NCBI GenBank assembly: GCA_017503105.1
Contig: JAFVTS010000033.1
Location: forward strand, 1 to 36,323
Source of the DNA: Clostridia bacterium
GTDB lineage: Bacteria > Bacillota > Clostridia > Oscillospirales > CAG-272
Length of the DNA: 36,323 nucleotides
Direction: 5' to 3'
A model generated the notes under the pieces. The model was not told the DNA's origin and did no database searches. It saw only the letters and a program-made list of their open reading frames with translations. This document shows positions 1-36,323 of the stretch, piece after piece (the first letter of the stretch is position 1; each line of letters begins with the position of its first letter). Position numbers and translations under genes: made by a program.

Positions 1-2
1 AA

Positions 3-488
3 ATTCTGTTTTTCGTAATTCTTTACCTGCTTGCGTTCGTCTTTACGGGCGTGCCGTTTAAGATGCTTGGAGAAACGTGGAGCGGCACGGTTAAAAGGGT
101 CGAAATAACGGACGGCTTCGGTTTTATGAAAACGCCGGGTCGCTCGGGAATAGGACATATGTACCGTCAGAATGCCATCGCTTTGACCGTTGAGCGCGAC
201 GACGGTAAGATCGTAATTCATCCCGCACTTTCACTAAGCTCACCGGATGATCACACCCCATCTTTCTCGTATGAGCCTTATAACTTTGGTGAGATAGATA
301 TGCACGTTGACGATTACAGTGTCGGCGACAGAGTTTATAAGTACAGAGGCTTTGAGCATCTTTGCATCTATTCAAAAACGGGAGTGAGGACTTGCATCGT
401 CTGCGGTCAAATAAACCCGAAGGACGCTGAAAGATGCTGGGACTGCGACGAGCGGCTCGTTACCGATAAAACTTCGTTTTCAGAATAA
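3..488 (+). CDS. Partial membrane protein with C-terminal zinc ribbon (5' end outside window)
   Basis: The reading frame is open to the left edge of the window, so the true start is not visible; a GTG at 51 is only an internal possibility. The first visible residues (ILFFVILYLLAFVF) form a hydrophobic stretch that looks like the end of a transmembrane helix. A soluble region of about 130 residues follows, beginning with a small beta-rich segment (GTVKRVEITDGFGFM). The C-terminus has two Cys pairs, CIVCG and CWDCDE, spaced as in a zinc ribbon. I do not recognise the family. By architecture it is a membrane-anchored zinc-ribbon protein of unknown role. It converges on the M23 protein gene across a shared terminator. 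The reading frame is clear, but function is not. Confidence 0.75.
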   Translation: MLFFVILYLLAFVFTGVPFKMLGETWSGTVKRVEITDGFGFMKTPGRSGIGHMYRQNAIALTVERDDGKIVIHPALSLSSPDDHTPSFSYEPYNFGEIDMHVDDYSVGDRVYKYRGFEHLCIYSKTGVRTCIVCGQINPKDAERCWDCDERLVTDKTSFSE

Positions 489-490
489 AT

Positions 491-537
491 AAAATCATCC
501 CCTTTAAGCAAGTAAAAATGCTTGAAGGGGATTTTAT
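491..537. terminator. Bidirectional intrinsic terminator
   Basis: A 12-bp stem, CCCCTTTAAGCA (499-510) with TGCTTGAAGGGG (519-530), has one G-U pair and an 8-base loop. It is flanked by AAAAT on the left and ATTTTAT on the right, so it can stop transcription of both convergent genes ending at 488 and 567. Confidence 0.85.
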
Positions 538-566
538 ATTGGATCTTTTAAAGAAGTGCCTGCAGT

Positions 567-2558
567 TTACGCTTCTTCATTGGGAAGAGAATAGCACAGC
601 CAGATCACGCAGTCAAGCTCGCGCGTTATTCCCTCGCAGCTTAAAGTGATCTTAACGTGAATATCCGTCGCCCCCGTCACCTGCGAGAAGTCATACTCGA
701 TCAAAAATCCGCTTTGGTCTGACGTAATGATGCTTGCGTGCGGACTTTCAAGCGAGAAGCTCGCGGCAACGTCGCTTCCGTTTATAACCGTCACGTATTC
801 TTTGCTGATCTGCTCAGCTCTCGGGTCGGGGATGATCACGTACGTTATTCCGCTCTTCAGCCACTCGCTGCTTGCTATTGCCTCGTCAATTTTCTCATCG
901 GGGGTCAGTACATCCTCGGGCGGAAGACCCACAAACTCGGGCTTTACCGCGTTACCGCTCGGATCTTTTATCGCAAAGTGCAGATGGTAACCCTCGAATA
1001 TCTCCATAATCGCGCTTGCACCGACAAAGCCCACGACTTCGCCTGTTTTTATGAACTCTCCCTGCGAAACGGGGAAGTTTTCATCAAGGCACTGATAAAG
1101 ATATTTATAACCGAAGCGGTCGGTCACCTCGACCGTAAAGCCGTAATGATCGTCGCAATAAACATTCGTGACCACGCCGTCCGACATAGAATAGACGCAT
1201 CTTCCCTCGGGCGCCTCAATATCCACACCCATATGAAGTGTCATACTGTTCGTCGTGGCGTTGTGCACGGGCTCTTCGGAATAGTCCTTGATCACCGTCC
1301 CGAGGGTCGGCTGCACGCCCGCAAGAGAGAAGAATTCCTCGCTGAATCTCTCCTCCGTCTTCGTCACGCCGCCGATGGTGTAAGAGTAGCTGATCTTGAT
1401 TTTGAATTTGCCGCGCGGAATGTTTTCAAAGGAAGTAACAAGACCCGCGGATGATTTTACGGGAGTGCCGTCCAAATTTACGAGCTCCGTTTTTATCGGG
1501 GTGGCAAAGCCGTTTTTCCTTTGTATTTCAAAATAAACCGTGTCAGCCTCTGTTTTTGTGAAGATCGGAACGATGGCGGGGTCGCACGAAAATTCCGCAG
1601 AATACAAAACGTGAACGTCCTCGCCCGCACCGTCGTAAGCATCAAAGACTGCCGCTATAATTAAGGTGTACTCGCCGTCAAAGCCAAGTCCCGTGAAGTT
1701 GAACGCCTTTGCCTCTCCCACGCTAAGCTCGTGCTTTTCAATAAGCGCGTCTCCGTCATAAAGAATAACGTATGCGTGACCGCCGACCTTTTCAATAAGC
1801 GCGTGAGGATCGAGTATCTTTCCTGTAAACGAGATGAAATCCGCACCGAGGTTAAGATCTCCGACCTCTGCCGTCGGTTGCTCTTTGTCGTAGATTCCTA
1901 CGCTTACGGTACGCTCGCCGTCGATCTTGACGTCTTTGATTTTTTCTCCGTGAACGTATTTTATAGCGTCGATGGTATAGGAGATAAGCCCCGATATGTC
2001 GCCTACGTTTACCTTAAGGACTATATTTTCCATATCCGAACCGGGCTCAAACATATACGAGCTGTATTTGTTTCCGTTAAGAGTGAAGGATAGTATCTCC
2101 AAATCGTCGGGGTTGTCAAAATTGACGGTTATATATATATCCTCCCCGGGATATGCGTAATACAGCGACCTCTCGGGATTGACCGAAAGATCTTTCTTCA
2201 ATTTTTCCTTAACCTTGTCCTTGTCCTTAGAAAGCAAGAGCAGCTCGGTGCCGTCGCCCGAGAACGGGGATTCGTTGCTGACGGTCATTCCCGTGTAGAC
2301 GGGAACGTTTTCTTGCGTCGCGGTTATTCCGCCGCCCGTTCCGCCGCCCGGTCCTTCGTCGGACGGTAATAAAAGGAATGGAAGGAGTGCTGAAACGAAT
2401 ATCAGGACAGCCGCGGCACAGCTTGCGGCGGATATGTATATCCTTTTTCTCTTCTTAAGCCTTGCACCTGCGGATACTCTATCTTTCGTGGCTTCGTTTA
2501 TATAAGAGTCCGATATGGAGGAGATTATATCGATCCTTAAATTTTCTCGGTCTTTCAT
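567..2558 (-). CDS. Single-pass membrane protein with extracellular M23 (LytM-type) peptidase domain, coupled to ECF sigma factor
   Basis: The 663-residue protein has a short basic cytoplasmic N-terminus (1-39), one transmembrane helix (about 40-64), a Gly-rich linker, several beta-sandwich/Ig-like stretches (about 130-410) and an M23 domain (about 420-540). The zinc and catalytic motifs of LytM peptidases are present: HxxxD at H442-D446 and HxH at H525/H527, so the domain looks competent to cleave peptidoglycan cross-links. A beta-sandwich tail of about 100 residues follows. The start ATG overlaps the stop of the upstream sigma gene (ATGA), indicating translational coupling. By position, genes after such clostridial ECF factors often encode membrane anti-sigma-like proteins. 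Here the cytoplasmic segment is short, so an anti-sigma role is inference. The peptidase domain is well supported. Confidence 0.88.
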   Translation of the reverse strand: MKDRENLRIDIISSISDSYINEATKDRVSAGARLKKRKRIYISAASCAAAVLIFVSALLPFLLLPSDEGPGGGTGGGITATQENVPVYTGMTVSNESPFSGDGTELLLLSKDKDKVKEKLKKDLSVNPERSLYYAYPGEDIYITVNFDNPDDLEILSFTLNGNKYSSYMFEPGSDMENIVLKVNVGDISGLISYTIDAIKYVHGEKIKDVKIDGERTVSVGIYDKEQPTAEVGDLNLGADFISFTGKILDPHALIEKVGGHAYVILYDGDALIEKHELSVGEAKAFNFTGLGFDGEYTLIIAAVFDAYDGAGEDVHVLYSAEFSCDPAIVPIFTKTEADTVYFEIQRKNGFATPIKTELVNLDGTPVKSSAGLVTSFENIPRGKFKIKISYSYTIGGVTKTEERFSEEFFSLAGVQPTLGTVIKDYSEEPVHNATTNSMTLHMGVDIEAPEGRCVYSMSDGVVTNVYCDDHYGFTVEVTDRFGYKYLYQCLDENFPVSQGEFIKTGEVVGFVGASAIMEIFEGYHLHFAIKDPSGNAVKPEFVGLPPEDVLTPDEKIDEAIASSEWLKSGITYVIIPDPRAEQISKEYVTVINGSDVAASFSLESPHASIITSDQSGFLIEYDFSQVTGATDIHVKITLSCEGITRELDCVIWLCYSLPNEEA

Positions 2559-3142
2559 ATGCTGACGCCCTCCTTTTTAAGCGCGCATTTAAGCTCGCTC
2601 CTTAGTTTTTCAAGCTCACGGTAAACCGTCTTCTGACTGACGGAGAGCATTTTTGCAATAGTAGTTACCTTGTCGCAGTAATAGTACCTGCAAATAAAAA
2701 TAAAGCGTTGTCTTTTCGTTATACTCCCGAGGAAGCTGTTAAGAACACGCACGGTCTCCTTCATCGCGATATCCTCGACTATGTCCGCCTCCCCCGAGAC
2801 GATAGTATCTCCGAGCTCCTCCATAGAAACGACAAGCTCCGAGCTTATCCTCTTCTTTGCTTTGCTTTTTCTGTACCTTGAAACGGAAACGTCACGCATT
2901 ATTTTCGATAAAAACATCTGCAGATAAGTCGGACGCTCGGGCGGTATCCTGTTCCACGTTGTAAAATATGTGTCGTTAAGACACTCTTCGCTGTCAAAGC
3001 GATCGTTCAGAATATTATTCCCGATCGTGAAAAGGTAAGCTCCGTATTTACGCCCCGTCGCGTTTATAGCTCCCTCGTCCCTTTCGAAATAAAGCTCTAT
3101 GATGTCGCCGTCCGACAGTCTGTCGCTCTTATTAGAATTCAT
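2555..3142 (-). CDS. ECF-type RNA polymerase sigma factor
   Basis: A 195-residue sigma-70 family protein. Region 2 lies at about 30-100 (YLFTIGNNIL, CLNDTYFTTWNRIPP, then a basic SRYRKSKAKK stretch) and region 4 at about 135-190, with a helix-turn-helix (TTIAKMLSVSQKTVYRELEKLRSEL is spread over its last part). Regions 1 and 3 are missing, as expected for ECF factors. The ATG at 3142 follows a strong site (AGGAGG at about 3147-3152). The stop overlaps the start of the membrane M23 gene by 4 bases, so the pair is co-translated. The likely role is to direct RNA polymerase to an envelope-related regulon in response to its membrane partner; the signal and regulon are not visible. The family is confident and the partner relationship is inferred. 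Confidence 0.92.
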   Translation of the reverse strand: MNSNKSDRLSDGDIIELYFERDEGAINATGRKYGAYLFTIGNNILNDRFDSEECLNDTYFTTWNRIPPERPTYLQMFLSKIMRDVSVSRYRKSKAKKRISSELVVSMEELGDTIVSGEADIVEDIAMKETVRVLNSFLGSITKRQRFIFICRYYYCDKVTTIAKMLSVSQKTVYRELEKLRSELKCALKKEGVSI

Positions 3143-3265
3143 AAGACCTCCTACACTTTTATAGTGCTTTTGTGCTCCACCTACTTTATATGCCGCATTT
3201 TTTGCGGAATTTTGTCGCGTTTCTCGAAAAAAATATCGGTTTTTAAAAAATATTTCTTAAATTAC

Positions 3266-3294
3266 ACTATATCACTATTTTTTTACTTTGTCAA
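3266..3294 (-). promoter_or_regulatory. Sigma-A type promoter for the sigma/M23 operon
   Basis: On the minus strand, TTGACA (3294-3289), a 17-bp spacer and TATAGT (3271-3266) match 11 of 12 consensus bases. The leader of about 115 nt contains a small hairpin, CCGCA/TGCGG (3193-3207). The operon therefore has a housekeeping promoter; an additional self-recognised ECF promoter was not identified. Confidence 0.8.
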
Positions 3295-3350
3295 ATCTTG
3301 TGCGCGCGACCCTTGATTAAATTAAGATCGTTAAAATAAACACGATTTTG

Positions 3351-3379
3351 TTGACATTTACAAAAAAATGTAGTATACT
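3351..3379 (+). promoter_or_regulatory. Consensus promoter of fhs
   Basis: TTGACA (3351-3356), a 17-bp spacer and TATACT (3374-3379). The start site should lie near 3386, giving a leader of about 30 nt with no room for a riboswitch. Confidence 0.85.
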
Positions 3380-3415
3380 TAATAAGTAATTATATGAAAG
3401 CAAAGGAGAAACGAA

Positions 3416-5089
3416 ATGCTCACAGATATTGAAATCGCTCAAAACGCAAAACCGAAGCACATTCTTGAAATCGCCAAGGCGGCCGGAATCGACGAAAAAT
3501 ACGTCGAGCTTTACGGAAGCAATAAAGCAAAGCTTGACCTTTCTATCTTAAATGAAAACGCGGGAAAGAAGGACGGCAAGCTCGTTCTCGTCACCGCTAT
3601 AACCCCCACTCCCGCAGGAGAGGGAAAGACCACGACCACGATAGGTCTTGCAGACGGTCTTAAGAGAATAGGCAAGAACGTTGCCGTCGCTCTCCGTGAG
3701 CCCTCTCTCGGTCCCGTTTTCGGTGTCAAGGGCGGTGCCGCAGGCGGCGGATACGCTCAGGTCATTCCTATGGAGGATATAAACCTTCACTTCACGGGTG
3801 ACTTCCACGCAATAGGCGCGGCTAACAACCTTCTTGCCGCAATGCTTGATAACCATATTTACCAGGGCAACAGCCTCAACATCGACCCTCGCAGAATTAC
3901 TTGGAAGAGATGCGTTGATATGAACGACCGTCAGTTAAGATTCGTCACCGACGGACTTGGCGGCAGAGTAAACGGAGTGCCGCGTGAGGACGGATACGAC
4001 ATCACGGTCGCATCCGAGATTATGGCTGTGCTTTGCCTCTCTTCTTCTATAACCGATCTTAAGGCAAGACTTGCACGTATTATCGTGGGCTACACCTACG
4101 ACGAGCGCCCCGTAACTGCGGGCGATCTTAAGGCTGAGGGTGCTATGACCGCGCTTCTCAAGGATGCTCTTAAGCCGAACCTCGTTCAGACCCTTGAAGG
4201 CACGCCCGCGTTCGTTCACGGCGGTCCCTTCGCAAATATCGCTCACGGCTGTAACTCGGTCATCGCAACCAAGACGGCTATAAAGACTGCCGATTACGCT
4301 ATCACCGAGGCGGGCTTCGGCGCGGATCTCGGTGCGGAGAAGTTCCTTGACATCAAATGCCGTATGGCGGGTCTTACTCCCGACGCCGTAGTTATCGTAG
4401 CGACCGTAAGAGCGCTTAAAATGCACGGCGGTCTTGCAAAGACCGAGCTCGGCTCCGAGAACCTTGAAGCGCTCGGACGCGGTGTTCCAAACCTTCTTCG
4501 CCACGTATCAAACATCAAGAACGTATATAAGCTCCCCTCCGTCGTGGCTATCAACCGTTTCCCCACCGACACGGACGCGGAGATAGAATTTATCATAGCT
4601 GAGTGCAAAAAGCTCGGCGTAAACGTAGTTCTCTCCACGGTTTGGGCAGAGGGCGGCAAAGGCGGCGAGGCTCTTGCGCGCGAGGTCGTAAGACTTTGCG
4701 AGGAGGAAAAGGGCGACTTCACCTTCGCTTACGAGCTTGACGGCACTATCGAGGACAAGATTGAGGCTGTTGTAAAGAAGGTCTACGGCGGCGTGGGAAT
4801 CAGCGTTCTTCCCGCGGCAAAGAAGCAGATCGCGGCACTCACCGCACTCGGCTTTGACAAAGCTCCCATCTGTATGGCAAAGACGCAGTATTCATTCTCC
4901 GACGACCCGACGAAGCTCGGTGCGCCCGAGGGCTTTACCGTCACCGTCAAGAACGTAAAGGTCTCCGCGGGTGCGGGATTCGTCGTAGTTCTTACGGGTG
5001 ATATTATGACGATGCCGGGACTTCCCAAGGTTCCCGCAGCAGAGAAGATCGACGTTGACGAAAACGGCAAGATAACGGGGCTCTTCTGA
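3416..5089 (+). CDS. fhs: Formate--tetrahydrofolate ligase
   Basis: Makes 10-formyl-tetrahydrofolate from formate, ATP and THF, feeding formate into purine synthesis and the one-carbon pool (and the methyl branch of acetogenesis in organisms that have it). The 557-residue length is the family norm. The ATP-binding P-loop [13 protein letters not shown] is visible near residue 65-77, followed by the typical [24 protein letters not shown] core in pieces and a conserved FTGDFHAI segment. The start ATG has an AAGGAG site 7 bases upstream. A terminator immediately follows the gene, so it is transcribed alone or with limited read-through into the pyrophosphatase gene. It is functionally linked to pflB/pflA downstream in the window, which generate formate. 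Confidence 0.98.
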
Positions 5090-5100
5090 TAAAAATAAGT

Positions 5101-5128
5101 AAAAGCGCGACCCCGTGTCGCGCTTTTT
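5101..5128 (+). terminator. Intrinsic terminator after fhs
   Basis: A perfect 11-bp stem, AAAAGCGCGAC (5101-5111) with GTCGCGCTTTT (5117-5127), has a 5-base loop and ends in a T tract. It lies between fhs and the next gene, whose ribosome site starts about 18 bases later. Confidence 0.88.
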
Positions 5129-5157
5129 GAAATAAATCAAGCGTTTGGAGAATAAAA

Positions 5158-5730
5158 ATGAAGCTTATTATCGCATCAAACAACAAGCATAAGATATATG
5201 AAATAAAGAAGATACTCGGAGAAAAGTTTGAGGAAATAATCTCGATGCGCGAGGCAGGCATAGAGCACGAGACCGTTGAGGACGGTCAGACGTTTATGGA
5301 AAACGCTCTTAAAAAGGCGCGTGAAATGGCTGAAATTTCAGGCTTCGCCGCTCTTGCCGACGACAGTGGGATCTGCGCTCACGCCCTCGGTGACGCGCCG
5401 GGTATATTCAGCGCAAGATTTGCAGGGCACCACGGTGACGACGAGGCGAATAACGCTCTTCTTATGAAAAAGCTTGAGGATAAGGCAGACAGAGGCGCGC
5501 ATTACACCTGCGCTATGGCGCTCGTTTTCCCTGACGGCAGGGAGATTTGCGCCGAGGGGTATATGTACGGTGAGATAACGAAGGACCCTCGCGGAACGGC
5601 GGGATTTGGCTACGACCCGCTCTTCGTGCCGACGGGCGAGGTGCGCACCGTCGCCGAGATGACGGACGATGAAAAGAACGCGATAAGCCACAGGGCAAAC
5701 GCACTCGCAGAGCTTTTGAAAAAACTTTAA
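5158..5730 (+). CDS. rdgB: XTP/dITP diphosphatase (non-canonical purine NTP pyrophosphatase)
   Basis: A 190-residue cytosolic house-cleaning enzyme that hydrolyses dITP, ITP and XTP to monophosphates and pyrophosphate, keeping deaminated purines out of DNA and RNA. Family motifs are all present: SNNKHK near the N-terminus (residues 7-12), ALADDSGI (about 64-71), GFGYDPLF (about 148-155) and SHRANAL near the C-terminus. The length is typical. The ATG follows TTTGGAG at 5144-5150. It lies just downstream of the fhs terminator on the same strand; its own promoter is not obvious, so expression may depend partly on read-through. Confidence 0.95.
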   Translation: MKLIIASNNKHKIYEIKKILGEKFEEIISMREAGIEHETVEDGQTFMENALKKAREMAEISGFAALADDSGICAHALGDAPGIFSARFAGHHGDDEANNALLMKKLEDKADRGAHYTCAMALVFPDGREICAEGYMYGEITKDPRGTAGFGYDPLFVPTGEVRTVAEMTDDEKNAISHRANALAELLKKL

Positions 5731-5797
5731 GCGGCATCCGTGTGAAAATAGCACTCAAAAATGTCAACTAAAATTTACAAAACACGGAGATGCTAAA

Positions 5798-7054
5798 ATG
5801 AAAATCGAACGCATTTGTCGGCTCATTGACGAAAAAAAGACCGAACTTTTTGAGCTTCTTGGCTCTTTCGTAAGAATCAATTCCGAGAATTTTATGACTC
5901 GCGGAAACGAAAAGGAACTTGCGGAGTATATACACAAGCTTTGCCTTGATCTTGGACTTGAGTGTGAGCTTTACTCGCCGCTTGACGTGCCGGGATTTAA
6001 GGATCACCCCGACTACGTTGACGGACATAATCTTGAGAATAGACTTAACGTTACCGCGCGTTTTCGCGGTACAGAAGACAAAGATGGACTTATGCTTATG
6101 GGTCACTCGGACACGATGCCGATCGGCGACATAGATCAATGGAGCTTCGATCCGTTTTCGGGCGAGGTTCGCGACGGTTGTATATGGGGGCGCGGGGCTT
6201 GTGATGACAAGTACGCTCTTGCTACGGCATTGTTTATAATTAAGCTCTTAAAAGAAGAGGGCTTTGTACCAAAGAAAAACTTGCTGTTCAGCGCGTACTG
6301 CGATGAGGAGAACGGCGGTTCGCACGGCGCACTTGCCTCGGTGCTTAAATATCCTTGCGAGCGTATAGTCAATATGGACGGCAGAGACACGATATGGAAC
6401 TGTGCCTCGGGCGGTCAGGAAGCAAAGTTCTTCTTCCATGCAAAGGGTACTGTGGACAGCGTGCTTTTAGCAGCAAGAGGAATTTCTGTTGTGCTTGAGG
6501 AAATGGAGAGCTTTGCAAAGTCGAGAAAAGCAGAGCTTGAGGTAAATCCGTACTACACGGGCACGATAATTCCGAGCACATCACTTCGTTATATGGGTGT
6601 CAAGGCGGGTAATGCCGGCATGAACCTCGACAGAGGCGAAGTGCATTTCACCTATTACACCGATAAGACGAAAGAAGAGATCTTCCGCGAGTTTGCCGAG
6701 CTTGAGGAGCGGATCGCAAAGCGCTTTGAGCCGCTTGAGCTTGTTGTGGACGGCTTTGTTTCTCATACAAGATTTTTCCATTATACGCACATTGCTCCTG
6801 ACGATCAAGCCATTTTGGACTTTGTTGCGTCCGCAAAGGAAGCGACAGGCAACGAGCCCGAGGTTTGCGGTTCCTGTCTTTCTGATCTTTCTGTTATCAG
6901 CAAGTACGGCGGCGGAGCTGCATTTGCTTACGGAGCGGGAAGAGATTTTTCACTCCCGGGCGGTGCTCATCAGCCGGATGAATTTATTGAATGCGATGAA
7001 CTTGTAAAATACACAAAGAACATCGCCGCATACGTCCTTAAGACCCTCGGTTAA
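5798..7054 (+). CDS. M20 family metallopeptidase (PepV/Sapep-like dipeptidase)
   Basis: A 418-residue di-zinc peptidase of the M20 family. Metal ligands and catalytic residues are visible: H103 and D105 (GHSDTMP), bridging D136 (GACDDK), catalytic E170 and ligand E171 (CDEENG), D194 (NMDGRD) and a C-terminal His in GGAHQPDEF. A lid/dimerisation domain of about 190 residues sits between, as in PepV-type enzymes. It probably removes N-terminal residues from dipeptides in the cytosol; substrate range cannot be read from sequence. The start is supported by CGGAG at 5785-5789. The leader can fold so that this site pairs with GCATCCGTGT upstream. An imperfect hairpin follows the stop. Confidence 0.92.
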   Translation: MKIERICRLIDEKKTELFELLGSFVRINSENFMTRGNEKELAEYIHKLCLDLGLECELYSPLDVPGFKDHPDYVDGHNLENRLNVTARFRGTEDKDGLMLMGHSDTMPIGDIDQWSFDPFSGEVRDGCIWGRGACDDKYALATALFIIKLLKEEGFVPKKNLLFSAYCDEENGGSHGALASVLKYPCERIVNMDGRDTIWNCASGGQEAKFFFHAKGTVDSVLLAARGISVVLEEMESFAKSRKAELEVNPYYTGTIIPSTSLRYMGVKAGNAGMNLDRGEVHFTYYTDKTKEEIFREFAELEERIAKRFEPLELVVDGFVSHTRFFHYTHIAPDDQAILDFVASAKEATGNEPEVCGSCLSDLSVISKYGGGAAFAYGAGRDFSLPGGAHQPDEFIECDELVKYTKNIAAYVLKTLG

Positions 7055-7064
7055 AACGGTAAAA

Positions 7065-7098
7065 CAAAGAGCGGACAAGTTTCACCGTCCGTTCTTTG
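7065..7098 (+). terminator. Probable terminator after the M20 peptidase gene
   Basis: A 12-bp stem, CAAAGAGCGGAC (7065-7076) with GTCCGTTCTTTG (7087-7098), has one G-U pair. The downstream tract is not T-rich (CTTAACC), so efficiency is uncertain. Nothing else recognisable lies in the stretch 7099-7260. Confidence 0.55.
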
Positions 7099-7264
7099 CT
7101 TAACCAAAAATTCGTTTTATCAAAATATAATGTGAGACAAGACCGGTTTTATGGATGTTAGCCCCCACTTTACAGCGCGAAATGGAAGAAGTTCGGCACA
7201 CAAACTCCACCTCGCTGCTATTTTTCACAAACGCCACGGAATATATCCCCCACTTAAACAAAAA

Positions 7265-7285
7265 ATCGCCCTTTATCGGGGCGAT
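7265..7285 (-). terminator. Terminator overlapping the stop of the DMT transporter gene
   Basis: On the minus strand a 7-bp stem ATCGCCC/GGGCGAT (7285-7279 with 7271-7265) is followed by a T tract of six. It spans the TAA stop at 7275-7273. Confidence 0.75.
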
Positions 7286-8241
7286 CTTTCGGGAATGTTG
7301 AGCGGAGCTTCTTTATCCTCTTTTATTGAAATGTAGCTGACGCCTATCATTCTTATGAAAATGAGGCTAAGACCGATAAAATGATAGTAGCGGAGCTCCT
7401 CGCCGCCGAAGATGACGCCGACGGCGACCGTAACGAGAGTTGAAACACCCGCAAACGCTTCGGTCGTGGAGGTCCTGATCTTTGAAAGGGCGAAATTGTT
7501 CATTCCCGTCGCTATAACGGTTGAAAGCACTCCGAGAACGAAGAAGCCTATGAGATTTTCCGTGCTGAAGTACGGCTCAAAGTAGTTCAGAATATTACCG
7601 TTAATAATATGCCTCACCACGTTTATCGCGTTGAACGCAATGGCGCCTATCATACAGGAAACGTAAGTTATTTCCATAGGAGAGAAGCTCTTTGAGGATT
7701 TGCGTGAAAAGACTAAGAAGAGCGAGCCCGAAATGACCGTAAGCAGGAGCATAACTATTCCAAAAAACGTGTCTTTGCCCGACGACGTGTCTGTATTTAA
7801 GGCAATATATATTGAGCCGAAAATTCCCGCACCGAGCAGGATCTTTTGCACGAGGGTGCTGTTTTCCTTTAAAAAGATTATTTCGAAAATGCAAGTCGTT
7901 ATCGGCATAAGGGAGAGGATCACGGCTGCGGTGATGTTGGTCGTCATAGAGATCCCGAGGGTTTCGAAGAACATATAAAGCACAGGCTCGAAAAGCGCTG
8001 TCAGCAGTATCGTTTTCATCGCCCTTTTTCGTGGATTTTCTTTGAAGAAGTCTTTTATTCCAACGCTTATTTTTATGATGCGCACAGCCTTCAGGAGCCA
8101 CATAAACGCAAAGCTCATAAGAAATCTGAGCGCGAGCACGTCAAGCACGTCGGTGGATTCAGTCAGCTCACCCGTGAAGAATATCGTGCACCCGTATATG
8201 ACGCTTTTCAAAAATGAAAATATGTAAGCGAGAAATGACAT
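7273..8241 (-). CDS. DMT superfamily (EamA-type) membrane transporter
   Basis: A 322-residue protein with about ten predicted transmembrane helices arranged as two EamA-type halves. The repeated halves are visible as ITAAVILSLMPITTCIFEIIF in the first (with TTNIT before it) and STTEAFAGVSTLVTVAVGVIF in the second. A short charged tail (KEDKEAPLNIPERSPR) ends it. Such proteins export metabolites, amino acids or toxic small molecules across the inner membrane; the substrate is unknown. The start is at 8241 with a modest CAGAGG site about 11 bases upstream. It is divergent from an AraC regulator, with GCATAT half-sites in between, so control by that regulator is likely but inferred. Confidence 0.88.
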   Translation of the reverse strand: MSFLAYIFSFLKSVIYGCTIFFTGELTESTDVLDVLALRFLMSFAFMWLLKAVRIIKISVGIKDFFKENPRKRAMKTILLTALFEPVLYMFFETLGISMTTNITAAVILSLMPITTCIFEIIFLKENSTLVQKILLGAGIFGSIYIALNTDTSSGKDTFFGIVMLLLTVISGSLFLVFSRKSSKSFSPMEITYVSCMIGAIAFNAINVVRHIINGNILNYFEPYFSTENLIGFFVLGVLSTVIATGMNNFALSKIRTSTTEAFAGVSTLVTVAVGVIFGGEELRYYHFIGLSLIFIRMIGVSYISIKEDKEAPLNIPERSPR

Positions 8242-8281
8242 AGAAAGAGTACCTCTGTTTTTGAATTTTACCTATATGATA

Positions 8282-8323
8282 GCATATAAAAATGGCATAT
8301 TCTTGCCAAAAACAGCGATATGC
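8282..8323. promoter_or_regulatory. Candidate AraC operator in the divergent intergenic region
   Basis: GCATAT occurs at 8282-8287 and 8295-8300 as a direct repeat 13 bp apart, and inverted as ATATGC at 8318-8323. The copies overlap a possible plus-strand promoter (TTGAAT 8261-8266, 18-bp spacer, TATAAA 8285-8290). The position between a regulator and a transporter is typical for a shared operator. Confidence 0.45.
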
Positions 8324-8351
8324 AAGTCATTTTTTGATATTAAGGAGGAGT

Positions 8352-9179
8352 ATGCAAGCTATATTCGGTCTTACGCGTGAGCAGCACAACCGACTTTATT
8401 TCGACGAATACACGAACGATTCGGGAATACTTCATTTTCATTCGCCGATCGAGCTCTATTTTGTGGACGGCGGCGAGATGGAGGTTTTCGTAAATGACAA
8501 GCGGCGCATCCTCCGCGCGGGGGAGATGTCGGTGGCGTTAAGCTTCGACGCGCACGCTTACGCCACGGTAGGCACCTCGCGCTCAAGCGTTCTTATAATT
8601 CCGTCCTATATGTGTGAGGAATTTTCCCAAGCGATAAGGCACAAGCGCGCCGTAACGCCGTTCATCTGCGACAAAGAGGCGGTGAAGAGCATAAAGGACT
8701 GCTTCTCAAAAATAAAAGAGTGCGGCGAGAATTCTATAAAAATGCGCGGATACATATACGTTATCCTCGGTATCGTTATGGAGCATATCAACCTTGAGAG
8801 CATTGACGAGCCGCTCGATTCAAAGCTCTCTTCAAGACTGCTCTTCTATATAAATGAAAATTATAAGAGTAACGTTACCCTTGCCACCGTTTCGCAAGCC
8901 TTCGGCTACACGCCCGAGCACCTTTCGCGCTATTTCAAATCCTGCTTTAAAATAGGAATAAACCGTTATATAACGATGGTCAGGCTGAAAAACGCCCTTG
9001 AACTGATGCACGAGGGGCGTCATACGGTTCTGTTCTGCGCAATGGAGAGCGGATTTAATTCGGTTCGTACCTTTTACAGAGCATTTGCCGAGGAGTTCCA
9101 TTGCTCACCGAGCGAATATCTCAAAAGCGTAGGTATAGATGCCGAAAAGGGACTCTCGCATTTTGAGATAAGTGAATAA
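8352..9179 (+). CDS. AraC family transcriptional regulator
   Basis: A 275-residue regulator. The N-terminal half is a cupin-like sensing domain (HFHSPIELYFVDGGE, LRAGEMSVA). The C-terminal about 100 residues hold the two helix-turn-helix motifs of the AraC family, with VTLATVSQAFGYTPEHLSRYFK and the signature ending GFNSVRTFYRAFAEEFHCSPSEY seen in pieces. I chose the ATG at 8352 because TAAGGAGG lies 5 bases upstream; an in-frame ATG at 8292 has no such site and falls inside the candidate operator. It is divergent from the DMT exporter gene, its most likely target. The ligand is unknown. Confidence 0.93.
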   Translation: MQAIFGLTREQHNRLYFDEYTNDSGILHFHSPIELYFVDGGEMEVFVNDKRRILRAGEMSVALSFDAHAYATVGTSRSSVLIIPSYMCEEFSQAIRHKRAVTPFICDKEAVKSIKDCFSKIKECGENSIKMRGYIYVILGIVMEHINLESIDEPLDSKLSSRLLFYINENYKSNVTLATVSQAFGYTPEHLSRYFKSCFKIGINRYITMVRLKNALELMHEGRHTVLFCAMESGFNSVRTFYRAFAEEFHCSPSEYLKSVGIDAEKGLSHFEISE

Positions 9180-9186
9180 AAAAACG

Positions 9187-9217
9187 GGTGGAGACGTTGC
9201 GATAAAACGCCTCCACC
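9187..9217 (-). terminator. Terminator of the pflB-pflA operon
   Basis: A 12-bp stem with one mismatch pairs GGTGGAGACGTT (9187-9198) with AACGCCTCCACC (9206-9217). On the minus strand it is followed by a run of seven T, so it primarily ends pflBA transcription. On the plus strand, after the AraC gene, the trailing sequence is not T-rich. Confidence 0.82.
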
Positions 9218-9272
9218 TGTGCCATATTTGTGCGTATTAAACCGATTTTGAGATTGAAAAGCTGTTCTTTCT

Positions 9273-9974
9273 TTATCTCTTTAATAATTCCTCAAGCTCC
9301 GATATCCTTTTTTGCTCCGCCTCGGGTGTATCACGAAGCGGGAAGGGGATCCCGAGCTTTTCGTATTTTTCAAGGCAGAGCTTGCGAAAAGGCAGGAGCT
9401 CTGTTTTTTTGATGCATTTATAAGGCTCTAAAATTTTAGAAAGAGCTCTTATATCTTCTTCGGTGTCGTTTATCCCGGGCACAACGACGTGCCTTATCCA
9501 AACGTCCTTCCCGAGCGCTTCGAGCTTCTCAAGAAAGCGCAAAACGCCCGCGAGGTCGGCACCCGTGTTAAGTTTATAAGCTTCGGAGGACGTAAATTTT
9601 ACGTCAAGGAGCACAAGATCAACAAGCTCAAGCAACTTGTCCGTGTCCTCGTTATCAACGGCTCCCGAGGTGTCAAGGGCTATGTGAAGTCCTCGAGCCT
9701 TTAAGATCTTTGCAACCTCGGTGACGAACTTCGCCTGTACGCACGGCTCGCCCCCCGAAAAGGTAACTCCTCCGTTTTTTATATACGGGTAGAGCTTAAG
9801 GACCTTTTCCGCAAGTTCCGATGAGCTGAAAACTTCCCCCGCTTCTTTTTTCCAAGTGTCGGGATTGTGGCAGTAAATACACCGAAGGGGGCACCCCGTG
9901 GTAAAAATTACGGCTCTGACCCCGGGACCGTCGAGCGTCCCGAGAGATTGTATGCTGTGTACGTAGCCCGTCAT
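9273..9974 (-). CDS. pflA: Pyruvate formate-lyase activating enzyme (radical SAM)
   Basis: A 233-residue radical SAM enzyme that abstracts hydrogen from the glycyl-radical site of pyruvate formate-lyase. The 4Fe-4S motif CxxxCxxC is C28, C32 and C35 (CPLRCIYC). The following HNPDTW and the SAM-binding GGVTFSGGEP segment are standard for the family, and the length is typical. Its start overlaps the stop of pflB by one base (TAATG on the minus strand), so the two are translationally coupled. It is expressed from the pflB promoter under the ZTP riboswitch. Confidence 0.97.
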   Translation of the reverse strand: MTGYVHSIQSLGTLDGPGVRAVIFTTGCPLRCIYCHNPDTWKKEAGEVFSSSELAEKVLKLYPYIKNGGVTFSGGEPCVQAKFVTEVAKILKARGLHIALDTSGAVDNEDTDKLLELVDLVLLDVKFTSSEAYKLNTGADLAGVLRFLEKLEALGKDVWIRHVVVPGINDTEEDIRALSKILEPYKCIKKTELLPFRKLCLEKYEKLGIPFPLRDTPEAEQKRISELEELLKR

Positions 9975-12211
9975 TATACCGCTTCGTGGAAGGTTCTTTT
10001 GATGACCTCCGCCTGCTGCTCGCGTGAGAGCTTGTGGAAGTTAACCGCATAGCCTGAAACACGGATGGTAAGGTTGGGGTAAAGCTCCGGGTCGTTCATA
10101 GCGTCGACGAGCTTTTGTCTGTCAAGGACGTTGACGTTTATGTGATGCGAGTTCTGGACGAAGTAACCGTCGAGAATATTGACGAGGTTGCCTATTCTCT
10201 CTTCGTCCGTCTTTCCGAGCGCTGCGGGTACTATTGAGAAGGTGTTGGAGATACCGTCGCGGCAGCAGTCGTAGGGCATTTTTGCAACGGAGTTGAGCGA
10301 GGCGAGAGCGCCGCATTTTTCTCTGTTGTGCATCGGGTTCGCACCGGGGGCAAAGGGCTCGCCTGCCGCGCGCCCGTCGGGAGTCGCGCCCGTTTTCTTG
10401 CCGTATACTACGTTAGACGTGATAGTAAGGACCGACAAGGTGTGCTTTGCGCCTCTGTACGTCGGATTCTTGCGAAGCTCGGTGATGAGCCTCTCAAGGA
10501 GCTCCTTGGCAATAGAGTCGACCCTGTCGTCGTCGTTTCCGTACGTCGGGAACTCGCCCTCGGTCTTAAAGCCCGTAACGAGTCCGCGCTCGTCGTATTC
10601 GGGTGTGACGGAGGCGTACTTTATCGCCGAAAGGCTGTCCGCAATTACGGAAAGACCTGCCGCGCCGAACGCCATTACGCGCTCGACCTCGGTGTCGTGA
10701 AGAGCAAGCTGGGTCTTTTCGTATGCGTACTTGTCGTGCATAAAGTGGATGACGTTCATCGTGTCGACGTATTCTCCCGCAAGCCAGCCGAGATAGTAGT
10801 CAAGACGTCTTTTTACCTCGTCGAAGTCAAGTACGCCGCCTTTGATAACGGGCATTTCGGGACCGATCTGCATTCCCGTTTTTTCTTCCTTACCGCCGTT
10901 GAGCGCCATAAGAAGGATCTTGGGAAGGTTGCATCTTGCGCCGAAGAATTGCATCTGCTTTCCTACCTTCATAGCACTTACGCAGCAAGCAATAGCGTAA
11001 TCGTCGCCGTATATCGGACGCATAAGGTCGTCGTTTTCATACTGTATGGAGTCGGTTTCAATGGAAACTCTCGCGCAATAGCGCTTGAACGCCTCGGGAA
11101 GAGCCTCTGACCAAAGCACCGTAAGATTTGGCTCGGGTGCCGTGCCGAGATTGTAGAGCGTGTGCAGGAATCTGAAAGCGCTCTTCGTAACGAGAGTTCT
11201 TCCGTCCTCTCCCATACCGCCGACAGCCTCGGTGATCCAAACGGGATCGCCGCCGAAGAGCTCGTTATATTCGGGTGTTCTCAAATGCCTTATCATACGG
11301 AGCTTCATTACGAATTGGTCGATGAGCTCCTGAGCTCCCGCCTCGTCAAGCACGCCAAGGCGAAGGTCGCGCTCAAGATAAATATCTATGAACGTTCCGA
11401 CGCGTCCGAGCGACATTGCCGCACCGTTTTGCTCCTTGTTTGCCGCAAGATAGCCGAAGTAGAGCCACTGTATAGCCTCCCTCGCGTTCGTCGCGGGCTT
11501 TGAAATATCTACGCCGTAAAGCGCCGCCATATCGCGGAGCTTGCCGAGGAAGTCTATCTGCTTGTAAAGCTCCTCGCAAAGGCGGATGTTCTCCTCGGTC
11601 ATACGCTTTTTGCCGAGCTCTTCCTTGTCGCGCTTCTTTTCTTCAATCAGCTTGTCAATGCCGTAAAGAGCTATCCTTCTGTAATCTCCGATTATTCTTC
11701 CTCTGCCGTAAGCGTCGGGCAGACCCGTGAGAATTCCCGTATGACGCATAGCGCGCATAGTGTCGGTATACGCTCTGAAAACGCCGTCGTTGTGCGTCGT
11801 CTTGTAGAAGAATTCGCGCTCTATCTCGTCGGAGAGCTCGTAGCCGTAAGCCTTGCAGGCGCTTCTTGCCATTCTTATACCGCCGAAGGGGTTGACGCCT
11901 CTTACGAGAGGTGCGCCCGTCTGAAGACCGACGATGAGCTCGTCGTCCTTATCAAGGTATGCGGCAGGGTAGCTGAGAAGAGATGAAACGTTGTTCGTGT
12001 CAACGCCGATAACGCCACCCTTGTCCTTTTCTTCTTTTAATTTAGCCTCTAATTTTCCGAAAAGACGAGCGGTCCTTTCGGTCGCGGGAGCGAGGAAGCT
12101 CTCGTCGCCTATGTAAGGCGTATAATTCTTTTGGATAAATTCGCGCACGTCAATGGTGTCGCACCATTTTCCGCTTATAAATCCTTGCCACTCTGTTCTC
12201 GTGTTTTCCAT
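9974..12211 (-). CDS. pflB: Formate C-acetyltransferase (pyruvate formate-lyase)
   Basis: A 745-residue glycyl-radical enzyme converting pyruvate and CoA to acetyl-CoA and formate under anaerobic conditions. The catalytic cysteine pair is C409-C410 (YAIACCVSA) and the radical glycine is G720 in RVSGYAVNF near the C-terminus; both match the family in position. The start at 12211 ([11 protein letters not shown]) has AAGGAG upstream; an in-frame start 15 codons earlier lies in the leader and lacks a ribosome site. It is preceded by a complete ZTP riboswitch and consensus promoter, and followed by pflA. Formate made here can be used by Fhs encoded about 7 kb away. Confidence 0.98.
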
Positions 12212-12254
12212 CCGTTTTTCTCCTTTATATTTGGATTTTTCGCCTGTGGCAAAC

Positions 12255-12360
12255 AAAAAAGGCAGTCTTGTTCACCACAAAACTGCCCAGACGGTCGGCA
12301 TTCATATTCCCGGCTCCACGCAGGTCACCCTGCTTTTATCCGTCAGTAACTCGGGAACTT
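12255..12360 (-). promoter_or_regulatory. ZTP (pfl-motif) riboswitch with overlapping terminator
   Basis: Read on the minus strand, P1 is TTCCCG paired with CGGGAA (about 12357-12352 and 12312-12307), enclosing the conserved ACTGACGGA and a P2 hairpin GCAGG-GTGA-CCTGC. After a short linker comes the second conserved half TGCCGACCGTCTGGGCA (12300-12284). Its CCGTC can pair with GACGG of the first half to form the known pseudoknot. The last GGGCA overlaps the 5' arm of a terminator stem (GGCAGTTTTGT with ACAAGACTGCC, 12287-12261) followed by six T. Ligand binding should hold the pseudoknot and prevent termination, so ZMP/ZTP, which signal shortage of 10-formyl-THF, switch on pflBA. Class assignment rests on recognised consensus blocks. 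Confidence 0.95.
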
Positions 12361-12370
12361 TTACGCCCTT

Positions 12371-12399
12371 ATTATAACATAACTTTGCCGTTAAGTCAA
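12371..12399 (-). promoter_or_regulatory. Promoter of the pflBA riboswitch transcript
   Basis: Minus strand TTGACT (12399-12394), 17-bp spacer, TATAAT (12376-12371). The transcript should start near 12364, just before P1 of the ZTP riboswitch. Confidence 0.85.
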
Positions 12400-12485
12400 G
12401 AGGTAGGCGCAAAAAAATATTTTTGGAAATTTTGACTAAAGCGCCGTGCGAGGAAAATGCTTTAAAATCAACAGACGGGAACGTC

Positions 12486-12776
12486 TTAGCCGGCAGGCGT
12501 ACTTACCTCCTCCGCATAACCGCAGAAGGAGCATTCCCTGTACGAATGGTTGCCTTCGTTATAGTATTTAAAAATGTGCCCGTTTTTGCAGCGCCCGTTT
12601 TCGTCGTACTCATTAGGATCGTCTAAAACTCTTTGCTCCTTCGAGCCGCAGGTTTTGCAGCTTCTTTTGAAGACGAGTCCATCAGGCTCTTCGACGGTTT
12701 CCCACTCGCCGTAGCTGTGACCGTAGCGCGCGCAAAGCTCTTCCTCGGACGCAAACCAATCACTCTCAAATATCAC
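12486..12776 (-). CDS. Small Cys-rich (zinc-ribbon-like) protein, last gene of the TIR cassette
   Basis: A 96-residue protein with CKTCG in the middle, a single CKNGH, and CSFCG near the C-terminus, together with several His residues; this suggests one or two metal-binding knuckles. It is acidic and has no membrane segment. It starts with GTG directly after the TAG stop of the TIR gene with no gap, and no strong ribosome site is visible, so it is probably translated by coupling. A short hairpin (AGACG/CGTCT) overlaps the stop. The family is not recognised. Its position suggests a cytosolic accessory to the SPFH/TIR proteins. Confidence 0.65.
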   Translation of the reverse strand: MIFESDWFASEEELCARYGHSYGEWETVEEPDGLVFKRSCKTCGSKEQRVLDDPNEYDENGRCKNGHIFKYYNEGNHSYRECSFCGYAEEVSTPAG

Positions 12777-14708
12777 CTAAAACGCACCGAGAGCGCTAAG
12801 CGCGAGGAGCGCGAGGAGCGCGACGACGGTGATAATTATAACTATCTTTTTTATTTTTCGCTTCGTATCTTCCGAAGCCCTCGGACGCTCTTTTATTTTA
12901 GCGAAGAAGGCAAAGAAGCGAGAGCTTTTTTCTTTCTTTTCCTCTTTCTCCCTGACGTCCTTAACACCCGTAGCGCGGTAACGTAGGATGGCTCTGATCA
13001 TAACCGCCGCGTCAAATATGATTAAAACGGTGCAAGGGATGAGACAGCTGAGCATCTCGTCTTCTTCAAGGATCAGCTTGCCTATTATAAGCTCAAGCGA
13101 GCCCCAGACGCTCGTTATAATACCGATAAGAAGTAAAAGAACGTCGAGCTTTTTCGGTTCTTCTGCCGTATCGCGAGAACGGAAAATTAAAGCGGTTCGG
13201 CATATTCCGACAAACAGAAGCATAAGGATGGATGCGATAAGCGGCATAAAGACCGCTCCGAAATCGTCAGCCCACCCCATCCCGCCGAACAAGTATAAAA
13301 CGGAGCAGACCGCGGAAAAGATCAAGCAAATAACGCTCGTGCGCATTTTGCTAAACTCGTTCGTGCCGCTTGAAAGAGAAAAGAAATCAGCTTTCGGTGA
13401 GCGACGCACTCTTGCGCTTAAAATATCGTCAAGTCTTCTTTTTAGCTCCTCGTCCGCGCGGGCGTAAAATTCTATGTATTCGTTCGAAGCTTCGTAAGGC
13501 TTTTCTAAATTTCTTAAATCTTCTAAGTTCGATATTCTGTATTTGGCAAGCAAACGGTACAGATAAGCTTCGGTATAAGACGGGTCGCTTTTTATCTTAG
13601 CAAAGCACATCCTTAAGACCGTAAAGTACTGCTTTGCCTCAAGCCTTTTTTTAGCAAGGATAGGGAACAGCGCGTCATCCTCCGCCTTGGGGGTAAGTTT
13701 TTCTTTTAAAGAAGAAACGCCTTTTTTAACGTATCCGAGGCCTCGCTTTGCCAGATCTGTGCCCTGAGCGACAAGCTTTTTTGCGTCAAATCCGATAGCT
13801 TTTGCTTCGCTCTTCTTATCTAAGATCTTTTCAATTCCGTGTAAAAGATCCTGTGAGAAGCCAAGATCGCCCATATTCAAGGCTTGAAGATACTTGAACT
13901 CCTCCGGCAGATCGTTCGGTGACATATCGCGGTAAGCGGGGATGAGTGTTTTGTTCTCACCGCTTTTGATAAGCTTCAAGTACCTTGACCATTCGTTTTT
14001 CACCCACGCGGACTCAAAGTACTGAGGCTTCGTTCCGAGGGCTATCATAATTTTCGAGGAGTGCAGAGCCGAGAAAATGTAAGGCTCGTATTCCACGCCT
14101 AATTTATCCTCAAGAGTTATGCGGCTGAAAAACACTCTGTATCCGCTGTTTGTGAGGATGTGGTATATCTGTGTTGCATAAACGCTGTCGTCTGTATGTT
14201 GACCGTTTGCGTCCGTTTCCTTGTAGCAGATAAATATATCAAACGGAGCCTCGTTTTTCGATACTGCGAGAATCCTCTTTTGAATCGAGTTTATCACCTC
14301 GGCCTCGTCTTCAAAAGCCGAGCGCTGCAACGGATCCGCGTATCTTATAGCGGACTTGTAATCCTCGTCGTCGAAAATAGAGGTAAGCTGTGTGCGGTTC
14401 ATCGTCGGAACGCGCCTGCCCGTGCGAGGGTCTTCTACGTATTCGATACCGAATTTGCAAAGCACGAGTGACCAATACGCCTCAGCATCCGTGCTGTCAT
14501 TACTCAGAAGATTTCGGAAAACCTCTTCTGCCGAGTCGTACTGATTGTTGCGCCTTAAATCTCCGCCTCTGTTGTAAGTATCAGTTCTTGCGGTGTCGCG
14601 ATATGTGGGGAAGGTCTGCTTGGTATTGCAATACTCGCAGGTGCCTATCGTTGCCTTTTCATCAAGTGAAACGCTTCCGCCGCACATTTTGCATCTGAAA
14701 ATGGCCAT
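12777..14708 (-). CDS. Zinc-ribbon/TIR-domain multi-spanning membrane protein
   Basis: A 643-residue protein. Residues 6-27 form a zinc ribbon (CKMCGG and CEYCNT); about 40-150 are helical and TPR-like (a repeat-like segment with QYDSAEEVFRNLL). A TIR domain lies at about 155-290, opening with FDIFICYKETD. It contains the RVFFSR strand and WVKNEW, where E239 aligns with the catalytic glutamate of NAD-cleaving TIR domains such as SARM1. A linker of about 100 residues leads to five hydrophobic helices (about 456-480, 484-507, 525-550, 560-585, 618-640). The TIR domain is therefore cytosolic and membrane-tethered. Bacterial TIR proteins commonly cleave NAD or make NAD-derived signals; whether this one does is inferred from E239. 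The start lies 1 base after the stop of the preceding membrane protein gene, with GGAG upstream. Confidence 0.85.
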   Translation of the reverse strand: MAIFRCKMCGGSVSLDEKATIGTCEYCNTKQTFPTYRDTARTDTYNRGGDLRRNNQYDSAEEVFRNLLSNDSTDAEAYWSLVLCKFGIEYVEDPRTGRRVPTMNRTQLTSIFDDEDYKSAIRYADPLQRSAFEDEAEVINSIQKRILAVSKNEAPFDIFICYKETDANGQHTDDSVYATQIYHILTNSGYRVFFSRITLEDKLGVEYEPYIFSALHSSKIMIALGTKPQYFESAWVKNEWSRYLKLIKSGENKTLIPAYRDMSPNDLPEEFKYLQALNMGDLGFSQDLLHGIEKILDKKSEAKAIGFDAKKLVAQGTDLAKRGLGYVKKGVSSLKEKLTPKAEDDALFPILAKKRLEAKQYFTVLRMCFAKIKSDPSYTEAYLYRLLAKYRISNLEDLRNLEKPYEASNEYIEFYARADEELKRRLDDILSARVRRSPKADFFSLSSGTNEFSKMRTSVICLIFSAVCSVLYLFGGMGWADDFGAVFMPLIASILMLLFVGICRTALIFRSRDTAEEPKKLDVLLLLIGIITSVWGSLELIIGKLILEEDEMLSCLIPCTVLIIFDAAVMIRAILRYRATGVKDVREKEEKKEKSSRFFAFFAKIKERPRASEDTKRKIKKIVIIITVVALLALLALSALGAF

Positions 14709-14709
14709 T

Positions 14710-15432
14710 TTATTTACTCCGCTTGAGATTTTTGCAAAGTTCGTTTCTTTCCTTTAAAGTAAGAAGTGCCGTAGCACAAAGCTTTACCGCAAGATCCTCG
14801 TCACCGCTCTTTATCGCGTCGCGGCATTCCTTTACTTGAGTGTCGAGCTCCGCTTCGATCTCGGCGAGCGCGTCGGTGCTTACGGGGTCGCTGTATCTTG
14901 CCTCTTCCGTAAGCGTTTGAATATTTGCTCTGAGCGCATCGCTTTTTACGTACGGGAAAAGAGCGGCAAGCTCAGCTCGCAGAGATTTGATGAACGAGGT
15001 GCGTTCTATGATCTCTGATTCGGTTTCTTTTATATTGTCCTTTGTTAAGAAGCAGGTAATAGCGAGAATGAGGTATAAGCCGAGAAGAACTATTTGTACG
15101 GGATAAACGATTTTCGGGCTGACGCTTGGCTCCAGCTGCATAAACGTGAATGAAGCGGTGTATTGAATAACGCAATAGATGGCGCCGTATCTTACAAGCG
15201 GAAAACCGAAGAGCCAATCGCGAAGAAACGCGCGCATAGGGCCAAGCAAAAGAATGGTCACCACGAACGTGAGCGCACCGATTATAGTTATAGCCCACGA
15301 GAACCAGAAAACGGCGGTGTGATTTTTTACTCCAAAGGTAAAGAATATAACGCAGTTATATATGATAAGTGCGATAAGAGCTATCGCCGCTGCCATAAAC
15401 AGCGTTTTCTTTTGATCTTGTTTTTGTTTCAT
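14710..15432 (-). CDS. Four-helix membrane protein with cytosolic helical tail
   Basis: A 240-residue protein with four transmembrane segments (about 11-33, 41-64, 79-99, 108-129). A hydrophilic helical C-terminal region of about 110 residues, rich in Glu, Lys and Leu, is probably cytosolic and coiled-coil-like. There are no catalytic motifs and I do not recognise the family. The start has GGAGG 9 bases upstream. It sits between the SPFH scaffold gene (24-base gap) and the TIR gene (1-base gap), so it is almost certainly part of the same complex or pathway, perhaps as the membrane partner to which the SPFH or TIR protein binds. Confidence 0.8.
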   Translation of the reverse strand: MKQKQDQKKTLFMAAAIALIALIIYNCVIFFTFGVKNHTAVFWFSWAITIIGALTFVVTILLLGPMRAFLRDWLFGFPLVRYGAIYCVIQYTASFTFMQLEPSVSPKIVYPVQIVLLGLYLILAITCFLTKDNIKETESEIIERTSFIKSLRAELAALFPYVKSDALRANIQTLTEEARYSDPVSTDALAEIEAELDTQVKECRDAIKSGDEDLAVKLCATALLTLKERNELCKNLKRSK

Positions 15433-15456
15433 TTTTCGTGTCCTCCGTTATGTACC

Positions 15457-16932
15457 TTAATTGCTCTGCTTTTTTGCGCCGCAGTTGCCGCAGAAAAGTC
15501 CGCTGTTGCCGTCAAATCCGCACTTTTCGCATTTCCAAGCCGCTACGGGCTTCGCTGTGCCGCAGTTTTCGCAGAAATTGTGCCTGTTTCCCGAATGTCC
15601 GCAAGCAGGGCAGGTCCAGCTCGTCGGACGGGGTGCACCGCACTCGCCACAGAAATTGCCCGTATTTTCATTGCATCCGCAAGAGCAGACCCAAGTATTG
15701 CGCGCTGTCGAAGAAGGCGTCGGTTCTTCTGCGGGAATATTGAAGTTGTCCATCTTTCCGACTACCGCCTCTGCCATCTTCATACCGACGGCAAGATTGA
15801 TGAAGTCGCCTGCGACGCCTCCGCCCGCAGCTCCGCCCGAGCCGCCCGCGCCGAGATTAGAGTTGATCTTTCCAAGGCTCTCCGCGTAAGCTTTTTGTAC
15901 GTCTGCCGCGATCACGTCCTTTTCACTGTAACCCTTTTCTCTCATTACCTCAGCCTCGGCAAGACCCTTCATTCTCTCTGAGCTTGCTGTTGCCTCGGCG
16001 GATATCTTTTGTATGTCGGCCTGATTTTTTGCTCGGATGATCTCGATCTGAGAGGCTGTTTCTTCTTCCGTTATCTTGCGCTCGCGCTGAGCCATTGCGA
16101 TGGTCTGACGGACCTCCTCTGCCTTGACGTCGAGATATATCTTCGTTTGCAGAGCTTTAAGATCCTGGAAATTCCTGTCGTCCTCGGGCAGGGAAACGTT
16201 TGAAACGTAAAACTGCGGAACCTCAAGTCCGTAAGCCTCGAATATGGATTTGACCTTATCCTTCAAGAAGATCGACAGCGACTCAAGGTGCATATCTATC
16301 TCTAAAATATTTATGTTGCGGGATACGATAGCTTCGGCAAGATGCGATTTTATTTCCGTCATCATCGGAGCTCTGAAGAAGTCCGAGAGCTTGTAGTATA
16401 CCGCGTTCTTTACGACGCTTGACGAAGAGTCGCCCTTTTCCGTAAAATCGTTTCTGAGAAGTCCCGAGGAAACGCCGACGAGGCTTACCAAAAGCTTTCT
16501 TCCGTTCGTAACCTTGAGCGAGATCTCGCCCGAAGCACCTATGTCAAACGGGATCTTCGTGAAGGGATCGACGAAGCGAACGCGGGAGTCCGTACCCCAC
16601 TTGATTCCCATTTGCGTCGAATAATTTATGAAATATATCTCCGCGTGAAAAGGAATGTCGGTCTTCGTCACAAAGTTAAAGACCTTGTTGAGCAGGGGCA
16701 GATTTTCCGTCGTCAGGGTGTGTCTGCCCGGGCCGAAGGTATCGAGCGCCTCACCGTTTAAGAAAAAGATAGCCTCTTGAGATTCGTGAACGATCAGCTG
16801 CGAGCCTATCTGAAAGTCCTCTTCCGGATGCTTCCAAATAAACGTGGAGTTGTCACCGTCGTACTTGATGGTTGCGAGGTTGTTCGTGGTGTTTTTCAAC
16901 ACCTTCAGAGCTTTTTTAGACTTGCCTATCAT
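15457..16932 (-). CDS. SPFH/Band 7 scaffold protein with three C-terminal zinc ribbons (YdjI-like)
   Basis: A 491-residue protein. An SPFH-type domain covers about 40-250 (IGSQLIVHESQEAIFF near its start), followed by a charged coiled coil (about 255-330, QRERKITEEETASQ). A Gly/Ala-rich linker (GAGGSGGAAGGG) precedes an amphipathic helix, and three zinc ribbons follow, each with a W-x-C lead: CSCGC/CGECG, CPACG/CENCG, CEKCG/CGNCG. This is the architecture of YdjI-type proteins found in many Firmicutes. SPFH proteins oligomerise on membranes. I place the start at ATG 16932, with AAGGGTGG 8 bases upstream; a GTG at 16944 lies inside that site. It is the first gene of the TIR cassette. Confidence 0.88.
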   Translation of the reverse strand: MIGKSKKALKVLKNTTNNLATIKYDGDNSTFIWKHPEEDFQIGSQLIVHESQEAIFFLNGEALDTFGPGRHTLTTENLPLLNKVFNFVTKTDIPFHAEIYFINYSTQMGIKWGTDSRVRFVDPFTKIPFDIGASGEISLKVTNGRKLLVSLVGVSSGLLRNDFTEKGDSSSSVVKNAVYYKLSDFFRAPMMTEIKSHLAEAIVSRNINILEIDMHLESLSIFLKDKVKSIFEAYGLEVPQFYVSNVSLPEDDRNFQDLKALQTKIYLDVKAEEVRQTIAMAQRERKITEEETASQIEIIRAKNQADIQKISAEATASSERMKGLAEAEVMREKGYSEKDVIAADVQKAYAESLGKINSNLGAGGSGGAAGGGVAGDFINLAVGMKMAEAVVGKMDNFNIPAEEPTPSSTARNTWVCSCGCNENTGNFCGECGAPRPTSWTCPACGHSGNRHNFCENCGTAKPVAAWKCEKCGFDGNSGLFCGNCGAKKQSN

Positions 16933-17001
16933 AGTTATGCCCACCCTTTACTTCAATATATTATAAAGATATTAAATATTTTAATATAACATTCCAAACT
17001 A

Positions 17002-17030
17002 ATTATACAGGATTCTTCAAAAAATGTCAA
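17002..17030 (-). promoter_or_regulatory. Consensus promoter of the SPFH-TIR operon
   Basis: Minus strand TTGACA (17030-17025), 17-bp spacer, TATAAT (17007-17002): 12 of 12 consensus bases. A leader of roughly 60 nt holds an AT-rich near-palindrome (about 16966-16986). A perfect promoter suggests constitutive expression unless an operator is hidden in the leader. Confidence 0.88.
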
Positions 17031-17064
17031 TACTTTACATAAAAATAGTTATTCCATTACGTTA

Positions 17065-17093
17065 TTGACATATCGTTCCCGTTGTGATAAAAT
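17065..17093 (+). promoter_or_regulatory. Promoter of the 551-aa putative lyase-like gene
   Basis: TTGACA (17065-17070), 17-bp spacer, TAAAAT (17088-17093), divergent from the SPFH operon promoter about 35 bp away. Confidence 0.78.
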
Positions 17094-17126
17094 ATAAATG
17101 TATAAATGTAAAAAACAGAGGCTTTT

Positions 17127-18782
17127 ATGAAAGAAAAATATCTTGACATAATGGAGGCGGCGCTTTCTGCGTATTCCGCCTCGGACATACTTTCGTACTA
17201 CGAGCGCGTAAGGAAAGAGGGAATAACCGAGCACGGTTATCCAAGGCTCGTCGCGAATATCGGGATACTTATCGCCAAGGGCAGAAGAAAGGAGCTTCTT
17301 GCGCTCTTTCTTGATATGATGAACCTTGCCGCGGAGTGTATGCCGAAGGCGAGCGGAAGAGGCGGAAACGATTTTTCCGTAAGAGAGATAGTGTCCGCTA
17401 TAATCGAGCTTGAAAAGACCGATCTCGTTTCGCGCGAGCGTACGGCGAAGTGGCGCGCGAGTCTTGCGAAGATAGTTCCCGTCGAAAATTACAGAGAGAT
17501 AGCGACCCCCGAGAGGGAATACGTCGGAAATTGGGCGGCGTATAACGCGGCGAGCGAATATATGAGATGCTTCGCGGGAATTGCCGAGGATACGGGATTT
17601 ATAGACGCTCAGCTTGAATCGCAGCTCCGCAATTTTGATGAGAACGGAATGTACAGAGATCCGAACGAGCCTATGCTCTACGACGTTGCGACCCGCGTTC
17701 AGCTTGCGGGAATGCTTCACTTCGGATATGCGGGAAAGCACGCTGAGAGGATAGAAGAAATGCTCGACAAGAGCGCTGAGCTTACCGAAAAGATGCAGTC
17801 CGTAACGGGTGAGCTTCCGTTTGGCGGCAGAAGCAATCAGATGCTCTTCAACGAGGCGTATCTTGCCGCAATGATGGAATATTACGCCGCAAAATATAAA
17901 GCGGATCCTGAACGCGCGTCAAGATTCAAGGGAGGAGCTGCACTTGCTACGGGCAGAATACTTCGCGCTCTTTCAAAGGACCCACTCACACAGGTCAAAA
18001 ATTGCTACCCCCGTGAGTCGATGTTCGGATGCGAGGGATACGCTTACTTTGATAAGTATATGATAACGCTCGCGTCGTTTGCATACCTCGCTTACGCTTT
18101 TGCGGATGATGATATCACACCCACCAAGGCTCTTACAGAAGAGGGCGGATATACGGCGGTGACGAGCGATAAGTTCCATAAGTTCTTCATCAATAACGGC
18201 GGATATTTTCTTGAATTCGATATGAACGCCGATCCCTGTTACGACGCCACGGGTCTTGGCAGAATACATAAATCGGGAGCTCCCGAGGCGCTTTGTCTCT
18301 CCGTTCCGTTTGCGAAGGAACCGCACTACGAAATCGGCGAAAAAAATGACACGCCCCTCGCCCTTTCGTCCACGACGCAGGAGGGGATCTCGTATTCCGT
18401 GGCAGAGGTAGGAAACGTAAATTCCGCGATCTACGCTTATATGAACGTAGAGCGGGACGGGAAGATAATTGCCGCCGAAAAATACACCGCCGCCGAGGAC
18501 GGGATCAACGTGATAATTGATACCGAAGGGGACACGGAATATAATATTCCCGCGTATATGTTCGACGGTGAGATATACACGAACACGACCCTCGTAGAAA
18601 ATACTTTGTCGGTCTACTACCGCGGATACGTTGTGAAATTTTCATCCCCCGATGCTGAAATTTTCGACACGGGTCGGACTTACCGCAACAGAAACGGCGT
18701 TTACAGACTCTACAAGGCGCATTCCACACAGCGCGTCAGCCTGCATATCGAGATCCTTAAGGGGTCTGCGATCGAAATTTAA
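17127..18782 (+). CDS. Uncharacterised cytoplasmic protein, possibly an alpha/alpha-toroid polysaccharide lyase-like enzyme
   Basis: 551 residues with no signal peptide. The first about 330 residues are helix-rich, with GELPFGGRSNQMLFNEAY and NCYPRESMFGCEGYAYFDKYM among conserved-looking segments. The remaining about 220 residues are beta-rich (FHKFFINNGGYFLEFDM, DATGLGRIHKSG, and a final HIEILKGSA strand). A helical toroid followed by a beta-sandwich is the layout of several polysaccharide lyases and heparinase-like enzymes; I cannot assign a family. A cytosolic location would suit breakdown of imported oligosaccharides made by the secreted heparinase-like protein encoded convergently next door. 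The ribosome site is modest (CAGAGG, 6 bases upstream). Confidence 0.78.
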   Translation: MKEKYLDIMEAALSAYSASDILSYYERVRKEGITEHGYPRLVANIGILIAKGRRKELLALFLDMMNLAAECMPKASGRGGNDFSVREIVSAIIELEKTDLVSRERTAKWRASLAKIVPVENYREIATPEREYVGNWAAYNAASEYMRCFAGIAEDTGFIDAQLESQLRNFDENGMYRDPNEPMLYDVATRVQLAGMLHFGYAGKHAERIEEMLDKSAELTEKMQSVTGELPFGGRSNQMLFNEAYLAAMMEYYAAKYKADPERASRFKGGAALATGRILRALSKDPLTQVKNCYPRESMFGCEGYAYFDKYMITLASFAYLAYAFADDDITPTKALTEEGGYTAVTSDKFHKFFINNGGYFLEFDMNADPCYDATGLGRIHKSGAPEALCLSVPFAKEPHYEIGEKNDTPLALSSTTQEGISYSVAEVGNVNSAIYAYMNVERDGKIIAAEKYTAAEDGINVIIDTEGDTEYNIPAYMFDGEIYTNTTLVENTLSVYYRGYVVKFSSPDAEIFDTGRTYRNRNGVYRLYKAHSTQRVSLHIEILKGSAIEI

Positions 18783-18856
18783 AGAATGCTTCTTTGCAAG
18801 GGCTCGGTCACAGCTTTAGCTGACGTCCGATAACGCACCTTTAACTGTATAAAAAA

Positions 18857-18898
18857 AGCACTTATGATGAACGATAAAAATCGTCTGTCATAAGTGCT
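18857..18898. terminator. Bidirectional terminator between the lyase-like gene and the giant secreted protein gene
   Basis: A perfect 11-bp stem, AGCACTTATGA (18857-18867) with TCATAAGTGCT (18888-18898), with an inner ACGAT/ATCGT extension. It is preceded by seven A (a T run on the minus strand) and followed by TCTTTC. It ends both convergent transcripts. Confidence 0.88.
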
Positions 18899-18981
18899 TC
18901 TTTCATTGATTTTGACAAGCTTTTTCTCAATCTTACAGTGAAACGTTCCGACAATCACCGTGAAATATCTCACTTCGTTAC

Positions 18982-19016
18982 GGGCGTACTCGAAAACTGC
19001 GTTTTTGGGTACGCCC
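18982..19016. repeat. Long imperfect hairpin in the convergent intergenic region
   Basis: GGGCGTAC (18982-18989) pairs perfectly with GTACGCCC (19009-19016), with further pairing of GAAAAC and GTTTTT inside. There is no T tract, so a second terminator is doubtful; it may be an interspersed palindromic repeat. The whole stretch 18783-19050 has no convincing gene. Confidence 0.5.
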
Positions 19017-19050
19017 ATCGACGACCGAGGCTCATTTTTCGTTGCGTTCG

Positions 19051-22000
19051 TTATACGGAAGGAATGTAATCTCCCGTATAAATTTTGATGTCGTCAAACG
19101 CGATACCGCCGATGCCGTTGCCTTCGGAGTCAACGTTTGTTCCGACGTGCCAATTTATGACGTTCGAAACGCCGACGTACCATTCCTCAAAGGAGGCGTA
19201 GCTTTCGGCAACCACGGAAGGAACGGCGACGTTCGTGCTTGCTATAACGCTTCCGTCCTCGTTGTATGCTGTCAGGGTGGCTGCTGTTATATCAAGAGTG
19301 AAGATGATCTTCGTAAAGCTTTCGCTCAGCGTTCCGATGACAAGATTTGCGTCGCCGCTTAGAAGTATCTCACCGCTCTTTTTCGTCTGGAAAAGACTTA
19401 TGACGTTCTTGAACGTTGAGTCACTCTTGTAAGAACGGGTTCTGAAGCTCGTGTCGCTGCTGCGTCCGTTAAGCGCAGCAAGGGAAATCTCGTAGGTGAT
19501 CTTGCCGCCGCCCGCGGAAACCTTTGAGAAAAGCTTTGAATCCGTATAGCTGATAGTAGTGTCGTTGGTACCGGTGTATGCTGCAATATAAGTATTGCCT
19601 TGCTCGTCCGTTTCCGCCTTTATGAGCGTTCCCGTCTTGCCGTTGAGCTGATAGCTGATGCCGTCGCACGTTTGGTTTGTGTTTTCAAGATATGCCGTTG
19701 AGTCTGTGAAATCTTTTTCGAAAATAACGATTCTGTATTTTGCGTAAAGATATACGGGCTCGTTCGAGTTCGGCATATTAAGAACGTTTACCTTCGTTGA
19801 TTCTTCAAAATTCGCGGAGGTGTACCAGCCGATGAATTCCGCACCGCTAAGCGTGGGGATGGGAAGATTTGCGTCAACTCCGACGGTATAGAGCTGATCG
19901 TACTCACCGCTGAGCGTGCCTTCTCCTGCGTCGTAGAATATTTTGTTCATATTCTCGGGCAATGACGCATCCTTGGGAATATACTCGCCTACGTAGACGT
20001 TAACGTTGTCGTAGAGAATCCCGCTGCTAATGCCGAAATGCCAATAGAAGAAATAGGTGGAGGCTGCAAACCAATCCGCAACGGTCTCGTACGTTCCTGC
20101 GGTGACTTGAGGCACCGTAGCTTCTGTGCTCAGTATCTCGTAGCCGTATACGTCGTATGCGGTTATCGTAGCGGCGTAAATGTCGAAGGTGAAAATGAAT
20201 CTCTTGAAGCTTGTCGTAAGCTCTCCGACACTCTTGCCCGCAACGTTGTTGAGAATAACTTGCCCCGCAGAGTTCGTTCCAAAGATGTTGATGGTATCTG
20301 ACGATCCTCCGTTACCGCGAACCTTGAACGAGGTCGTGGAGAATTTGCCCTCTTCGAGGAGCGCAAGGTCTATCTCGTACGTTACCTTTCCGCCGCCCGC
20401 GATAGTTGCCGCAACGGCGTTCTGAGGCTTGTAGCTCAGGCTTGCGTCGGTTCCCTCGGTACGAAGTCTGATGTAAGTGTTACCGTTTTCATCCGTAACC
20501 GCCTCCGCCGAAGCTCCCGTTTTACCTGAAAGCTGATATATGATGCCGTCGACGGTCTTGTTTTCTTCATTCACCACCATATCGGATCCTGTAAAGTCCA
20601 AATTCTTTATGACGGTGTTATACTTTGCGTAAAGCTTAATGGGCTCGTCGGCAGTTTCCGCGTTGATAACGGAGATCTCAGTGCCCTTATCGAACGTAGG
20701 CGTCGTATACCAGCCCACGAAGACCGATCCGTCGGGAACGGAGGGAGAGGGAAGGGTGATCTGCTCGCCTATTTTATAAAGGTCGGGCACATCTGTCGGA
20801 AGCGTGCCGACACCCGCGTTGTAAATTATTTTGTTCGTACCCTCGGGGAGAACGGGTTCTACCCATACGTACTCGCCGGTGTAGATCTTGACGTTGTCGT
20901 ATGCAACACCGCCGCCTGCACTTATCTGGAAGTTGAAGCCGTAGGTCGTTGCTCCGAACCAATCCGCAAAGGTTTCAAAGCTTTCCGCGGATACGGCAGG
21001 AACACTTACGGGAACGGTGTAAAGTGCCTCGCCGCTTTCGGTGCTGTAAGCCGTCAGCGTTTCCTTGTAAACGTCAAGGGTAAATACGAACTTGGTGAGC
21101 TTCGTAGTAAGAGCTCCGACCACGCACTTGGAATCGTTGCTGAGAATAACGGTGCCCGCCTTAGTGATGCTGAAGATGTAAACTCCGTCGCTCGACGTGT
21201 TAGCACCGCGCGCCCTGAAGCTCGTAGCGCTTATTCTGCCGTCGTCGGTAGTCGCAAGGTCGATCTCATACGTTACCTTGCCGCCTCCGCTGAGGACCGT
21301 CTGTCCAAGGGTGGAGTTCATATAGTTTACCGTAGCGTCCTTTTCGTTTGTCTCGACACGGATGTAGGTGTTGCCGTTTGCATCCTTCACAGCCTTGACA
21401 CGAGTTCCCGTCTTGCCGTTTATAACGTAAGAGATACCGCAGTCGGTTGCCGCCTCGGCCTCTTTGTCAAGAGTGGACGAGCTGAAGTCAGTGTTGAAGA
21501 TCACGGTGTTGAACTTAGCGTAAACTCTGATGGGCGCGTCTGCATTTGTCGCGTCGATAACGCTGATCTCGGTGCCCTCCTCGAAGGTGGGAGACGTATA
21601 CCATCCCATAAATTGCGCGTCCGGCGCGGAAAGGGTGGGAAGCGTGTAGGGGGTGCCTACGGTGTAAAGGTCAGGGGTGCCGTCAGGAAGCGTCGCAGGT
21701 CCCGTCTGGTATATAATTACGTTCGATCCCTCGGGGATAACACCCTCTGCGGGGACGTACTCACCGGAGTAGATCTTAACGTTATCAAAGAGCAGACCGC
21801 CGTGTGCGCTGAAGTGCCAGTTGAGGCAGAACGAAACTGCGGCGAACCAATCGGCAACGGTTTCGTAAAGGTCTGCCGTGACCTTGGGAACGCTGACCTT
21901 TACGCTTGCTATCTCTAATCCGTAGATGCTGTACGCCGTGATAGTTTCGGCGTAGATGTCAAAGGTGAAGATGAACTTCTGAAGATCGGTAGTGAGCGCG

Positions 22001-25000
22001 CCTATCCCGAGCTTGCCGTTAAGGAGCACGTTGCCCGCGGAGTTTGTCGTGAAGATGTTGATAGTGTCGCTCGAACCGCCGTCTCCACGGGGCTTAAACG
22101 ATGTCGTCGGGAATCTTCCCTCTTCAATAAGTGCAAGATCGATCTCGTACGTGACCTTTCCGCCTGCGCTTATAGCGGCGGAAGAAACGGGCGCGTAGTT
22201 GTTAATAGAGGCGTCAGCGCCGTCTGTGTAAATTTTAACATACTTATTGCCGCTCTCGTCGGTCTCTGTCTTTGCGTAGGAACCGATCTTTCCGTTCAGC
22301 TGATAGAGAAAATCGTCTACCGTAACGTTTTTCTCTAAAACGTCGACCTCGGAGTCTGTGAAGTCTTCATCAACAAGAGTGATAGAGCACTTAGCGTAAA
22401 GCGTGATAGGTGCGTCCGCGTTTTCTGCGGTCAAGGCTTCAATTTTTGTTCCCTCGTCAAAGGTTTGAGTCGTGTACCAGCCGAGGAATGTGCCGTTATC
22501 TACCACAGGCTCGGGAATCGTAACGGTTTCTCCCACGGTATAAGTCTTGGGATACTTGTCTATGAACCGGGATGTACCAAGCTTATAAATGATTCTGTTA
22601 GTCCCCTCGGGAAGAATGTTTTCGGGTGCCATATATTCGCCGCAGTAGACCTTAATATTGTCGACGAGCATCGACTCACCGCCCGTAGGCTGAGGAGAGT
22701 TGGAACCCATCCACCAGTTGAAGGTGTAAGTGAGCGCGAGCATATAATCGAGGGTGGTTGGATGCGCGGACCCCTTAGGAACGGTAAACGCTACGTCCGC
22801 GAGGAGATCTCCGAACTCGTTATATGCGTAGAGCATAGCGTTCGCGAAATCTACCGTAACTACGACCTTTTGGAACTCGTCGTTAAGAACGAAGAGCGTG
22901 GTGCCACCGAACTTAACGGAGCCGTCTTCAAGCGTTTTGAAGAGCGTGACGCGCTGGCTCGTCGTTTCTTCTCTTAGCATAAAGCTTGACGCAAGAGGCG
23001 CCTTGTCTCCGTTTCTTGCAAGCTCGACCTCGTAGGTGATCTTAGTGTCGCCAAGTCCGATAAAGGTTGCTACGTCTTCGTGAGCGTCAAGCTGCATATC
23101 TCTCTCGGTTCTTGAAAGTGCAAGGAACTTGTTACCCGTTTCCGCATTCGTCAGGATCTCGAACCAGGAGCCTTTCTTGCCGTTTCCTCCGTATTGGATC
23201 TTTCCGAAGGTCTTGTTTACTTCGCCAAAGGCGAAGGAGAGGTCTTCAAAGTCCTCGTTGATAGGATAGCTTCTGTATTTTGCGTATACTGCGAATTTAC
23301 CTTTTTGAGTGGGTGTTATTTCGGTCACGAGCGTTTCTTCCTCGAAGTAAGGAGAAGTATACCATCCAAGGAAGGTGTCCTCGCCTCTTACTATGTTTGC
23401 GGGAAGGACGATAGTCTGACCTATCTCATATACGAGAGGTGCGTCGTCGGGCACGATGCCGCCGTAAGAGTTGTAAATTATGCGTCCGCCGTTAGACGGA
23501 GCGATATTGGAGCCGGGCTTAACGCGTACCTCGCCCGCGGGAGCGTAGAACGTGATCATTCCGCCCTCTTCGGAGGAAACTCTGTGAGCGACGTTGATAC
23601 CGTCAACCTCAATATTCCACGTTCCCTCGAAAAGTCCGCAGACGTAGTATTTGATAAGTCCCGTGCCCTCGGCTTCGAATACGAGCTCGTCGGTGGATCT
23701 ATCCTGTGACTTCGTGAAAACGACTACTGTGTCGTCGAGCTGCGTACCGATGAGAAGGTCCGATTCAAACATATCTATATCAAGCTTTTCGTCGTTCGTC
23801 GCGTCCGTTACGTACATAACGTTGAAGAATTCGCTTGCAATAGATCCCGTGTTGGAGAGCTCAACGCGTCCCCACATTCCGTCGGAGCCCGTCGTTGTAA
23901 GAGCGCATTGCACGCCGTTTATAAGGTAGTTTTTGCCGTCGCCGCCAAGGGGAGTTATCTCGTCAGCGCCCTTTAAGGCGTGAAGAACGAGTCTGCCTTC
24001 CATATCCGTGATAGTGACGGTCTTGTTTTCAGCGTCTATCACGGGCTCCGTCGGCGTGTGAAGAAGGAATTTGTTGACGAAATTCTCGTTTGTCGTAGTT
24101 ATAGAGTCGTAAACGAGGAAGATCATCGGGTAATTTTCGTCACCCGTGAATATCGAAAGCATATTTCTTCCGACAAACTTTGCCTGCGTCGGAAGGTACG
24201 CCGTGGATATATCACCCGCAAGATAAACGTATTCCGCCTTGCCTTCCTCGGTCAGCTTGTATTCCTGACCGAGCACGGTGCCCGTGTTGGTGCTCGTGTT
24301 GGCGAGCCAGCTGTCAAGGTCGGAGAAGCCCGAGAATTTGTGGACCTGGCTACCCGTGTAGAAAATTCTCGACAGATTCGTCGCGTTTTCAACGCTTGTG
24401 CCGTTAAGCTCTGCGTCCGCAAGATCGGGGTTGAATATGAGCAGTCCGTTGTGCGCAACGGTTTCCTGATGGTAATAGTTGAAGTGCGTCGAGCCGTACT
24501 TGTCGTAGACGCCCGACTCGCCCGAGTAAAGACCCTTATAGTATATCTGGAAGGTACCGCCGTCGCCGTGCTCGTGGTTGGCTGTGTGCTTGATACCGAC
24601 CTTCATAAATATAGAGGGAACGTCGGGAGTGCCCCATTCCTCTCTCGCTATCATCTGTCCTACGGGATAGGAGTGATAAATAACGGGAGAAGCGCCGTTA
24701 TTGATGTCGTCCGCATCCGTCGTTCCGAGCTTGTCGTAGTAAGTAGCTCCGAGTATGAGATGATGGGCAAGGGACATTTCTATGGAGTGACCCGTGATCC
24801 TTGTGGTATCGAAGGTGCCGCCGAAGAATTCAAGCGCAACGCCTCTCATACCCGCGTCACCGTAGAGCGCGGCGATGAGAATTGCGCTGTTCGCCATTCT
24901 TTCCGATACCTTTTTAGGAAGTCCGCCGTCACCCGTTCCGAAGAACGAACCGCCGGGAGTTCTGTATTCAAGGAAGGAACGCGTTATTCTTTGAAGATCG

Positions 25001-26535
25001 TCGGTGTAAGGATTCTCACCCGTTGCCTGAAGGAGCATCCAGGCGCTCCAGATGTCCGCGTTGTGACGGAATGGCGCGTAGTTGTTGACACCCTGAGGAT
25101 AAGTACCCGAGGTGAAGTAATGATTACGCACCGCGATGAAGTCGTTGTAGATTCTGCTCGCGCATTCCTCGTACCAGGACGGGTTTTCGTCGAATATCGC
25201 GATAGCAACGGAGAGATAGTCGCGAAGGAGCTGATGCTCCGAGCCGTGACCCGCAACCGAGCCCTGAAGCTTTGGAGGGTATCCTATCTCCATCTGCGCG
25301 TCACCCGATTGGCAAAGACCCGAGAACTCGGGCGGAACGTCGCTCGCGCAAATATCCGTGATGGCGATCATAAACTGATTTTTGTCGTTCTCGGAGAGAA
25401 GATCGTGACACCAGTCGTATACCTCTGCCGCGCAGTAGATCGTACGTCCGAACTCACGGCACTGGTCACTGTGTATCCAACCGAGCTCAAGCGTCTTCAG
25501 ATAATTCTTCATAGCGAGGATAGCTTGATAGCCGTATTCCTCGTCACCCGTGAGAAGATAAGCGAAAGCCTTTGCCTCGATTATCGAAAGACCCTTTTCA
25601 TCTACGTTATGGAAGCCGATTCTGCCCGTTTCGTGCTTATACGGGGCTTTGAGAACTCCGTTAAACTCTTCGTTCGCCTTTTTTATCAGGGACTCGTAGA
25701 AGTATACCGCCTCTTCGGCGCCCGAATCAATGTAGGCGCGGACGAGCTCGAGGGTGTGCTTGTTTACGTTGAGCCTCGGATGCTCACCGACCGTGGGATA
25801 AAGCTGAGGCGAGCCCCAGTCCGTGTCGGGCATTACGGTGAAGTCAAGGGTGACGTAGTCTGAGAAATCGGAGAAGGAGAAGCCCTCTATTGCTTCTTTA
25901 AGTTCCTTGATCCTTTGAAGTCTTGCGGCTTCCTTTTCCGCCTCTATCCTGTCCTGTTCCTCCTTGAGCTCGGCTTCGTATTCCGCCCTTGAGAGGGAAA
26001 CGATGAGCCAAAGATCGTTTTTCACAACGAAGGACGAATCTCTGACGAACAGATCAAAGAAGTCTTTGTAGCCTCTTGAGAATGCCTCGTCAGTCGCCGC
26101 GTTGAAGGCAAACTTGCCGTCACGGAAGGCAAAGCCCCAGACGAGCGAGTCGTTTGTCACGCTTGACACGCAAATCTCGCGAAGCTCTGCTGAGAGCTGT
26201 CGGTTCGTGTTACCGATAAGTATCTCGTATTTGCTTTCGCCTTGGACCGTGTCCATTCTCGCCGCAACGGTTTGTCCCGAGCCTCTGAGCGCGGTTCTTA
26301 ACTCCGTAGCAAGCGTCGCGTCGAGCTGGTTTGCGTCCGATGAGAATATTATCGTATATTGGTTATCACTCGGGACGAGGACGGTTTCGTCCTCCGAAAC
26401 GAGCTTGGCACTTGTCCTTGCGTTTTCCGCATCGACCGAGTCTGTCGCTCCGATTTGAAAAACGAGCGCGAGCGCAGCGGTCAGAATAAAGAGCGTAAAA
26501 GCAAAGCGGAAAAAGTGCTTTGATAAAGCTTTCAT
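19051..26535 (-). CDS. Giant secreted heparinase II/III-like protein with five tandem InlB-like/jelly-roll modules
   Basis: 2494 residues. A basic N-terminus and hydrophobic helix (about 5-30) form a signal peptide or anchor. A region to about 180 precedes a charged coiled coil (about 183-214). A heparinase II/III-type lyase unit follows (about 240-1000): a helical toroid with SVAGHGSEHQLLRDYLS and a beta-domain with NHEHGDGGTF near 655. This would cleave uronic-acid polysaccharides by beta-elimination. Then come five copies of an InlB-like repeat (starting near 1015, 1315, 1605, 1900, 2198, with FLGWYT) each joined to a jelly-roll module ending in DNVKIYxGEY. The period is about 290 residues. 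No LPXTG, SLH or dockerin is seen. The ATG at 26535 has AAGGAG just upstream; an in-frame ATG ten codons earlier lies before it. Confidence 0.88.
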   Translation of the reverse strand: MKALSKHFFRFAFTLFILTAALALVFQIGATDSVDAENARTSAKLVSEDETVLVPSDNQYTIIFSSDANQLDATLATELRTALRGSGQTVAARMDTVQGESKYEILIGNTNRQLSAELREICVSSVTNDSLVWGFAFRDGKFAFNAATDEAFSRGYKDFFDLFVRDSSFVVKNDLWLIVSLSRAEYEAELKEEQDRIEAEKEAARLQRIKELKEAIEGFSFSDFSDYVTLDFTVMPDTDWGSPQLYPTVGEHPRLNVNKHTLELVRAYIDSGAEEAVYFYESLIKKANEEFNGVLKAPYKHETGRIGFHNVDEKGLSIIEAKAFAYLLTGDEEYGYQAILAMKNYLKTLELGWIHSDQCREFGRTIYCAAEVYDWCHDLLSENDKNQFMIAITDICASDVPPEFSGLCQSGDAQMEIGYPPKLQGSVAGHGSEHQLLRDYLSVAIAIFDENPSWYEECASRIYNDFIAVRNHYFTSGTYPQGVNNYAPFRHNADIWSAWMLLQATGENPYTDDLQRITRSFLEYRTPGGSFFGTGDGGLPKKVSERMANSAILIAALYGDAGMRGVALEFFGGTFDTTRITGHSIEMSLAHHLILGATYYDKLGTTDADDINNGASPVIYHSYPVGQMIAREEWGTPDVPSIFMKVGIKHTANHEHGDGGTFQIYYKGLYSGESGVYDKYGSTHFNYYHQETVAHNGLLIFNPDLADAELNGTSVENATNLSRIFYTGSQVHKFSGFSDLDSWLANTSTNTGTVLGQEYKLTEEGKAEYVYLAGDISTAYLPTQAKFVGRNMLSIFTGDENYPMIFLVYDSITTTNENFVNKFLLHTPTEPVIDAENKTVTITDMEGRLVLHALKGADEITPLGGDGKNYLINGVQCALTTTGSDGMWGRVELSNTGSIASEFFNVMYVTDATNDEKLDIDMFESDLLIGTQLDDTVVVFTKSQDRSTDELVFEAEGTGLIKYYVCGLFEGTWNIEVDGINVAHRVSSEEGGMITFYAPAGEVRVKPGSNIAPSNGGRIIYNSYGGIVPDDAPLVYEIGQTIVLPANIVRGEDTFLGWYTSPYFEEETLVTEITPTQKGKFAVYAKYRSYPINEDFEDLSFAFGEVNKTFGKIQYGGNGKKGSWFEILTNAETGNKFLALSRTERDMQLDAHEDVATFIGLGDTKITYEVELARNGDKAPLASSFMLREETTSQRVTLFKTLEDGSVKFGGTTLFVLNDEFQKVVVTVDFANAMLYAYNEFGDLLADVAFTVPKGSAHPTTLDYMLALTYTFNWWMGSNSPQPTGGESMLVDNIKVYCGEYMAPENILPEGTNRIIYKLGTSRFIDKYPKTYTVGETVTIPEPVVDNGTFLGWYTTQTFDEGTKIEALTAENADAPITLYAKCSITLVDEDFTDSEVDVLEKNVTVDDFLYQLNGKIGSYAKTETDESGNKYVKIYTDGADASINNYAPVSSAAISAGGKVTYEIDLALIEEGRFPTTSFKPRGDGGSSDTINIFTTNSAGNVLLNGKLGIGALTTDLQKFIFTFDIYAETITAYSIYGLEIASVKVSVPKVTADLYETVADWFAAVSFCLNWHFSAHGGLLFDNVKIYSGEYVPAEGVIPEGSNVIIYQTGPATLPDGTPDLYTVGTPYTLPTLSAPDAQFMGWYTSPTFEEGTEISVIDATNADAPIRVYAKFNTVIFNTDFSSSTLDKEAEAATDCGISYVINGKTGTRVKAVKDANGNTYIRVETNEKDATVNYMNSTLGQTVLSGGGKVTYEIDLATTDDGRISATSFRARGANTSSDGVYIFSITKAGTVILSNDSKCVVGALTTKLTKFVFTLDVYKETLTAYSTESGEALYTVPVSVPAVSAESFETFADWFGATTYGFNFQISAGGGVAYDNVKIYTGEYVWVEPVLPEGTNKIIYNAGVGTLPTDVPDLYKIGEQITLPSPSVPDGSVFVGWYTTPTFDKGTEISVINAETADEPIKLYAKYNTVIKNLDFTGSDMVVNEENKTVDGIIYQLSGKTGASAEAVTDENGNTYIRLRTEGTDASLSYKPQNAVAATIAGGGKVTYEIDLALLEEGKFSTTSFKVRGNGGSSDTINIFGTNSAGQVILNNVAGKSVGELTTSFKRFIFTFDIYAATITAYDVYGYEILSTEATVPQVTAGTYETVADWFAASTYFFYWHFGISSGILYDNVNVYVGEYIPKDASLPENMNKIFYDAGEGTLSGEYDQLYTVGVDANLPIPTLSGAEFIGWYTSANFEESTKVNVLNMPNSNEPVYLYAKYRIVIFEKDFTDSTAYLENTNQTCDGISYQLNGKTGTLIKAETDEQGNTYIAAYTGTNDTTISYTDSKLFSKVSAGGGKITYEISLAALNGRSSDTSFRTRSYKSDSTFKNVISLFQTKKSGEILLSGDANLVIGTLSESFTKIIFTLDITAATLTAYNEDGSVIASTNVAVPSVVAESYASFEEWYVGVSNVINWHVGTNVDSEGNGIGGIAFDDIKIYTGDYIPSV

Positions 26536-26564
26536 ATATGGCTCCTTAAAGTTGTAATTTGACA

Positions 26565-26600
26565 AAAACCGCTCACAGGTAATAACCCGTGAGCGGTTTT
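26565..26600. terminator. Strong terminator-like hairpin upstream of the giant gene
   Basis: A perfect 12-bp stem, AAAACCGCTCAC (26565-26576) with GTGAGCGGTTTT (26589-26600), with 12-base loop and T tracts on both strands. It lies 15 bases after the 44-aa gene and only about 17 bases before the ribosome site of the giant gene, leaving no room for a separate consensus promoter between them. It may act as a partial terminator or processing site that lowers expression of the giant protein. Confidence 0.8.
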
Positions 26601-26614
26601 CGCGTCAGTACTCG

Positions 26615-26749
26615 TTAGTCGACGTTGTATATCGAATTCTCCGACGGTCCGGTAAGCGGAATTTTTCCCGTTTCGACCTCGGGGGAAGTGGTAACAACGT
26701 TTTCGACTTCGGTTATTTCTATTTCAAGTATAGAATATTTTGTTTTCAT
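26615..26749 (-). CDS. Small 44-aa protein between the two giant secreted protein genes
   Basis: A short frame, MKTKYSILEIEITEV at its N-terminus and SENSIYNVD at its end, preceded by a strong ribosome site CGGAGG with 7 bases spacing. It follows the 1460-aa gene by 21 bases and is ended by a strong hairpin. It is acidic, has no Cys, no signal peptide and no membrane segment, and contains a VVTTSPEVE segment. Small proteins of this style next to large secreted proteins occur in gut Clostridia, but I do not know a function. It could be a peptide precursor, a regulator, or a translated leader for the downstream giant gene. Confidence 0.6.
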   Translation of the reverse strand: MKTKYSILEIEITEVENVVTTSPEVETGKIPLTGPSENSIYNVD

Positions 26750-26770
26750 AGCAAAACCTCCGTATATCTC

Positions 26771-29700
26771 TTAAGCGGTGTACTTCTCAGCCGCTTCGCA
26801 GTAGAGGTATATCGCCTTTGCGAGATTTTCGAAGCTTTCACCGAACGTTTCGCTTGCAAGAACGGCTTCTACGGCAGAAAGTATACTTACGTTGACGGAT
26901 GCAACGCTTTCGCCGTCGGTGATAACGATGACGTTATTAGCGCCGAGCTGTGCAGGATTCGTCTTGTTGATGGTGATGAAGTATTCTTCACCGTCAGCGA
27001 TAGCATTCTGTGCCTTGCCGTTAACGGTGACCTCTGCGTTCTCGGAAGCCTTGAAGTAGAACTTCATAATAGTAGAGGATGTGAGAGTGAGAGTAGCACC
27101 GGTAAGCTCGATGTTGCCGATCACGTTTGCCGTGATCTTGTAGTCTGCAAGATCAGCTGCGGTGATAGCGGAAACGTCCTTGTCAGCCTCGGAGAGTCCT
27201 GCGTTTGCAAGAACATTGGCGATCGTCGCGTCGCCGTTCTTCTCAGCGAAGTAGAGCTGTGCGTATGCGCCGTAGTTGAGCGTTGCCTTGATAAGAGCCT
27301 TTTCGTTCTCGTCTTCCGAGGTCTTAGCAAGCTCTTCAAGATAGTTGGTGATGCTCGTGGTGTAAGCCGCGGAGGTCTCACCGTCGGCAACGATCGCTAC
27401 CGTTACGTCCTCGGTCATATAGGTTGCGCGAAGAGGAAGAGCTACCTTGTACGTGCCGTTTTCCTCAGCCGTAAGCTCGGAGAGAAGATATTCCTTCGTC
27501 ATATCCTTAGCGGAGATAACGACCTTTGCGCCTTCAGCCTCGAGAAGAGCCTTTTCAAGCTTGAGGTATGCGTTCATACTGATGAGCTCGCCGAGTGCCG
27601 CGTTGCGTCCTACGACCGCTGCGCTCTCGGAGATAGCCTGACCGTCGCAGATCTCGCAGTGATGTTCGGGAACAACAGTCTTTCCGCAATCCTGGCAAAC
27701 ACCGTCCTCGTCAATGTCCTTGTGGAGACACTCAAGGATCTCGTTGGTGTAGTAAACCTTGAAGTTGTCGAGGTACATAGAGTCGTTAGAACCGGGGTTG
27801 AACTGTGCAAGACGGATAATGCTGGGGATGAAGTCGGTCTTGCCGTTAATGGAGAGGATCTTGTTGCCCTCTGCGTCTGTCGCTGCGTCTGCGGGGTAGT
27901 CGATCTTGTTGCTAACACCGTCCGTGACCGTTCCACCGTTGGTGAACGCGGAGCTCGACCAGGTCGCTGCATCTGCGTGCGCCTTTGAAAGAGCGGTAAC
28001 GTCTGCTTCAACGAGCTCACCGTCAAGGAAGAAGTCGTAGGTGTTATTTGCGGGAGTGTGGTGAATGGTTATCTCGTGCCAAGCGTTGTCCTTAAGGTTC
28101 TTGACGGTCTTGTTGGTGACAGCACCGGGATCGTTGCCTTCAACGAAGGAATTTGCGTAATTTCTGTAAGCAAGGTTGCCGTCAGCGTTAAGGATAATGG
28201 GGGAGAAGGCGATACGCGTGCTCGTTGACGTCATAGCCTTAAGGTCAGCGTCGGTCATATTGTTGGTACCTGTCATATAGGAGATGACCTCGAAGAAGTT
28301 AGCGATGCTTCCGCCGGGATTGCCATTATAATAAGCGCCTTCAAATTTCTCGTCAAGCTTAACGGAAATGGAGATCGTGTACGACTTGCCCTTGTAGGTG
28401 GCAAAGTTCTGCATCAAGCCTGCGTAGGAATTTACAGGCGCGTTGCCTGTCTGAGTGTAAGAGGAGGCGGGAGTCGTGTCGTCTTTAGGACCGTACTTAA
28501 GCACGTGGTTGCCGTCGATCTCAACTACTTCAAGAGCCGTATGGGTGCCTGAGCATCCGTCCCAGTCTGCGGCGCCGTCCTTCGTGAAGTCAGCGTCCTT
28601 AACGAGCTTGTTGCCCGTTGCCTGGGTGTAAGCCTTGATTTCGTCCGTGGTGAGGTAAGAACCTCTGTAATCAGCCACGTTGAACATATCGATAACGGCG
28701 GATTCGGTCTTGCCGCACTGCGTGCAGGTGTAAGTCACGGTGTTCTTTGCGTTCTCGATGTCGTGGGAGTGAGTCATTTCGATCTTATGATCGCACTCAA
28801 GGAACTCACCGTAGTAGGCCCTGATGTTGTCAAGCGCCATAACGTCGGCTTCAACCTTGCCTGTCATCTGGGTGAATCTGATCATAGAGGGGATGTAATT
28901 TGCAGCGCTGTTACCGACAAGGCCGTAATTGTTCCAAGCCTCTTTACCGGTGTAATCAACGTTTTGAGAATCCCTAACAGCCTTTATGTCGTTTGCAACG
29001 CAAAGACCGTCGACGTAAATGTCATAGGAGTTCGTCGCGGGAGTGTGATAGAAGGTGATGTTTACAAACTCGCCGATCGGAATCTTGTGTCCTGTTGATA
29101 CCCAAGTGCTGGTGTCTACTTTTCTGTAGCGCACGGTACCGTCCTTCAAAATCTGAATGGGAGACCAGGAGATGTTCGACGTTTTCGACGTGGTTTCTGT
29201 ATTCTCTACGATAAGAGTGGGGGAGCGAAGCTCAAAGAGCACGGTGTCGTAGTTACCGTAGTTCATATAATCCAGGGTAATTGCGTAGGACTTACCGCCG
29301 AGCGTATACCAATCCTTAGCAACGTTTGCCATAGTCGTCGAATGGGAATCTATCTGGAGGTACTCACCGGTAAGAGAGCCGGTGTAGTAGTAGTCAGCCG
29401 CGCCCTCTTCGGGGGATGTTGCGGTGATGTTCTTTTCTTCGTCGATTGTAACGTACTCTGTAACGGGTCTTTGATATTTAATGTAGGTGTTTCCGTTTTC
29501 CTCTGCGAATACTACCTGTTTGAACATTGTGTGTGTTCCGACAGGCTTAGCATTGTCGCCGCCGGAGCATACTCGGATATTAGTTCCGTCGATGCCGTCC
29601 GTCCAAAGGTAAGGAGCGATTTCCGTTTCTCCCGTAAACTCGCCGCCGCCTATAAAGCCGCTGCCTACGAGCGCTTTGATCTCTGCGGGAGTGAGCTCCT

Positions 29701-31153
29701 TGTAATCGCCGAAGTAGCCGATGCCGCCCGAGCAAACGTCACAAACTCTGTCGGAGTTTGCATCAAGTGCCTCGTAAACGGTCTTTACGCCATCGCAGAG
29801 GGTGCAGGCGTACTCGCAAAGAACGAGGTCGCTGTCGAAGTCGTGCTTGTGCTCGCCGAGTACAAGGTCGTGATCTTTGAGCGTGCCTGCGTAATCCTCG
29901 CCGTAGTAGACCATAACGTTATCGAAGTAATAAGCATCATCGGTGTAGGGGTTGGTGAGGGCGTAGCCGGAAAGTCTGAGGTTCTGGAAGAGTCTGACAC
30001 CCGCAAGGCGGAAATCAGCAACACCCGAGCAGGTTCCGATAGCTACGGGGGTGGGCGCGTTGGTCGCCTTGCCGTCATCACCAAAAGTGATGTAAGAGCT
30101 GATGGACTCAAGAATGTCGATAAGACCGTCACCGTCCGTATCGGTGTAGTCGATCTCGTCGGTGAAGAAGTAAGCCTTCGTTGCATTCGTCATAGACGCC
30201 GCGCTCGGAGTAGCGGTGAAGAAGGGAACGTCCTCTGCCTTTTTAAGATAGTCGTTGTTCAATTTGGGGAGGAAGCCGAGATCTTCAAAGACGAGCTCGC
30301 CGTTGATGTAAACGTCGTACGAACCGTAACGGCCTGCTGCGGCGTCAACGTCCTGAGGATCAACGTGAACGGCAACGGTATAGTTCTTTCCGGGCTCTAT
30401 ATAGTATTTTGTATTGGTATAATAATTCGAAGAGCTCTTAGAGTTGTCGCGGAAAGCGAAGAATGCATTTCTCTCGCTGTCAACGTGCACCTTGCCGTAA
30501 GTAAGCCAACTTCCCTGTGTAATGTTACCCTTGGTGTACTGATACGATGCGATCTGTATAATTCCAAGAGAGCCATCTATATCTGTTGTAGTATTGGTTT
30601 CATCGATGAAGGTCTGGGTGATCTCAACGTCGATCTGAACGGTGAAGTTCTGACCCTTAGACTTTGAGTTCGCGTAATTCGTAATAGCGGAACTTGCATT
30701 GCCCGTGTCGGTGTGTTGGGTCACGTTGACGTAAGAGTCGTTGATGGAGCTTCCCGTAAGCTTATCAAATTCTGTCTGAAGGTTCTTGTCAAGAGCTCCG
30801 TAGACGAATCTGCCGTCCTCGGTAACGCCGAAGCGACCTGCCTTGTTCACGAAGGTCAATCCGCCGCCTGCGGCAGCGTTGCCGATGATAAATGCGTTTT
30901 TGCTTGTACCTCCGTTGTAGGAGTAATAGGAGGTGCCCTTAGCGTATCCGGGGATGAGCTTTTCGATCACCTCGGGGGTATGCGCCTTAAGCGTGTTTGA
31001 AACGACTGTACCCGCGGTGGGCACGGTTGCGTCCTCGCCCGCTACTGCTTCCTCTGCTGCAAGAGCCGCTTCTTCTACCGCAAAGAGCGTCAGCGACATA
31101 CATGAGAAGAGCATTACGAGTGCGAGAACAAATGAGAGAATGCGTTTTTTCAT
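26771..31153 (-). CDS. Large secreted protein with three jelly-roll/Cys modules and a clostridial C-terminal domain
   Basis: 1460 residues with a clear signal peptide (MKKRILSFVLALVMLFSCMSL at the start, cleavage probably after about 26). Three large beta-rich, ConA/LamG-like modules end in DNVMVYYGED (about 414), DNIRAYYGEF (about 778) and DNFKVYYTNE (about 1131). Each is followed by a short His/Cys cluster (for example CTQCGK and CQDCGK). A single calcium-binding loop DTDGDGLID lies near 340. The last about 290 residues are a domain with LNYGAYAQLYF and a final LAKAIYLYCEAAEKY, a type I associate with large secreted proteins of gut Clostridia. No catalytic domain is visible, so a carbohydrate-binding or surface role is likely. 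The ATG has AAAGGA 9 bases upstream. Confidence 0.88.
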   Translation of the reverse strand: MKKRILSFVLALVMLFSCMSLTLFAVEEAALAAEEAVAGEDATVPTAGTVVSNTLKAHTPEVIEKLIPGYAKGTSYYSYNGGTSKNAFIIGNAAAGGGLTFVNKAGRFGVTEDGRFVYGALDKNLQTEFDKLTGSSINDSYVNVTQHTDTGNASSAITNYANSKSKGQNFTVQIDVEITQTFIDETNTTTDIDGSLGIIQIASYQYTKGNITQGSWLTYGKVHVDSERNAFFAFRDNSKSSSNYYTNTKYYIEPGKNYTVAVHVDPQDVDAAAGRYGSYDVYINGELVFEDLGFLPKLNNDYLKKAEDVPFFTATPSAASMTNATKAYFFTDEIDYTDTDGDGLIDILESISSYITFGDDGKATNAPTPVAIGTCSGVADFRLAGVRLFQNLRLSGYALTNPYTDDAYYFDNVMVYYGEDYAGTLKDHDLVLGEHKHDFDSDLVLCEYACTLCDGVKTVYEALDANSDRVCDVCSGGIGYFGDYKELTPAEIKALVGSGFIGGGEFTGETEIAPYLWTDGIDGTNIRVCSGGDNAKPVGTHTMFKQVVFAEENGNTYIKYQRPVTEYVTIDEEKNITATSPEEGAADYYYTGSLTGEYLQIDSHSTTMANVAKDWYTLGGKSYAITLDYMNYGNYDTVLFELRSPTLIVENTETTSKTSNISWSPIQILKDGTVRYRKVDTSTWVSTGHKIPIGEFVNITFYHTPATNSYDIYVDGLCVANDIKAVRDSQNVDYTGKEAWNNYGLVGNSAANYIPSMIRFTQMTGKVEADVMALDNIRAYYGEFLECDHKIEMTHSHDIENAKNTVTYTCTQCGKTESAVIDMFNVADYRGSYLTTDEIKAYTQATGNKLVKDADFTKDGAADWDGCSGTHTALEVVEIDGNHVLKYGPKDDTTPASSYTQTGNAPVNSYAGLMQNFATYKGKSYTISISVKLDEKFEGAYYNGNPGGSIANFFEVISYMTGTNNMTDADLKAMTSTSTRIAFSPIILNADGNLAYRNYANSFVEGNDPGAVTNKTVKNLKDNAWHEITIHHTPANNTYDFFLDGELVEADVTALSKAHADAATWSSSAFTNGGTVTDGVSNKIDYPADAATDAEGNKILSINGKTDFIPSIIRLAQFNPGSNDSMYLDNFKVYYTNEILECLHKDIDEDGVCQDCGKTVVPEHHCEICDGQAISESAAVVGRNAALGELISMNAYLKLEKALLEAEGAKVVISAKDMTKEYLLSELTAEENGTYKVALPLRATYMTEDVTVAIVADGETSAAYTTSITNYLEELAKTSEDENEKALIKATLNYGAYAQLYFAEKNGDATIANVLANAGLSEADKDVSAITAADLADYKITANVIGNIELTGATLTLTSSTIMKFYFKASENAEVTVNGKAQNAIADGEEYFITINKTNPAQLGANNVIVITDGESVASVNVSILSAVEAVLASETFGESFENLAKAIYLYCEAAEKYTA

Positions 31154-31225
31154 GAGAGTTTTTCCTTTCGTTTTATTTTTTAATTAAACGCAAATAAAAA
31201 GTGAAATTTCATCCACTTTAGTCAT

Positions 31226-31254
31226 ATTGTATCATTAGCTGAAGCTTTTGTCAA
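31226..31254 (-). promoter_or_regulatory. Promoter of the 1460-aa / 44-aa / giant protein operon
   Basis: Minus strand TTGACA (31254-31249), 17-bp spacer, TACAAT (31231-31226). The leader of about 65 nt contains a 6-bp hairpin AAAGTG/CACTTT. A second perfect 10-bp palindrome, GCACAAAAAC/GTTTTTGTGC (31281-31308), lies just upstream and could be a regulator site. Confidence 0.8.
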
Positions 31255-31308
31255 TACGAATTTGCAAAAATCGGCGACTCGCACAAAAACGAGATGGTGT
31301 TTTTGTGC

Positions 31309-31889
31309 AAAAAGCGAAGAAAGAATTAAGAAACTTTATTTAAAATAATATTGCCAAAAAAGAGGCGAGTCTCCAATATATCAATATAGTTCAAATTTAC
31401 ATCAATTTTATACAAACGTGCGGAAAGCGTCGTTTCTCTGATTTTGAAAAGCACAGCTTCGATTCTCAGAAAATAAATTTCAAGCCAGCGGTCCGTGGGG
31501 CTCTTTTCAGCCGTCCGCTGCCGCACCTCGACGCGCAGCGTCCTTGAACGGAAAAGTCTACATTCTTATATAAAAAATGCACCGCAAAGAGGCAGAAATA
31601 TTCTTTTTTGCTCGGAAATTTCTTGAAATAGAGAAAAATGATAGAGTTTTTTTAAAAAACACTTGCAAAATCACGCTTCTTGTGCTAAAATAATATAGCA
31701 AACGCAAATTTGGGTGTAAAGCCTTTTTTTGCGGACGTCGGACCGATAATACCGCATAGCGCAAAAAGCTAAAGCAAGAATAGCGGCGCCGCACCTTTGC
31801 CGCAATATCAAAATGCGTAAAAATCACCCCCGATAAAACGAAAAACCGCTCTCCTATAACAAAATTTGCCCTATAATAAAATTTAATAC
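31309..31889. other. Intergenic stretch without a convincing gene
   Basis: About 580 bp, AT-rich. Two short minus-strand frames here lack ribosome sites and recognisable sequence. A plus-strand promoter-like pair TTGCAA (31663-31668), 17 bp, TAAAAT (31686-31691) points toward the tRNA remnant. TATAAT at 31872-31877 lies 12 bases before the remnant, where a tRNA gene's own -10 box would be expected. Nothing else recognised. Confidence 0.5.
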
Positions 31890-31930
31890 GCCTGCATAGT
31901 TAAATGGATATAATAACCCCCTCCTAAGGG
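31890..31930 (+). pseudogene. Truncated tRNA-Arg(CCT) copy
   Basis: 41 nt identical to the first 41 nt of the intact tRNA-Arg at 32068, including acceptor 5' strand, D arm and anticodon loop, breaking off within the 3' side of the anticodon stem. It then runs into unrelated sequence containing an inverted repeat TCGCTATAT/ATATAGCGA (31932-31965). It cannot fold as a tRNA. It most likely marks a recombination junction of a tRNA-targeting element. Confidence 0.85.
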
Positions 31931-32019
31931 TTCGCTATATCCACCTAAAAACCACTATATAGCGACAAAAACTCCAAAATAACACTATATCTTGTGTTTT
32001 TGCACCTACCTTCCAAAGC

Positions 32020-32043
32020 CCGGTGAAAAATCCGGTGAAAAAT
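32020..32043. repeat. Tandem 12-bp repeat CCGGTGAAAAAT
   Basis: Two adjacent copies (32020-32031, 32032-32043). The core CGGTGAAAAAT recurs inside the integrative element at 34306-34316. The repeats lie between the truncated and intact tRNA-Arg and may be arm-type binding sites of an integrase or excisionase, which would make this segment element-derived. Confidence 0.5.
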
Positions 32044-32067
32044 TAAAAACCAAAAATTAAACCAAAT

Positions 32068-32142
32068 GCCTGCATAGTTAAATGGATATAATAACCCCCT
32101 CCTAAGGGGTAGTTACAGGTTCGATTCCTGTTGCGGGTGCCA
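32068..32142 (+). tRNA. tRNA-Arg (anticodon CCT)
   Basis: 75 nt including an encoded CCA. Acceptor GCCTGCA pairs with TGCGGGT (G-U closing pair and one internal G-U). The anticodon stem is ACCCC/GGGGT with loop CTCCTAA, so the anticodon is CCT, reading AGG. The T arm has CAGGTTCGATTCCTG. Discriminator G. It is the attachment gene of the adjacent integrative element. Confidence 0.95.
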
Positions 32143-32181
32143 GAATTTACTGATTTTATGGTAAATGATGCGTTTTTTCAT

Positions 32182-32220
32182 AAAAGACGGCAGTGATTTT
32201 TTAGTCACTACCGTCTTTTT
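32182..32220. terminator. Bidirectional terminator between tRNA-Arg and the integrase gene
   Basis: Stem AAAGACGG-AGTGA with TCACT-CCGTCTTT (one internal mismatch) and loop TTTTTTAG, with A-rich left and T-rich right flanks. It can end both the tRNA transcript and the integrase transcript arriving from the right. Confidence 0.82.
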
Positions 32221-32287
32221 CTTTGCCTTTTTACGAACTTCTGTCGTCATATTACAACGTTTGTTCTTGTTAATCTCGGTACGCATA

Positions 32288-33724
32288 TTATTCGTCCGCT
32301 TTAGATTCTGTCAAATTATCAAGCACGTAAACAACCTGTGATTTCGTGTCCGGGATAAAGTGACTGTATACCTTCAGGGTTATCGTTGAGTCGCTGTGAC
32401 CCATATATCTGCTCACCGTCTGAATGGGAACGTTTTGTGAAAGGAGCAAGCTGCAATAGGTATGTCTTAAGCCGTGGCAGCTTATGTCCTTCGTACCCCA
32501 CGCCTTTTCGTATTTTTTTAACCACTGGGTTATTGTACACTCTCCCACGGGTTGCCTATATATGTTTGACGCAACGTAGTATTCGTCTTTCTTTAAATCA
32601 AAATCATCATCTGAAAGCTTGAACCATTTTTCAAACTCTAAAAGATCTTTTAAAAGCGCGTCGGGAAGCGGTATATCTCTTATAGAGTTTTTCGTTTTCG
32701 GGTCTTTTTCATAATAGCCGAGCTCCTTTGCATATAAGCGATTACGTCTTATATGCACGACTCTTTTTTCATAATCAATATCACTCCACCGAAGTCCGTT
32801 CATTTCAGCTATGCGAACACCGGTCAAAAGCATAAATTTTAGCGGTATACGCTTGTAATTCATATCCCCCGGCAGCTCGTCAAGCCGTCTTAAAAAATCC
32901 TGAGCCTCACGCATATTGAAAACCTCTTTTTCCTTGATGGGCTTTAAGGAAACGTTGCTATTGCCGGCATTTAATTTAGTACCCACAACAGGATTTTTTT
33001 GTATCCATTCATAGCGTAAAGCCTCGTTGAATACAGTCCTCAGTATTCGTCTTAATCCCTTTACGGTCTCTACGGAATACTGTCCGACAGTTACGTTTCG
33101 TTCAAAGTAATCGTCAAATTTAAGACGGTACTTCTCACACATTCTTTCTGCCGCTTCTGTCCTTATGCTTGCTTCTTTAAAGCGCAGATTGTAGGACGCG
33201 TTTCTTGATATAATTCCTTCTCTTTCAAGCGCTCTTAAATTTACAAACGGAGCAAAATCTTTTTTCATTCGCGAGGTTTCGGACTTTTCATACGTGCCCG
33301 TTAAGTATTGATTCAAGAACAGCTGAATATCTCTTACCTTGATTTCCGAAACGGGTGATTTATAAAGTCTTTGCTCCTTAAGGAAAGCATTGAATTTCTT
33401 TTCCGTATCATCAGCCCTTAAATAATAAGAATACGATAGCGTTTTCTTTACACCGTCCTTCCATTCCGACATAAGCTCGGGGAATGTTGGAACACGCGTT
33501 CTTACCTGTACGTTGCCTTTTTCATAAGCATCTCGGATCTCGTCTTCAAATTCTCTTGCCGTCCTTTCCACAAGCCTTCGGAATTTCGCCTCGGATAGGT
33601 TATCTGTGTTGTAGACACGCTTTGAGAATACACTGTTCTCGCCCGTTTTCGGATTCTTGCCGCTTGCTTGAATTTTGGCTACAAGCTCGCCTCTTTTGTT
33701 TTTCTCGATTTTGAAATAAGCCAC
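32288..33724 (-). CDS. int: Tyrosine site-specific recombinase (integrase)
   Basis: 478 residues with the three parts of large Firmicutes element integrases: an N-terminal arm-binding domain (about 1-60), a SAM-like core-binding domain (about 75-200) and a catalytic domain (about 260-470). Catalytic residues are visible: R304 (TGVRIAE), H417 and R420 (HGLRH), H443 (MGHSD) and nucleophile Y453 (LKVYSHF). The enzyme looks intact. The start is GTG with AGGAGG 9 bases upstream. It lies next to tRNA-Arg, reading toward it, as usual for an element whose left attachment site is in that tRNA. It is co-transcribed after the excisionase-like gene (21-base gap). Confidence 0.95.
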   Translation of the reverse strand: MAYFKIEKNKRGELVAKIQASGKNPKTGENSVFSKRVYNTDNLSEAKFRRLVERTAREFEDEIRDAYEKGNVQVRTRVPTFPELMSEWKDGVKKTLSYSYYLRADDTEKKFNAFLKEQRLYKSPVSEIKVRDIQLFLNQYLTGTYEKSETSRMKKDFAPFVNLRALEREGIISRNASYNLRFKEASIRTEAAERMCEKYRLKFDDYFERNVTVGQYSVETVKGLRRILRTVFNEALRYEWIQKNPVVGTKLNAGNSNVSLKPIKEKEVFNMREAQDFLRRLDELPGDMNYKRIPLKFMLLTGVRIAEMNGLRWSDIDYEKRVVHIRRNRLYAKELGYYEKDPKTKNSIRDIPLPDALLKDLLEFEKWFKLSDDDFDLKKDEYYVASNIYRQPVGECTITQWLKKYEKAWGTKDISCHGLRHTYCSLLLSQNVPIQTVSRYMGHSDSTITLKVYSHFIPDTKSQVVYVLDNLTESKADE

Positions 33725-33745
33725 TTGACTTTTCCTCCTGTTTTT

Positions 33746-33919
33746 TTACGTCGAGATATAGTCGAGCAGGCTCTGTACGTTTACGAGCACTTTATTTCCG
33801 GCGGTAAGGCTTTTTACTTTTCCTTCCTTACACCAAGCGCGGATAGTGTGTACCGTAATAGCCGTATCAGGGTCCTTTTCACGAATTATCTCGTAAGCTT
33901 TTTTGATGCTTCTCAGCAT
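33746..33919 (-). CDS. Excisionase-like small DNA-binding protein
   Basis: 57 residues from ATG 33919 (MLRSIKKAYEIIRE), chosen because AAAGGAGG precedes it; a longer in-frame version from 34012 would start inside the promoter region. The centre (ITVHTIRAWCKEGKVKSLTAGNK) reads as a winged helix-turn-helix of the MerR/excisionase type, with a final NVQSLLDYI helix. Such proteins bend the att site and favour excision by the partner integrase. The gene is immediately upstream of int and downstream of the left operator-promoter module. Confidence 0.82.
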   Translation of the reverse strand: MLRSIKKAYEIIREKDPDTAITVHTIRAWCKEGKVKSLTAGNKVLVNVQSLLDYIST

Positions 33920-34010
33920 TTCCGCTCTACCTCCTTTCATTTTCATAAGTGAAAGAAACGCACCTTTTAAGCGGCAAGTTTTGTTTGGTGAAGTAACTTT
34001 CTTTGCTTTC

Positions 34011-34107
34011 ATCGTATCATAAAAAATGCGGAAATGCGAGAGGTCTATGGTAGGTTCTTGAGGTGTTTTGGTAGGGTAAAAGAGAGGTAAGAGGGGGGTA
34101 CGGTAGG
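34011..34107 (-). promoter_or_regulatory. Left operator-promoter module driving xis-int
   Basis: On the minus strand, a -35-like TCGCAT (34039-34034), 17-bp spacer and TACGAT (34016-34011). Upstream are copies of the CCTACCAAA motif: CCTACCATA at 34054-34046, CCTACCAAA at 34075-34067 (exactly 21 bp away), and CCTACCGTA at 34107-34099. The proximal copy begins 15 bp before the -35, the same distance as in the right-hand module. The poor -35 suggests activator dependence. Confidence 0.7.
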
Positions 34108-34163
34108 AGATTTTACACCCATCCCAAAAACAACTACACTTCCAAAAGAAATCAGCAACGGAG

Positions 34164-34266
34164 AATTGTCAAGTGGAAAAGGGTCTTTTCGAAAAAATAC
34201 GTCTTTGTTTTCTTCTTTTATTTCATAAGTCTTTTTTTCAATTTTTGTTTTCACCTCTTGACAATT
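34164..34266. repeat. Inverted repeat AATTGTCAAG
   Basis: A perfect 10-bp inverted repeat, AATTGTCAAG (34164-34173) and CTTGACAATT (34257-34266), with 83 bp between arms and further similarity beyond (GTGGAAAA against GAGGTGAAAA). No convincing gene lies in 34108-34330. It could be a regulator site or a DNA-processing site of the element. Confidence 0.4.
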
Positions 34267-34331
34267 TGAACGGGGATGATTATTCAAAGTCGTTTAACTT
34301 CAAATCGGTGAAAAATCAAAACTCTTCTTCC

Positions 34332-34371
34332 TAAAAAAACAAGTCCTACGACGTATTTAACACCGTAGGAC
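34332..34371 (-). terminator. Terminator of the HTH regulator gene
   Basis: A perfect 8-bp stem GTCCTACG/CGTAGGAC (34343-34350 with 34364-34371), followed on the minus strand by TTGTTTTTTT. It begins 20 bases after the stop codon at 34391. Confidence 0.82.
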
Positions 34372-34390
34372 CTTTGCTTTTTATTGATTT

Positions 34391-35473
34391 TTATTCACAA
34401 TCTTTCTTTGTAAAATCCTTTGCTACCTCTGAATAGTATTCGTTTTCCGGAAAGAGTATTCGGTTTGCATCGGTTGCCCGTGATTTCATAAGAATAAGCG
34501 CTTCGGCGGCATCTTTCGGCGGCATTGTGTTTCTCAAAGAATTTAATATCTGATTTTCGTCTATCACATAGTATTCCTGACAGCAATAATCAAAAATATA
34601 CTTTAAATTATCTCTGAGAGCCGCAACCTTTTTATCCTTTTTCGCTAATTCGTCGAGTGCCTTTTTAGGAATGTGGAAGGTGTCGTCGTTCATAAGAAGA
34701 AGCCCTTTAATCAAATCCATATATTCAGCTCTTGCTTCGTCTGTTAACAGAACGAATGACTGTACCATGGGAACTCTGTCAGAGCTTCTGCCCTGGGTGA
34801 GAATCGCACCGCATCTATAATATAATTCGCGCTTGCGGTATTCTACATAATTGAAGGAAAAGACGTAGTAAGTTCCGGAGTTTTCCTTGAACGTTATATT
34901 AACTACACTCGGTTCAACCCAAACCGGAGTGCCCCAAAGCGTTTTTGTGCCCGTTGTCTTCTCTCCGCCCGGATTAACGGTATTGTACGTCACCTTTAAA
35001 ATTGCAACGGTCTTTTCACCCTCGCGCTTTATTTCCATAACGAAGGAATCGAGAAAATCGTTCATCTTTTTGGATGAATAAAGATAACCGTAAAACGTGC
35101 CAAAATACTTTTCGTCGTTTAATTCTCTGAACTTCGACGATACGTAAAGATCGTCGCTTTCGATTTTATCATCGTTTTCCGTAGGCTCGGAGAAAATATA
35201 TGCTATATCCAAGTTAAGGCACTTACACATTGCCATAACGCAGAAAATATCAAGCGAATTCTTGGAAAAATCAAACGTCTTGCGGAAAGTTTCGTAATTT
35301 AACTCGTAACCGCATTCTTTATTCAATTTTTCCACCATTGCATAATAAGTCATTTTGGATAATTCAAAGGCTGCATACAGCCTTTTTTTAATTGCTGTTA
35401 TTTGAGCGTCACGAATATAGTTCTTGTCTCTCTTTCGTGGGATTGCAGCTTTTTTCTTTGTCGTTTTTTCCAT
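34391..35473 (-). CDS. Putative HTH-type regulator of the integrative element
   Basis: 360 residues. A very basic N-terminus (TTKKKAAIPRKRDK) is followed by a helical region at about 25-95 whose pattern (KRLYAAFELSKMTYYAMVEKL, then TFRKTFDFSKNSLDIFCVMA) resembles a Cro/cI-type helix-turn-helix with a downstream helix. The remaining about 250 residues are mixed alpha/beta with no motif I recognise. It is soluble. A perfect promoter and a strong ribosome site (AAAGGAG) indicate solid expression. It is divergent from the small sigma-4-like gene. It is a candidate for the protein that binds the CCTACCAAA repeats, which is inference; it could also be a replication or partition protein. Confidence 0.72.
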   Translation of the reverse strand: MEKTTKKKAAIPRKRDKNYIRDAQITAIKKRLYAAFELSKMTYYAMVEKLNKECGYELNYETFRKTFDFSKNSLDIFCVMAMCKCLNLDIAYIFSEPTENDDKIESDDLYVSSKFRELNDEKYFGTFYGYLYSSKKMNDFLDSFVMEIKREGEKTVAILKVTYNTVNPGGEKTTGTKTLWGTPVWVEPSVVNITFKENSGTYYVFSFNYVEYRKRELYYRCGAILTQGRSSDRVPMVQSFVLLTDEARAEYMDLIKGLLLMNDDTFHIPKKALDELAKKDKKVAALRDNLKYIFDYCCQEYYVIDENQILNSLRNTMPPKDAAEALILMKSRATDANRILFPENEYYSEVAKDFTKKDCE

Positions 35474-35508
35474 TTTTTCTTCTCCTTTTGCTTTTAATTG
35501 TTTGACTC

Positions 35509-35537
35509 ATTATATCACAACGTTATCTCAATGTCAA
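35509..35537 (-). promoter_or_regulatory. Consensus promoter of the HTH regulator gene
   Basis: Minus strand TTGACA (35537-35532), 17-bp spacer, TATAAT (35514-35509): 12 of 12 consensus bases, about 35 bp before the start codon. Confidence 0.88.
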
Positions 35538-35770
35538 TAGGATTTAAAGCAAAACTGAAAATTTTATTTCACATTCTGTAAATTTAAGATTGAAACTATA
35601 AGGACGTTTCCTGCTGCTTTTCAGAAGATTTTCGAGCTTAAAAATGCTACAATAAAGATGGATCAAGCAGCTGTAAAAATCCAAAAAAACAAACGGCAGA
35701 ATACTTCGTATTGTCTCGGTGACGATCGATTTAAACAATACGTGGAAATGCCCAAAAGGAAGGATTTAAA

Positions 35771-36082
35771 ATGCTTACAGAGGATCAGGTAAGACAAGAC
35801 CTTGATGAAATACGTACATATTATTCAATGCGGGATTTGTTTGATAAAGCCCCAAGGGAAATTAAAGCTGAAGCATTGTTTGAAAAACTTGAGCAGTACC
35901 ACTCGGTTATGCGAAAAGCTCCGGCAAAATTATATGTTCTTTACGTTGCACTTTACGTGAATAATTCAACGCAGGTTGTTGTTGCGGAAGAGTGGGCTTA
36001 TACAAAAGAACACGTAAGGGATTTAAACAAAAGGCTTGTTGAATATCTAATATCAAAATTAAATCGAGAATTTGTGTTTTAA
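35771..36082 (+). CDS. Small sigma-region-4-like (ArpU/DUF1492-style) regulator
   Basis: 103 residues, all helical. The N-terminal half (YYSMRDLFDKAPREIKAEAL) resembles the lead of phage and element regulators of the ArpU type. The C-terminal half (VVVAEEWAYTKEHVRDLNKRL) reads as a helix-turn-helix like sigma factor region 4. Such proteins act as positive regulators of late or transfer genes. The start has AAGGAAGG 7 bases upstream. It is divergent from the HTH regulator gene with about 300 bp between, and is followed directly by the right operator module. Family assignment is from pattern, not certain. Confidence 0.65.
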   Translation: MLTEDQVRQDLDEIRTYYSMRDLFDKAPREIKAEALFEKLEQYHSVMRKAPAKLYVLYVALYVNNSTQVVVAEEWAYTKEHVRDLNKRLVEYLISKLNREFVF

Positions 36083-36095
36083 CATCTCCAAATAA

Positions 36096-36181
36096 CCTAC
36101 CAAACTTCTCTTTTTACCTACCAAAGTTACATTTTACCCTACCAAAACACTATCGCATTTTGCATTTTTGTGGTGTAGAAT
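36096..36181 (+). promoter_or_regulatory. Right operator-promoter module with three phased CCTACCAAA repeats
   Basis: CCTACCAAA occurs at 36096-36104, 36117-36125 and 36138-36146, each exactly 21 bp apart (two helical turns). TCGCAT (36153-36158) follows 15 bp after the last repeat start, then a 17-bp spacer and TAGAAT (36176-36181). The 19-mer TTTTACCCTACCAAAACAC is shared with the left module. The module drives transcription toward the right edge. Confidence 0.75.
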
Positions 36182-36187
36182 GGAAGC

Positions 36188-36311
36188 GTAAATCCCGAGG
36201 CGAGGAAAGATCGACTTACCGTTTCTTCCGAACTTTGCAAAGGATAGGTGGCCACCTTCGATAAGACGAGGTCGCAAGAAACACAAGGTTTCAATATAAC
36301 GCCGGGATTAC
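36188..36311 (+). ncRNA. Candidate structured RNA at the right edge
   Basis: The predicted start site (about 36188) coincides with GTAAATCCCGAGGCG (36188-36202), which can pair with CGCCGGGATTAC (36300-36311) to close the whole region. Inside are GTTTCTT (36221-36227) with AAGAAAC (36276-36282), an alternative GAAAC/GTTTC hairpin near 36279-36292, and self-complementary CTTTGCAAAG and GGTGGCCACC. The first ATG after the promoter is followed by a stop after two codons. No known RNA class was recognised. It could also be a structured leader of a gene beyond the window. Confidence 0.5.
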
Positions 36312-36323
36312 AAAATTACAACC

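Follow-up and report, generated by a model that had tools for sequence, protein, structure and literature searches.

What do two mirrored sets of short direct repeats control in a Clostridia genome, where one set faces an integrase operon and the other points off the end of the contig? The window analyzed here is the whole 36,323-nucleotide contig JAFVTS010000033.1 of Clostridia bacterium (CAG-272; assembly GCA_017503105.1, positions 1-36,323). It stops at the contig end (36323), and the target genes of the right repeat module thus lie outside it.

Two matching promoter modules in an integrated element

An excisionase-like gene and a tyrosine integrase gene are located beside a tRNA-Arg gene to the left of the modules, and P0002 and P0001 are encoded on opposite strands between them (Table 1). 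The tRNA gene is probably the integration site of the element. The excisionase-like protein shares 74% identity with its counterpart in the relative L117 and matches HTH_17 with an E value of 3.5e-4, which is under the curated cut-off, and NCBIfam excise with an E value of 0.018. The element appears to be an integrated, phage-like and putatively inovirus-like element, a label that draws on the Rep protein and the gene order of its relatives. We searched the genome's own assembly for the remainder of the element with A5 and the 705-aa protein of L117 and did not find it.

Table 1. Features at the right end of the window (strand as indicated; positions are those of the window)
Feature	Position	Strand	Description or basis
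tRNA-Arg(cct)	32068..32142	+	adjoins integrase
Tyrosine integrase	32288..33724	-	PF00589, E 3.4e-22
Excisionase-like gene (xis), 57 aa	33746..33919	-	ATG preceded by AGGAGGT
Left-module -10, TACGAT	34016-34011	-	17-bp spacer from TCGCAT
Left-module -35 core, TCGCAT	34039-34034	-	15-bp offset from repeat
Left-module repeats, CCTACCAAA and CCTACCATA	34075-34067 and 34054-34046	-	CCTACCATA has one mismatch; 21 bp apart
P0002, 360 aa	34391..35473	-	ORF; HTH-like N terminus by eye
P0001, 103 aa, sigma-4-like, proposed activator	35771..36082	+	predicted fold; helix/core covariation
Right-module direct repeats, three CCTACCAAA	36096-36104, 36117-36125, 36138-36146	+	exact; 21 bp apart
Right-module -35 core, TCGCAT	36153-36158	+	15 bp past start of last repeat
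Right-module -10, TAGAAT	36176-36181	+	17-bp spacer from TCGCAT
Structured RNA leader	36182..36318	+	starts just after right -10

The two modules have the 19-mer TTTTACCCTACCAAAACAC exactly in common, as inverted repeat I1. In the left module this 19-mer is the distal repeat and in the right module the proximal one, so that the two copies are offset by one 21-bp step. A preliminary description of this DNA had given the coordinates, the 21-bp spacing, the 15-bp offset, the 17-bp spacer and the common 19-mer, and all of these are correct to the base. Single 9-mers with up to one mismatch are not rare (7 found versus 6.3 expected), but a pair of them at 21-bp spacing with up to three mismatches occurs at only four places in the 2.6-Mb genome, three of which lie in these modules. 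With up to one mismatch, the pair is absent from the other 196 of the 197 genomes searched, and the exact 19-mer is found in none of the viral contigs. A search of the window for TCGCA and TANNNT separated by exactly 17 bp, in which two flanking letters were also specified, gives two matches, one at each module. Off-target matches of such core-spacer-TANNNT patterns do exist, one of them inside the xis gene.

Paired modules recur in related elements

Homologues of P0001 in two genomes, G103 and G050, pointed to a common conserved stretch with the palindrome GGTGGCCACC at the right transcript start. We gathered relatives with an 86-aa protein encoded by the first gene after the RNA, which yielded 91 loci; 80 were kept, mostly from Clostridia metagenome-assembled genomes. 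The RNA promoter was anchored in 31 of 84 sequences, and 25 elements were retained as non-redundant at <80% identity. The -10 formed part of the anchor, and its quality is thus not independent evidence. The promoters of L119 and L158 were anchored by hand, L121 was removed as a regex match with no promoter, and L013, L014 and L094 were left out of several counts as duplicates of L112, L132 and L015, respectively.

The DNA upstream of the RNA promoter in the 25 elements contains direct repeats phased at about 11, 21-22, 33 and 42 bp, and this helical phasing persists when the window element is left out. Repeat and core letters vary by lineage and recur within one element. The best match of the module to its own locus is unusually strong in 15 of the 25 elements, with the matches falling before recombinases or early genes. 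When matched and mismatched combinations were compared, the element's own recombinase upstream region ranked first for the RNA module in 13 of 19 testable elements, a total reached by none of 20,000 permutations. The elements that do not rank their own region first are L131, L149, L157, L158, L165 and L169; some of these failures arise because the gene start is misplaced, and L149 and L157 carry the module ~270 nt before int. Several elements contain a third copy before the early operon, and three exact core-plus-17-plus-TANNNT sites are present in five loci (L142, L152, L163, L165 and L167). Conservation of the repeats in related elements thus holds for phasing, register and pairing, but not for the letters of CCTACCAAA. 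Together, these comparisons show that paired modules are a family design, and they support a shared, element-specific control of recombinase and RNA-led operon.

Direct repeats at about two helical turns also occur in replication iterons and in recombinase arm sites. Here, however, the repeats stand in a fixed register to the -10 in 25 elements. They are found again ahead of the recombinase, the early genes and the RNA, and the two modules of the window are located about 2 kb apart. We reject iterons and arm sites on the basis of this position and give this explanation a negligible probability.

The private -35 core tracks the P0001 recognition helix

We analyzed the core that is located 17 bp before the -10 in the 25 elements. 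It is non-consensus: no element has five or six matches to TTGACA at the -35 position, and the mean number of matches is 2.92 versus 2.55 in shuffles. The T at position -23 from the -10 start, which is the first T of TCGCAT, is kept in 24 of the 25 elements. These sequences bear on an alternative that we consider unlikely, in which the modules are operators for a repressor; the candidates would be P0001, P0002 and, for relatives, a LexA-like protein. In its favor, repressors frequently sit at the -35, which the core overlaps; the P0002 gene is driven by a 12-of-12 sigma-70-type promoter (35537-35509), as the gene of a lysogenic repressor would be; and L117 carries, alongside a Y-family polymerase, a LexA-like protein that contains an S24 peptidase domain. 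Yet the strong -35 that would have to be repressed is missing in all 25 elements, the repeats are direct and not palindromic as LexA operators are, and no LexA-like gene was seen in the element part of the window. P0002, whose gene also has a terminator-like hairpin (34373-34341), is not conserved either: we found one weak relative among 196 other genomes and none in phage records, and it is absent from the tblastn table of 83 relatives. It is probably an element-specific repressor.

P0001 homologues are present in 58 of the 80 relative loci. The AlphaFold model of P0001 (pLDDT 93.9) predicts a sigma-region-4-like fold with high confidence. Among solved structures, the closest folds are those of sigma regions 3-4 and of Q21, a comparison for which the aligner cautions on helical folds. 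The fold matches cover sigma regions 3-4 only, and 103 residues leave no room for a region 2. A weak NCBIfam sigma70-ECF match, under the curated cut-off, was obtained for 8 of 50 P0001 family members. Searches of Pfam, PHROG and NCBIfam returned no match to a described regulator family (Ltr/RinA/Alt).

Across the elements, the -35 core and the P0001 recognition helix vary together (partial r 0.39, p 0.0002). Elements with similar helices have similar cores beyond what the N-terminal part of the protein explains, and the signal peaks at the core; the upstream half of the promoter also correlates with the helix (partial 0.31). Without the window element, the covariation reaches a partial r of 0.53 (0/5000) for residues 79, 80, 83, 84 and 87, which were chosen after the first covariation result, the 78-84 set having been fixed beforehand. 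It survives the addition of L153 and the use of one element per P0001 cluster. In the predicted helix-turn-helix, the co-varying residues occupy the beginning of the final helix. Helix sequence TPEYIQM is found with core TTTCTGG, [IV]E[YH]..S with TCATTC, [FV]EYVA with TACATGG, and NDYIK or KEHVR with TCGCA; L153/L161 and L095 are exceptions to this pairing. Of the two activator candidates put forward in the preliminary description, P0001 is favored over the non-conserved P0002. We also considered the same protein binding both the core and the upstream units, a notion that is not supported in a simple form, as the upstream repeats do not resemble the core.

The covariation also bears on two further readings. 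In the first, which is very unlikely, P0001 is a Q21-like antiterminator that binds the promoter and is loaded onto RNA polymerase, with the structured RNA forming part of the mechanism. P0001 resembles Q21 over its full-length fold, and Q21 likewise uses a direct-repeat site in a promoter, according to the part of PMC6606751 considered here. In the same excerpt, however, the Q21 site is located between -35 and -10, whereas the core described here is positioned at the -35 and the spacer shows no covariation with P0001. In the second, highly improbable reading, a LytTR-type regulator binds the 9-bp repeats across their 12-bp gaps. The spacing in the window is the same as the 9 bp-12 bp-9 bp geometry of LytTR sites, which lie ~10 bp upstream of the -35 in the portion of PMC6193735 considered. 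But the relatives also use a one-turn, 11-bp spacing, the -35 core tracks P0001, and no LytTR domain was found in four window proteins scanned or, by eye, in the early genes of L171.

A structured RNA heads the second operon

A structured RNA heads the second operon of the element and is conserved in many relatives, including L013, L015 and L094-L173. In the window, it consists of an outer stem, the palindrome GGTGGCCACC and a GAAAC..GTTTC hairpin, and contains a 31-nt run identical to the L013 RNA. A covariance model was built from nine relatives; of 81 sources, it detects 57 at E <= 1, and 33 of these also at E <= 0.01. The window RNA, which is not among them, reaches 14.9 bits (E 0.05) when the filters are switched off. 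In 43 aligned rows, including 6 reverse-strand copies, both sides change in 34 of 35 pairs. Pairing is found in 90.7% of the alignment cells versus 67.6% in shuffles, in an alignment that was fitted to the structure. The searches made returned no Rfam match at the RNA.

The RNA core pattern was found in 76 stretches of viral contigs, one of which is accepted by the covariance model (E 0.0019). It belongs to L049, an IMG/VR contig that holds an element and encodes P0001-, p82-, p86- and p118-like proteins. The protein scan of the viral contigs had missed the element proteins, those of L049 included, and a P0001 search of viral contigs and plasmids likewise found none. In many loci, the stretch 3' of the RNA and before the 86-aa gene contains small hairpin-like motifs that recur, GCTAACGGCAAYACGGGCAA being one example, in some cases in two copies.

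P0001 as a candidate activator of a small regulon

We propose, with a probability of about 0.72, that P0001 is a small phage-type activator, which recognizes a -35 sequence private to the element and switches on xis-int in concert with the RNA-led operon. The modules would then be the promoters of one small regulon of the integrated element. The recognition helix of P0001 would bind the private core (TCGCAT in this element), which is followed after 17 bp by an ordinary -10, and would thus allow host RNA polymerase to initiate where a consensus -35 is missing. The upstream direct repeats, one or two helical turns apart, may help as further sites on one face of the DNA or as sites for a partner. 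Once P0001 is turned on, presumably by an inducing signal, the xis-int operon, for excision, and the RNA-led operon would be activated at the same time. In relatives, the latter operon encodes replication and secreted or membrane proteins; we infer the gene content to the right of the window. A third module before the early operon of several relatives may provide positive feedback. The preliminary description had suggested a single activator that serves excision as well as a second operon or RNA, and this idea gains support from the module pair before the recombinase, the RNA lead and the core/helix covariation.

As a regulator type, P0001 would most likely be an Ltr-like activator, akin to the phage late regulators of Firmicutes, which include Ltr, RinA and Alt. 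In the part of PMC13123087 considered here, several direct repeats precede a sigma-A promoter in both TP901-1 (Alt; -76 to -32) and phi13 (Ltr; about -107 to -42), where 18-bp units drive tailed-phage late genes. The element resembles these systems in its direct repeats upstream of the promoter, and in having a small protein whose gene lies immediately before its presumed target promoter: the P0001 gene ends 14 bp before the first right-module repeat. It differs from them in that the units are phased at 10.5 bp, the targets include the recombinase, lineages differ in their -35 core along with the helix, and no sequence family joins P0001 to Ltr/RinA/Alt in Pfam or PHROG. The predicted fold, with its helix-turn-helix at the -35, is like that of sigma-28/ECF sigma regions 3-4; unlike a sigma-70 family sigma factor, P0001 has no region 2, which binds the -10 and core polymerase. 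At the promoters of PhoB/SARP activators, direct repeats spaced by one turn (11 bp) lead up to the -35 and take its place; these activators differ from P0001 in protein fold. We found no literature for phased-repeat promoters of this sort.

It is conceivable, if rather doubtful, that P0001 acts as a free-standing subunit resembling sigma region 3/4 and takes over the -35 reading of host sigma, with a private promoter code drifting via few recognition-helix residues. One protein would then command the early, excision and RNA operons of a cryptic filamentous-phage-like family, and the RNA could act in packaging or operon control. For P0001 as activator, the proposed mechanism would explain how excision is coupled to a second operon in a large, little-known gut element family, and the natural series of matched protein/-35 pairs would make a recognition rule of the sigma-4-like fold readable. 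The analysis also brings to light a structured RNA with strong covariation.

Gene content of the relatives

The relatives form a large, little-known family of gut elements. In addition to a recombinase of the serine or tyrosine type, they encode Ig-like proteins and membrane proteins, and L015 and L117 contain a G2P-type Rep (PF23343) that is not visible in the window. As regards a Zot-type assembly ATPase, which inoviruses use, a 705-708-aa protein has a P-loop-like motif by eye, no Pfam match and a weak match to a PHROG of unknown function (L015). We found no literature on Christensenellaceae inoviruses or joining inoviruses to a structured RNA, and the text of a paper on a gut Clostridia inovirus (PMC10061712) makes no mention of a promoter, an integrase or a repressor.

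Several further observations were made. An unannotated 57-kb human faecal phage (MT835493.1, 30730-33930) encodes counterparts of the L117 Rep and 705-aa protein, with 92-96% identity. L013 and L014 are two related elements within ~25 kb of one contig (G050:C48), and L014 encodes, between the P0001/p82 genes and the RNA (4834-5955), a 373-aa protein with the sequence HPFLDGNGR, which we take to be a Fic-like motif. In L009 (G084:C139), a P0001 homologue (33%) is located near a DNA-methylase-like gene with AAGCACACG repeats on both sides by eye, and no RNA was seen. In the window itself, a ZMP/ZTP riboswitch (12278-12360, minus strand) lies upstream of a 760-aa ORF, and two very long minus-strand ORFs of 2504 and 1460 aa (19051-26565 and 26771-31153) adjoin the tRNA.
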